Assembly: GCF_010093815.1 (NCBI RefSeq)
Contig: NW_022985557.1
Location: 806,001-870,000, forward strand
Reading direction: 5' to 3'
DNA length: 64,000 nt
Source: Pseudovirgaria hyperparasitica
Lineage: Eukaryota > Ascomycota > Dothideomycetes > Acrospermales > Acrospermaceae
Positions 1 to 64,000 of this stretch are shown here, in pieces. Numbering within the stretch: position 1 is the first letter of the stretch; the number at the start of each line of letters is the position of its first letter. The notes under the pieces are model-generated. The model saw only the letters and a program-made list of their open reading frames with translations. It was not told the origin of the DNA and did no database searches. A program made the translations under genes and the position numbers.

Positions 1-2
1 GC

Positions 3-2195
3 TCGTCATCTGTTTCGTCTCATCAGGCGCCTGTCACCAACGACAGTGAGCCTACCTTCACTTCAACCTCCAACCTCAACCATCCTCCTGCACAAAACCC
101 ACCCGTTGATAGCCCACAAATGTCACTCTCCGCCATGTCTGAGCCGTTCATCTCAGCTCGACCAACTCCACAGATGCAACCTGCTGCAGATGACGAGATC
201 ACCAGAGTCTTCGGTGAGCGACTTCCTGACTTGATCTTCTTGTCTCAATGGGAGGGTACAGTTCACGGCGAGATCAAATTCATCCAGCATCCCAACCGTG
301 ACGTATCCGCACACCAGTGGGACATTATCGCGTATCAGTGGGTTAGTATCGGTCAGTTTTCCGCCAACAGGAAAAAGATTGAAGGTCAGTTGAAGGATGA
401 GAGATTGAGAGGTCAGACTGTCAGCTCAAGCATCCCGCCGAATACACTCGCCTATTTCAGAGCTGTCGCGAAGCAACGTGAGGCTGCTGCGTCCAATCCA
501 TCACCTCGGAACAATGACAATGCCAATGCCTCAGCTATCTCCCAGACTCAGCGTGTCAACACTGCCATACCTCAACGCCCCAAGCTCCAAGCAGTGGCTG
601 GTATGAATAGCATGGACCAATTCGGTTCCTTGTCAACAGTCTCTGGCTCTGCCGTGAATCTTCCAACACGCTCTAGCTTGGCCACTGGCAGGAGCCTTCC
701 ATATCGAGATTTAGCAACCTCCGAGGCACCCTCTATCGCTTCGCTCATGTCAGCTTCTACCCTTACTGCTAGAGATAATGGAACTCACGGTATGTCTGAT
801 GATCCTTTCATGTCCGACCGAGACAGAACTTCTAGCTGGGGCAGCACTTACCTTCACACTCAAGAATCTGAGCGTCCAGGAACAATGGATCGCGACTACC
901 AATTCCCGATTCCTCAGAACCATCCACAAGACCGTTCTTACAATCCTCTCAACCACCGCACCCAGGAACAGCCGCTTACCTTCGGTACCCAGACCTATGG
1001 AGACAACCGTGATGGTTTCGGAAACGTTCCAGGTACTCAAGTGGCATTGTGGGATGAGATACGCAGAAATGGTCAGAGGAACAACGCGGGCCAGCATGAC
1101 ACAACGCAGATCAGATCCCTGGCATCTGGAACTGGACTGGACAAGGAGTCGGTCAGAAGACTTTTCCAGTCGTATGATATAGAAGATGAAGCTGTAGACA
1201 TGAGCGCAGCATATCGCGGTCGACCTGTCACCACGATGCAACAAGCACTAGCGGATGCTTCATCGGAATATCAACCGCAGACCAGAGCAGCAATCCCCCA
1301 GATTCCTCGCGCGCTTCAACCTCCCCCTGGCCTGAACGTTGGTCGCTCTCGACTTGCGCCGTATCCAACTCTGCAAGGCGACCCTGATCCCTTCCAGAAC
1401 AGGAAGGAGGAAATTATCAATGGTCAGCCAGATGAGCCACCAAATCCCCAGGTTCTCAATACAATGTCTATGGGAGGCTGCCGCGACTGTGCAGGGCCCT
1501 TTCCAACTCCTCACGCAGAGCACGCAAACAAGAATGAAGAGTGGTGGGGATCTGGACGAGTCGATCAGAACGATGACTTCGTGCTACCATCTCTTGCAAA
1601 TGCTCGTGCTCGCGATCCCGCCCAAGCTGAACAATACGACTATATTGGTACACAGGGAATGCTACGACTCTTCGAGAATCTCGCAGAATATGCCAAAGAA
1701 ACTGATACTGGTGAAAGGTCTTACTTCACACGTAATTGGAGGGTACCGGAGCCTCGTCATATGGACACGAGTGAGGAAGGTAGGAAGAGCTATTTTGCCA
1801 CGGACCTTGCACTGCGGGCGAAACGCATTCGGGAGCAGCAGAGAGTGGTAGAGCTGAGAATGCGCGACGAGCAGATTCGAGCCGGTGTAGGGCCTCCTTC
1901 CCAGAGTCGTTCCACGGAGACGGAAAATCAAGCTCGACCTAATGTAGCCTCTTCTTCCCAGGGTCGTTTCACGGATACGGAGAATGAGTACTTTAAGATG
2001 ATGAGGGAGAGTCACAACTACCCAAACCTGGCCCAGATCACTCAGATCCTGAGAAACAACGAGCTGGCCCAGTCTAGCAATAGCCAGAGTCAATCGAGCA
2101 ACGAACAAAGCTCATCCAGCAGCAACCAGGGTCTATCTGAACAACAGCGCAATCTGTTCAACAAAAGTCACAACGACCTTCAAGGTTGGTTCTGA
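3..2195 (+). CDS. Disordered hypothetical protein, 5' end outside the window
   Basis: The frame is open from the first bases of the window. The first in-frame ATG is at 120, but about 39 uninterrupted codons precede it, so the protein probably begins upstream and this is a 5'-partial gene. The visible part is about 730 residues, rich in Ser, Gln, Asn and Pro, and looks mostly disordered. A more ordered N-terminal patch lies roughly at 200-420 bp, with several Trp and aromatic residues. Another patch at about 1470-1860 contains a CRDC pair, several Trp/Tyr and a charged helical stretch. An imperfect repeat (SQSRSTETEN / SQGRFTDTEN) lies near 1900-1985. The tail is Ser/Gln-rich and ends in GWF. 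I recognise no family and assign no function. The coding call rests on more than 2 kb of open frame; the overlapping frames are shorter shadows. Confidence 0.8.
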   Translation, partial: SSSVSSHQAPVTNDSEPTFTSTSNLNHPPAQNPPVDSPQMSLSAMSEPFISARPTPQMQPAADDEITRVFGERLPDLIFLSQWEGTVHGEIKFIQHPNRDVSAHQWDIIAYQWVSIGQFSANRKKIEGQLKDERLRGQTVSSSIPPNTLAYFRAVAKQREAAASNPSPRNNDNANASAISQTQRVNTAIPQRPKLQAVAGMNSMDQFGSLSTVSGSAVNLPTRSSLATGRSLPYRDLATSEAPSIASLMSASTLTARDNGTHGMSDDPFMSDRDRTSSWGSTYLHTQESERPGTMDRDYQFPIPQNHPQDRSYNPLNHRTQEQPLTFGTQTYGDNRDGFGNVPGTQVALWDEIRRNGQRNNAGQHDTTQIRSLASGTGLDKESVRRLFQSYDIEDEAVDMSAAYRGRPVTTMQQALADASSEYQPQTRAAIPQIPRALQPPPGLNVGRSRLAPYPTLQGDPDPFQNRKEEIINGQPDEPPNPQVLNTMSMGGCRDCAGPFPTPHAEHANKNEEWWGSGRVDQNDDFVLPSLANARARDPAQAEQYDYIGTQGMLRLFENLAEYAKETDTGERSYFTRNWRVPEPRHMDTSEEGRKSYFATDLALRAKRIREQQRVVELRMRDEQIRAGVGPPSQSRSTETENQARPNVASSSQGRFTDTENEYFKMMRESHNYPNLAQITQILRNNELAQSSNSQSQSSNEQSSSSSNQGLSEQQRNLFNKSHNDLQGWF

Positions 2196-2644
2196 AAGTA
2201 GGAGAGACTGTAGAATGTACGGTCAGCGCTGCCGGTTCTTGAAGAGGACATTGATGAGCGGCGAAAACTGGGTTAAGGAAGCAGACAGTGGTCACCACGG
2301 CATCTAATCTTGAGGATCTTCATGATCTTGAGGGAGAGAAGGGCTGTAACTAAAGCACATAAGATAAAAAAACATATGCAAGTGGATGACGAACGTCTCC
2401 GATATTGAATGCAACAAAATCTGCTCCAGGCTCCGTGACTGTGTATTGCAAGATATGACTCAAACTTCACTGCCTCTGCCCCACCATGAAAGACCAAAGG
2501 CCGACCCCGCAAAAACATTATTTCATTTCCTCCGCCATTGACCACGCGACAGGCCCCGAAACCTTGAATCTTTCTTCTGCCGCGCGTCTGATTGCTTTAT
2601 TGCTCTTCCGACTGCTTAACTACTTTTGTGGACGCGCCATCATC
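2196..2644. other. Intergenic region upstream of DPS1
   Basis: This 449-nt gap holds the 3' end of the preceding gene and the promoter/5' leader of the aspartyl-tRNA synthetase. A 90-codon minus-strand open frame lies inside it, but it has no recognisable domain and I do not call it a gene. Confidence 0.5.
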
Positions 2645-4338
2645 ATGACCGAACCCGGCCCTGCTACAGAGGGAAATGCGCCCTCAAAGAATGCCCTGAA
2701 GAAGGCTGCGAAGGACGCCGAAAAGGTAATCAAAATCTCAACACTTGGTATCGGAGCTACTCTAATAAACTGTCATAGGCGAAAAAGAAGGAAGCTGCCC
2801 GCCAGCGCGAGCTTGCAGAGCGCCAAAAAAGGGAAGCAGAAGACGCCGCCGATGTCTCTGCAAACGACTATGGTGAATTGCCTCTCATAGGGTCTGCCGA
2901 ATTCAAGCCAACGGGCGAGAAACGAATCAAGCTATCCGAAGTGGCCTCATATGCAGATCAAACTGTGACCCTGCGGTGCTGGGTTGAGAATGCGCGGGTG
3001 CAGAGTGCCAAGCTGGCCTTTCTAAATTTAAGACAAGAGCTGGAGACCGTGCAGGCTGTCGTTGCAGCGAGTGAAAGCCTGAGCAAGCAAATGGTCAAGT
3101 TTGCTGGGAACATCAGCACCGAGAGCTTGTTGGTGGTTACAGGCCTGGTCAAGAAGACCCCCGAACCAGTCAACAGCGCGACAGTCAAGGACTATGAGAT
3201 CCATATCAAGAGAGTTTTCATCGAGGCCAAGGCAGAAGTCCCACTCCCCCTCCAAGTCGAGGATGCCGAAAGACCCCTACCATCTGAAGCTACTGGTGAG
3301 GAGGAAAATGACGAAGAGTCCGGTCACCCGCTGGTGACTCTCAACACACGTCTCAACAACCGAACCATCGACCTGCGTGCCAAGATCAACAACGCCATCT
3401 TCACAATCAAAGGCGGTGTCTGCGCACTCTTCCAAGAGTTTCTGGGCAGCAAGGGGTTCACGCTCATCCACAGTCCCAAGCTTCTGGGAGCACCATCCGA
3501 AGGTGGTGCTAATGTTTTTGAAGTCAAATACTTCGACCGTCAAGCTTATCTCGCACAATCGCCACAATTCTACAAGCAAATGCTCATTGCGTCTCGGTTT
3601 CAGCGTGTGATGGAGATCGGTCCTGTGTTCCGCGCAGAAAATTCGAATACCGCCCGACATTTGACTGAATTCACTGGTCTCGATCTCGAAATGGAGTTCC
3701 AGGAGGACTACCACGAGGTCATGTCTCTCCTCGAAGAACTCATGCTCTTCATTTTCGCCGGTTTACAAACTCGCTATGGCCGCGAGACCGAATTGGTCCG
3801 CTCCCGATACCACGTCGAGCCCTTTGCCCTCCCAGCAGCGGGGTCCGTCCCACGTATTACGTTCGCAGAGGGTATCGCCATGCTCCGCGAGGCTGGAGAA
3901 GAGCTCAATGACTACGATGACTTGTCTACACCACAGGAGAAACTCCTCGGCAAACTTGTGTTGCAGAAATACGGCTCGGACTTCTACACACTCGACCAAT
4001 TCCCACTTGCGATTCGGCCTTTTTACACGATGCCTTCCGCAGCATCACCGAAACTCAGTAACTCGTATGACATGTTCATGCGTGGACAGGAGATTTTGAG
4101 CGGTGCACAGCGTATTCACAGTACGCGACTTCTGCAAGAGAAGATGCGGGCATTTGACCCACCGATCGACCCTGAGGGAGCGGCAGTGAAGGACTATGTC
4201 GATTGCTTCCGGTATGGATGTCCGCCACATGCAGGTGGTGGGTTTGGGTTGGAGCGAATCGTATGTTTCTGGTTGGGACTGCCGAATATTCGCCTGACCA
4301 GTCTATTCCCAAGAGACCCGCAGAGGGTTATGCCCTAG
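2645..4338 (+). CDS. DPS1: Cytosolic aspartyl-tRNA synthetase
   Basis: Model: exons 2645-2725 and 2779-4338, intron 2726-2778 (53 nt, GTAATC...CATAG), 546 aa, close to the 557 aa of yeast Dps1. The enzyme charges tRNA-Asp with aspartate in the cytosol. The N-terminus is a Lys/Glu/Ala-rich helix (about residues 15-50), the appended tRNA-binding extension typical of fungal and animal AspRS. An OB-fold anticodon-binding domain follows (about 75-180), then the class II catalytic core: motif 1 near 249-265, motif 2 FRAENSNTARH near 311-321, and motif 3 GGGFGLERI near 513-521 with the terminal FPRDPQR. The OB fold and the TRLNNRTIDLR segment mark this as AspRS rather than AsnRS of the eukaryotic cytosolic type. 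The ATG at 2645 is chosen because it gives the basic N-terminal extension and the spliced frame joins cleanly. Confidence 0.96.
2726..2778 (+). other. DPS1 intron
   Basis: A 53-nt intron at phase 0 after Lys27, with donor GTAATC and acceptor CATAG. Splicing it joins the Lys-rich N-terminal extension to the catalytic frame; without it the first ATG frame terminates early. Confidence 0.85.
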
Positions 4339-4713
4339 TCATGTAAACTATTACAATCTCGTGAAGGGAAAGTCATGTCAACGACAGGTGACGACCATGT
4401 TACAAAAACTATACAACAGAAAATAGGAAAGTGAACTGAAGAATCTGAGATACCTACGGTGCTATAGCCCAGCCATTAATATGGTTCTTGATTGTGATCA
4501 TAAGCTGTCGGCCGAGTACGTTGCTCAGCATCAAATGTATAGTTTGGAGTAAACATGTGGCTGAAAGTCCTATTCGGTACTAGCTCCATCTCGCGCCACT
4601 AACGACATCATCACCATTTCGTTCAGATACTTATAAGGTCCTCGGGCATCACACATATTTCTCCAAATTCTCAGCTTCGGCGACGCCCCCTCAGTCAAGC
4701 TGGAGACATCCAA
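4339..4713. promoter_or_regulatory. Upstream region of the F-box gene at 4714
   Basis: The 375-nt gap has a TATA-like TATAAGG at about 4632, some 80 nt before the ATG, in a pyrimidine-rich leader. Nothing else is recognisable. Confidence 0.35.
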
Positions 4714-5970
4714 ATGGACAATCCCCAGAACTTCACACCGCCCTCATCGCCCACCGGCTCGAAACCCGCAGCCCACCTCCCGAACGAGATCCTCCTCCAA
4801 ATCCTTTCCTACATCCCCACCGATCCCGCCCTCCAACCCACTCTCGCCGCCCTCTGCCTCACAAACACACAATGGCACACCGTCACCATTGCCCGCCTCT
4901 ACGCCCACCCACACATCCGCGGCGCCAACTTCGACCTCTTCACCCGCACCATCGTGCCCTCCATCAACCTGCACATCAAGCGCTCCGACCTCGCCTCCCT
5001 CGTCCACACCCTCGACCTCTCCCACATCGTCCACCACTCCACCAAGAAGACAACCGCCCGCTTGCTCGGCCGCACAAAGGCCAGTCTGCAGGTCTTTGTC
5101 GCGCCGCAGACCGGGTTTGCGCTGAATAGCTACCCTGCTCTGGCGCATTGTGCGCGCTTGCGTGTGCTTGATTTGCGGCTCGTGTGTGAGAGTGTGGATT
5201 TTAGGGATTTGGGGAGGGCGTTGGCTGGGTTGCGGGCCTTGGAGGTGTTGTTTTTTCCGCGGACTGGGGTGCGGGATGGGGCGTATGATGGGGCGGATAT
5301 TCGGTGGCCGGCGTTGAGGGAGCTGCATTTGGCGGGTGGGCTGAGTGGTGTGTTTATGGCGGGATTGCAGGGGAGATGTGGGGGAAATCTAGGAATGAAT
5401 CCGGCTGGGCTACCGACGACGCTGACGAGGTTGAGTGTGACGAATAGTCCCGTCTTAGAATGCGCGAGTTTGGTGCGGTTTCTGGCTGGTGTTGGTGGGC
5501 AGCTGAGGGTGTTCACGACGTGTTCGCTGCCAAGGTTTCGTAGGGGTGATTTGGATGACTTACTGGTGTTTTGTCCGCGGCTGGAGAAGGTCAGCGTAGC
5601 GGCGGAGTTTTGGACGGGACGGGCTGTTGCGAGAGAGGAGTTTCGGGGCTTGCCAGCACATTCGTTGAGTGAGTTGAGGGTTACGAAAAGCGAGGACTCC
5701 GTCCATGAGGATGAGATCACGCCGGTTGATATCGAAGTGGGAATAGAGTACGGGTTCTTGGGCGGCTTGAGACGGGTGGTTGTGAATGTTGCGGTGGGTT
5801 GGGTGAGTGAGAGAAGCTTGTTGGAGGAATGGGAGGACCTGGGATTAGCTGTCGCGGAAAAATGGGATCAAGATAAGCTTGAGAACTGGGATGGGACGAA
5901 GCCAACTTTCGGTATCACGCAGGTTGATAGGAATGCTGAGAACAATAACCGTCCGACACTGGACTGGTGA
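4714..5970 (+). CDS. F-box protein with leucine-rich C-terminal region
   Basis: A single-exon gene of 418 aa. An F-box-like motif occupies about residues 20-65 (HLPNEILLQILSYIP, followed by the LCLTN...W...ARLYAHP pattern common in fungal F-box proteins). F-box proteins bind Skp1 and recruit substrates to SCF ubiquitin ligases. The rest has irregular Leu-rich strands (LRVLDLRL, LRALEVL, LRELHLAGG) suggesting degenerate LRR-like substrate recognition. Substrate is unknown. Base use changes abruptly inside the gene: up to about 5100 codons end mostly in C, afterwards mostly in G or T (TTG, GTG, GGG). The start is the only ATG preceding the F-box in frame. Confidence is high that it is a gene and moderate to high for the F-box family. 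Confidence 0.85.
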   Translation: MDNPQNFTPPSSPTGSKPAAHLPNEILLQILSYIPTDPALQPTLAALCLTNTQWHTVTIARLYAHPHIRGANFDLFTRTIVPSINLHIKRSDLASLVHTLDLSHIVHHSTKKTTARLLGRTKASLQVFVAPQTGFALNSYPALAHCARLRVLDLRLVCESVDFRDLGRALAGLRALEVLFFPRTGVRDGAYDGADIRWPALRELHLAGGLSGVFMAGLQGRCGGNLGMNPAGLPTTLTRLSVTNSPVLECASLVRFLAGVGGQLRVFTTCSLPRFRRGDLDDLLVFCPRLEKVSVAAEFWTGRAVAREEFRGLPAHSLSELRVTKSEDSVHEDEITPVDIEVGIEYGFLGGLRRVVVNVAVGWVSERSLLEEWEDLGLAVAEKWDQDKLENWDGTKPTFGITQVDRNAENNNRPTLDW

Positions 5971-6080
5971 CATCGATACAATCTCCCTACAAAATGTGCT
6001 TTTATGACCAAGAACGCCCGCAGATGCATTCAACCAGACGCCATCGCAATGCTCGAACACGACCTTACGCTTCCGCGCAA

Positions 6081-6889
6081 TCATTTCAGCGTCCTCGCCA
6101 CCTTCTCAACCATCTTCCCCTGCTCCTCTAACGTCGCAACCTTTTCATCAACTTCCTGCAACAGCCTCCCAACTGCCAACGTAGTCTTCACATCCCCACC
6201 CTGCCCCTCAACCCAGACAACCCCATTCCTCCCCACCGCAATCTCAAACCGCACCCCCTTCTGCGCCAACCTCTCCAACACATCCAACTTGCCCTTACTG
6301 CCCATCAACAACCTCCTCGCCAGCCCCAAGCTAACACGGAACACCATCCCGCCCTTCAACGGGCCCATACCATCTGCCTTCTGCGTCGTCGGCGATATAC
6401 AAGTCAACGTCGGCTCCTGATGCGGCGGATTCGGATGCGCGCTCACAATGCGCGCATACACAAGCGCGCCCGGCAGCATATTCGGCCTGTTCTTCCTGTT
6501 CGCACCCTCGAACTCCAGATTGCCCAGCGTCGCGAGCGGCGTGTGCGGCGTGATGGAGCAGTAGTACCATTCGGCGCTGCCGCGTTGGACGGTGCAGATT
6601 ACGAGGTCGCCGACGGCGGGGATGTACTGTGTTGTGCGTTGTCAGTATCTTGTGAGATATTAGAGGGCTTAGGAATACGTACACGGCCGCTGTTGTTCTC
6701 GACCCATACTGCCGGTTTCCGGTCGTCTGCGATGAGGGCGCCGCCGGTTGTGGGTGTGACTGTGGTGGGCGGGATGTGTCGTAGTCCGGGGCCGATGGTG
6801 AGTGCCTTGCCTGGGTTTTTGGAGGATGAGGGGAGATGGGAGGGCAGGATTGGGTCGCCTGGGAGGACGACGAGGCCTGTGAGAGACAT
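6081..6889 (-). CDS. RRP40: RNA exosome cap subunit Rrp40
   Basis: Minus-strand model: exon 1 6889-6683, intron 6682-6627 (56 nt, GTACGT...CACAG), exon 2 6626-6081; 250 aa, against 240 in yeast. Rrp40 is one of the three S1/KH cap proteins of the nuclear and cytoplasmic exosome, which processes and degrades RNA 3' to 5'. The N-terminal domain has the family's VVLPGD start and the GPGLR strand. The S1 domain begins at the splice junction with YIPAVGDLVI and continues to the conserved LEFEGANRKNRPN segment. The C-terminal KH domain carries GRNG near residues 201-204, the variant GxNG typical of Rrp40. Coding-strand base use runs from C-rich at the 5' end to G-rich at the 3' end. The gene is divergent from SSZ1 with only 206 bp between start codons. 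Confidence 0.94.
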
Positions 6890-7095
6890 GCTGAGGGTTT
6901 ATGAAGCTTGCTCAGGATCAATTGAAGCTATTTCAAAGTCTCAGTACAACAGTAGAATAATCAAAAGCAATGACGGCGGGGCTCCGAGATTTAGCCGACT
7001 CTTGTCCTGGAATTTTTTGTTTAGCGGGCAGAATATTGTCTCCCGCTTCTATCTCGACCTTTAACATTATTTCCATACGCTCTCAATCGCCCAAG
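6890..7095. promoter_or_regulatory. Shared divergent promoter, RRP40 / SSZ1
   Basis: Only 206 bp separate the RRP40 start (minus strand) from the SSZ1 start (plus strand), so both must use this region for core promoter and 5' leader. It contains pyrimidine-rich tracts before the SSZ1 ATG and no obvious TATA box, as expected for housekeeping genes. Confidence 0.7.
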
Positions 7096-8870
7096 ATGAG
7101 TGACGACGAATCCCAGTCGCGCGTCGCGATTGGTATTTCTTTTGGAAACTCGTACAGCTCGATTGCTTCAACGAACAATGACGGCAACACAATCGTGATC
7201 GCCAACGAGGACGGAGACAGACAAATCCCTTCTATGCTGTCGTATGTTTCTGGCGAGGAGTTTCACGGTCAGCAAGCCAAGTCACAGCTTGTGCGTAACC
7301 CGACGAATACTGTTGCATACTTCAGGGATTTCATCGGGCAAGAGTGTGTAGAGGACATCCAGCCCCAACACCAATACATTACAGCTGACAATATAGTAGC
7401 TTCAAGTCAATAGATCCCACCCCATGCTCCGGATCAGCACACCCGAAAGCAGGCTCCGACGGAGCGACGTTCAACATCAAGGACACTGAAGAAGATTCTG
7501 AAAACACCCGCACAATCTCAGAAATCACAACGAGACACCTGAAGCGGTTGCAAACTTCTGCCAGCGACTATCTCGGAAAGGGAGTTAACGCTGCTGTCAT
7601 TACTGTGCCCACGAACTTTACAGACAAGCAAAAGGAGGCCCTTACAGCATCTGCCAAGGAGGCTGGAATTGAGGTCCTCCAATACATCCACGAGCCCGTC
7701 TCCGCAGTGCTTGCCTACGATGCCCGACCAGACGCAAAGCTCTCTGATAAGATCGTAGTTGTGGTCGACATTGGTGGTATTCGCACAGATGTTACTGTCA
7801 TTGCCTCGCGCGGCGGTCTGTACAGTATCCTGGCTACTGCCCATGACTATGACGTCTCGGGCGCCCAATTCGACCAGGCACTAATGGACCACTTCGCCAA
7901 GGAGTTTATCAAGAAGCACAAGACCGATCCACGAGAGGACAAGCGTGCGCTCGCGAAACTTAAGCTCGAGTCTGAAGCCGTTAAGAAGGCCCTCTCCATT
8001 GGCACGAACGCAAGCTTCTCCGTCGAGTCTCTTGTGTCTGGTATCGACTTCACGTCCACCATAAACCGTACGCGATTTGAGCTTATCGGTAATAAGTACT
8101 TCGCCTCCATCAGCCGCCTTGCCCTCTCCGCCGTAGAAAAGGCTGGTCTTGACCCCCTCGACGTGTCTGAAATCATCTGCTCCGGCGGCTCTTCGCACAC
8201 GCCCAAAGTCGCCCGCTCTCTGCAATCTGCCTTTCCCGAGGGCATCCCCGTTCTTGCACCCGCAACATCCCCAACCTCACTCAACCCTTCTGAACTTGCA
8301 GTTCGAGGCGCTGCGATCCAAGCTTCTCTCATCTCCGAATTTGAAACCGAGGACATCGACCAGAGCACGCACCCTATGGTCACTGCCGCACCACACCTTG
8401 GCAAGGCAATCGGCATCCTTTCAATTTCAGGCGACGAGTCTAGCGGTGTCTTCCGTCCGCTTGTTGAAGCACATACACCTGTTCCTGTGCGTCGTACGGC
8501 GCAAATTGCCGTCCCTCGCGAGGGTGGCGATGTACTGATCAAGATCTGCGAAGGTGTGAGCCAGATCAAGGTTTCTACGCCTGCACCACAGCCCAAGGCT
8601 GAGAAGAAAGATGATGAGGATGAGGACAGTGACGAAGATGATAGTGAGGACGAGCCGGAAGAGGTGCGTGAGCGCGTTTGGAAGGCAGAAACAGTTCTTT
8701 CTGAGGCTGCATTGAGAGGCGTGAAGAAGGGTGCCAAGGTCGAGGTTCAACTGGACGTTGCAGCAGATCTGAGCGTGAGAGTTACTCTGAGGCAGGTTGG
8801 TGACAAAGGCGGAAAAGGGCTGATAGGAAATATCAAGGGAAGCGCCAAAGAAAATGGACACGCATCGTAA
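7096..8870 (+). CDS. SSZ1: Ribosome-associated complex Hsp70 Ssz1
   Basis: Model: exon 1 7096-7343, intron 7344-7399 (56 nt, GTGTGT donor, CTGAC branch at about 7384, ATAGTAG end), exon 2 7400-8870; 572 aa. Ssz1 is the atypical Hsp70 that pairs with zuotin (Zuo1) in the ribosome-associated complex and stimulates Ssb on nascent chains. The Hsp70 nucleotide-binding fold starts with VAIGISFGNSYSSIA and continues with VITVPTNF, VVDIGG and ICSGGSSHTP. The C-terminal substrate-binding-like region is shortened, as expected of Ssz1 and unlike a canonical 640-residue Hsp70. Acceptor choice follows the family segment DFKSIDPTPC across the junction; the earlier AG three bases upstream would give a one-residue longer variant. 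An acidic run (D/E-rich, around 8610-8660) interrupts the C-terminal domain. The gene is divergent from RRP40. Confidence 0.92.
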
Positions 8871-9159
8871 GAGGTTGCGTAAGAGACGAGGTATATAATT
8901 CTGGGCTTCGATCAAACGGCTCGAGGGGATGGTTATGGCCGTGGGTGGTACAGACATCGTTACCCCTTTACTTCCAGCTGTCACGATTTCACATTGGTAT
9001 AGATAGACTGCGGGCGTATATCGTATATAGCATATGAATGTATCCTGCAAGACCCATTCCGCCGTTCCAATTAATCCTCAGATATCTAACGCACACTAAC
9101 ATATCCCCTCCCCTTTCCATCCCTCCATCTAAATCAACCACCCAACTAAACCGTCATCA

Positions 9160-9684
9160 TCAAGGATTCTCCCCAACAACCTCCCTCCGCCTCCGCACCC
9201 GCTCACACCGATACATACCCACACTAGGCACGACCGGCAAAAACCCATACTTCGGATACACAAACTTGGCCGCATTCACATGCCCAATCAGACTCACATA
9301 CGCCTCCGGCGCGTGCGCATCCACCCACTCCACCAGCATCTGCATCATGCGCGAGCCCAGCCCGCGGCCCTGATGTGCGGGCAGCACGCACACGTCCACG
9401 ATCTGCAGGAAGAGGCTGCCGTCGCCGATGAGGCGCGCCATGCCGACGACGTTGGACATGGGGTCGTTGGGCGAGGTGCTGGGATCGTGGTGGGTGTCGT
9501 GCGCGAGGATGCAGTGGATGCTTTTTGCGAGGGCGTGGGGGACGGCGGGGAGGGGCGGGGGGGTCATGCCTGTGTCGCGGCGGAGGTCGTGGTATTGTTG
9601 GGGTGTGGGGAGGGAGGGGGTGATGGTGTAGCGGGGGGAGGGGGTGGTGGTCGTGGTGGTTTCGGGGATGGTGGGTTCTGACAT
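9160..9684 (-). CDS. GNAT-family N-acetyltransferase
   Basis: A single-exon minus-strand gene of 174 aa. Acetyl-CoA-binding motif A is clear: VDVCVLPAHQGRGLGSRMM (about residues 93-115), with the Q/RxxGxG/A loop that holds the acetyl-CoA pyrophosphate. It is followed by the FVYPKYGFLPV segment typical of motif B (the YxKxGF element). The N-terminal 20 residues are Thr/Pro-rich and probably disordered, and no signal peptide is visible. Small-molecule or protein substrate cannot be told from sequence. On the coding strand the 5' half is strongly C-rich (ACC, CCC codons) and the 3' half G-rich (GTG, CGG, TTG). Confidence 0.9.
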   Translation of the reverse strand: MSEPTIPETTTTTTPSPRYTITPSLPTPQQYHDLRRDTGMTPPPLPAVPHALAKSIHCILAHDTHHDPSTSPNDPMSNVVGMARLIGDGSLFLQIVDVCVLPAHQGRGLGSRMMQMLVEWVDAHAPEAYVSLIGHVNAAKFVYPKYGFLPVVPSVGMYRCERVRRRREVVGENP

Positions 9685-10940
9685 TTTGGTGGGTGGTGTG
9701 GTTGTAGTTGTTGTTGTTGTCGGGGTGGATAGTGTGTGTATATGAGGATGTTCGGAGATGGGTCGGGGTTTGGATGTGGGCTGGGGCTCTAGGTTCTAGG
9801 TGGAATTTGGATGAATTCGGATGGGATTTGGATGGGATTGGATGAAGTATAGAGCCTGATATGGTGTTTGAGATGCGGAGAGTTGGATTGTTCGTCTAGA
9901 TGTGTGATGTTGGGGATTTTATAGAGTGCAGGGCAGACATGATATTTAAATGTGCGCTTTCTTGCGCGTTTGCGGTGCCTCGTTTCGGTCAGCGTGGACA
10001 TCAGGGTAGGACCCTGGATGTCAAGACACACTACTCGTTAGCATTGTGATGAAGGAATGGTGATGTTACATTACACCTTAGAGTGTAGGTTTGCTCGTCA
10101 GATTAGTACCGCTGGACATCATTCACGGTTTATATGTGTCTGCCTTGCCGCCTTGTTGCCTTAATTATCTCGCATCAATCAAATCGATCGTGCTTCGATT
10201 GTGCTTGGACCTGTGGACATGCATGGATATTGATTAATAGCGCAGCTTGGCGCTCTGGGGCTCTTTTTCACTTCTATCCCGAGGTTATGTCTACGCATAC
10301 TCAGCCATCGACTTGCTAGCGATTACTCTTGCAGTTTGCAGTATTGCAGTTGGCGTATATGATAACATCGTCACGTATAATACTTTAGGCGGCAACTGCA
10401 TTGCAGGAGGGGAGACTTTGTCGACAAGACGAAGGAATCCTACCGTAAGTCCTAAGATCTGAACATACTACTCCGCTGGCTATATGAGGTATCGCCGGAT
10501 GCCATTGATAACTTCAGTATGGTTTGTCTCTTCTTCGTCATGGGAAAGTAGGCGATGATCGATAGATGGCATCTTTATATTAATTAGTGTCCGCATAAGA
10601 CTCGAAGTCAAAACTCACAGTGTCTCATCCAACACGCCTCTGCGACAGTGTATCAAACCTACTCTGTGCTGAACATATGCGCTCTATACACGCCGTCATG
10701 AGTGGAGAGCAACCTGCAGAGCTCGCAGTATGCGTAACGGTTTGATATACCGGATATCGCGTGGGTGGAGCAGCCAAGCAGTCTAAATGAAATTGGGCGC
10801 CATCTATACGAACTCAATGAAGCCCCGGAGAAGAGCGCACCAAAAGTCTTTGCTTCCTCCAAAATACAATACTTGTCCAGGTCGCCAATATCGGCTGAGG
10901 CGATGGGATATCAGGTCTGGCTATATGGTAATATTGGCAA

Positions 10941-11354
10941 ATGGTTCGAAGCCATCCTTCGAAGCAGATGTTGTGTAAGTATCATGATATTATTAGAGTA
11001 CATGCGTTTTTGCGAGAGGGTGGCAGGCTTTTTCTTGTTTACGAACTAACTTCCTCGGTCCTCGGTCCTCGCTCTTACAGAATTAATATATTGGATGCAC
11101 AGCTTGTACAAATTGTTGATGATAAGAATCGTTCGACAGGACAGTCGCCTGTCGAAATGTCCACGCTTTTGATAATAACGAGAAACCTCTTTCTTGTTTC
11201 TGATCGCGAGCATAGGCCGAGTATGAGAATGATCTCGGGACAGACTAATTATCAGTCGTATCGATCCAGCTGGCGACATCTGTATGTGTGTCGCGAGATT
11301 GTTCTAACTTTTTGGTCATTTTCACAGCTATCATCAGAAGACGAAGTCGCATAA
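10941..11354 (+). pseudogene. Possible protein-kinase relic
   Basis: A 137-codon frame contains, at about 10974-11050, a segment resembling the alphaC-beta4-beta5-hinge part of a eukaryotic protein kinase (HDIIRVHAF, then GGRLFLVYEL). No VAIK lysine, HRD or DFG motif appears in the same frame around it, and a good-looking intron (GTAAGT near 10975, TTACAG near 11082) would remove this very segment. It may be a decayed kinase gene or a chance resemblance. Confidence 0.25.
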
Positions 11355-12405
11355 ATTTATCCCCAAAGTCATCCGGAATTGATGTGAAAAGTTTCCCAGG
11401 TTAGATCGTCAGATGACTTAGCCACGCGAGTCAGTCAGTCTTGTCAACTTCCGATTCGAACGTGCGCAATCCCGCACGTTACATCCAGCAGCCTCAGCAA
11501 TCCTGGTTGTGTCCGTGGCCCTCATTAAGCTTGCGGCTGCGGCATCTATACGTGTGGAGATGTCAGTGTCTCTGGTAAGGATTGCATGGTAGATCGCTCC
11601 AGCGCATGATGTCGAGTTCATTGGCGGCTCTCTAGCCTTGCCAGCTATTTTGGTGCCTGTGACAAGCAACCTGTCGCATTCGAAGACTAAACAGCGTCAG
11701 ATTGCACCGCGGAGTCCACGAGAACGCCTTAGAACGGAAGCTGGACGGAATTCGTGTATACGGATGTATGATTTGATCAACATAAATTCGGGAAGAGCTC
11801 GATGCGAAAGGTAGCAGAAGATGCCATTTCGTTGCAACCAATCAGCGCCCCTGAGAAGTTGACATCGGAACGACCACAGGGTCTTTCGCCCCCTCCCTGT
11901 TCACTCCAGACTAGATCCGGAAAGCTGGAATATCACAAGCAGCCGACATGCCTGTCGTTGCGCGCTCCACCCATATCTCCACGCTGGACTGAATCATGAA
12001 CACACTGCTCCGTCCCTCATCGGCAGCAATCCATCGGCATGGACGCCCCTTGTGGCCGTACCTGGGGCTGCTATTTGCTTGACTATCACCGGGACCTGCA
12101 TCCTAAGGTCTCTTAGACAACTTCCTCTTTAGTTCTCGTCCCGAACCGAGCCATCAATCATACTTCGCTGCGTCCACAGCTACACTGAGACCCCTGCGAC
12201 GAGACTCAGCTGTGACCTCAAGGCTAAAGATCAATAAGGCTCTCAGCGAATAAGGTGCACTGATCATCTGGCGTGCTGAACAGTTTCTACTGCTCCTAGA
12301 AATCATGCGGAGTAATGCGATCTGCACCGGCTTCTAGCGCATGATGATCTTCGAAGCTTGTCTCGCAGGCGGATTGGCCTCCTATTACAGTTATGTCGTT
12401 GGTTG

Positions 12406-12411
12406 TATAAA
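12406..12411 (+). promoter_or_regulatory. TATA box of the Vps62-like gene
   Basis: TATAAA lies 68 nt upstream of the ATG at 12474, in the GTTGTATAAAGTC context, a plausible core-promoter position for an inducible fungal gene. Confidence 0.45.
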
Positions 12412-12473
12412 GTCTTCTTCGGATCCTGGTAGTTTGTTCGCGATGTAGCAGTGGCACCTCATCCTCAGTCAAC

Positions 12474-13538
12474 ATGGTTCTCCAGGCTCTCGTTGTTGTT
12501 TCTGCCATCCTATCGCTCGCGTCAGCTTCTCCAGTCAAGCGAAAAGATGCTATTCCACAGTTTGTTCTGGACTATGCTCCGCTCGTCTATCTCCATTCGC
12601 AAGATCCATACAGACCGTCGGATCTGATGGATACGATCAGAAATACGAAGCCAGAAGTCAACTTCTCTGTGGTCAATTCCGGGCCGCTCGACCTGAACAA
12701 TCTTGATACGCTCAACAACCTGGGTGGAGAGAACGTTTACCTGACATCCAACGAAGATGTCACCAAGAATCCCACATGGTTGAACGGTATCACGCCCAAC
12801 GCAAACGGCGAGACCGAGAACGGCAAGACCAGTGTGATTCTCACCATCGACCGCGGCAACAACCAGCTCGACGCATATTACTTCTACTACTATGCGTTCA
12901 ACTGGGGTGGTCTCGTGCTTGGCCATCTCAACCTGGGGAACCACGTTGGTGACTGGTACGTCCATATTTGACCACAATATGCGCGCGTGCTATACTAATG
13001 CTATCTCAGGGAACACAACATGATCCGCTTCCAAGACGGCAAGCCCACGCAGGTGTGGTACTCGCAGCACGCCTCCGGCCAAGCATTTACCTGGGATGCG
13101 CTCAGCAAAGAGGGTCAACGCATCCTCGCATTCTCTGGCAACGGTTCGCATGCCGTGTACTCTCGCGAAGGTGAATCGGCACATACCATCCCCGGGACTA
13201 GCTTCCCATGGCAAGGCGTCCTGACAGACTACACGGACAAAGGTCCAAAGTGGGATCCCACCAAGGCAGCGTATTTCTACAAATACGATCTTGCCTCGCA
13301 AGTGTTCACACCATACGAATCGTCTTCGCCGGTGGCGTATCTCAACTACAATGGCAGATGGGGCGATCAGGAATATCCTGAAGACGATCCTCGACAATTC
13401 AATCTTTTTGGGAACCCACGATATAGTAGTGGTCCCAATGGGCCGAAATTCAAGAGCCTCGACAGGAAGAAGATCTGCCCAGGGGATCCATGTATCGTCA
13501 TGCCGTTCATTGCGAAGCGGGATTTCGAGGAGCGTTGA
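12474..13538 (+). CDS. Secreted Vps62-like protein (DUF946 family)
   Basis: Model: exon 1 12474-12955, intron 12956-13009 (54 nt, GTACGT...CTCAG, CTAAT branch), exon 2 13010-13538; 336 aa. The N-terminus is a clear signal peptide (hydrophobic residues 2-16, likely cleavage after ASA near residue 19), followed by a KRK site that could be a Kex2-like processing position. The body matches the Vps62 / DUF946 family: the early APLVYLHSQDPYRPSDL segment, YYFYYYAFNWG, the DWEHNMIRF segment formed across the splice junction, and the GSHAVYS element. Yeast Vps62 was linked to vacuolar sorting by mutant screens, but the biochemical role of the secreted fungal members is unknown. The C-terminus has a CPGDPC pair that may form a disulphide. 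Confidence 0.88.
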
Positions 13539-14232
13539 GCCGGTGCAGCCAGGTTTGCGCACACCTTTTTGTGATGATGGATGATTTCTGGTACATACTA
13601 TTTTAGATTGAGCGTTTGGGCGGCTTTTCATGTGATATTGATGCATCTAAAGATTTACTTTGTATATAGTTCGAAGAGCGAAAAATAACAATGGCAGATA
13701 GAAACTTCTGCATATCTATCCCTTTAGACATAGAATCTGATGTCGAACCAAATTCCCATCTCAAGACGCATCGAGTACTATAGGAGGTCCATATCAATAT
13801 ACAAGGTATCCCATGTGTATATTTATGTGTCCGTGCTCATATTACTTTCCGATCTGGGCTGTGGCAAGGCTACCTGAGATTCAGCAGTCCTCAAGTCCCC
13901 ACTTATGTACATCTAATCGGCCCGGCTCTTGATTAGTAGGCAGATCACTACTATAGGTTGCGCTGTACTATGGTAGCCACGGGGCAGCCTGAAGCCAGGG
14001 CGTCTGGGGTAGTCTTGGGTGGGCGAGGGGCCCCTCAAAGTCGGATCTCAACGCCGACGTCACGTATTAAGCGCGATCCGCGACCGAGAATATTTTATGT
14101 CTCATATAATGAATTCAAGCTAAAGACTCATTCGCACCACATCGGACGCCTCCTTTTTGCATCTACAGTACCTGTGCAGTCGCTTCTCTCCAACATTTGC
14201 AAGGCCGTGGCGTGGATGTGTCTGCGGCAAGC
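13539..14232. other. Intergenic region
   Basis: About 690 nt between the Vps62-like gene and the next F-box gene. It includes AT-rich 3' flank (13600-13860). An in-frame ATG at 14197 could extend the following gene by 12 codons. No other feature is recognised. Confidence 0.45.
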
Positions 14233-16770
14233 ATGACGACCGTGTTGAACCATGCCTCTCCATTCAAACGGAATGTTCAAGTAAGTGGTCTTGTCCTCTC
14301 AAAGACACAAATAGCTTATACATGCACAGCTCACAGACCTTCCGACCGAGCTGATCTCCGCGATTCTCATCTATCTCGATTCTACAGCTCTAAAGAGGCT
14401 AAACCTCACGTCGAAATGGGGCTATCACAATGCGATACCGTTACTGTGGCGGCATGTCGAGCTTGTGGATAAATGTACCGACTACAAAGATGTGGATAAG
14501 CCACAAATGTTCGGAGCAGACTGGGGATTTGAGGATAAACATGACGACACGCCGATAATACAGAAGGTCCTGGTCATACTACAGTCAGTGGCTAGAGATG
14601 AAGTCCTTCAGTAGATCAAAACTAACTGACATGGGTCTATAGTAATCCTTTTATAGCTTCTAGTGTACAAAGTATTACGCATCGATGCCATTTACCTCAT
14701 CCTGGAATATTCAACGAGCTTCCGAACATGTATTTCAAGAGTCGCACCCTCTCATCTGATAGAAGAACTTCCGTCCTATTAGCAGATGCTATTTGTTTGC
14801 TCGATAGGGTACATACCTTGCGAATAGTCTATGGACATTGGAATCTCACGAAGTGCCTCCTGAAAGGTTTTCTGTTCGACAGACCCGCATCGCTAAAGAG
14901 ACTGTGGCTCGAAAATGTTTCACTGGAAGGATTGCCTCTGAACTTGTTGCAGAGCAGTCCAAGAAGCTGCGGCCTCGAGAGTATAAGGCTCCGACGTCTG
15001 CACCTATACGGAGATCGACCACCGTACGAGCAGTCCGCCATGTCGTATATTCTCGTGCGGGGCGCAGGCGAGTCACGAGATATTGCGAATGGTCGTGCAG
15101 GAACATACTCGCATCCAATGGTATATTCTCCCGAGGAAGAAATCCTACCAACAGAAGCTTTAGATGTGGCGCCTCTTGACGTGGCATCTGAATACGACAA
15201 ACGCATATATTATAATCTACCTAGTGCCTTTGCATATCTGGCTAACCGGGGTTACCAACCGGTAAACAACAACTACGAGACACCCTTCGGCAATATAGAT
15301 CCCTGCACCCTCACAACTCTCTTGTTGCACAGTTCGGCAGACACATTGACTTCTCTCACCCTAGATTGGATCCTATGGCCATCTGACAACCGCAGGCAGA
15401 CCTTACCATTCCTCGACAGCTTCAGCCGGCTATATTTTCCAAACCTGAAGGCATTTCAGCTTCGTAATACGGTTCTTACGGAAACGGAATTGCCTAAAGA
15501 TCTGTACCTACTTGATTCAAGCGAAGATGGTTCTTCAATATTCCCAACGTTCATCGAGAAACACAAAAACCTGCGGTGCCTAGCATGGCCAATCGATCGC
15601 TTCTTTGGGGTTTCTATTCGGAGCCCAGAAGATACTGCTCGTCGAGAAAGAATAGTAGCCGAGCTTGCACGCACGCTGGAGGATCTGCGAGTTGACGCAG
15701 AGTTTGGAAGGCGGGAACCATTCACACATAACCCAGTGGGAGACATGGAATTCAATGAACGGACGCGGAGACGAAGGTTCATCGAAGACTTCGCATCCCA
15801 TATGACAAAAGTCAAATCGATTAAGTTGGAAGGCGGTATACCGCGCGATGAGAAGCGCGAAACCATCCGTGCATTAAGTCAGTCACCATTAGAAAAGGTC
15901 ATTGCCATCGGAATCTCGTGCCCGGTAGGCAATACATGGGGAGCTGGTGGACGCCTGCTTCAGGATATCGACGGAGGCGTGGGGATTGGTGATGACACAC
16001 GCGGTCTCCAGGAAGAGTACGACGACATAATTGAGGGATACATGAGTGTAGAGCCTTCTAAGCCCTTCAACGAGCAATTCCATGCGTCATACGGCTGGGG
16101 CCCTGGACCTCCTTTCGTCCACAACATCGCCAGCTACCACGCATCGACAGTCACAGAACTCAAGTTCTGCGGCTATAACGGTGCCCCGATTCTCTACCGC
16201 CCGACACCAATCACTGAGGCGATGTTACACCCCATCCGCTACTTTCATAAACTGAAGTCGCTCGTCTTGTCCATGTGGCTGCTCACATGGCACGAAGATG
16301 AGTTCCGCGACGACTCTATCATCCAGTTCTGGCAAGATCGTAGTTCACCTACCTCTACTGCCCTTGCCCTCCCTCTCAATTTACCCGTTCTCCAGCCACT
16401 AGCTCACCCACCCCCATTCACTCCAGCCGCAAACGCCGCTCTCATAAACCATCGACAGAATGCCGCAGCCACCCACTTCTCGGAACCCCGACCTTCCTGG
16501 TCGCAAACCTTGCAAACAATATATACACCTGAAGCGCTCGCGGCGCAGGTTGCAAGGCAGGTTGGACCCCACATCTCAGAGCAGGCAAAGGCTCAACGGG
16601 AGGGTGTACATGTCCGTGTCAGCTTCTGTCTTGGCTTGCAGATCACGGATATTTTCGAGCTGGATGTCTGGATTGGAGCAGGGGATGAGGTGCTGAGGAC
16701 GCGGGGGCCGAGGACGGAGCAAGATGGGGAGAGGAGAGAGGACAAGCTGTTCGGGCGGAGATGGTTCTGA
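14233..16770 (+). CDS. F-box protein, large, three exons
   Basis: Model: exon 1 14233-14280, intron 14281-14329 (GTAAGT...CACAG), exon 2 14330-14583, intron 14584-14642 (GTCAGT donor, CTAAC/CTGAC branch, CTATAG), exon 3 14643-16770; 809 aa. Exon 2 opens with an F-box (LTDLPTELISAILIYLDSTA, then LKRLNLTSKWG and LLWRHVELVD), so the protein is probably an SCF adaptor binding Skp1. The long remainder has scattered Leu-rich segments (LHTLRIVYG, LKRLWLENV, LKSLVLSMWLL) resembling fungal F-box/LRR-like proteins without clean repeats. The middle of exon 3 is charged, and the C-terminus is rich in Arg/Glu. The first intron's donor and acceptor are strong; the second donor (GTCAGT) is less certain. A longer N-terminus from the ATG at 14197 is possible. 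Substrate unknown. Confidence 0.78.
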
Positions 16771-17787
16771 ATCGACGGATGCGTTCCCATGCCGTCAATT
16801 TGACGCCGTTGCGCTCGATGAAACGCTTCTGCTGCTTGCTATACCTCTTCGAGTGTGTTACCTTGGTATATAGTAGAACCGGCACTCAGCGCAAGATATC
16901 CGGCTTCCGCATATCAGTCACAGTACCCGCTTGTGCCAAGTCCGCCGTTACAGTACTAGATACCGCTGCGAGCACTTGTACGCTCAGCTGAACACCTCGG
17001 AATTTGGGATCAGAGGGAGGACTTGTAACGATATTTGGCTGCTATAAATCCTGTTGGTGAGCAAGCTCCGAGTATGCGATCAGCAAGATGGACTGTTCCC
17101 TTAGACCCGGCATTGACATCTGCCGGAACACGCTCAGTGAACCCGAGTAGAGGCATTGAGCTCCACCCTAGCTTGTTTCGAAATCTGAAAACCTGATACG
17201 CCCGGTCTTGGGTAGAATCTTGTATCTAATCAGCTTTTGTCCCGACTGTTACAGTCACCATTGTGCAGAATATGACGGAAGAACGAGCGTGCTAGCCTGG
17301 ACATGCATCTCGATAGAAGCTAGAAAGTCGTGTCAGGGCATGGGATAATGTAGAGTGAGCGTATGTACAAAGCAATGCAGATGTCTATCCAGTCAGTATT
17401 TTTGATGGCGAAGAATGAGATGAGATCGCCCTGGCGAGATTCGTTATGTGAGTAAGGAAGTAAGCAGATCAGTGATGTTGGGGTTTGTTTGTTTTGATGA
17501 GTCGTAGTCGTTCTAGCACATGGCCCCTTTCTAGCTTATTTCGATCAGGCCCAGTTCTGGCGTGACTCCTGCAGGTAGCATCTCGAGAGTGCTATCATCA
17601 ATGATAATCATGGAACCTTTGTCGGCCCGTCTTCATGGAGTCATATCTCTTGAGCAAAGTATTTAATCACAAACGGTCATCTTATTGCTATAGTATCAGG
17701 AAAGCATTTCTCCAGTACTAGATAGAACCCCTGATTTCTATCCCCTGGGTATCAGTGACCCTCGTACCTCCCTCCATCCTATCCACC
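16771..17787. other. Intergenic region
   Basis: About 1 kb between convergent genes. No open frame longer than about 80 codons has family-like features, and I see no repeat or RNA gene. Confidence 0.45.
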
Positions 17788-18237
17788 TCAAATGCGCAAT
17801 GTCTTCCTAACCCAGCCTCTGACCCTCCCTACAACCTTCTTGACTCGTCCCTTGACCCGTCCGACGTGGCCCGCGAATATTCTAGACTTCGTTCTGGGCG
17901 GTGGAGGTGGAGGTGAAGGCGTAGGTCGTGGTCCGCCCTTGCCGTCATGCGTGTAGGGTCGCGTCCGGTGGTCTGGACCGGGGTGGTCGAGTGGGTAGTT
18001 GTTTGGGTGATCGTTTCGATTTCTGTTCCGTTCGTCGAGATCGTATACTTTGGACTTGTTAGTGTTGATTTAACTAGAGCTTGCGTAGGGGGTTGAAAGG
18101 AGGTTGGTGGGTTTTACCCTCGCTTGTATACGATCTTGTCTTTCTGGTTCTGTCCATGATCTTGATCTTTTTGATTCGTTGTGGGATTGAGATGGATATT
18201 GGCCAAGTTCTGAGTTTTTGTATCTCTCTAACGGCAT
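17788..18237 (-). CDS. Small basic hypothetical protein, two exons
   Basis: Minus-strand model: exon 1 18237-18118, intron 18117-18055 (63 nt, GTAAAA...ACAAG), exon 2 18054-17788; 128 aa. Exon 2 has no internal ATG, which is why it is easy to overlook. Exon 1 gives a polar N-terminus beginning MPLERYKNSE. Exon 2 gives a charged stretch (VYDLDERNRNRND), a His/Pro/Gly-rich middle, a run of Ser and six Pro, and a basic amphipathic C-terminus (GHVGRVKGRVKKVVGRV, ending RKTLRI). No membrane segment or signal peptide is evident. An alternative model starting at an internal ATG (MDRTRKTRS) uses the acceptor 7 nt downstream, which has a better-placed CTAAC branch; both give the same exon 2 frame. The exon 2 frame is stop-free for 88 codons and protein-like, but I know no family, so the gene is a prediction. 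Confidence 0.5.
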
Positions 18238-19712
18238 GTTTGGTATATAAGATGTGAGCGTTGTTTATGGATTGCGTACATCACGAATAGTTTGGCTTGA
18301 CGTATATTTATGTTAACGTCGCAAACGAGCATGGAAAGCTATAATCACATACCTTGTGATGAACAAAATATCTTTTTGGCTGCTTGGAGTTTGTGAGTCT
18401 AGCTGCAAGCTTGGAATTCGACGCCATCTTTTCTGCTTTGACCATGCACATTCGGATCTCTGATTTGACTTTATCAAGATCGCCAGTTTGAACTTTTGTT
18501 CTTAAATGTAAGACGGTAGTAAATAGACTAGATAATGTCTACGCCATCATTTCAAAGCCCCGGTGTCGTGTTTTGATCGAGCTTGGACACCAGCTGTCTC
18601 TTTCTCCATGCAGTAAAACCAGCTGGGTTGAAAGGTCATCCTAGGATTCCTTGCACGCGTTTGTGCTCCTGTTTCGTTGCATAAGCAGTTCAGATCCGTC
18701 ACCTACGTTAAGACTTTGTATGAAGTACATTATGAGAAACAGTAGAGCCACAAAAGCACTCGAATACGTAGAGCCTAGGAAGACCAACCTCTCTCGAAGT
18801 AATACAACGGCGTGCATTATGCTTTGCCCAGGGTATATCTGCAGATGTTATCCACCAATTGATGTAGTCTTTTCTTGAAAAGGATTGCAAATTCGTATAC
18901 ACTGGGATTTCCAGCATCACATACATAAATGATAGGAGCGAAGCATGAAAACTTCCTGCGGCTTTAGCAAAGCCGACATACCTGATGACCTCTTTATCAA
19001 AATGCATAGGCGGGGCGCAAAAGAATCACGCCATCTAGATGCACCTGCCAGACGCAAGGAAACAAAGCTCTAGACGTGAACGTATAACACAACACTAGTC
19101 TTGTCAAAAAGATTCATTGGCTCCGAAGTCTTGGATAACAATTGACAGCCTGTAAAGCATACAAAATACAGGGATCCAGGTTTGCGCGTACGACCCCGGT
19201 CAATGTGGGTCCTACCACTATAAAGCATAGTGCAAACACCGGGGCGTGAATACCCTTGTGGCTCAGCATTTGCTCGGTACGAAGACATGCTTCTTGACAC
19301 CGTGAATTGCAATATGCTTAAAACACCAACATACGGAATATTCTTCCGTGAGAAATAGAAACTCCGGCGAGTGCCCGGCTCTAGTGGCGGTGTGTCCAGT
19401 GTACTGGGAGTGTTAGTGTCATGTGGCTAGGTTCATGTAATATGGACATCGAAGCTCCATTCCCGAGATAAACGAGACTAGGTACATGGGGCCCTGGCCA
19501 CAAATGAAAGATGTTCGCGAGAGGACAAGAATACTACTCGCATTCGCCACATTACCTATCTATCATATGAAATCGCTGTGGCTTATAATGAACTGTTGTC
19601 ATTCTGAGTGCGGAATGAATTTGGATCAATATCTTTCAAAAGTGAGATAGAGGCATAGCTAGCAGAGAAGATCCAGATATCAATTTCTTGGACTCCAAAA
19701 TCACCTACCAGT
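18238..19712. other. Intergenic region
   Basis: About 1.5 kb of fairly AT-rich DNA. Open frames up to 99 codons exist on the minus strand (18708-19007) without domain features. It contains the divergent promoters of the small basic gene and the CE2 esterase gene. Nothing else is recognised. Confidence 0.45.
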
Positions 19713-20774
19713 ATGCTCATCCAAGCTCGCCTTGTTTATGCTTTGGCAACTGTGGGACACGTACGGGCAATTCAATACCTTGGCCGGGTCAATCCCAACA
19801 CTAAAGAACTGACTTGGCCTGGCACAGGTGTATCTTTCACCTTTTCTGGAACGACAGCAACCATTAGCATCAGTGCTAGCGGTGCAAACAGTGCCGACCT
19901 CATCGTAGACGGAGCCATAACAACAATACTGAACGTGGCAGGGACTTCTATATCCACAGCGAAGCTTCCCCGAGGAAACCACACAGTCGAGCTCCGTCGA
20001 AGATCAGAGACTCAATACGGCACCATAACCATAGGCAACATCACCACAGACGGGACGTTCAACGCCGACGTGCTCCCAAAACGCAAGATCGAAATCGTCG
20101 GCGACTCCATCAGTGTCGGCTACGGCCTCGATGGCGTGAACCCCTGCACAAACACCGCTGCAGTCGAAGACAACCCAAAGACATTCGGTGCGCTCACAGC
20201 TAAAGCGCTCAATGCATCATACAGCGTCGTCGCATGGAGCGGCAAGGGGCTCACGCGTAACTACATCACGGTCGATCCAGACACAAGCCCTATCATGCCT
20301 CAGTACTGGACTCGCTACGGCGCGAATGACGCAGATAACAGCTATACCTTTCCATCATCCGCGACACCCGATGTCGTCGTGATTAATCTGGGCACCAACG
20401 ACTTCAGCTACATTGCATATGACTCTGCAGGGCAGCCGTATAATGCGCGTGCACTCCTGAATGCAACGGTTTTTGCGTCGGCAATGGTATCTTTCGTACA
20501 GACAGTTCAGAAGAAGTACGTGAAGGCGCATGTTTTCCTGATGACGAGTCCGATGCTCAGTGATGGCTATCCGAGCGCCGCAGAGGCACAGAAAAGTACA
20601 CAGAGGAATGCTCTTGCGGCTGCTACTGCACGGCTAGGGGGTGAGAAGGTCCATCTAGTCGAGTGGGCTACGCAGGGCGCAGATGTAGGGTGTGATTATC
20701 ATCCCAATGCGGCTACACATGCGGCGGGGGCAATGGTGTTGTTACAGGCTGTGAAAGGCGTCATGGGGTGGTAA
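19713..20774 (+). CDS. SGNH-hydrolase, CE2-type carbohydrate acetylesterase
   Basis: A single-exon gene of 353 aa. It has the two-domain layout of carbohydrate esterase family 2: an N-terminal beta-sandwich (about 20-120, containing YLGRVNP and the FSGTTATISIS strands) and a C-terminal SGNH/GDSL hydrolase domain. The active-site blocks are visible: GDSISVGYG with Ser132, WSGKG near 175-179, NLGTND near 225-230, and DYHPN with His330 (Asp328 two residues earlier). CE2 enzymes remove acetyl groups from xylan, glucomannan or other plant polysaccharides. The N-terminus is a weak hydrophobic segment that may be a signal peptide cleaved near VRA (residue 19), which would fit secretion; a missed upstream exon is possible. 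It lies 760 bp from the sugar regulator gene, on the opposite strand, but joint regulation is only a guess. Confidence 0.88.
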   Translation: MLIQARLVYALATVGHVRAIQYLGRVNPNTKELTWPGTGVSFTFSGTTATISISASGANSADLIVDGAITTILNVAGTSISTAKLPRGNHTVELRRRSETQYGTITIGNITTDGTFNADVLPKRKIEIVGDSISVGYGLDGVNPCTNTAAVEDNPKTFGALTAKALNASYSVVAWSGKGLTRNYITVDPDTSPIMPQYWTRYGANDADNSYTFPSSATPDVVVINLGTNDFSYIAYDSAGQPYNARALLNATVFASAMVSFVQTVQKKYVKAHVFLMTSPMLSDGYPSAAEAQKSTQRNALAAATARLGGEKVHLVEWATQGADVGCDYHPNAATHAAGAMVLLQAVKGVMGW

Positions 20775-21532
20775 TAAGGCACCATGAACTGTATATATGA
20801 GTGGACCCCGATACGTGGGATCGAAGACTTGAGTATTGAGGGTAGTATAGCAAAAGGACTCATACGTCTCCTGTGTCTCCAAATAGGACAAAGCGCAAGT
20901 CATTGCACATCTAGTGACCGAGACTTGCACCTCTAACCTCGCTCAGCTTAGTTGTGTACAAAACTTCTTCTAGAATCGTTCGCCATGGCCAAAGTTAAGG
21001 TTGGTATGACGTTCACGATATGAACTCAGCGCCAAGAATCGGATGGTTGTTGACAGGATTATCTGCCAGGATGTAGGGAGCTGTAGTACGTACTGGCTGG
21101 ACCGCTTATAGTGGATTTTCAGACTCATGCCATAGCAGCTCGGTCGTATGGTGCTCAACGTACCGGAGAAATCTGCATAGCCTCCGCAGTAATTATGGCA
21201 ACATATCTCAACCTTACCACGTGGGGTCGTTGGATATAGCACCAAATGTTGCAAGGATGTCCTCTGATATAGAAGACTGCATGGCGAGTGGCTGGGAATG
21301 TACTAAAATGCATCGAGACGCGATTCAAGATGAAGTACCTGTCCATGTTGCAGGCGCATAAGGCTTGTCTCAACCAGAGAAGGTACGCGCTTTAGCCAGT
21401 GCACAACCAAGTCATTTGTGTGACAGGGATCATATGGCATGATTTCATATTCTCACGTGTATTCTTTGAGGCGAGGCTTCGAGAGCGCAACGTTAGAAGA
21501 TGTGAAGGAAGGTCTGTTCGCTGTCCTGGAGG
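20775..21532. other. Intergenic region between convergent genes
   Basis: About 760 nt between the 3' ends of the esterase and the Zn2Cys6 regulator. Short overlapping open frames on both strands lack any recognisable domain. Confidence 0.45.
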
Positions 21533-23681
21533 TTATGTGAGGCCCATAACGCCTGAGACGGCTGTATCCAGCATCCCATTGAAGTGATGGTCCCCTCCAC
21601 GGAAACTTTTCATTAGACGTCCTATATCTTCGAGGAGTGTTTGAATACAGGGGTTCGTTCTCAGTGAGATTGGACAACCCGGGAATACATCCTCAAATAC
21701 CGATGTACTGGGAGTGTCCATATTTAGATTGGCAGATGATTGAAGAGCCGTCACAAGACCCATTGCAATGTCGTAGATTTTCATCAAGAATCCAAGTCCA
21801 TGTACTTCCATCGCAGCTAGTGAGAGTGATTCGCAGATGTTCAGGGTTGCATGGGCAAGCTGAGCACTGAAATCGTATCGAAGCTCTCGGTGCTCAGAGT
21901 CTTCGCGGATTAGACCATGGGAGAAGCAGAGCAGCCAGAGGCGATTGAGGAGCCAGATTTGAGTAATGGAAATGTCTGCTTGCTGGCTTTCCAAGAGTTG
22001 CGAGAGAGGTACCGGGGTCACTGATGGTGCGTATGATATATTCCCGGTCAAACAGCCCTCACGGACACGGTATTGTGCTCGAAACATCTGCAGCGCCCGA
22101 CGGCGATCGAAAGAATCGCATATTCCATCGGAGCTACGGCAATAGCCATTCCAGCAGTCCATAATAACCTCGTCTATGGCATCGAAGCTATCCATCAAGT
22201 ACAACAGGCCAGTCATGCTCACTGCATCAGCTTTCACATCTTGATCTGGGAAAATGAGCGAAGCAATGTATTCATTAGTCATGGAGACGTCGAATGCTTG
22301 CATGAATCGCGCAGTGATGCCGGGTCGACCACGGAAGCTAATTACGTGATTCTGCTGTAAAGCATAAGCTCGTTCAGTAACAGACAGGACCAGGTATGTC
22401 CGTAGCCATTTTTCTCGCACTTCCGGGGATAGATCTTGATACGACTGTGGCAGATGCAAGCCAAGCGAAAATGCGAGATCTACAGCTTCACGAAGGCGAT
22501 GTCGAGCAGCTTTGTGCTCACCAGAACCAAAGAGGCAAGCGAACATGAAAAAGCTTGTCAGGATCATGTCAACTGTGGGCTCTTCCCCAAAGTTAGCAGC
22601 AACGCGCATCTTGGCACACTCTTGGAGCAGCATTCGAGATTGTACTGATCTCGAAGCTTTCATAGCCTGTTCGTGTATCTGCACAGGCTGTTCCATTGCA
22701 AATGCTGCGAGACTGAGGAGCATAGCACCATATTGAGGATCAGTCCGATGCTTGCGGAGTAGCATCTCACAGTACAAGTTGGGACGGTTAAGAATGGGGA
22801 TCGTAGGGTGTAGACGTTTGAAGTACACATCAATCCAAGGGAGTAGCGTTTGCTCGTTGACAATCGATGGCCACACATCGTCCTTTTGTTGGATTCGAGG
22901 CAAGTCCTCCTGCTGGATAGAACCAAAGGCGTCGTCCATGGTGGCACATGCCGGTGATTCGATGGGTAGGCTAGGGAAAACAATTTCCGTCTCGTGAGAG
23001 GTGTCAGGATTCAATAGTAGTGCGATATCAGAACCGTTTCGCTCTAAGCTTCGAGTATCTGGTTGTAGTACTATATGCTTAGTTAGATTCAGCATCATCT
23101 GTTGGTGGCAGACAGTCGAACAGCACAGTTGTCGTAAGGACCGCCAAGGCTGGGTCAGCAGCTATTCCAGATGCAATGCACGCCAAGTCGAGGAAAAAGA
23201 GATGCTCACATGATCCTCGAGTTGTCGATAGTCCGAGTGGTCTCCCTGCAGTTGACTCTGTCCTCTGATCGTGCAGACCGGGATAAGGAGAGACATTATC
23301 CTGAGGACTAGTGGATGCATGGCTTGCTGGCCAAGATCTAGACTCGTAACTTGATAAACTCATATTGCGCTCCTGGTAGGCTGGATCTAACGATGTCTGA
23401 TCGGATCTAGAGACATTCAAGCCCTGAAGGTCGTTTCCGGGTGCTGATTCGAATACATTATTATCTCCTTGTCCGTGGAGATTCTTTTGATGCCGCTGAA
23501 TCTCAGCAATTCGTTTACCTGCTGGTCCGCGTCTTTTACGCGGATGCTCGTAGCTACAGACCAGTCCTCTGACATCACATGTTGTACATGGCTTCGAGAA
23601 GTTGCATTTAACTTTCCGGATCTTGCATTGATCGCATGCTCGAGCGGTGTTGGCCGTTCTGGCGTCGAGCGTGGTAAACAT
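21533..23681 (-). CDS. Zn2Cys6 transcription factor, probable sugar-cluster regulator
   Basis: Minus-strand model: exon 1 23681-23210, intron 23209-23071 (139 nt, GTGAGC donor, CTAAC branch, ATATAG), exon 2 23070-21533; 669 aa. The N-terminal binuclear zinc cluster has canonical spacing, Cys16-x2-Cys19-x6-Cys26-x5-Cys32-x2-Cys35-x6-Cys42, followed by a basic KRRGPAGKR linker. A Ser-rich linker leads to the fungal-specific regulatory ('middle homology') domain, beginning about residue 200 with LLPWIDVYFKRLHPTIPIL. Such proteins bind CGG triplets as dimers and act in the nucleus. The position next to GH32, MFS and GH13 genes suggests it is the pathway-specific activator, analogous in role to InuR, AmyR or MalR of aspergilli; I do not claim orthology. 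The long intron is the least certain part of the model: the frame to either side is sure, the exact junction is not. Confidence 0.87.
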
Positions 23682-24198
23682 GATGCTTTTTAGTCGGATG
23701 CATCTAAAGCGTCTTTATGCTCACATAGCGAGGCAGAAATACGCGAGCTTGACACGAAGAATAACTGGCGATGTGCACTACGACAGAGATGGAACAAGGA
23801 ATTTGAGCTGAAGAAGCTGTGCTAAGTTTCCACCAAGGTTGTCGCATGACGCTTCAACCTAGTAAGCCTATCTCAGATATACGCCGCGGTGGTAGACGTT
23901 ACGCGTACTATCCAGCACGCCGCACCATAACCTGGCATAGGTGATCCCATAAAGCATTGTAATTAATCCACGATAGCTTCAACGTCGTATAGAGTGTAGC
24001 ACGTGAAACGGCGCTGGGTAGTTTCAGGCAGCTTGGTCGGACGCGAGTCTTGCTCTCACGACGAAGAGAATTTATCAGCACGTGTGGATCATTATATCAC
24101 AGATGAATTTACATTATGAAGTATATTTTTAGACGTTGTGTAAGTACATACTGACCTTGGAACACAATGAGACTATTATCCCATCGGACAGCCTAGAC
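23682..24198. promoter_or_regulatory. Upstream region of the Zn2Cys6 gene
   Basis: A 517-nt gap containing the regulator's promoter and the 3' flank of the GH32 gene (same strand). CGG triplets occur (for example within CGCCGCGG near 23882 and CACGAAACGG near 24002), but I cannot show a proper binding-site pair. Confidence 0.35.
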
Positions 24199-26043
24199 TT
24201 ACGGAAGCCCGATTCCATCCCAAAGATCTAACCGTATCAGTTCACTTGATCCCGACTGTTCATCTGCAAATATTGACAATCCGTACGTCTCATCAGCGCC
24301 ATACAGACGAGTACTGATCGCCGTCCTCTCATTGACAAACACTTCAAGAACTGAGTTGTCCCGCCACGCACGTATCTTTAGAGTCTCGGTGCTCTCCATA
24401 TGCGTATGCGGACTGCGACTCGTGAACAATGTATGAGGAGCTGACTCAGGGGCGCTATTGATTAAGCGAGCAGAGTTCTCGAATGGGAGAGGAGGTCGGG
24501 ATAGTGTTATCATCTCGTCTTGTGGATTGAATGCGATTTCAGTGCAGCGGGTCTCATCCACCGAGTGAGCAATCCTGATACCAATGCGACCAGCTTGCGT
24601 TGCGAGGGCAATTTCCACATATAGCTCCCATTGTCTTGTACTAATACGCGTGTTTGTGAGGAATGAAGTTGACAAAGCCTGATTAGTCAAAGAGGTCTTT
24701 CTCACGTTGGGTCCACGTCTCAAGGCATGCACTAAAGGTTGGTATGGTTGAGTAGCAAGCGTCGAAATGGTGTATGTGCCATTCTTGTCCAGTCTACTTT
24801 CGATTGAGGTGATATCTGCAAGGTCACTGAAGCAACCTCGCACAACATGTTGTATTGTCTGCATATGGAGCTCACGCGGCATGGACAACATTCCGCTCCA
24901 CCCTTGAAGATGGCGGAGATCATCACATAAATCATCTTCCGTGATCCAGGCCCAGACGATTTGCTTCTGTGACTTTGGATCGTAGAACGAGTTTGCTGCA
25001 TAGAGACAACCATGGTCGAGGTGGCCACCAAAATGATACTTCATCTCGACAGGGCTATCGTACGTATTTGCTCCGGGTTCCTGGAGTGACCCGACCATCC
25101 AAAGCTGGCCTCTTGCTGGTCGTGACGGTCCAATGAGATCAGGAGTAGATGTTGATAAACAGCCTTCGGTGCCCATCATGAGCAAATTTATCATGCTACC
25201 ATCCGCACCTTGCAGTGATGTGAAGTTGGTGACTTCCCAGTTCTTGCCGAGATCACCACTCCACATAGACGGTCGAGCATTCAGGCCATAGTTTACTAGA
25301 GGCCCGACATATTCCCATTGCTCTAGATTGGATTCGTCTATGGCGTAAAGGAATGTCGTTGGTGTGACGTCTCGAATACCCCCGGATATTATACCATATA
25401 AAGTACTGGTAGGATTGCGATCCAGGATTTTGCTCATAGCTGCCCAACGGGCAACAAAAGGATCTCTCCAGCCAGTGACATCCAACTCAGGAGGCTCGCT
25501 AGGTAGGATCGGGTTTGCATCAACTTTGGTCCAAGACTTCCCCCCATCAAACGATTTAGCGAGACTGAGCGACTCGCTGCCTCTTTGATGAGAGAGGCTA
25601 TGATGTATCGGAAGCGCACTGACAGATGTGTAGGCATACGTGATACTACCATCTATCGTAGGCATCTGACATCCGGTAAACACTCCTTGATAATCATATG
25701 GAGAGTCAGGAGACAGGGAGGGTTCGGCTTTGACAGTCCAGTGTATCAGATCGTGAGAATGAGCCGATGCCCATGCGATATCTCCCCAATCCGACCCATT
25801 CGGGTTCCATTGGAATGATACGTGGTAGAGACCTGTTCCTGGATCGTAACCAGGTGCACACGGGTCATTCATCCATCCTGATGGTGCTTGTAGGTGGTAA
25901 GATGGCCTCCATCGTTGGAACTGCTGGACCAATGATGGATTTGAGATTTCCTGGGCAGATGTATGACATGATGGCGGTGTCGTAGAGTATGACGGGCAAT
26001 CTGATGGAGTAGACAAGTCAGTCGAGCTCGAAGCAGTCGACAT
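24199..26043 (-). CDS. GH32 beta-fructofuranosidase / fructosyltransferase, no signal peptide
   Basis: A single coding exon of 614 aa. The GH32 five-bladed propeller begins with the nucleophile motif WMNDP (Asp60), followed by FQWNP, the transition-state motif WRDPF (Asp194), and the acid/base candidate Glu293 in MGTEGC; a C-terminal beta-sandwich follows (about 450-614). The acid/base context is TEG rather than the ECP of plant and bacterial invertases, as I recall for fungal fructosyltransferase-type enzymes, and the three positions resemble those of the Aspergillus japonicus enzyme. The protein would cleave sucrose or inulin-type sugars, or transfer fructosyl units. The N-terminus is Ser/Thr-rich without a hydrophobic signal, so I infer it is intracellular and acts on imported sugar. 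A putative 53-nt 5' UTR intron (26096-26044, GTAAGT...GAAG) ends directly before the ATG. It is divergent from the transporter gene at 26521. Confidence 0.92.
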   Translation of the reverse strand: MSTASSSTDLSTPSDCPSYSTTPPSCHTSAQEISNPSLVQQFQRWRPSYHLQAPSGWMNDPCAPGYDPGTGLYHVSFQWNPNGSDWGDIAWASAHSHDLIHWTVKAEPSLSPDSPYDYQGVFTGCQMPTIDGSITYAYTSVSALPIHHSLSHQRGSESLSLAKSFDGGKSWTKVDANPILPSEPPELDVTGWRDPFVARWAAMSKILDRNPTSTLYGIISGGIRDVTPTTFLYAIDESNLEQWEYVGPLVNYGLNARPSMWSGDLGKNWEVTNFTSLQGADGSMINLLMMGTEGCLSTSTPDLIGPSRPARGQLWMVGSLQEPGANTYDSPVEMKYHFGGHLDHGCLYAANSFYDPKSQKQIVWAWITEDDLCDDLRHLQGWSGMLSMPRELHMQTIQHVVRGCFSDLADITSIESRLDKNGTYTISTLATQPYQPLVHALRRGPNVRKTSLTNQALSTSFLTNTRISTRQWELYVEIALATQAGRIGIRIAHSVDETRCTEIAFNPQDEMITLSRPPLPFENSARLINSAPESAPHTLFTSRSPHTHMESTETLKIRAWRDNSVLEVFVNERTAISTRLYGADETYGLSIFADEQSGSSELIRLDLWDGIGLP

Positions 26044-26520
26044 CTTCGTGAGTTTGATGTGGCTTGATAGTTTCTCGAAAGTCGAGGGTAACTTACTCTG
26101 TTATTGACGCCTCACTGAACTAGTGGATTCACTCCTATGAGCTCTGATGCTCCAAACAGACGGTCTTCGAAATGAAGTCGGGACGGGTTTCGCAGAATAT
26201 TCGGTAGATTTAACCTCATATGGATAAAGCTGGCCGCCACTGGAGGCGGGATTCACCTTTAAGGCTGGTTCAGCACCGAAGAAACGCCGCATCCATCGAC
26301 CCATCCTTCGCCTCCACTTTCTCCAGGTTCTCTCCACATCAAGCTTAATTTGATATGCCGCATTCCTGGGGTATAAGGTTATCATGGATCGCCATCGAGG
26401 AATCATTTCCTCCGGCATCTTCTTCTCCTTCAGATTCCTCTTTCCCGACAGCCTTTCATCACATTTCTCCATTCACTCCTGATATTGGTCATCTGAAGTT
26501 CCAATCATTCATCTCTAGCC
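26044..26520. promoter_or_regulatory. Divergent promoter of GH32 and sugar transporter
   Basis: 477 bp lie between the two start codons, so both genes can be controlled by one set of operators. The region includes several CGG triplets (for example CGGGACGGG near 26188-26196) that a Zn2Cys6 protein could use, but no classical CGG-N8-CGG pair was found by eye. It also contains a 123-codon open frame. Confidence 0.55.
26101..26472 (-). CDS. Short Arg/Trp-rich ORF in the GH32 leader
   Basis: A 123-codon minus-strand frame fills most of the divergent promoter, in the same direction as GH32 and ending just upstream of the putative leader intron. The product would be strongly basic, with a central amphipathic patch (RTWRKWRRRMGRWMRRFFG) and no signal peptide. 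It may be an independent small gene, an upstream ORF in a long GH32 leader, or a chance frame. I know no family for it. Its stop codon, and a further stop in the frame leading to the GH32 ATG, argue against it being an N-terminal extension of GH32. Confidence 0.3.
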   Translation of the reverse strand: MEKCDERLSGKRNLKEKKMPEEMIPRWRSMITLYPRNAAYQIKLDVERTWRKWRRRMGRWMRRFFGAEPALKVNPASSGGQLYPYEVKSTEYSAKPVPTSFRRPSVWSIRAHRSESTSSVRRQ

Positions 26521-28185
26521 ATGGATCATAAAGAACTAAGAACGACGCCCGAATCAGTGGACAAATCGGAAGTTGTCTACATTGAAACTGAGTCAATGTC
26601 CTCGAGCAATTTTGATTCTCAGGACTTATCCATCAAAGATCAGTACCGACGACTTGGCAGAGCCATCAAAGCCGATAGTCGATTCTGTTGGTGGACAGGC
26701 TACTGTCTACTTTTGGTTTTTGGATGGGGCTATGACAATGGTCTATCTGGCGTAGCTATCGCATTTCCGGCATTCCGAGAGAGTTATGGTCATTACTATC
26801 CCGAAGCAACGACTTCTGGAGAAGAGTATGTCATTCCAGCCCTCTGGCAATCTCTCTGGAATGCAGCATCGACTATTGGACAGGTCTTTGGTGGATACGC
26901 AGCAGGCCAATTCGCAGATACATTCGGACGCAAAGCCATTCTGTACCTTGCTGTTTTCCTCTCTTTGGCATCCAGCTTCGCCTTGGTGTTTGCACCGAAT
27001 CTCCCAATTCTCTTCGTGTCGAAGCTGCTTCTTGGCCTTTCCATTGGTCTATCAACCGCAACCCCACCTCTTTACGTGACGGAAAACGCGCCCGCCCATC
27101 TGAGGTCTACTGTGGCGTCACTGACGAACGTCATCATCGTTCTTGGCTTCTTCATGTCGTCGATCACTGGCTTTGGCTCGTCTCATATCCAGGGTGTATG
27201 GTCATACCGCCTGGCCTTCGTTCTAACTTTTCTGATTCCTGGTATCTACCTCATCGGACTGCCATTTTTCCCTGAATCTCCCGTTTGGTATATGAAGAAA
27301 GACCGCGAAGAGGACGCCCGCAAAGCGCTCGTGAAGCTGTATGGTTCAAAAGTCGACATTGAAGGGCGTCTACAAATGATCCGCGACGAGCTGAAGCAGA
27401 ATGAAGCACCAACGGATGGTATCTCTCAGACTAGCTGGAAGGCAATCTTTTCTAGGGAGAACCGTATCCGTACCTTCGTTGCAGTCCTCGGTCTTCAAGT
27501 CCAGAACTTCTCCGGTGGATACTTTGCAAACACGTATCAAACATACTATTTTGGTTTGATTGGGGCCAAGGATCCCTTCCAACTCACAGCCATCTCCTCA
27601 ACCCTCCAGTTTGTGGCCAATTGTGCAGCAGTCGTTGTTGCAGATGTCGTTCCGCGCCGAAAAGGCCTTATCGGAGGTGGCACAATTCTCCTATTCTGGT
27701 CAGTCATCATTGCCGGTACTTCTTTGGCACCAAAAGACAACCATGTCGCAAACGTGGTGAATCTCGCTTTCATGATTACCTGGTCCATGGGATACACTGC
27801 GACAGTTGGATGTTACGGATGGGCGGTTGCCGCCGAGACCTCGTCACAAGCCACGAGACCGAAGACAATCTCATTTGTCCTTGTCTGTCAACAACTCACA
27901 GCGCTTCTACTTTCCAGCGTCTTTCCCTTCTTCATCAATCCTGACCAGCTGAATTGGGGTGGCAAGGTCATGTTCCTTTTTGTAGGCGCTGAGATCTTCA
28001 TCCTTGCTGCACTATTCTGGTTCCAAGGCGAGACCAAAAATCGTACGAATACTGAGATGGATGCACTCTATGCCTCTGGCGTCCCGAAGTGGCGATTCAC
28101 GCAGTATAGAGTAGTTGACAGTCATGTTGAGTTGAAGGAGAAGACCAAGGGGAGTCTGGTTGGCCGGATGCTCCGCAAGGCATAG
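26521..28185 (+). CDS. MFS sugar transporter (sugar porter family, alpha-glucoside type)
   Basis: A single-exon gene of 554 aa with about 12 membrane segments. Sugar-porter signatures are present: GWGYDNGLSG in TM1, the loop 2-3 motif FADTFGRKA (a D-x-x-GRK variant of DRxGRR), and PESPVWYMKK after TM6, a variant of PESPRWL. The overall pattern resembles fungal maltose/alpha-glucoside:H+ symporters (MAL-type permeases) more than hexose facilitators. It should sit in the plasma membrane and import a di- or oligosaccharide. Both neighbouring hydrolases lack signal peptides, which supports uptake of an intact glycoside. Cytosolic N- and C-termini are charged. The exact substrate (sucrose, maltose, isomaltulose, erlose and so on) cannot be deduced. 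Confidence 0.92.
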   Translation: MDHKELRTTPESVDKSEVVYIETESMSSSNFDSQDLSIKDQYRRLGRAIKADSRFCWWTGYCLLLVFGWGYDNGLSGVAIAFPAFRESYGHYYPEATTSGEEYVIPALWQSLWNAASTIGQVFGGYAAGQFADTFGRKAILYLAVFLSLASSFALVFAPNLPILFVSKLLLGLSIGLSTATPPLYVTENAPAHLRSTVASLTNVIIVLGFFMSSITGFGSSHIQGVWSYRLAFVLTFLIPGIYLIGLPFFPESPVWYMKKDREEDARKALVKLYGSKVDIEGRLQMIRDELKQNEAPTDGISQTSWKAIFSRENRIRTFVAVLGLQVQNFSGGYFANTYQTYYFGLIGAKDPFQLTAISSTLQFVANCAAVVVADVVPRRKGLIGGGTILLFWSVIIAGTSLAPKDNHVANVVNLAFMITWSMGYTATVGCYGWAVAAETSSQATRPKTISFVLVCQQLTALLLSSVFPFFINPDQLNWGGKVMFLFVGAEIFILAALFWFQGETKNRTNTEMDALYASGVPKWRFTQYRVVDSHVELKEKTKGSLVGRMLRKA

Positions 28186-29066
28186 AAGAGTGGTATTTGG
28201 TGTCGGTGTATATTCATATCTTATTCAATCGAAATTGTTACAAAATTTCGGATATCTGTGGTCTCTTCTCAATCCTGTGCAGTATCCATAGGTCAACAAA
28301 CGGCCGGGTGAACGATATATAACAGCGAGCCTACGCACCTGGAAGTCCAATTTGTGGCTCCAATAGGACGACGAGGTACTAGACTTTAGCATTCTTGTCC
28401 TCCTGAATGTGCGGCAAGTTCTATCAACCATAGACCTCCATGTTCTCGGAAAAAAGAAGAGTGGGTTTAACCACTTGCTATCTCATTCGCGAAAGTTTCA
28501 CATATAGAATTATATGCAGCATACAGCACCATGTTCCCTTCAGACACGATGATAATCATAAGTTGGTCCATTCCGATTCTAACGTTCATGCCTTCACACT
28601 AGTGTATAGATAGAACTAGAACGACCGCAATCACGGTGAATCGGCTTATATAGAGCTATCCCGACGGGAGAGCTCGTGAACATCTCATGTCGGACCGAAA
28701 ACGCGCGATATAAGCTTTGTAGCTATGCACGAGATCTGAAATCCAGGAGGGTACAACGTGGAAATCGCCCGATGATTTGAGCGGGGAGCGGGGAAGCACT
28801 AAACTCGGCCCTGCTTTCCCCAAGCTGCCTAGTGAATATGTTCGATCGGAGAAATATTCCCAAATAAGCTTCCATCACGACGTAACATGTATTGCAGAAC
28901 CATCGCCCTCCATCCGGGCAGCTTTTCGGAGAAACGATACTTGAGGGGAATGTTGTTGTTAAAGGCTGCACCGCTGGTAGGGCCATTACCCAGAGTCAAT
29001 ATCACAGTTCTTATTTCGCCGATGCCCCAAGAAGACATTATTCACGATCGACAGAGTCCAATCGAA
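28186..29066. promoter_or_regulatory. Upstream region of the GH13 gene
   Basis: 880 nt between two co-directional cluster genes. A TATA-like GATATAAGC lies near 28707, and CGG-containing G-rich elements lie near 28780-28795 and 28914-28931. In-frame ATGs at 28887 and 29022 precede the preferred start at 29067. The region otherwise appears non-coding. Confidence 0.4.
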
Positions 29067-30818
29067 ATGACTTCATCAGCCATCGTAGAAAAAGCATGGT
29101 GGAAAGAAGCTGTCGTCTATCAAATCTACCCAGCCAGCTTCCTCGATAGTAACGACGATGGACTCGGGGACATACCAGGTGTCATCAGTAAAGTTGCATA
29201 TATCAAATCCCTCGGAGTCGATGCGATATGGCTTTCTCCCGTCTATACGTCACCACAGAAGGATATGGGATATGACATATCAGACTATCGGTCGATACAT
29301 GCGCCATATGGAACTGTCGAAGATATGCAGACCCTCATTAATGTCCTGCACGATAACCAGATGAGATTGTTGATGGACCTCGTTGTCAACCACACGAGTG
29401 ATCAGCATGACTGGTTCAAGCAGTCACGCAGTTCCAGAGAGAGTGAGAAACGTGGCTGGTATTTCTGGCGAGATGCGAAGATCGATACAAATGGCAATCG
29501 CAAAGAGCCAAACAACTGGCGATCAATTTTTGGAGGTAGCGCGTGGCATTGGGACGAAACAACCCAGCAATACTACCTTGCCCTATTTCTCCCTTCACAG
29601 CCAGATCTCAACTGGTCAAATCCGGAGATGCGCAGAGCTACATATGATGACATGCGTTTTTGGTTGGACAGGGGCGTTGATGGCTTCAGAATTGACTCAA
29701 TGAACCTCATGTCAAAGCATCCTGATCTCCCAGATGGAAAGGTGGTGAATAATGAGCCTTTTCAAGATGGATCTGAGTTTTTTGCTTCTGGCCCAAAGAT
29801 GCACAACTATATCCGTGAGATGCGCACGGAGGTGTTCGATAACTATGATTGTATGACCGTTGGCGAGCTTGGCTTCACGAAGGATGAGCAATCCGTCAGC
29901 CAATACGTGGCGAAAGATCGCCATGAACTCAATATGGTTTTCACCGGCGATATTGTTGATGTCGACTTTGGCCCCAATGGGAAATACGAGCGCACGATCA
30001 ACAACATTCCGCGAAAGATCCGTGAGATCACTGATCTTTGGCAACAGTCCATGCCCAAGTTCAATGGGTGGAATAGCGTGTACTATTCAAACCACGATAG
30101 TGGTCGACCTCTGACTCGATATGCCTCTGATTCCCCAGAGCATCGAGCAGCAGCTGCGAAGATGCTTGCAATGTACCTCCTATCCCTCGGAGGAACACCT
30201 TTCCTTTTGCAAGGCGATGAAATCGGCATGGCCAATCTTGGCAAAGACTACGGCCCAGATGCATATATAGATGTAGAAGCTAAGAACTACTACATTTCAG
30301 TCCTGAAAAGTCGTGGCGGTAACGAATCAACTATGGACGATGTTTTGAGAGAGATGCAACTCAAGTCGCGAGATCACGGCCGCTTACCTATGCAATGGGA
30401 CAGCTCTGTCAATGCCGGCTTCGCGTCACCAAAAGCACGTCCTTGGATGACTATCAACAAGGATTACACCGAATGGAACGTGGCGAGCCAGATCAATGAT
30501 CCAAACAGTGTATTCTCGTTCTGGAGAACAATGCTGACTCTTCGTAAACAGTACACCGATCTGTTTGTATATGGCTCATACAAGTCAATTCCAGAGTCTG
30601 TGATGGGAGAGGGAGTCATCGGATTTGAGCGTGCAGAACAGGTAGTAGGCGGAAAGAGAGCAGTCGTTTTTGTGAGTTTCTCGGAGCAGAAATATACAAT
30701 ATCGACAGATAAGTACGTGGGCTGGGACGTATTAGTTACGAATCACAGAGCTTCTGTCGACAACTCGTGTATCGAACTTGGACCGTTCGGCGCTCTGTTA
30801 TTGATAGACAGCAAATAG
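29067..30818 (+). CDS. GH13 alpha-glucosidase, intracellular type
   Basis: A single-exon gene. The start at 29067 gives 583 aa (MTSSAIVEKAWWKEAVVYQIYP), the usual length of fungal maltase/isomaltase; ATGs at 29022 or 28887 would add 15 or 60 atypical residues. The (beta/alpha)8 barrel motifs are present: region I DLVVNH (104-109), region II GFRIDSMN with nucleophile Asp210, region III VGELG with acid/base Glu267, and region IV SNHDSGRP with Asp344. These catalytic positions match the yeast IMA1/MAL enzymes within a few residues. Two sites differ from the usual pattern: Ser211 follows the nucleophile (Val in isomaltases, Thr in maltases), and region IV has NHDSG where most have NHDQ. No signal peptide is visible, so it probably hydrolyses imported alpha-glucosides in the cytosol. 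It follows the transporter in the same orientation. Confidence 0.93.
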   Translation: MTSSAIVEKAWWKEAVVYQIYPASFLDSNDDGLGDIPGVISKVAYIKSLGVDAIWLSPVYTSPQKDMGYDISDYRSIHAPYGTVEDMQTLINVLHDNQMRLLMDLVVNHTSDQHDWFKQSRSSRESEKRGWYFWRDAKIDTNGNRKEPNNWRSIFGGSAWHWDETTQQYYLALFLPSQPDLNWSNPEMRRATYDDMRFWLDRGVDGFRIDSMNLMSKHPDLPDGKVVNNEPFQDGSEFFASGPKMHNYIREMRTEVFDNYDCMTVGELGFTKDEQSVSQYVAKDRHELNMVFTGDIVDVDFGPNGKYERTINNIPRKIREITDLWQQSMPKFNGWNSVYYSNHDSGRPLTRYASDSPEHRAAAAKMLAMYLLSLGGTPFLLQGDEIGMANLGKDYGPDAYIDVEAKNYYISVLKSRGGNESTMDDVLREMQLKSRDHGRLPMQWDSSVNAGFASPKARPWMTINKDYTEWNVASQINDPNSVFSFWRTMLTLRKQYTDLFVYGSYKSIPESVMGEGVIGFERAEQVVGGKRAVVFVSFSEQKYTISTDKYVGWDVLVTNHRASVDNSCIELGPFGALLLIDSK

Positions 30819-32051
30819 TAGTTAGTAGATACCAATTAAGCCTACCAACTACCAGGAACAGCAGTCACCTCTACTGTGTTGGCTCATAGGTGGGAAAAGT
30901 GTGATGTTGCCAACTGCTTAATACTCGTTCTTAATGATATAATCATAACAACTGAGCAATAGTCGATTAGCAGGGGATTACCAGATATACTCAACCTCGG
31001 ATTTGACGGCCCGTGACTCGAATCTAGAGTACGGGTGATTGGAGGATACATATACCATCGAGCGATGATCCTCGAAAAGTGACCACACGTTCCACGATTG
31101 CATACGTGGGATGACCCTCAGCTCCCATGCAGAACTTCCTTAGTTCGAGTTTGTCATTGTTACGTTCAGAATTTGCCTTAGCTGTAGGAGACCCTTCACC
31201 TAGTGGGACTCCCTTGTGGTTACTAGCCTCGTAAGACTTGAAAGGGGTGGCATGGACATGAAGAGTGTCGCATGACAGGGTGCCCAGATCAGGGGAAGTC
31301 TTCCCAGAACATCGAGGCCCTATCTCAAAGCTGCGCTGCGATGGCTGCGCAAGTCCTGGGCCCTTGTCTAACGCGACATGGCGTCTCAACCTAGATATGT
31401 GTATGACGATGTTAGATGATGAATTCTTCATTGCCAGAAGATGATAACAAGTAATATATGCACGTGGGGCGGAGGAGCGGCCTTGGCAAAGGGCGGGAAA
31501 GTCCACAAAACTTGGCGCGCCACAGTCAAGTTAAGACACCCATCTCTTCTATCGCATCTTATGCGCATGATAGGTCATTATTGCGCCACTGATGAACATG
31601 GTCACACAAGGTTAGTCGCGATTTAGTCTGTAGCAATAACCATTTTTGCCTCTTCTCGAATCCAGCACTTGAAGTGTATCTAAGAATAACATAGCCACCT
31701 TCGTCCATGGCTACGAATTGCATCACACTCGGCGCCCAGTATTGGGTCGAAACGTTCCAAGGCCAGGCGCAAAAGCTACTTTCTTGTCGTATACACGTGG
31801 GTGATTGCGTTCCGTCTGGAGGATGTGTGCATTTTGTCGCTGACGCCACAGACATTTGACATCGCCTGCCGAGATATCTCTATTACTAGGCTCAGTCGAC
31901 ATGGCTCGACATATATAATGGAGCGGACTTATCTTCCCATGGTTTCTTCTTCTTTTCTGAAGCAATATAAGCGATTTTGTAGTTCTTGCTACGCCTGCCT
32001 CAGCTTACATACATTGCTCCTGAGGGCGAACACAGCACTCCTTTAGCCAAC
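30819..32051. other. Intergenic region
   Basis: About 1.2 kb with no convincing gene. A 160-codon minus-strand frame (31024-31506) has no domain-like features. The right end is the promoter of the next transporter, with a TATA-like TATATAA at 31912-31918, about 135 nt before the ATG. Confidence 0.45.
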
Positions 32052-33904
32052 ATGGGTAAGATAGATCTCAAGGTCGTCCGTGAAAGTTGGGGGTTATTCG
32101 ACGCAAAAGAAAAACGAAACATCGCGATCTACATCGTTGGTATCATGCTCTACAAGTTTGGTACGTAATCGTGGCATATATTACTTGTGAGCTACTAATC
32201 CTATTTTGCACAGGTCTCGAAGCATTCAATGGATCTATTACGGCTCTAGCAACAAACCGATATGACCAAGATGCACGCCTTGCTGGGACCACTCCACGAA
32301 CATTTGAGCGTATCGGTCTCTTGCAAGGGTTGAATCAAGCTTTTCAGTGTGTTGGCTCCATCTTGATTGCTCCTCTAATCAAACGTTACCCAACCCGTCT
32401 GGTCCTTTCTGTGGCTATTCTTGTCTTCGGTCTTTTCACTGCGATCTTGCTCATCGTGGATGCCGCCACTGGGGGCAAGATAAAGCCCAATGACTGGGAG
32501 GAGACCCACACAGCTGCAGAGCTGCGCACCGACTTCTCGTACTTTGGGAATTACAATACCGACGGTTAGCAGTGTCTATTGTCTAGGGTTTTCCTAGCAA
32601 ACTATGATGCTAACATTCTGCATAGGTATAATCCCTATTTACTGTGTAACTGGCATAGCGTATGGCATGGTTGAACTGATCCGCCGAGTCATTCCGCGAG
32701 ATATAGTTGGGGGCAATGTTCAGAAGCTGAGACGTATGGACGCGACAGTCCATATCTTTTATGAGGTCGCTGGAACAGCCGGTGCATTTGCAACAGCTCT
32801 TGGCCTCATTCCCGCCCTCGGTTACAACTACAGCTTCCTGATTACTCCTATCTTCTTCACGGCAGCCTCGATCGTCTGGTTCTTCATTTCCAACTATGGC
32901 TTCGTTAAGACTCCCCACCTTCGTGATGCTCAAGGCAACCGGAACTACTTCAAGTCGATCTGGCATAGTATTGTGCTATTTTTCGAGTCGATCTATACTG
33001 GAGGAGTCCTTGTCTTCACGAACCGCAAGTTTATCTGGCTATTGCCAGGATATGCATTTGCCCTGTGAGATATCACTACCTAAAGACTATCATCTGCTTG
33101 CTAACTTCTCCTAGATACGGACATCGATATCTCGAAAACGGCATCGCACCGTTCGTCGCAAGACGCTACCTTGGTGTATCTGCTTGGTCTCAGATCATGG
33201 TTGGCGGCTCCAACTTTGGCGAGCTTCTCGGTGCCCTTTTCGTGTTTCTCTTTACAAACCTTGTCGCGAGACCAATGCCATGGCTCCGTCTTGACGCTTT
33301 GCTGCTACTTATTGTCTGGTACCTTCCATACTATACTCCACCCCAATCTGAGGTCCGCTACGCATGGATTGTAGCTGCTACTTTCATCCCGATCTCGTTT
33401 GGTTGGGCCGCAGGCGATGTATCGCTAGCAGCATACATCCAAGCCTCGCTAGCCCGTACGGAATCGAAGATGAAGAACGTGTCGGCCCTTGGTGCGGTCA
33501 TGGCATTCCTTTACTCAACATACATTGTCATCTACGCAATCGCAAACCCTCTTCTTGGCAGATACCTCGACCGCCAGAGTGCACTACAAGCTGCTGGGCA
33601 GGATGGTGCCATCCAAGATGGTGTCCGCAGTGTTGCTGGCATTCAGTTCACTATCTTGGCTGCTATTGTTATCGCCTCCACCTTTATTCCGAAAGGTGCC
33701 ATCTCGTTCAACCCTAAGATGATCTCTGACGAGCTTCTCGACAGTGATATCGGTGATGACAAAGCTGATTTGAAGGACATAAGCTCCGGCGAAGAGATAC
33801 TGGACTCCGAAAAGGGTGGTCTTGCGCCGGAACCAGATCATGAGAAGAGAACTTCCATCACATTGGGACTTGAAGATGCTGTCAGGCGAACTTCTGTGGC
33901 GTGA
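32052..33904 (+). CDS. Membrane transporter, MFS-like, four exons
   Basis: Model: exons 32052-32160, 32214-32564, 32626-33064 and 33115-33904, with introns of 53, 61 and 50 nt that have GTACGT, GTTAGC and GTGAGA donors and CACAG, CATAG and CCTAG acceptors. The sum is 562 aa and every junction keeps the frame. Many hydrophobic segments are visible (about 10-12), for example YIVGIMLYKFGLEAF, VLSVAILVFGLFTAILLI, ALFVFLFTNLVARPMPW and ITILAAIV-type helices near the end. The C-terminal 70 residues are charged and cytosolic. I recognise it as an MFS-like fungal transporter but cannot place it in a characterised family. It lies 1.2 kb downstream of GH13 on the same strand and may be part of the sugar cluster, for instance as a product exporter or second importer; that is inference. 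Confidence 0.82.
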
Positions 33905-34211
33905 TTTAGTGGTTGTGCGAAAATTGATAAGGAAGTATTCGCCTTAGTAGAGTAGCTTATTTCAGTAGCTATAGAGCACATTCTGCTATTAGGAATAGGG
34001 AGATTTCTCATGGAGTGCGATTGATAGTACAAATCACGACTGCATCGGAGTCCTAAGGTACGTTTCCCTCTTCATCTTACTACCAGAGCGAAGTGCACGA
34101 GAGGAAAGAACCTCCTCCTATAGTACCAGAGTCTTATATTCATTGTCTTGCCATCACGAAGCTCTCCCAAGTCGTAGACCTCTTACTCGTATTCTCTATA
34201 GACTCCTATGC

Positions 34212-34844
34212 CTATTCTTGAGTTTTCTCGGCCCAACGAACGAAGTATGGCCTCGAGCTATCTTCCGCACGGTTGTCGTGCGGAAGCGGATATATATTTC
34301 CATCACCCTCCACATCCGCAGTAGTCTGCTCCTCCCTAGCTGGTAATCGCTCCCCTTGCTGTCCAAAACCTTCTAAACTCCTTTTCCGCTCTCGCCACCC
34401 TACTCCATTGACAGTCCCGGCCAAAAAAGGCTCTTCCAATTCAGGCTGAGTGTCGTCAGACGGGTCAATGCCCGCTTCCTTCCTGGCATTCCTCCTATCC
34501 GCGTATTCCGCCTTGGTATGCTTTCTAGGAGTTATTAGCTTCAAAGCTCAATGGCTGGTCATAAAAGCTTACTCTTCCTCGCTTACGTCCCAGTCTTTGT
34601 CAAAGTCGACAGCATGGCCAGTGCCCAAAGCTAGGACTTTTATGGTTTGATCTCTGATGTTTGCAGGGCGCGAGTAGCAGCGAAGTACGTGTGTACGCGG
34701 CATCATGCCGTTGGGGATATCTTGGCTACAAAACAGGCAGGTTCTCTGACAGCGGAAGAACAGGACAGCGCCGGTGGATGGCCATGCGTGATGAGGGTGG
34801 CTGGGCACTGAGCATCTTACAGTGGTAGGAGCTGAGGGCGACAT
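34212..34844 (-). CDS. Small hypothetical protein with Cys motif, two exons
   Basis: Minus-strand model: exon 1 34844-34573, intron 34572-34525 (48 nt, GTAAGC...CCTAG with a GCTAATAAC branch), exon 2 34524-34212; 194 aa. The splice signals are good and the frame joins at a Glu codon. The N-terminal half has Cys11, then FFRCQRTCLFC (Cys-x3-Cys-x2-Cys) and HVLRC about 25 residues later, which could bind a metal ion. A VLALGTGHAVDFDKDWDV segment follows, then an Asp/Glu/Arg-rich tail with KHTKAEYADRRNARKEAG. No signal peptide or membrane segment is visible. I do not know the family, and the start at 34844 is the first ATG of the open frame. Confidence 0.65.
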
Positions 34845-36474
34845 TGTGATATGGAGATGGGAGAGAAGGTAAGATATGAAGAGATTGGTATGTATGCTTC
34901 GTGTATGACTTGGTTGTAGATAGCTGAGCGTTAGACGAGAAGCTCAAGATCTGGTATTTTAGGTAGCTAGCATGTCACAACTCGGCAACGAGAGCTTAAT
35001 TCCGCTTATTTCTAAGATGTGAAACGAACGCACGGAAATGAACAAGTTTGAACTTTTTGCACTGTTTTGTCACTCGCGTATGACTATGTTGAGAACATCC
35101 CTTGCTATAACCAAACACTTATCCATTTCGAGCACTTTGTAGCCTGTATTCTATGCAACTCTATTATCCCAGCGATTCCTATTGAACTAAGCAATTGAGC
35201 ATCTACTTGAATGGTTCGTAGAGCAGCCCCTTGCCCCTAGTACAATGACTTGATAAGCATGCACTGCTTGCAGGCGGACAGTGAGAATAAGGGGCCAACT
35301 TCGGCAAGATCCAAGGTAGTAATCACTCTGATGATGTGGAAAGAATGACTCTGAAGACTAACGGCCTATCGAATAAGACGGTGCTATAGAGGTAGATCTC
35401 TTGCCCTCTGGTCCACGATCGTGACCTGTAGCCTAATACCGAGCTACAACTCTTCAATGTATAAACACATATACACCAAGTGACAATAACAGTATTCTAA
35501 AAATTTAGCCCGTGCTCTTACGTCAAGGGATGGTCGTATTACATGATTCCGGAGCCGAATACGAGGACCTGTTTGCAGTACCAATACAGTCTACAAGAAA
35601 CATCCAACTCTAGGAGAATGCACCCACAGCGATTGGCGTTAAACATAGGCATGAACCAGCATCCACCCTCTGGCCGCACCTCCGCTGGACTCTTAAGGAC
35701 ATTCGCACCTCCTCTTGAAAGATTGTAACTAGCAGCACGTCACACAGGCGGTAACAAGTTAGATAGTGTTAGATGTCGTTGTCTGCAGCGAACTATCCTA
35801 GAGACATCAGAGTTTAACACTTTAATTGCTATGGCAGACGGGATGATGAGAAGATATGTAAATATTGCATCCAAGCAGTGGTACAAGAGCTAGAACCTGA
35901 TGCTCCTTGAAATAATAATACACGCGGAGCTGTACATACATAAAGGCGTCATGATTTACCATGGAGTCGCAGTTTTTGCAATGGTGGAATAGTTTCTCTA
36001 GCTTCGTAGGTACATGAATTTCTCTTCGTGTCATACGAATCTCTTGACTATAAAGTTTGTAAGCACATAATAGATATCTAGCAAGTGATGACACTGTTGC
36101 CTGGCGACTCATCCATCTGACATGGTGTCACAATCTTGCCGGCCATCTACTGTGAGATCTTCTATCCCACCGCCTTCGTGTCCCACCACCTACACCTTAC
36201 ACCCTTACAATAACATCCATCATCGCCTATAATAACATTCATCCCGTTAGTATCGAACCCTTCCACCTAGCCTTGATACCTGTACGATACCATCCCAAGC
36301 AAATATACGCATCATAAAGTCCAGCCGCGTGCCACGAAATGAGATGAAGCGACGAGACAAGGATAAGAAGCTTTCTTAAGACCAGCATCATGCAGACAGA
36401 GTCTACCCGCCTAGACAACACCATCTCAATGTACAGGCCGCGATGGCCGCCAAGCGTCTTAACATAGAGATCCT
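34845..36474. other. Gene-poor region
   Basis: About 1.6 kb, AT-rich in places, with open frames below 100 codons on both strands and no recognisable domain, repeat or RNA gene. Confidence 0.45.
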
Positions 36475-37560
36475 ATGCTCGAGATGTTAGACGGGCGTGC
36501 CGCTCGCATCAAAGCGCTGCTATTAGATTTGGAAAACATGAGTGCTCACACAGTAGCAGGTGCCTTGTACCAATGCGAGGGGTGCCACCTACCAGCCAGA
36601 CTGGGAGCATGTACACGAGGATGTAGTCCTATCCCCAACGTTCAACGACCCACGAACCGAGGCAGAGTAAAACTCCCTGTCCAACTTTCCGAGCTTCACA
36701 TTGATTCTACTCACAAGTAATACAATTCTATCGAGCGATACTACAAGCATTATGAGATCATAACCGCAGCGAAGCACTTTAACAAGCATGATGACGATGC
36801 CACAGCCACGAAGCTCATGCAATCCGCCGAAACCATCCACCGACGCGAGGAGACGCGCGCAAAGAGGTTGAAGAAAGTGGCTAGCATATAATACTGGCCT
36901 TTATCAGGTCTTGAGTTCGAAGAGTGGTATCGCTTCAAGAGTGGTATTGTTTCAGTGGCAGGAAATTCTCGAGAATACGCCGCTCCCCCTATGCATCGTA
37001 TTCTCTAGAAGTGCCGCCAAAAACCACGGCCTCACACATCGACTCTATCATGACCTGATAGCCACACATCCAAAAGCTTCGGTAGAGATTACAGAGAAGG
37101 CAAAAGGGTGAAGCCACCTCGGAACCTGCTTATGGAGCTACGTACACAACTGGTCCAGGAGGACAGGCATGCCATTGAGTCAGCGGACATGGAAAGAGCA
37201 GAGAGACTAAGAGACATGAAAGACACCGGCGAATACGTGGGCACTCCGAAAGAGCAAGAAGCTACCGGAAGACTCTAGCTGAACTCATTTCGGAGCGCGA
37301 GTTCTGGGATATGACAGACAATACAAAATGATCAAAACGCCTTGGCAACCTCCTCGTGAGACTACTTGTAAATGCGATTAAGCAAAATAAGCATGATATC
37401 GAGTCGAAAGAGCTAGACATTGTAAAGTAGCTCAAGGAGTTTATAAAGGTGGGCGAACGGGTCGACACTAGCAAGGGCAAGGAGTAAGCCATTACTAGTG
37501 ATAATGAAGGAGACGAGGATGTCGATTGATAGCAAGAGGACATAATGGATTGATTGAATA
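36475..37560 (+). pseudogene. Decayed coding relic of unknown type
   Basis: A stretch of about 1.1 kb still reads as helical, charged protein in consecutive pieces on the plus strand: an opening MLEMLDGRAARIKALLLDLE, then EIITAAKHFNKHDDDATATK, RREETRAKRLKKVA, LRTQLVQEDRHAIESADMER and KTLAELISEREFWD. The pieces lie in more than one frame and are interrupted many times, so the gene is clearly broken (more than half a dozen breaks). I cannot tell whether it descends from a host gene or a mobile element; no transposase, polymerase or capsid signature and no terminal repeats are visible. Confidence 0.4.
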
Positions 37561-38086
37561 TATATATCACGAGTCGAATTCAATCGCGAAGTATACCAAC
37601 AGCAACTGCGTCTGAATTAGAGCTTATACCATCAACACTTAATAATTAAGTAAAACGCGTTCAGCATCCACTGATTTCTCAAGCTTTGAATTTCCGAAGC
37701 CATACCTTCGCGTAGCATGCCGTGTCGAAAAACTAGAACTCTCCTGTAACTCTATCCAGCCGTTTGTAGTGGTGACGAGAACCCTCTGTTTGCTGCGTAC
37801 TAGAGCATTGCCAGTTGTCCCAACAACGCAACAGGCTGAATTTCGACAAGTCACTCTCAGCACGTCATAGACACGATGTCAAGATCATCCTGTGCGTCAT
37901 CATGGCTACGGTGTAGGCTCTGTGAAGTTATCACTAGAGGATTTGCCAGCACATAGTGGTAATTGTCAGGTAGACACGATACAGTAATCTGAACTATAAG
38001 AAGACTACATTATCATGGCTAAGGATCTATGCAGAACAGATGTGGGTTACTTCTGGATCTGTGCTTGATAGGATCTTATTCTTACA
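37561..38086. other. Intergenic region
   Basis: About 525 nt between the decayed relic and the next gene. A 74-codon minus-strand frame is not convincing. The right end should hold the promoter of the gene at 38087. Confidence 0.4.
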
Positions 38087-38718
38087 ATGACTCGCAAAAA
38101 TCAAAAGGGGCGCAGAGCCCAATCTACGCGTCCGGCTGATGTACGTATCGAACCTTCTCTCCTATCAACATAACCCCATTAATACATCTTCTCCAGCCCG
38201 ACCCACACAGCCAAAGCCCACGAAGAGGTACCCAATCATTCCAAAACAACAGTAGAAGCAGCAGTAAGTCCCAGCTCATCCATCAACACAAAACAAGCCA
38301 ACTCAAACCCCCCCAAGCTCGCCCACCACAAAGCAACCCTCCACATCCACCTTCCAAACCCCCCTCCCCATCGCGCCCTCGCCAAACATCCCCAATCCCC
38401 TCCCCAAAGCCCACCCAACAAGCAGCAGCACACAAGCCACCCCAACCGCACCGCAAGAAAAAGCACCGCCGCAACCGCAAGAACAAACGCCCGAAACCCA
38501 CCCCCAACTACATCCCCTACTTCACCCACCACGAGCCATACCCGCCAGCCACGATGCACCCGCACTGCACATCTCCCCACATGCGCTACCGCCCCTGCGT
38601 TGAATGTGCCTGGCACTGGATGTTGCAGGACTGCATATATGAAGGGCAAGAGATGGGACTATGGGACGACACGATAGTGCATGGACTTGATCGTGCTATA
38701 TTCCGGATGTCACGGTAG
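38087..38718 (+). CDS. Small Pro/Lys-rich protein with C-terminal CHCC module (gene A)
   Basis: Model: exon 1 38087-38140, intron 38141-38196 (56 nt, GTACGT...CTCCAG), exon 2 38197-38718; 191 aa. The second exon stays open for 173 codons yet begins without ATG. The N-terminal two thirds are low-complexity: Ser/Gln/Pro-rich, then a strongly basic patch (HRKKKHRRNRKNKR) that could be a nuclear signal or nucleic-acid contact. The C-terminus is compact and ordered-looking: HPHCTSPHMRYRPCVECAWHW, then LQD and an acidic helix ending in LDRAIFRM. Cys and His follow C-x3-H-x5-C-x2-C, a plausible zinc site. The same module with identical spacing ends the convergent neighbour at 39085-39650. An internal GTAAGT at about 38264 might mark a further optional intron. 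No family is recognised. The minus-strand frame opposite (38236-38649) is a shadow caused by the C-rich bias. Confidence 0.68.
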
Positions 38719-39084
38719 TGTTGGGATGGGTTGGAGCTTGGAAACTTCTATATTGGCAATACGATACGTCTGAAATGGGGTTCTGGGCTGGGTAGAATTG
38801 TGATGTGGTGTGTTTGATATGAGGATTCTGTGATGTCTGAGTGAGTGGCATTGACGTGTACTCTACACCGAAGCAGTGCGTATGCATGTCTAATCCGCAC
38901 TAATCTACATACCTCAGGCATGCACGACGAATAAACACACACACTTCTATAATCAGCATAGAATTGTCTAGCGCCCGTGCTATACTCCCTCCTCCTCACC
39001 ACCCACACACATCCCTTCCGCACCCTTTCAAGAACTCACCTAACACCCTCGCCCCTCACAATCAGTATACATGATATCTATATA
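38719..39084. other. Intergenic gap between convergent genes A and B
   Basis: 366 nt shared by the two 3' flanks. AT-rich in the middle, with no open frame of interest. Confidence 0.45.
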
Positions 39085-39650
39085 CTACATTCCCCCCTCC
39101 ATCCTCCCCAACGCATCCCTTAACCCCCTCCTAACCGTCTCCGCCTCCACCCCAGTCACAAGCGCCAGATCCACCATCCGCTGCAGCCAGAAAAAGTAAA
39201 GACAGTCGCCGCAATGCAGCGTTCTAAAATGTGCTCTTTCGCAGAGCGGGTGTGCGGGGCCCTGCTAGCATATTTAGCTTCGTATCAATAATGAATGAAT
39301 TCTGATGGGAGGGGAAGGGGTGTGCTTACAGTTACCGATCTACCACGCACATCATTCCCAGTGAGGGACACGGGTGTTGACTGCTGAGAAGCAGACAGAG
39401 TATTGGTGGTGGGCGTTTGTGGAGAGGCTTGGGGTAGGCGGGCGTTGCGTGCCTCGATGGCGGCTTGGAGGGCGTTGTCGTGGGTGATGAGGTCTGCGAA
39501 GGGCATGTAGCGGAGTTCTGAGGGGTTTTGTTAGTGGGTGGAGGTGAGGTTGGGGTTATGGGTAGGGTTTTGCTTACGTTCTGCGGTGAGACGGCGGTCT
39601 GGAGAGGGGGTGCGCCATGCGGCGGTCTTGTTGGGAGAGGAGTTGTTCAT
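39085..39650 (-). CDS. Small protein with C-terminal CHCC module (gene B)
   Basis: Minus-strand model: exon 1 39650-39578, intron 39577-39518 (60 nt, GTAAGC...CTCAG, CTAAC branch), exon 2 39517-39330, intron 39329-39265 (65 nt, GTAAGC...GCTAG), exon 3 39264-39085; 146 aa. A tandem acceptor (TAGCAG) would omit one Gln. Exons 1-2 encode a polar N-terminus with a possible helix (MPFADLITHDNALQAAIEAR). Exon 3 encodes the ordered module HPLCERAHFRTLHCGDC, then FFWLQ and a helix ending GLRDALGRM. The Cys/His spacing C-x3-H-x5-C-x2-C, the following LQ pair and the terminal GL..A..RM pattern match gene A. A zinc-binding role is likely; function is unknown. Coding-strand base use goes from C-rich to G-rich along the gene. 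The exons are short, so the model depends on the splice sites, which are all good matches. Confidence 0.7.
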
Positions 39651-41532
39651 TGTGGTGTTGGTGTGAGGGTTGGGGAAGCTTGGTATGGTAAGAGGTCGAA
39701 GTTGTAGAGAAGTCGAGTTTGTGGTAAGATGAAATGAGGTTCGTTGCTGGTAGGAAGATTTTGGGATAGTTTTGAGTTTAAATAAGTAGTAGGGAGGAGG
39801 CAAGGCAGAGTGCAGAGTAGAATAGTATGGCTGTTTCAATTTCCATTAGGTATTGACAGGTGCTATTTGCCAACACAACAGAGCAATGTTCATTCACGCC
39901 GACGTACGAGCACGGGATCTCTGACCGTTCGCTATTCATCTTCAATACGGACATGGTGCGTCTCTGCTCTGGTGACAACACGGGGACTATTCGACTCCCT
40001 CGTGATCAAGGTATAATAGTATAGCGACTCCCATTGAGTATATCAGCTGTCCTGCCAGCCCTGAATGAACCATCAAACACCATGGCTCAGTCACATAACC
40101 ATGCCAACAAACCACCCATTCATATGCTCACTATCCAATTCATCAGTGAATCACACCAAACAATAAGACCGACAACATCTCAATACCCATCCCCTCTCAC
40201 CGATCATACCCCTTACCTGTCTGTCACAAGGAACTGATCAGATCTCCCAGGCTAGCTCAGCCATTCTTCTGTCATGATTGGATCCCAGCCGTACGACCAA
40301 CCAAAACCCAACTTACTCTTTCACTCGCTCCCTGAAGTCGGAGTGAAGCAGACGTAGAAGAAACCCCGTAGGCGCCATAATGCTAGGCTCTATATCTGTC
40401 CGTCCCTGCGAGAGGCCCGTAGGAACTGCCGAGTTATTGGGTAATATGCCGTACATGTTGCTGTTACGACTCATGGAGTAGCTCAAAGCTTCGACAAAAA
40501 CACGACTATTGTACACCACGAAGTTGGACGCGTCGAATCACACCCGAGCTGCCCTCACCATCATCTCACCGCCAAAACTAATCCATCCTCACAGATACCA
40601 CCGCAACATCATTATCGCACAGGAGTCCTCCTAATGCAGTAAAATATTACACACCTACTAGTAGCCCCTATCTCCACATCTCGTTGGACCAGGTACACAG
40701 CGTCTAGGCTGAGGGCAAGACGCACACACATTCCACCTCACAAGCAAATATGCTCACAGGAATCAAAACTCACACACCCCATCCAAGCTCACAGGCAAAG
40801 ACCACTCACCGCCAATGACAGCGAAGAATCGAGCACCCGAACTATCCTATAAGGAAGTACAGCTCTCCCCGACACCAATCTCAAGCCCTAATCTATATCT
40901 TTAGTCTTAAATCTCAACCGGGGTAAAGCCGCCAGTATCCAGACACTGCAAAGTAAGAAGAAATATCGATACAAGCCATTACTGGAATAGCCTTGTTCGC
41001 AGGAACCCAGCAGGGGTGAGGAGGGGAGGAGTCTTGCAGGACTGATGGCGCTTTGTAGTCATATACATACACATATTGTCAGACAGTTACGTTTCAATAA
41101 AAATCTCCTAATTCCCGTCTGATATCATTTCATTTCGGTCTCTCTGCACGTACATCTTCTCCTCTCACATACATCTTCTCTCTCACCCACACCCCCTCGT
41201 CTCTCTCCCTACATGTCCCATACCATACCATACCATACCATACACACCATCACAAAGGTATACCATACACACCATTCCATACCAAAACAAAACAGAACAG
41301 AACAAAACCAAGAACAAGTCCGACTTTACACTCCTCCCCAACAAAACAGATCGCGATAACATCTCCATGAACTCTTTGCGTCAACTGAAACATCATATTC
41401 CCCTCTCCCCTCTCCCCTCTCCCTTCCCCTTCCAAAAAAACCCCCGAATAACGAGAAAAATATACAACGAAAGAAAAAAAAAGAGTCATCCCTCTCCTCT
41501 CAAACACCCCTCAACCCCCTCTCAATCCCCCC
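39651..41532. other. Gene-poor region
   Basis: About 1.9 kb between the promoter of gene B and the 3' end of the long disordered protein. Open frames up to 85 codons occur, mostly in low-complexity sequence at 41180-41530. The right 350 bp are pyrimidine-rich (CCCCTCT-type tracts) with a pentanucleotide microsatellite. I see no RNA gene. Confidence 0.45.
41219..41284. repeat. (TACCA)n microsatellite
   Basis: TACCA is repeated four times in perfect tandem from 41221, followed by degenerate copies (TACACACCAT, TACCATACACACCAT) to about 41284. It lies in the 3' flank of the long minus-strand gene. Confidence 0.8.
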
Positions 41533-44500
41533 TCAATCCCCCTCCCACGTCGGCATCCACTCCATCCCCGGATAACTCGCCGCAAACATGACCGGCTCAT
41601 CCTCCTCCTCGCCCTTTGGCACAGCGCTCAGCTCTGCGATGCCTTCTGGTGCGTCGAAGACTTTGCTACTGGCGGCAACAACAGTGCCAGACACACCATT
41701 ACCTGGAGCAGCTGGAGTATGAGCAACAGGTGTAGTACCATCAGCATCAGCATCAGCACCAACACCACCCAGACCACCAGATAGCGCGGGAGAGGAAGTA
41801 TGCGCAGCCAAGCTATCCGCTTGCTGTGCGGTGTGTACGGTGACGCTTGCGTCATTCTCATGCGAATTAGCGGAAGATGTAGTCGTAGGCGAGGAAGTAA
41901 GTGTGTGCACAGGAGGAGGTGGCAGGATCTGTCGTGCCTCGGGGGATGCGCGCGGATTTGTACTCATGTCGACTTGCTGCGCATCTGTGTCCATACGATT
42001 TGTCGTCGGAGGATTGGCAGCAGCAGCAGCAGCATCACGAATATCCGGCACGGCCGGGACGCCGTTCTGCCCTGGGACTATGGCATCAAAGGAGCCGGAC
42101 TCGCGGCTTGGATGTGCGGAATTTGCGGGAGTGGGATCGGTGAGGAATGTTGGGCCGTCTATGTTGTTAGCTACCTCTTCGCGGAGAGGATGGGCTGTGG
42201 GCGGCGGGGGCGGCGGCGCGGATGAAGGGGTGTGTTTGTCGTCGAGCAGAGGTGGCGAGGGAGAATGGTGGTGGTTCGGGGGCAGCGGGAACATTTTGAC
42301 TGATGGGGCGCGTGGGATATGCTCTGTTGACACGGCTGATTGTGGGATTGGGCTGAGTGAGTGTTGGACTTCTCGTGGAAGCACTTCGCGGTAGCCTGGT
42401 AGAGGGGGCTGGTGTGGAGGACGAGAGGGGTGTGGTGAGGGTTGCTGGGCGTGGTGCGAGGGATAGTTTGATTGCCCGTCTGGATGCTGCTGCTGATGCT
42501 GCTGCTGCTGCATGTGTTGCGGGACTTGGTGAGTTGGCTGTTGCTGGTAATGCTCCGGAGACGATGTTTGCCCCTGAAGCAGAGGGTGGCGCGGTGCCGG
42601 GGGAGCATGCATCGTGTTCTGGATCTGGTGGATCGGATGTTGCGGGTGTTGAGCCGGATGCTGAGGCGGCTGCTCGTGCGGAGCCGCGAAGCGGAAACCA
42701 GGCGGCGGCTGTGGTGCTTGATTGTTGTTGGCGAAGAGAAACCCGGGCGGAGGGCCACTGGCTTGAGGATGCATTGGGGGACCTTGCATTTGCTGCGCAG
42801 TCTGCACTGGAGCACCCAGAATCTGGGATGCCTTGGGATGGCTCATCTGCATTCTGTGCTCTTCCTCCTCCTCTACGCCATTCGGTAATGTTATAGCCCA
42901 TGGCCTCTCTTGCTGACCGCCATCTTTCGAGTTTCGCGCGGCCTTGGACTTCTTCGTCTCCCCAAACTTGGCTGCACCTATAGCTGCGCCTACCAAGCCG
43001 CTTCCAAACAGTTTCTTATGAGCCGGCGGTGACGACAAAGGCGACACAAGAGGCGGCGACATCGGTTGCGTCAGTCTGTTATGACGGCCCGGGTCGGGCT
43101 TGACGTGAGCAGCGTATGAATCAGATGAGAACTTCCGGGGTGGCCCTGTGGATGGCCCTCGGAAAGGATCCCGGGGATCGCGGCGCCAGGTCGGGCTTTC
43201 AGTCGACAGAAGTCCCGGTGGTGTAAGAGGCCCATAGGGATTGAGCGGTCGCTGGAAGCCTTGATCGTTGATGTGGCGAAACGACCTGTCATAAGCCGCG
43301 GGCAGTGGCACATCGTCATACTTGGGCTCAGGAGGAGTGATTATCCCTTTATCCATTGGCGAAGGAGTCCTACCATTATGATGCGGCGAAAATGTCTCGA
43401 CAGGCGAGATGCCGGGATGTAGTTGATTCTCATGGATAGGTCCAAGAGTGCTACTAGACTTCACGAAGCTATTCCCTCGAACGGCATTCATCGCCTCGTC
43501 GTCAAGTTCTTCATCTTCCTCGTCGTCCATATCCTCACGTAACAGGTTGCCCTCCCCGTACTTGTCAGATTGACGGGAAGTTCTACCACTCATGCTGTGG
43601 GAGGTATGCGACCTCTCAGGATAAGCCTGCGAAGGCGGGACTTGTCGCACAGCTTGATAGGCAGAGCCGTCATTAGTGGTGTTCCCATTCACCTTGGATT
43701 CTGACTTGAATGCCTTTAGAGCATTAGGTGAATTGTAACTTCCAACGCCGTCCCTTTGCAAGAACTTTTTCATAGAAAATCGATTCTTCTTGTTGCCGCT
43801 GTCGGGATGATTCGATGGAGTCTGGAATGACATTCGGTGTGCAGCCTGTACCGCCGACGAAGAGCTGCCAGCACTGCCATTACTCGGACGCGGTTCGCCA
43901 TGTCCATTCATGGGTGTGATCTCTTGGACAGCAGAAGGCCTGCCGAGCACCTTGAAGACCCCAATAGCCTTGCCCTTGAGCTTAAACCGATCCGCGTCCT
44001 GCGTAAAGAAGGAAAGGCCGTGCGCTCTAGACGGCTCCTTTCCTTTATCCATTCTGTGCCCCTGGGATGCATAGCCCGGCTCCTCGTTCTCTTTCCTAAA
44101 GTTAGGATCTGCCTGCAACTTCAGTTCTAGTGCCTTCTTTGTAGCCTCTCGGTAGCCAGAAAGCTGGTAGGCGACGTGCTCTTGGCTTGGGTCGATTGGC
44201 ACGATCGGAGTGTGTCGTGGTTTTCCTCCTTTCGGCGACGTCGTCGATGGCCCAGGCTGGTAGGCAATATCGGGCTCGATGGGATCGTGTTGTGCTGGTT
44301 CTTCCGCGATTGGAGGGTGTGAAGCACTAGGAGTACGGAAGCCATTCTCCGCGCTATGCTGGCGTTGCGTAGGTTGCCTTTGCACTGGTATATCCTCCTC
44401 TCGAGCGGGCTCCTGAGTTTGGCGAAAGTCATTGTGTTGCGGACCCATCTGCTGATGCACCGCGAGCTGACCAAACGACGACCTTTGCTCCTGCTCGTCT

Positions 44501-47259
44501 GGCTTTAATGTCTTCGGTTCTTGATTCCGATTGATGTTACGTGCCACGAGATCCTCCCTGTCTTGTCGCTCTTTCCTGGTGATTGTGCTTACTCGTTCGA
44601 TTGTCTTGCCCTCGCCATCACGAGGCAGGGTCACAAATGACATGGGACGTGAATCCGCAGAGTCAATCGAGCTTCGCAATTGGCGATCATCCTTGCTAGT
44701 ACGATTAGTCCAAGACGCGAGACTCTGGACCCCTAAACTGTCTTTCGATCTGTGCCGGCCTGTAGTCTTCTGAGTCGTCGCCGAGCTCTGGGACGGAGCA
44801 TGTGATTGCCCGGGTGTTGTCGTCGAGTCGTGGGTGGTTATCGTTGGTGTTCCTTTCGCGTGCGTCTGCCCTTGGTGGATCTGATTTGAAGGAGGCGGCA
44901 CTACTCCGCCATGGTCGCCGTAAAGGTCATCGTCTGACATTAGACTCGCGACGCTCGCGTTGTCTGCATTTTGATTTATCATGAGGTTCTGCTGACTCTT
45001 TAGACCCGGCATTGATGTACCATTCTGTTGCAGAATTGGTTTGTCTCCGGGCTTCATTGTATTTCGGATTGCCGGATGCAATGCCAATGGAACCATCGCA
45101 GCTTCCACGTCACTCTTGTGTCTTTGGATCGAAGATGGCGCCTCGGTATCGTCCCCAATAAGCGTCTCATCATTCTGCGGAGGCGTTGCGAACGATCGTG
45201 TCGGATCAGCACGCTGAGGTGCGCGGGGCGGAGTAGACAGCCGCGGAAGCTCGTCTTTGGCATCATATTTAAACGAGAATGAAGGAGACGGTATCGTTAC
45301 GTCCAAACCCCTAATATTGCTAGTCTGTACCTTCGGTATATGCTGAAAGAACGCGAGTGGCTTGACAGGAATTGGTGTATCTTTAGGCGGAGGAAGTGGA
45401 GGTCGATTCTGCAATCTCGGTGGCTCCGGAGCAGCCACGACGCGTACGGCATACCCTTCGGTGCGGATCGGCTTGGACCCGGACTCAGAAGAACCATTTA
45501 CCACGGCGTTCGACAGCGCTTGAAGTAATGCGCCCTGGCGTCGAGGCGCTTGCGATAGCTGTGCACCGGGAACCGCATCATAGCCATTCAACGGCGAGTC
45601 TCTTCGGACTTCGCGCTTCGTGATCATCGGCGGTCCATTGACAACTGGCGGAGGGGGTGGAGCAAATTCTTGCGCAAGGGACAACGGACTCGGCTTGCGT
45701 GCGTGTTGATCTTCAAATTGAGGTGGGCGATCGAATATTGGCGTCGGGTTCTGCGATGCCTGGACTGTTGGAGTCAAGACAATGTCTCCTGGAAGACTAC
45801 AACTGTCACCGGCGGAGGAATCGTCATCGCTGGCGACCCCGGACTTGCTCGGTTGCTGCGTCGCAAGGGGGATCTGGATATGTGGTGGTTGCGTCGCATT
45901 GCGATCCGTCCTCTGCACGTGCGTGGGCGCATTTGCTTCACCATAATTAGTAGCAGCGCCATTTTCTATATTCACATTGTCGTCCTCAAAAGAGAACCGT
46001 GTCGGGGCTTGAGGAGTTTCATCTTCATCCACTGCCGTCGTGCTTGATCCATCGTGAAGAAAGGTGTCAACCTGCTGGCCGACTGCATCGTCTTCATCTG
46101 GGTCTTGCAGATGTGATTGCCCGCCTAGATTGCTTGCAGTCGCATCGGCAGACGCACCCCGAACAAAGTGCCCTGTCATGTTTCCAGCGTCCGGCGTTGG
46201 CTCATCGTCTTCTTCAGATGAACTATCCACCTCTTCCTCCCGGACGTTCATTTCCTTCTCCAGACCATAGGAATTCTGAAGAGCGATCTGTTCCTGCTCT
46301 CTCTGTCTCTCTGCAAGCAACTGGTCTCGCTCTTGGTTTCTATCCGAGTCAGATATTGGGCTGACTAGAGATGCGCGACGCTGGTCGATGGTGGGAGGTC
46401 TGGTGCCGACTGGGCTTATCTCGCCATCCTTGTTGATCACACGAGCCTGAACACCGGTGCCAATCTCTATCTCGTCGCTCACCGGATCGGAGCCCGAGTC
46501 TATCGAAGACTCGTAGCCATCCACACCATCTTCAATCTCCTTTTTGAATTCCTTCAGTTCGTCGTATATCTCGGGATTCTCGGTGAGCGTTCGATCGGGA
46601 TCCTCCTCAGCGGAGACGTGGTTCGGCTGCTCGTCCGCTGTGGCAGTCATAGTTGCAGGATCGACGCCCTGCACGGCCTGTAGCTGTTCCACACTGACGG
46701 GCAGGCTCGCGTGCCGCATGACACTCCTCAGAATCCTATCCTGAGCACCGTCCGGCAACGGCGGCTCGTCTTCCATGTTCCTCAAGTCGCCCCAAGACCT
46801 CTTATGTATGGACGTCGGCGCGGGAGACGGTAGGACGCCGAGATGTGAATCTACCACGCCATTAGAGTTCGGGGGAGGCGTAGTCGGCGGTTCAGGAAAC
46901 GCAGCGGCGGTGGCAGCAGCAGCAGCGTCAGACGCGTAGGTCGGGTCGACGTACGTCGTCTGGGGCAGGCGACGCGAGCTCCAGGCCTGCGCTCTCGAGA
47001 CGTCTATGCCAGAGCCGCCCAGCCACGAGTGAGGGCGGTGGTGGTGGTGTTCGTTGAACTCGCTATGATCGAGCTCGCTGGCGCGTTCGGTGTTGCGCCG
47101 CAGCAGGAAGATGCTGCTGGGACGCGAGGACGGCTTTGACTTGCGAGCGAACGGGCCTAACGACCAGCTCCGTCTGTGAGATTGCTTTTCCTCGTCATTG
47201 GCGTCGCGCAGGGTTCGCAGGCGGGGGATTGACGCGACCGAGGCGGACCGTGAGTACAT
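41533..47259 (-). CDS. Very long disordered fungal protein, unknown function
   Basis: An open minus-strand frame continues for 2005 codons from 47550. I prefer the ATG at 47259 (MYSRSASVASIPRLR), giving about 1908 aa: the 97 residues before it are unlike the rest and could be leader sequence or hide an intron. The protein is largely disordered: Ser/Pro/Gln-rich with basic patches near the N-terminus (RRSWSLGPFARKSKP), acidic blocks (EEEVDSSSEEDDE, EDMDDEEDEELDDE), several PPxP runs, and a Gln/His-rich tract near 42480-42530 encoded by CTG/CAT repeats. A short conserved-looking C-terminus ends with YPGMEWMPTW. RFSFEDD and repeated R-x-S sites suggest phosphorylation. No globular catalytic domain is apparent, so a scaffold or signalling role is only a guess. 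The next gene upstream on the same strand is also a long disordered protein. Confidence 0.83.
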   Translation of the reverse strand: MYSRSASVASIPRLRTLRDANDEEKQSHRRSWSLGPFARKSKPSSRPSSIFLLRRNTERASELDHSEFNEHHHHRPHSWLGGSGIDVSRAQAWSSRRLPQTTYVDPTYASDAAAAATAAAFPEPPTTPPPNSNGVVDSHLGVLPSPAPTSIHKRSWGDLRNMEDEPPLPDGAQDRILRSVMRHASLPVSVEQLQAVQGVDPATMTATADEQPNHVSAEEDPDRTLTENPEIYDELKEFKKEIEDGVDGYESSIDSGSDPVSDEIEIGTGVQARVINKDGEISPVGTRPPTIDQRRASLVSPISDSDRNQERDQLLAERQREQEQIALQNSYGLEKEMNVREEEVDSSSEEDDEPTPDAGNMTGHFVRGASADATASNLGGQSHLQDPDEDDAVGQQVDTFLHDGSSTTAVDEDETPQAPTRFSFEDDNVNIENGAATNYGEANAPTHVQRTDRNATQPPHIQIPLATQQPSKSGVASDDDSSAGDSCSLPGDIVLTPTVQASQNPTPIFDRPPQFEDQHARKPSPLSLAQEFAPPPPPVVNGPPMITKREVRRDSPLNGYDAVPGAQLSQAPRRQGALLQALSNAVVNGSSESGSKPIRTEGYAVRVVAAPEPPRLQNRPPLPPPKDTPIPVKPLAFFQHIPKVQTSNIRGLDVTIPSPSFSFKYDAKDELPRLSTPPRAPQRADPTRSFATPPQNDETLIGDDTEAPSSIQRHKSDVEAAMVPLALHPAIRNTMKPGDKPILQQNGTSMPGLKSQQNLMINQNADNASVASLMSDDDLYGDHGGVVPPPSNQIHQGQTHAKGTPTITTHDSTTTPGQSHAPSQSSATTQKTTGRHRSKDSLGVQSLASWTNRTSKDDRQLRSSIDSADSRPMSFVTLPRDGEGKTIERVSTITRKERQDREDLVARNINRNQEPKTLKPDEQEQRSSFGQLAVHQQMGPQHNDFRQTQEPAREEDIPVQRQPTQRQHSAENGFRTPSASHPPIAEEPAQHDPIEPDIAYQPGPSTTSPKGGKPRHTPIVPIDPSQEHVAYQLSGYREATKKALELKLQADPNFRKENEEPGYASQGHRMDKGKEPSRAHGLSFFTQDADRFKLKGKAIGVFKVLGRPSAVQEITPMNGHGEPRPSNGSAGSSSSAVQAAHRMSFQTPSNHPDSGNKKNRFSMKKFLQRDGVGSYNSPNALKAFKSESKVNGNTTNDGSAYQAVRQVPPSQAYPERSHTSHSMSGRTSRQSDKYGEGNLLREDMDDEEDEELDDEAMNAVRGNSFVKSSSTLGPIHENQLHPGISPVETFSPHHNGRTPSPMDKGIITPPEPKYDDVPLPAAYDRSFRHINDQGFQRPLNPYGPLTPPGLLSTESPTWRRDPRDPFRGPSTGPPRKFSSDSYAAHVKPDPGRHNRLTQPMSPPLVSPLSSPPAHKKLFGSGLVGAAIGAAKFGETKKSKAARNSKDGGQQERPWAITLPNGVEEEEEHRMQMSHPKASQILGAPVQTAQQMQGPPMHPQASGPPPGFLFANNNQAPQPPPGFRFAAPHEQPPQHPAQHPQHPIHQIQNTMHAPPAPRHPLLQGQTSSPEHYQQQPTHQVPQHMQQQQHQQQHPDGQSNYPSHHAQQPSPHPSRPPHQPPLPGYREVLPREVQHSLSPIPQSAVSTEHIPRAPSVKMFPLPPNHHHSPSPPLLDDKHTPSSAPPPPPPTAHPLREEVANNIDGPTFLTDPTPANSAHPSRESGSFDAIVPGQNGVPAVPDIRDAAAAAANPPTTNRMDTDAQQVDMSTNPRASPEARQILPPPPVHTLTSSPTTTSSANSHENDASVTVHTAQQADSLAAHTSSPALSGGLGGVGADADADGTTPVAHTPAAPGNGVSGTVVAASSKVFDAPEGIAELSAVPKGEEEDEPVMFAASYPGMEWMPTWEGD

Positions 47260-47550
47260 GGACAAATTCGGGGCCCGGGATGAGGAGAATTTGTCAAGAG
47301 TTTGGTATGCGGATCGCGCCGAGGCGTCCTGCGAGTCCACTTCAAGGCATATATGTATGTAAGTAGGGAATGCGGTGTTGGCGTACCAAAGGGAATAAAG
47401 GGAAGAAGTGATAGCAATAATGAACGAGTAATGCGCGATGTAGTGTAGCGGGAGCGAGTCGAGGGTTAATGGTAAATCAGAACTGGAGAGAGATGTCTTG
47501 GAGATGAATGATGGACGGGGCTGAAGTTGGCGAAGGCTTAGACGCTCCAC

Positions 47551-47964
47551 GTTCGAATCTCAGCCAATCGAACAATTCACAACCAGCAAACAATCCCCGG
47601 CCCCGTCTATGGATCCATGCGGCGCGACGGCGACAAACTACTCCACATCTTGTCCTTTAGGCCCTTTAGTGGCGCCAGGGTTACCAAAGAGACGAGGCAT
47701 CCGTGCATAGATGGATATATATATATGTGTGTGTATATATATACATACACCTAAAAACAGTCTTGTCATCATCGCCAATATATGCAGGGGAACATCGTGC
47801 ACCCGCCGATCTGTGTGCTGGCTGTGCTCAATTTATATGTCACAAATCACCCTCATCATTATCACCAGCTTCATCATCAGCCGCCTTGCGCATACGAGAC
47901 AAGTAACAGAGGAACAAGGAGAAACGTCGGAAAGTTGGCATATATGATAGCTGCGGCCATTAAA
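47551..47964. other. Intergenic gap between two long minus-strand genes
   Basis: About 410 nt containing the promoter of the 41.5-47.3 kb gene and an alternating AT/GT microsatellite. Short plus-strand frames here are not convincing. Confidence 0.45.
47713..47752. repeat. (TA)n/(TG)n microsatellite
   Basis: Alternating purine-pyrimidine tract: (TA)n, (TG)n, then (TA)n again, ending in ACATACAC. Such tracts are length-variable and can adopt non-B structures. Confidence 0.8.
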
Positions 47965-50900
47965 TCAGTCCACCACCTTCTCGCCGCCTCCCTTGAGCCG
48001 GCTCTTCCCCTTCGCAAACAGACCCCTGGCACTTGTCGTTGCCTTTCCGCCAAATATACCCGCAGTCTGTAACAGTTCTTTGCCCTTTGCCTGGACCTTC
48101 GCGCCACCAGAAGGACTAGACGTTCCGGTGTGGGCAGCACTCACAGGTGAGCCTGCAGCCACGGCCGGGCTCGATGGCGAGTTGGTTGATGGCTGGTGTG
48201 AGAATGAGGGCTTGCTGGAGGTAGCAACTTGGTTCATCTTGCTGAAAACACTGAGCGACGGCGCATGTCGGTGCCGTGCTGACGAAGGAACCGCTGCTGG
48301 AACATTCGGTGCCCTGATGGCGATGTTCCTGACGTCTGCATGCTCTGGGCGCGCCGCTAGTGTGATCTCCAGCCAGTTACGCAAGCCAGTATCCATGTCT
48401 GCAAATTGCTTGCGAGTTAAGTCGTACTTTTCGGTGCGCTCATGAGCTGACTTCAGAACGAGTATCTCTCTGAAAGGCGGGATGCGCCCTGGATCAGCGA
48501 CTGCTGCGGCAGACGCAGGCGGCCCAGAAAATGATGGCTGCTGAGCTTCCACAGTCGGCTCGATTGGTTCATCTTGCTGAAGACTGGATACCTTTGACAT
48601 TTCCGCACTTGGTCTACCATACGTCGGCTCCTCAATTGCTTCGGGGTTCTCAGTATTCAAAACATGCAGGCCTCTGTTGACGACGGGTCCGGTGGTGTCA
48701 GGCGTGCTCACATCACTTGCAGCAATGTTAGCCGGAGGTGGCGGAAGTGGTGAATTGGTCGAAGTAGGAATCGGAGCGGCCGGGGATGTCTCTGTAGGCA
48801 ATGCGATCGGGGCAGACCCCGAGGGCTTCGGCGCGGGCTTTTCCCACGAGAAGCGTCGATCTAGATAGCCAGGTCCTGTTGAGGCGTCCAGCTCCACGGC
48901 TTTCTCCACTACGGGAGCTTCCACAGTTGTCTCCGGCGAGGTAGGCTTCGATGTGACATTTCTGAATGGATAAGTGTCAGCGCCTCCTGGCCCTCCCCAG
49001 AAAGAGTCGTACTCGGCTGGAAGAACAGAACTATCTCGAGACAATGCAGCCTCGGGAGCAGCCAGTTTTTGGGCCAACTTGGCGGCTTGGGGGCTCTCGG
49101 AGGCGATGGGACTCAGAGTCTGCACAATCTCTTTCCGTAGACGATCGCTTTCTTCATCGTTCGGCGAGTTATCGGTGCTTAGGCGCGGCACGCTGACAGA
49201 CTGTTCGGCAGTCGATATAGGAGGGAGCATGTCAGGGACAGGTGTAGCTTCACGGCTTTTTAGCGGGGGCACTGGCCGAATCTCATTGGAACTTTCACTC
49301 TGGCTCTCATCGTCAATATCCTTCGGCGGAGGTGTTGGTGCAATCGTGGACTCGGTCAAGTTCGACTCGATGCGTTGAGGTCCCAGTGGTCGACTTTGCA
49401 CCTCACCGATATCTCTACTTTTGGGTGTCTCCTCAGAGCTACCGAAGCCTGCGGCTGCTTTGATAGACTCTCCCATGGCGGCACCTGCTGCAGCTAGTGC
49501 AGACATCGCATCGCTTGGGCTTGTGACGTTGCCCTCCGGTGTTTCAGTCCACTTTGGAGATGTCGCTTCCAAGTCGACAGCATTGGCATCATGTTTGTCT
49601 TCCGGCGCATTCTGAAGTTGCTTTTCCGGCTCGCTCGGGGTGGCTAGACCAGGAGTAGACACATATGATTCCCACTGTCCGGGAAGTTTAGGTCGGAAGC
49701 TTTCTTCGCGAGCAGGTGCTGGCCTTGCATCTGTGGAATGCACTGTTGTGTCTTGTTTGGCGCTCTTGTTCGAAGAGACCGACTGTACCGAGTTTCTTCT
49801 CGATTCAGCATCGAACTTCCCAGCCAAGTCGCGAACACGTCCTTTCGATGGTGACTCTGATCTATCACGCGGTATGGCTGGATTTGGTGCAGTGAACTCT
49901 CTGGTCTGCTCAAGGAACGCAGCCTGGGACTCTTTTTCCTGCCCTGCCAGCTTCGCTACGTCTCTTTCGGGGCTGGTGACGATGGCTTGGGCGATGTCTT
50001 CTTCTCGCATAGTATAATCTTTCGTAGGGCTTGGAATCTCCGACGTCGAAGCACCAACGGGACTAGCAACATCTATTTCTGCCGCAGATGGAAAGCGTAA
50101 ATGGGCTGTTGAAGCAATGACCGGAGAGCGGGCAGGGCTATCGGTGGGAGTTGGTGAGACAAGACTCCGCCGCTTGGGATTTGAGCCACCGGATCCGGTG
50201 CGCGAGTGGGTTGCCTGATCAGGTCGAAGTGGTGCTTGATCCAGTCCATGAAGCGTCGCAGATGCACGCCTTGACGCATTTGGACTTTCCTCTGCGATCA
50301 CAGGTGTCGCCATGTCTTTTGCCTCTGCAACTCTCGCACGACTTGCTGCTGCTGCGGAGCTGGGAACCCGACTCATGATTGGACTGATACCACTCGTACT
50401 GTCTGTGTTGCTGCGCGATACGCTCGACCCAGTCTCTGAAGTCGACCCCGGTTGACGGGACACGGGTGTTGGTGGGACAGAATTGTCATCCTTGCGCGTG
50501 AATGCCTGGTCGACCACACCTTTGATCTCCGACGATGTATTGTTACTAGACGACGCAGGCTGTTTCCGGGAAAGCTGTCTCTGAACAGGTGGGGTAGCCG
50601 GGCCTGGAGAATATCCTGCTTGTGACCAGAAGTCATCGCCAAATGACGTACTGGAGAACTCTGGCAACGCTGGCGAGTTACTAAACCGCTTGGCCGGCGT
50701 AGTTGTTGAAGTCGCTGGTGGAGCCTGGATTTGTGGAGCTCCACTGGTCGCAGGAGGTTGTGCAATGTTTTCGCTCTTCCCTTCGGCGACCGACTCTAGT
50801 GGTCGCGCGCTTCGACTACTATCTTCAGCCGGCCGGCTGCTGAGAGAATCGACACTCGGGCGGCTAGATTCCATTGAAGCACGCTCCTTTTCTCTCGCTT

Positions 50901-51806
50901 CTGCTATCCTCTTGTATATATCTGCAGGGCGGATGAGGTTCGGTGTTCCGCTGGACTCACTGCCTGTACGTTGTTTCAGTGCCGTAGGCGTCGCGTCCAA
51001 TGAACCCAGCAGGTCTGAAGGAGCATCATCTTGGCCAAGACTGCTCTTCCGTGGCGGAAATTTCGAGACTGGCGATTCTCCGGGGCCGACAGAGGGCCGT
51101 GTCTGTAGGGGCTGTGGCATGGCGGATGGGTTGTAATCTTGTCTCCGTTGAGGCTCCATATTCGCCGACGGCGTCTCGGAGATGACGGAGTGGCTCCAGC
51201 TTGCGGCGCTCGATTGGCGACTGGCAGCCGGCTGTGATGGATAGCTTTGTTGCTGGCCACTCCGAGTATACTGCTGCTGAGAAGCAGGACCCGAAGCAGA
51301 AGCCATGGAGGCTGGACTCTGCATCAAGCTCTCTTCGTGGCGCAAGTTGTTTGCAGGTCCGCTGGTATCGATGCGATGTTGAGGGGGATGTGGTCCAGAG
51401 AATGCGCGCCTCTCGTCGCCGGTGTCGAAGGAATTCTTTCGTCCCATTGCCTGCGAGGGGGCAGATCGAGGATCCGTGAAGTTTCTCGCAGCATTCGATG
51501 GCATCTGCTGCTGCTGAGGCACAGGAGGAGGTGCCGCACTAGCACCATACTCGTCCTGCTCGTCATATTCGCCCCAATCGTCACCATCATACGAGAAGGA
51601 CTTTGCTTCCACCCATTTCTTTGTCTTTGCGCGGTTCACATTTGTGGAAAAGGAGGGTGGAGGGCCGCCAGGAGGACCTTGTTGTCGGCGATCACTGAAC
51701 GTATTCGTGTCAGCTATAGCCCTAACTAATAATAACAGTCGTAGAGATGCTGATCAACTTACAGAGGTGAGCGATGATCTTGCGCAAACTGCCATGGACG
51801 CGACAT
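47965..51806 (-). CDS. Long disordered fungal protein with conserved termini
   Basis: Minus-strand model: exon 1 51806-51763 (MSRPWQFAQDHRSP), intron 51762-51695 (68 nt, GTAAGT...TTCAG, with GCTGAC about 16 nt before the acceptor), exon 2 51694-47965; 1257 aa. The N-terminus (NRAKTKKWVEAKSFSYDGDD, then WGEYDEQDEYG) looks conserved and acidic-aromatic. The long middle is Ser/Pro-rich and disordered, with many S-P and R-x-x-S sites. Near the C-terminus an ordered helical segment appears (FREILVLKS, HERTEKYDLTRKQF, DTGLRNWLEIT), followed by a basic Gly/Lys amphipathic tail (KGKELLQTAGIFGGKAT, then RGLFAKGKSRLKGGG) that could contact membranes. I recall proteins of this layout in many filamentous ascomycetes but know no established function. 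The tiny first exon is supported by strong splice sites. Confidence 0.85.
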
Positions 51807-52779
51807 ATTTCTTGTCGCAATGCTCAATAGGACAGGTCGTCAGTATGCAGCTCCGGGCTATTCATAGAATGCAGGCTTAACAATACGACAGCAGTGTGGA
51901 CGGAGGTCTGTCTGACAGACCAGGAGACAACGAACGGACAAAGGATATTAGATATTACGTGTAGGAAGCAGCCGAAGCAGCGTGATGTCGGTGTTGATGC
52001 AAAGGGAGAGAGAGTGAAATGAGTGAAAGATGCTGTGGAGTTGGAAGTTGGAGTGTTAAGCGTCAACCGCTAACCATAAAGCACTGAGTCGAAACAACAG
52101 AGTGACATATGACGCACTGCTTCAAGCCACGAAATGTGCTTTGCTGCTTGGTAACAGGGACTGCAGCTAGAACATGATACACAAAGTCCTCATTCCCATC
52201 ATTAGACTTCTCGATATCCCTCTGATTCGTCTGTTGTGTCTAATTCTGTTGCGCTGACGATACGTGAGAGACGAATGGCTGCGTCGTCACCTCTGTGTGG
52301 CTGTGCGCGTAGAGATTGGATGCGCTCAGGGGTCTTTGCTGAATGCAAAATGGGTCAGAAAGCTTGATGTCTCGACAAGAGTAATCTTGCCGCATAATTA
52401 TGCCAAGATATAACACTGCATGCAGCCACCCCTCTTCTGCTCTTACCACGACTCCTGAACTGTCGTGTATCAGCATCACAACACACTACTGGTCTGCATC
52501 TCACTTCCATCACGAACGCGCAGACGATCGAGTCGTCCAACATCTTTGTTCGCGAGATTTTCGCATTCTACACTTCCTGAACAGACGCTCCTTTTGCCTC
52601 GCCCTTCTCTCCACATTTCCGCAACGGCTGGCCCAGACACAAGAACGCCACGGACCCGTTGAAACTCCGACTCCCAAAACCTCCACCCTCCACCTATCCT
52701 CTCTCCCAACCGCAAACTGTACATATACATATACCATACCCTCACCTCACCCACAACCCACTGTCCACAACCCACAACA
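51807..52779. other. Divergent intergenic region
   Basis: About 970 nt serving as promoter for the long minus-strand gene and for SED5. The SED5 leader (52600-52779) is C-rich. A long minus-strand frame overlapping SED5 extends into it but is an antisense shadow. Confidence 0.5.
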
Positions 52780-53927
52780 ATGGCCGTCCACTCGATACAA
52801 GACCGCACCTCCGAATTCCGCTCCATCCTCGCCCACGCCCAGCGCAAGCAAACCACCTCCAAAGTCGTCGGCTCCCAACGCCAATCCCTCCTCACCAACA
52901 ACCAGAAAGCCGCCGCCGGCAACACCACAAATGGCCCACGCCAACGCTCCGAATTTGCCCGCAAGGCCGCCGACATAGGCCGCGGCATCTCCGGCACCAT
53001 GGCCAAACTCGAACGCCTCGCCCAGCTCGCCCGCCGCAAAACCCTCTTCGACGACCGGCCCGTCGAAGTCGAAGAGCTCACCTTCGTCATCAAACAGGAC
53101 CTCGCCGCCCTCACCCAGTCCCTCTCCGCCCTCCGCGACTCCTCGCGCGCCCAGCACCCACAGGCCTGGCAGAAACACACCCACGGCCCCGCCCTCGACC
53201 AAGAAGGCGAACACGGCAAAAACGTAGTCGTAATGCTGAACGGCAAACTCGAGGGCATGACGGACAGTCTGAAGCAAGTCCTCCGCACGCGCATGGAGAA
53301 CGTCATGGCGAGCAAGTCGCGCACAGAAAACTTCGTCTCCTCCATGTCCACGTACTCGCACGGCGCCCTCGATCCCTCCCGCACCGACTCGCCGCTGTAC
53401 CAGACGCCGCAGCGAGGCCGCTCGCCGCGGCCCGGGTCGCACAACACGAGCGCAGCGCAGCAGGATCTCCTCTCGCTTGAGCCGTCGTCGTCGTCCTCTG
53501 CGCTTGCTCGCGCCGGGCCACAGTCGGATGCGCAGCTCATGCTGATGGAAGAAGCACAGGCGCCGAACCAGTATATCCAGCAGCGCGGCGAGGCCATCGA
53601 GATGATCGAGCGCACCATCGGCGAGCTCGGCGGCATGTTCTCGCAGCTCGCGCAGATGGTGTCGGAGCAGGGCGAGCAGATCCAGCGCATCGACGCCGAC
53701 ACCGAGGACGTCGTCGACAACGTCGAGGGTGCGCAGCGCGAGCTGATGAAGTACTGGAACCGCGTCAGTGGGAACCGGTGGTTGGTGGCCAAGATGTTTG
53801 GCGTGCTGATGATATGTAAGTCCTTCCTTGCTGCGTCGTCTTCTTGTCCACCGAATGTTCGGCGATTGGGAAATGGCATGCTAATCTGCCGCCAGTCTTC
53901 CTGCTCTGGGTCTTAATAGCGGGCTGA
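52780..53927 (+). CDS. SED5: Syntaxin-5-type Golgi t-SNARE
   Basis: Model: exon 1 52780-53815, intron 53816-53895 (80 nt, GTAAGT donor, CTAAT near the end, CCAG acceptor), exon 2 53896-53927; 355 aa. Sed5 is the Qa-SNARE for ER-to-Golgi and intra-Golgi vesicle fusion. The N-terminal peptide region SIQDRTSEFRSIL fits the Sly1-binding motif of syntaxin-5. An Habc-like helical domain follows (about 55-200, with AKLERLAQLARRKTLFDD), then a Ser/Pro-rich linker, the SNARE helix (about 270-325, with EQGEQIQRIDADTEDVV around the ionic-layer Gln), and a C-terminal membrane anchor (about 336-355). Half of the anchor is encoded by the 32-nt last exon (FFLLWVLIAG). Without the splice the protein would end in an aberrant tail, so the intron is required. 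The 5' part of the gene is strongly C-rich. Confidence 0.95.
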
Positions 53928-54416
53928 ATGAATATACGCCCGATCAAACCACGTCTTTTTTTGGGGGGAGGGTTTTTTTTGGGAATCTGCATATCCGGCG
54001 TTCCTTGGGCACGCGCTACCTACCCGATTTGCATGCATGCGTGACAGCAAGCAATCGCGATTTAGACTTTTTTACCCCGTCCTAGCCTACTGTACCTTGA
54101 CTTACCTTACATGCCCACAGTCGTCTCGCCAGTATCTTTCCATTGTACCATGCTATCAGCTATATATTTTTTTTATAATCACGACAGACAGGGTGAAGGA
54201 GGAAAAGGGTGGGAACGGGGGGAGGCAATCCGAGTCTGCGCCATGAGCACAGTATTATCTGTACAACAACAATATACATTTACACTTTTACCAGCGCACT
54301 ATATAACAGCAATGCAATGTTACATGTAGCTCTCGAGAAGCACAGCACTATCAAAGCAATTTTAGAAGAAAGATAAAAACGAGAGCATTAATTTTCATTT
54401 TCAAGTTCAGCCTGGC
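53928..54416. other. Intergenic gap between convergent genes
   Basis: About 490 nt with homopolymer-rich sequence: T- and G-tracts at 53957-53980, and a T8 run near 54164. Otherwise it has only short frames. Confidence 0.45.
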
Positions 54417-55832
54417 CTAGTAGTTCCTTCCAGTCCGCCGATAGACCAATTGAAAACACATGACCCGACCATATGTGCCCCACAGAACCGTTCCCGACTC
54501 CGTATTCCTACGCGCCACATCATGCGGACGCGACAGAAATATATCCACAAGCGCGAGCCGCGGCGTACACTGGTGATACATACTCTCCAGCCGCTGGACC
54601 AGGGGCCTGAGCAGCTCACACGGTTGATCGATGGCGGTCGTGAGGCGACGAAAGAGCGGTGGAAATAGGGTCAGCGCGAGGAGGGTCTTCGGGAACGTGG
54701 AGGGCAGGACGCGCTTGGTATCTCCTGGGCCTCGGACGAGGACGAGGAGGACGTCAATGGGGACTGCGATGGAGCAGAGTGCGGTGAAGTCTAGCAGCCG
54801 GCCCAGGGGCGTCTGGACAGGTTCGACGCCGGGGGCGCAGAACGATGTGCAGCTGAGGCGGAGGCTGAGCTCGATTAGGGTGTGACGGCAGGATAGGAGG
54901 GCTTCTCTGAGCTTGTAGCCGTGAAACGGCTGGGTGCCGAGGCGCTGGGACGTCCAGCTGAAGACCCGGAGGCGCGGCGTTCGAGTGAGGATCTTCATGA
55001 TGTCTGCGTCCGACACGAGGGGGTTCAGCAGCGTGAGGGCCGTGAGATTTGTCGTGGACGGGAGCCAGAAAGCCTGTACGTCTTTCTGAACGTCCTGCCA
55101 TTTTGTGTTGTGTGCGATGAATGCGTGTTTGAGGTTGCACGCGCCGAGGATAGGGAGGATAATAACACGTCTGGAGTGGTCGGACCGGATGCTGTCTTGC
55201 CACTCGAAGCTCGTCAGCTTCTCGAACCCGGACATCGTCGCTCTTGGGGTCCGGCAGAACACACGCCAAAACACCGCGCTCAGCATGCTTGTAAATACAT
55301 CGCTAGTCAGGCCCGGCCCCGTGTATAGGCTGAGCGTCCTGAGCCCGGACAGTTGCGCCAGTATCAGACTGACCACGCAGGCTACATCGTTGCGAGTCAG
55401 TCTGTTCATCCAGCTTCTCATACTAACACTAGTCTTGTCCGCAAGCCCGTTAACGTTAATAAACTGCCTTGCAAGCTCCATATATTCCCTCCCAAACGCA
55501 GGTCTCCGTTTCGTCATGTACTGCATGATGCCGTCATATCTCTTGAAGTAAAAAACACGAACCATCTCCGCATACCGACGGTTTCGAAGAAGGTTGTAAA
55601 GGAGCTGGTCAAACGGGGGACATGCCCGCCCCGTCGGCTGGCTTGTCCATTTTATGACCTTGTACAAATGCTCTGGTGCGACGTCGTTGAAGATCTGGCA
55701 GCAGCGCATCACTGTGGCCAGGTCCCCTGGAGCGCATTTGCTGAAGATCATGTGTAGTAGCTCGACTGGGAGGCCGGTGGCACTGGTTGGCTTGGTCCAG
55801 CCGGGTCCTGGGAAGAAGCTCTGGGTTGCCAT
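54417..55832 (-). CDS. F-box protein
   Basis: A single-exon minus-strand gene of 471 aa. An F-box lies near residues 20-65: GLPVELLHMIFSKCAPGDLA, then MRCCQIFNDVAPEHLYKVIKW. The remainder contains Leu-rich strand-like segments (LSGLRTLSLYTG, LTALTLLNPLV, RLRVFSWTSQRL, LIELSLRLSC) consistent with a degenerate LRR substrate-binding region, as in many fungal F-box proteins. It is likely an SCF ubiquitin-ligase adaptor; target unknown. It is convergent with SED5. Unlike several neighbours it does not show a simple C-to-G base switch along the coding strand. Confidence 0.85.
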   Translation of the reverse strand: MATQSFFPGPGWTKPTSATGLPVELLHMIFSKCAPGDLATVMRCCQIFNDVAPEHLYKVIKWTSQPTGRACPPFDQLLYNLLRNRRYAEMVRVFYFKRYDGIMQYMTKRRPAFGREYMELARQFINVNGLADKTSVSMRSWMNRLTRNDVACVVSLILAQLSGLRTLSLYTGPGLTSDVFTSMLSAVFWRVFCRTPRATMSGFEKLTSFEWQDSIRSDHSRRVIILPILGACNLKHAFIAHNTKWQDVQKDVQAFWLPSTTNLTALTLLNPLVSDADIMKILTRTPRLRVFSWTSQRLGTQPFHGYKLREALLSCRHTLIELSLRLSCTSFCAPGVEPVQTPLGRLLDFTALCSIAVPIDVLLVLVRGPGDTKRVLPSTFPKTLLALTLFPPLFRRLTTAIDQPCELLRPLVQRLESMYHQCTPRLALVDIFLSRPHDVARRNTESGTVLWGTYGRVMCFQLVYRRTGRNY

Positions 55833-56827
55833 AGTGCGGGAATGATGAGAGAATGCTGCCAGGGGTCGTCCAGCGACCGTGTATCTACAGTCGGTAGATC
55901 AGTGTAGAGAGAGAGAGATTAATGACGTAGATGGTGTCTTGAGGGTTTTGTGAGAAGAGCGTTGCAGAGCCAGTCCTAGAGAACTCCGCTTCTACCAGCT
56001 GTAGATGATTAGCGCTGCTTCAATCGCTACTTCCAGTCATATATATGTCTTTAGAGAAGCGACGTCCTTCAGACGCTCTGTCCCATTGCCTTGGATCTAG
56101 GTCTCAGTGCCGCTGGTAATAATCATTACCAAGGTAAATAGAAATGTGTCTTCAAGCTTTGGAAGAGAGAGAGAGAAAGATCATCTCGACTAAGAAAAGG
56201 ACTTCATCAGACCTTGATGAGTGTATCTGACATTCTTGACGCCTGTCTCGAAGGCAGTGACAGTTTGAGCCATCATGAGAAGCGTTGTCCAGGTCTAGAG
56301 ACGTAGCATTCACCGACTAGATCTACCATCAGTATCTCTAGAGCATCTCAACAAGATGTCAATAAGGTCCGGCCACTTGGCAGAGCATTTGTATCCGTAG
56401 AGGCAAGCTTTGACTCATTTCACCATCTGTAAGACTGCAATAGTCTGTAGCATAGAACTTGCAGTATCCTGAAGAGCGTATCTCCCTGTACTATGTGCTC
56501 TTGCGAAGAATGATCTCCCTGTTGTAGCAGCCGAGCATGGTTTGTAGATCCAAGGTTCGTTATCAACAACGCTGTGATCGAATGTAGTCTCCAGGTGGGA
56601 CGCTAGGCCGCCAGTAGTTAGATTTCATCAGCCTCAGTTTCAGCCACACCTTCCAATGACGTCAATCTCCAACGAGCTTTCCATGAGTATTCACTGCACA
56701 CCTTGCATGTCCCTATCTCGTCGCGCCATCCTGTTTATGTTTCGCTTCCAAGAAGATATGTTGATGCGTTCAGAGTGCGAATCTGCCTACATGCCCCCCG
56801 CCATCTCAGGTCTCTCTATCATCCACA
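55833..56827. other. Divergent intergenic region
   Basis: About 1 kb forming the promoters of the F-box gene and the potassium channel gene. GA-rich runs (GAGAGAGAGA near 55908-55917 and 56166-56176) occur. No open frame is convincing. Confidence 0.45.
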
Positions 56828-59010
56828 ATGAACGACCCCGGCATGGATGGTCCAGTCGGGCGCGCGGCTGACGACGTCGAGGATAACACACCGGAGAAAG
56901 AGCTCGATACAAGTGCTGGGGGAGAACAGGACTTTCTCGGCCCAAGCAGGTGGTGGTTCGCCTCGACTGCATGTCCCTTGATAGCTGGCACGTTTGGGCC
57001 CATGGCGAGCGCGTTCTCCATCTGTGCTCTGGTGGAGAAATGGAGAGTGTATATACCGGAGGGTCAAACAGAAGCGTCTGGGCAGGCGGTCGAAGATCCA
57101 CATTGGTACGATCGAAGACCTATGCAATCAGCTCCCAGCGTAGTCTCCTGCGGTTTCCTACGCTGGCCAGGCTGACGCTTTGTGTGTAGGCTTATAGCAA
57201 TAAATTCAGTATCTCTCGCTTGCGCCTTGATCGCGAACATGGCTCTCCTTCTGAATATGGCTCGTCGAGTTTCTTTTGCTATTGCGCAACCCGTAACAAT
57301 CGTTGGCTGGCTGGTCGCTTCGGCCCTCCTGATCGCCCTGGTGAGTGTAGCCTCATCGCCCGTGTTTCGAATCGAACCGGCATCAGAGCACGCTCTCACG
57401 CAGGCGTACTACTATGCGATAATGGCAGCCGGCCTTTACTTTGCTGTCGCCATACTCATGATCATAACAGTGGTGGGTGCGTACAGGGAACATTACCCTA
57501 AGATGTTCAGGTTGACTATGGCGCAAAGAACTCTGATGTTGCAAACAATCACATTCATGGTATATCTACTTGTAGGTGCTCTTGTCTTCGCCAAAGTCGA
57601 AGGGTGGGCATATCTAGACGCGGTATACTGGGCGAGCTTTACCCTGCTCACCGTTGGAATCGGTGATTATGCTCCTACCACACATCTGGGCAGAAGTTTA
57701 CTTTTTCCTTTCGCGATTGGAGGCATTGTCACAGTCGGTCTTGTTGTTGGCTCGATAAGATCCCTTGCTCTGGACCGGGGAAAACACAAGTTAAAGGCTA
57801 GGATGACGGAAAAGAAGCGAGAGGCAGTCCTGTCGACTGTCAATCTGGAGAAACGAACTATACGTGTTGGCATATTTAATTCTATAGAGTTCGCTCAGAA
57901 GGGACTGACAGAAGCCCAAAGACGAGAGCAAGAGTTCCTCATCATGCGGAGAGTGCAACACGACGCCCAACGAATGAGGCAGTGGACATCGCTGATTGTA
58001 TCTACGTTGGCAGCATTGACTCTAGCATTGGTCGGAGCAGTTGTATTCTGGCAATCCGAGAAGCCCCAAGGATGGAGTTATTTTCAGGCATTCTATTTTT
58101 CGTATGTTTCTTTGTTGACGATAGGATATGGGTACGTAGAGAAACATGTAGTTGTAGTGTACGACCGAACATCCACTGACATCTTCACAGAGACATTTCC
58201 CCAACTAGCAATTCCGGCAAGGCATTCTTTGTGTTCTGGTCACTATTAGCAGTCCCAACCCTTACTATTCTGATCAGCAACATGGGCGACACAGTTGTAA
58301 AGGTGTTTCGAGATCTGGTCATCTGGATCGGCGCATTCACGGTCTTGCCCGGCGAAAGAGGAACCAAGGAAGCACTCAACGATACGATGTCTCGAGTGAA
58401 GCAATATATGCATCCTAAAAAATCGTATCACGGAATATTCGGCCAGTCAGGCCACGAAAGGGATACAGCACATAGAATCGAGGAAGTCAGTAAGAGAAGG
58501 CTTGCTGCGTGCTTCGAGAAAGAAGAGCTAATGGCTGCGGATGATGCTGGCTCGGAGGGAGAGGACACCGAACGAGATGTGCATTTCTACAATTATGTTC
58601 TCGTGAGCGAAATTCGCAACGTCATGAAAGACGTCAATGCCTCTCCACCAAAAAGGTACAGCTACGGCGAATGGGCTCACTTTCTCAAACTTTTGGGTCA
58701 AGATGAACACAACCCGGAGCACCATAGGACACCTCCAATTGTCGAAGATAAGAATGTAAGACCTGGCCAGAATGAACAGTCCAGACTTGACTTCGGGAAG
58801 GCAGGTTATCGTAATGTTGGTAGTGAGGCGTTGGCTTGGAGCTGGCTGGGAATACGAAGTCCACTGCTAGGCAATCAGAGTGAAGCAGAGTGGGTTCTCG
58901 AGAGGCTAACAGCGACGCTGGAGTTTCATTTGAAATCGCTACAGGCAGGGCGGCAACTAACAGGAACGAAGCATCCTCCTATCCGTAGATCTGACCTCAC
59001 TAAACATTAG
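56828..59010 (+). CDS. TOK1: TOK1-type two-pore outward-rectifier potassium channel
   Basis: Model: exon 1 56828-57105, intron 57106-57189 (84 nt, GTACGA...TGTAG, CTGAC branch), exon 2 57190-58131, intron 58132-58190 (59 nt, GTACGT...CACAG), exon 3 58191-59010; 679 aa. Fungal TOK channels have eight membrane segments and two pore loops and release K+ across the plasma membrane when depolarised beyond the K+ equilibrium potential. Both selectivity filters are present: TVGIGD (about 247-252) and TIGYGD (about 403-408), the second split by intron 2. TM1-TM4 lie in exons 1-2, and the post-pore helix FFVFWSLLAVPTLTILISNM lies in exon 3. The cytosolic C-terminus is about 240 residues, charged, and probably regulatory. 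The splice between HW and LIAIN restores the usual TM2 start and fixes the first intron. Confidence 0.94.
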
Positions 59011-59532
59011 TGAAATGATAGTCATGACATATGCACAAACAAAAAACTATTGTCCATCTTTTTGCTCGATCATGATATCAGACATATAATGTTGGTTCGT
59101 TAGTAAAAGGCAGGAGGGGTTACTTTCTGGATTGCTCCTTCCCGTTGTTGTTCACTTTGTGTACTCCGTCTCAAAGCGGTAAGGCTCCAACGCGCACACG
59201 AGCACCGCTGCTCCGAGTCACAACAACTGTCAAGCTGATTTTTCTCACCTTTGACACGTCGCCCTCTTTACCCCCAGATCTTGTGAGCTTCGTTGGTCTC
59301 ATCTTCAGCTTCCACCACACCTCGCTTGCATTCCTTATATACACTCCAAGGTAAGTCAAGCTTCTGCAATCTGTTTCAACTTATCATTAACCTCACTTCT
59401 CAACTATTCAAGTCAACGTACCACCTCAAAGATCTGAAAGTAAATCTTCTTCTCCAATGTTCGCTGCTAAAGACAAATATAGCTTCGCGCCTTTGACCAC
59501 TCCTTGTTCAAGCACTGTTGAGATCTTTCACC
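59011..59532. promoter_or_regulatory. Promoter and leader of the helicase gene, with a possible 5' UTR intron
   Basis: 520 nt. A GTAAGT at 59351 and an AAG acceptor near 59412, with CATTAACC between, would make a 62-nt leader intron. Pyrimidine-rich stretches (59260-59345) are typical of the promoter of a well-expressed fungal gene. Confidence 0.35.
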
Positions 59533-61581
59533 ATGTCTGAGAACGGTGAGACTTTCGACAATGGCGATGCCTTCGAAACGTCGGCAATGAAGACGGTGAT
59601 CGAGTCTGCGACGATTCCAGCACCTCCTCTCAACGCCGCGGACTCCATGGCCAAGGTCAAGGAGCACGGTTGGGTCGAGCGTACTGCCTACGACTACAAG
59701 AAGTTCAGCGATGATCGCGAAACTCGTGAAGCTGAAGTTGTTGACGAAGCCGGTCAGCCTGCTCTTATTGAGGGCGCGGACTGGCTCTCCAGTGCTATGC
59801 GCTACGAGTGGGATGATGAGTATGGTGATGTCGGCCCGAAGATTCCAAGACTCGAAGAAGAGCTGTTTGGAAAGACGTTCCGTCAGGAGACTGGTAGTTA
59901 TCTCGATGCTTACGACTTGAAGGTCACTGTCGAAGGTGACAATCGCCCCCCACCAATCATCTCGGTATGTGGATGCTCACTCTTGTTTGACGTCAGATTC
60001 TGACATGTACTCTGATAGTTCGAGGATGCGGGCCTTCATCCTGTCATGCTGGAGAACGTCAAGCTTTGTGGTTATAACAAGCCAACTCCAATCCAAGGCT
60101 ATGTTATTCCGGCTGTTCTCACTGGCAACGATGTAGTCGGTTGTGCGCAAACCGGTAAGTCCTGAGTAAACCCTTTACCTTGAATAGCTTCACTCACAGG
60201 ATCTAGGCTCCGGCAAGACCGCCGCATATCTCATCCCTGTTCTTTCCCGCCTCATGGGTAAAGGCCGCAAGCTTGCAGCCCCTCGCCCATTGAAGAAAGA
60301 CTGGACTGATTCAAACAAGGTACGTGCTGAGCCGCTTGCTGTGATTGTCTGCCCGACCCGCGAATTGGCCTGCCAGATCTTCGATGAGGCCCGTCGTCTT
60401 TGCTATCGCACACAGCTTCGTCCCTGCGTCATCTACGGTGGCGTCCCCACTCGTGAGCACATGAATGAGATTCAGCGAGGATGTGATATTCTCATCGCCA
60501 CACCTGGTCGTCTGATGGACTTTATGGATCGTCCGAACGTCCTCTCCATGAACCGCGTCAAGTAGGCAATACCCCAGTAGTGACACCCTTGAGCTGTGGT
60601 TGACAAGCTGTAGGTACACCATCATCGACGAGGCAGACGAACTTCTCCACCCTGACTGGGAGAGAGAGATGAGCTTGATCATGTCCGGCGGAGGTATTTA
60701 CATTTCTGCATGCTTGTACAAGTCTTGTTCGCCATGACTGACTTGGAATCACAGACACCAATGAGGATGCTGATCATCTGTACATGATGTTCTCAGCCAC
60801 ATTCCCAGCAGCAGCGCGCAAGCTTGCTATGACCTTCATGGCTGACGATTACGTGCGTGTGCGGATTGGACGAACAGGGTCCACGCACACCAACATCAAG
60901 CAGGCAATCTGCTACATTGCCAAAGAACATAAGCGCGATGCCCTGTTTGACCTCTTGTTGTCAATGCCTCCGTCCCGAACCTTGATCTTTGTCAACTCCG
61001 TTCGGATGGCCGATATGTTGGATGACTTCTTGTACAACAAGGGTCTTCCTTCGACATCGATGCATAGCGGTCGCACCCAGAAGGAGCGTGAGGATGCTAT
61101 TCGTGCGTTCCGCATGGCGCAAACCCCCATCATGGTTGCCACTGGCGTGTCCGCTCGTGGTTTGGACATCAAGCACGTCATGCATGTCATCAACTTTGAT
61201 CTCCCCTCAGCAGCACATGGAGGAATTCAGGAGTATATCCACCGTATCGGCCGTACGGCGCGCATTGGGAACGAGGGACTCGCTACTTCTTTCTATAACG
61301 AGGACAATGAGGATATCGCCGAAGATCTCTGCAAGGTCATGCTCGAAGCGAAGCAGCCGATCCCTGACTTTTTGGAGGGCCGCATCGACGAGACGGCTTC
61401 GATCCATTGGGATGACAATTCTGACAACGAGGAATTGCCAGGCACTGGTGGAGCTGCTGATGCCGATGAGGTTGTTGACCCCTGGGGAGATGCTCCTGTG
61501 GTCGCGGTTGTAGCACCTGCGGACACTGGTTCCGCCGGCGATGGTGGGTTTACTATTGACGAGAATGCTATTGCTTGGTAG
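59533..61581 (+). CDS. DEAD-box RNA helicase, divergent Ded1-like
   Basis: Model: exons 59533-59964, 60019-60154, 60207-60561, 60614-60693 and 60755-61581, with introns of 54, 52, 52 and 61 nt; all junctions keep frame, 609 aa. All helicase motifs are present: Q motif (YNKPTPIQ), I ([11 protein letters not shown], built across intron 2), Ia (PTRELACQI), GG, Ib (TPGRL), II (DEAD, just after intron 3), III (SAT), IV (LIFVNSV), V (ARGLDI) and VI (HRIGRTAR). The flanking segments resemble the Ded1/DDX3 subfamily, which unwinds mRNA leaders in translation initiation. It lacks RGG repeats, has an unusual acidic N-terminus with [12 protein letters not shown], and motif VI has Ala where HRIGRTGR is usual. 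It may therefore be a paralogue rather than the main Ded1. The C-terminus is acidic and ends [10 protein letters not shown]. Confidence 0.93.
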
Positions 61582-62000
61582 ATTGGAATGGTAGGATACG
61601 CATATTGGTTGTCCGACCATAAGCTGTGGCCCTGATTCGGCTGACTAGACGATTTGGTAGCTTCTGTGACTGAATGGTTGGTTGGTCATATTAGACTCGG
61701 TTGGAATGATCACGGATGCTATTTAATCACTAGACTGTGTGAAGCCTCACGATATCGGGACTTGCAAGGAGGACGGCAGGGAAATGTCACGAATGTGGTG
61801 AACCCGCCAGAGAATGAGAAGATTGGGGGGAGTGGCGATTAATCAACGAGCTGTAGCAAAAAGAGAGATTCAAGCTAGAACCTTGCAGTGCTCATTTGTG
61901 AAGTAGGGCGTGTATGACTATGCTGTGCGTGTGAGATTGGTGGATGGGTGTGTGCAGACGGTGTAGCAAGTTCCGTGTCCAAGGGGGAGCGAGACGTGGG

Positions 62001-62134
62001 AGTCAGGCCGTCAGGCAGGCATGGATCCATTAGTCAAGTAGTCAGGCAGGGCATGGTAAGGCAGGCAGTTATCCAGTGCAGTCAGGCAACCAAAGCGAGA
62101 AGCGACAACAACGAGGCAAGGCAATAAGGCAGGA
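62001..62134. repeat. Degenerate GTCAGGCAGG-type repeat
   Basis: Multiple scattered copies of GTCAGGC/AGGCAGG/AGGCAAGG variants in about 130 nt, probably a decayed tandem array. Confidence 0.55.
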
Positions 62135-62279
62135 TGGATGTACGTATACATAGCCTAAGCGTCGCCGTTCGTTTAGTATCAAGGGCAACTGCTAACGGAG
62201 TGAATCATGCTGAAATGAAATAAAGGAATTAGGTTAGACCAAGGAACGAGAAGAAGGTATGGAATGTAATACATTCCAT

Positions 62280-62319
62280 CTGTCAATCTGTCAATCTGTC
62301 CAATCTGTCTGATCTGTCG
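62280..62319. repeat. (CTGTCAAT)n short tandem repeat
   Basis: CTGTCAAT occurs three times nearly in tandem, followed by CTGTCTGATCTGTC variants. Confidence 0.7.
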
Positions 62320-62792
62320 GGCATTAAGCGATGCTTGTATCTGTTTTCTATATTTATTTATCAAGATGGACTGGACTGGAATGGAATGGAATGACGTTAT
62401 TCTCCAGAAATGATGAAAATAAAAAGCTCAGTTTGTGATGGACCTCGGTACGTATGTCAAGATGGTATGAGTATGTTTATGGCATGAAACAGAAGTGCGT
62501 GGGGCTAGGCTAGGCTAGGCGGGCGTGCGTGCGTGCGGGAGCCAAGGGTTTCTATATTTAGATTGCGTTGGGGCACTCTGGTACAGTATGCGAAAAATCA
62601 GTGGCGGGCTTTTTGTTATAGGTATTTCATGTGTATATGTATTTATGTATGTATGTATGTCACTGCGATCGAGCGTTCGGTGGGGTTGTGCTTGTCTGGG
62701 TGTCTGTGGTGGGTAGGTAGGTAGGACGGGAGAGCCAGTCGGGGCGAGTCAGTGTCATGCCATGGATGTGTATTCCACACGCTTGGGCCGAG

Positions 62793-62870
62793 GAATGGAA
62801 GGATGGAAGAATGGATGGAAGAATGGAAGAGAGAGGAGAGAATGGGAAGGGAGAGTGGGAATGAATGGAA
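62793..62870. repeat. (GGAATGGAAG)-type purine-rich repeat
   Basis: Degenerate repeats of TGGAAGAATGGA/GGAAGGATGGA on the plus strand, purine-only over long runs. Confidence 0.7.
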
Positions 62871-62902
62871 GGGATGCGGTGTGACATGGGGCGAATGGGT
62901 GT

Positions 62903-62935
62903 GTTGTTTGTTTGTTTGTTGTTGTTGTTGTTGTT
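62903..62935. repeat. (GTTT)n(GTT)n microsatellite
   Basis: Compound run: GTTT units followed by five to six GTT units. Confidence 0.85.
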
Positions 62936-63349
62936 CTTCTTTGCTGCGGTGTGTATGTATGCGTGTGGTATGTAGTCAGATATCGTGGAATGCGGCGCAC
63001 GACAGGGGCATGGGGCATGTGCGTGTTTACCAACGAATGGTAAGATGGGATGGGGTGGAGGGAGCGCGGAGGAGGATGAATGGACGGCAGGATCCATGGT
63101 GAGACGGTTAAGACGGCCGCTCGAGCCGTTCCGATGGAATGGCGCTGTGAGAGAGAGTGAGAGAGAGTGAGGTATTACATGTGTACGTACTAATTATGTA
63201 TGCTGTGTGGTGAGCAGGGTCCGCTGGGATGGATGAATGGACGATGGATGGACGATGGATGGAGTGATGGCAAGATGACATGCAGGATCTATTTTTTTTA
63301 TCGCTGTACGGCCTACCTACAGGCAGGTGTACGTATCCCATGTATCCCA

Positions 63350-63393
63350 TACATACGTACATACATACATACATACATGCATCCATACATACA
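63350..63393. repeat. (ACAT)n microsatellite
   Basis: ACATACGTACATACAT-type tetranucleotide repeats continuing to ATCCATACATACA. Confidence 0.85.
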
Positions 63394-63567
63394 GTACGAG
63401 AATCACGACCGCACGTGGTGGCATGCGGGCTGAGCAATCGGCGCCGCCCCCTCCCTGCTCACCACCCGTTCGCTTTGTTCCGTGCTCGAAGCGGACAAAG
63501 GCGATGGAAATGCGCGGGCGCAAAGAGGAATTTGGAACAGACTGAGAGAGAAAGAGAGAAGGAAAAC

Positions 63568-63583
63568 AAAAAAAAAAAAAAAA
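63568..63583 (+). repeat. Poly(A) tract
   Basis: Sixteen A in a row preceded by GGAAAAC. No LINE or SINE body precedes it, so I read it as a simple homopolymer. Confidence 0.8.
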
Positions 63584-64000
63584 CCAGGAACGCAGACAGG
63601 GCAGGCATGTGTATCATAGGGGGAGTGTGTAAGGGCAAACAGTGAGAAGCTGGAGAGCTGAAGCAGGGGAGGATACGAGGCGTGGTGTTGTGCAGGGAGG
63701 GGTGTTCATGGATGGATGGGATGGAATGACAGACGGGAGAGTGTGGTGGCACGGCAGGCTTCTGGAAGAGAGAGGTGATTTATTGATGGGATTCGTGGAG
63801 TGTATTTGTCGGTGGAGTGAGTACAGGAGATGGATGGATGGATAGAAGTGAATAGTTGAATAATAATCAATCAACATCAAACATGGATGATGAAACATGG
63901 ATGATGACTCTGATTGTTCGTTGAAACCTGAGGCAGCCAAGAATGACGGAACGACGCCAAGACCGGGACGATTATGTAATACGTCATCTCTGCGCTGTGT

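Follow-up and report, generated by a model that had tools for sequence, protein, structure and literature searches.

The Pfam family zf-CHCC is NDUFS6-like; its ligands follow the same order as those of the module described below, with wider spacing. The CHCC site of tankyrase has the spacing C-x2-H-x4-C-x2-C, which is one residue shorter in two loops than in that module. According to passages of two reports, this zinc site stabilizes the tankyrase domain in which it lies (PMC12940019; PMC3868897). In excerpts of a third report, the bacterial ZAS anti-sigma factors RsiW and RsrA are described as having a zinc site of CHCC type within a helical domain, mostly of four helices (PMC5358783). The same excerpts give the ligands of RsiW as C3, H30, C34, and C37, and state that RsrA releases SigR on oxidation (PMC5358783).

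The locus analyzed here lies in a window of 64 kb (G000:C9:806001-870000), the whole stretch of DNA under study, and consists of two convergent genes, A and B. Their proteins share a C-terminal module, HPxC-x3-H-x-R-x3-C-x2-C, followed by LQ and then by GLxxAxxRM. This module differs from each of the described systems. The tankyrase site sits within the PARP catalytic domain, whereas the full A and B proteins have no Pfam match above the cut-off. The ZAS pattern combines H-x3-C-x2-C with a distant first Cys, unlike the C-x3-H-x5-C-x2-C of the module; nor do the ZAS profile and fold fit, with no Pfam or NCBIfam match up to E = 10 and a best Foldseek E of 3.9. By the tests run, the module is a member of neither the tankyrase CHCC nor the ZAS group, and the zf-CHCC profile was matched by neither the A nor the B module up to E = 10. 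The features of the locus are as follows.

38087-38718, + strand: gene A, two exons and one intron, 191 aa, convergent with gene B.
38087..38140, + strand: gene A exon 1, with the start ATG in the context ACAATGAC.
38141..38196, + strand: predicted gene A intron, 56 nt, GTACGT...CAG; retention leads to a stop.
38197..38718, + strand: gene A exon 2, with a Pro-rich polybasic linker (putative coding), the module, and the stop.
38554..38556, + strand: in-frame ATG directly 5' of the A module, a possible alternative start for a 54-aa protein consisting of the module only.
38557..38709, + strand: gene A module, 51 aligned residues, HPHC...FRM (G000:C9:844557-844709, matched by an A/B chimeric query).
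39650-39085, - strand: gene B, three exons and two introns, 146 aa, convergent with gene A.
39578..39650, - strand: gene B exon 1, with the start ATG in the context CACAATGAA.
39518..39577, - strand: predicted gene B intron 1, 60 nt, GTAAGC...CAG, with CTAAC and an in-frame stop inside.
39330..39517, - strand: gene B exon 2, from the splice-site model.
39265..39329, - strand: predicted gene B intron 2, 65 nt, GTAAGC...TAG.
39085..39264, - strand: gene B exon 3, with the module (59 residues) and the stop.
39100..39252, - strand: gene B module, 51 aligned residues, HPLC...GRM (G000:C9:845100-845252, matched by an A/B chimeric query).

Both gene models of the initial annotation, with junctions at 38140/38197, 39578/39517, and 39330/39264, were reproduced from the sequence. 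All three introns have GT...AG ends, and when any of them is read unspliced the frame hits a stop. The start contexts of A and B match the fungal start consensus. The stop codons of the two genes are separated by 366 bases; the module forms a separate exon in gene B and the 3' end of a long exon in gene A. The same annotation described the long exons as free of internal ATGs, which is wrong: in-frame ATGs occur in exon 2 of gene A (38554, 38581, 38620, 38653, and 38707) and in exons 2 (39506) and 3 (39177, 39102, and 39090) of gene B. At 39258-39266 on the - strand, intron 2 of gene B has a tandem acceptor, TAG then CAG, where a shift of 3 nt could remove one Gln.

The A and B modules give a gap-free alignment of 51 residues. 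The 16 identities include HP, the Cys-His-Cys-Cys set, R, LQ, G, T, GL, A, and RM. The spacing C-x3-H-x5-C-x2-C is the same in both, as first annotated, and all four CHCC ligands are kept in both copies (n = 2, the only copies found). The BLOSUM62 local score of the pair is 68, against a mean of 22.2 for shuffled B sequences (SD 4.4, maximum 45), and none of 5000 shuffles reaches 68. With Cys and His held fixed, shuffles score 32.5 on average (SD 7.2, maximum 75) and 5 of the 5000 reach 68, which indicates that the rest of the module contributes to the likeness. The two modules are also reciprocal best matches among 5457 ORFs of at least 30 aa, drawn from the 64-kb window and 20 adjoining 10-kb stretches (264 kb); the runners-up score 45 (A) and 53 (B).

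Occurrences of the signature were counted in six frames over the continuous 264 kb (the window and 100 kb per side), with 25 third-order Markov copies as control. The full signature, HPxC-x3-H-x-R-x3-C-x2-C, occurs twice, in A and B (Markov mean 0.00). Its shorter forms are C-x3-H-x-R-x3-C-x2-C (2 vs. 0.04 in the Markov copies), bare C-x3-H-x5-C-x2-C (4 vs. 0.64), and HPxC-x3-H (3 vs. 1.44). The two further matches to the bare form lie in ORFs of 41 and 39 aa, in which HP, R, and LQ are missing from the expected positions.

The module proved new to every library searched, namely Pfam, NCBIfam, PHROGs, PDB sequences, and Foldseek, and the earlier statement that it belongs to no named family agrees with the first four of these searches. 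Neither module matched a Pfam or NCBIfam profile up to E = 10. The full proteins gave nothing above the Pfam cut-off, with two sub-threshold matches for A (E 0.6 and 7.6). PHROGs returned a single match (E 7.2), PDB sequences nothing significant (lowest E 0.42 with the B module as query, 1.6 with the profile), and Foldseek nothing with E below 1 (best E 2.8 and 3.9). The weak PDB matches to mitoribosomal mS157/mS132 were set aside: the common part is a portion of the CxxC-helix stretch only. Two collections that are not fungal as such, viral_contigs and genome_contigs, yielded 16 and 117 pattern matches, respectively, none of them confirmed. A literature search did not find the Cys/His spacing as a written motif, a weak indication at best, since motif notation varies between papers.

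The genome itself (35,028,730 bases, 59 contigs), which probably belongs to a filamentous fungus given its short GT-AG introns and a fungal transcription factor domain encoded near the pair, was searched with protein queries consisting of the A module, the B module, full B, the B core, the A core, and two A/B chimeras. No third copy of the module was found in these 35 Mb by protein searches, which returned A, B, and six other places only; such a search scores only the best candidates and may miss remote copies, and the copy number is at least two. None of the six places was retained. Four lie opposite genes that match Pfam: the C24 place (E 0.0455) is on the opposite strand to a PhoD_2 gene, the C7 place (E 0.00231) is opposite an amidase gene and has an in-frame stop, with the His and CxxC out of place, and those at C4:49723 and on C2 are opposite a hydantoinase (Hydantoinase_A) gene and an NPR3 gene. 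The places on C13 and at C4:153821 match only residues 10-75 and 4-91 of B, before the module, and have no Pfam match.

With the A module as query of the whole genome, B was not among the matches listed. The B-module query found A at E = 0.135, below the chance place at 0.0455 (opposite the PhoD-type phosphatase gene); the weight of the argument for homology is accordingly carried by adjacency and the pairwise tests. Taken together, these make a strong case, and the homology of the two modules is, as far as sequence goes, well supported. At the DNA level, the modules agree at 24 of 50 first, 24 of 50 second, and 18 of 50 third codon positions, which points to an old split under protein constraint and not to a recent local copy. 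Adjacency fits the local duplication first proposed, but the duplication would be old. On the best reading of the sequences, genes A and B would be old paralogues that carry diverged copies of one module of about 52 residues.

Structure prediction with AlphaFold2 used one (A) or two (B) input sequences and gave metal-free models. For the B module, with that of A as the only other row, helices are predicted at residues 6-9, 18-36, and 41-57 (mean pLDDT 78.7, pTM 0.56); the two long helices follow the Cys/His loop, with block pLDDT means of 94 and 92 for residues 31-50. The single-sequence model of A has a mean pLDDT of 60.1 and a pTM of 0.30 over its 109 residues; in the equivalent stretch it places helices at 71-88 and 94-108, with block pLDDT values of 69-78. 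In both modules, helix 1 is aromatic and hydrophobic and only weakly amphipathic, with moments of 0.24 and 0.20; those of helix 2 are 0.51 and 0.60. The cysteines are concentrated in the motif, which contains all three of those in B and three of the four in A, and none occurs in residues 1-135 of A or 1-87 of B. Given this confinement and the order and spacing of the ligands, the module likely binds metal. Of the shared metal-binding domain proposed in the initial annotation, the shared module is thus borne out by signature and alignment, and metal binding stands as likely.

We consider that the most likely mechanism, at roughly an even chance, is a structural zinc site that caps a hairpin of two helices, with the hairpin serving protein-protein contact. 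The C-x3-H-x5-C-x2-C set would hold one structural zinc ion, the CxxC pair would sit at the start of helix 1, and the two predicted helices would form the hairpin. A contact surface is suggested by the aromatic helix 1 and the amphipathic helix 2, which together could offer a protein-protein surface for self-pairing, for A-B pairing, or for docking to some other partner. The N-terminal parts, which differ between A and B, may then place each protein. The protein of gene A has a pI of 11.0, is Pro-rich, and contains the polybasic run RKKKHRRNRKNKR; that of gene B has a pI of 9.1 and a shorter, almost lysine-free N-terminal segment.

The Pro-rich, strongly basic tail of A and its pI suggest the nucleus or nucleic acid for this protein. 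The module could be a nucleic-acid-binding zinc finger, in which DNA or RNA is contacted by the CHCC loop together with basic residues, and bound more tightly through the polybasic tail of A. The high pI of both proteins, the polybasic run, and the Arg residues conserved in both H-x-R and the terminal RM are in keeping with such a role. However, helix 1 is not basic in either protein, and none of the known nucleic-acid-binding fingers in Pfam was matched; we regard this explanation as unlikely.

A second alternative concerns coding status: A and/or B may be unexpressed or decaying, or A may be only the 54-aa module protein started at the ATG at 38554, the Pro-rich part being non-coding C-rich DNA. 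The in-frame ATG itself is consistent with the short form, as is the linker, which lies on a C-rich strand without stops in frames 0 and 1 and gives near-equal scores in the two frames (-0.579 and -0.597); the N-terminal part of the gene A model is weakly supported. Codon-usage and periodicity tests did not mark the A and B frames as coding, and exon 3 of gene B scored lower in its own frame than in other frames, but these tests are uninformative here, since on synonymous codons the control genes failed as well. Both modules are intact, however, with the same signature despite diverged DNA, and the start and splice contexts look canonical. Silence, decay, or a short A is therefore improbable in our estimate.

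The Cys/His site could also be a redox switch of the kind reported for RsrA, in which oxidation leads to zinc release and a disulfide and thereby alters partner binding. The parallel is with RsrA and RsiW, in which CHCC also occurs in a helical domain and, in the excerpts cited, oxidation frees SigR from RsrA (PMC5358783). However, the ligand spacing of RsiW (C3, H30, C34, C37) differs, and its CHCC site is reported in those excerpts not to be such a sensor (PMC5358783). A and B also have no family match in Pfam or NCBIfam, and a switch of this kind seems to us decidedly doubtful. Chance likeness, to which the genome-wide E of 0.135 for B against A (no better than known chance hits) might point, is very improbable, as the signature occurs in none of the 25 Markov copies, no shuffle in 5000 reaches the observed score, and the two copies adjoin.

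To the left of gene A, 36300-38000 is gene-poor, with short open frames only. A transposon beside the gene pair was considered for this region and rejected: it matches only itself in the genome and, with no other match above threshold, is not a recent repeat. Further left, 21536-30815 holds, side by side, a Fungal_trans regulator (-), a GH32 enzyme (-), a sugar transporter (+), and an alpha-amylase family enzyme (+), likely a sucrose/starch-use gene group. On the other side, two neighboring long open frames on the - strand (41536-47559 and 47968-51753; 2008 and 1262 codons) are of low complexity and have no Pfam match; their protein is probably disordered. A 478-codon frame at 52479-53912 (-) lies opposite a syntaxin-5-like SNARE gene (52663-53913, +) and, having no Pfam match, is probably an antisense shadow.

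By analogy, the module of A and B may work like the tankyrase or ZAS CHCC sites. Small lineage-restricted genes are common in fungi, and one speculative extension of the zinc-capped hairpin, which we think improbable as a whole, is an undescribed fungal zinc-hairpin domain: a lineage-restricted family whose convergent pair is kept, with an A-B heterodimer formed through the modules, the arm of A being basic and nuclear and that of B of another kind. If real, this compact Cys/His module, absent from the searched libraries, would join the small structural zinc domains. It would also offer a clear example of linked proteins, two in number, with only one module in common, and would allow a test of whether linked paralogues keep a module for pairing.
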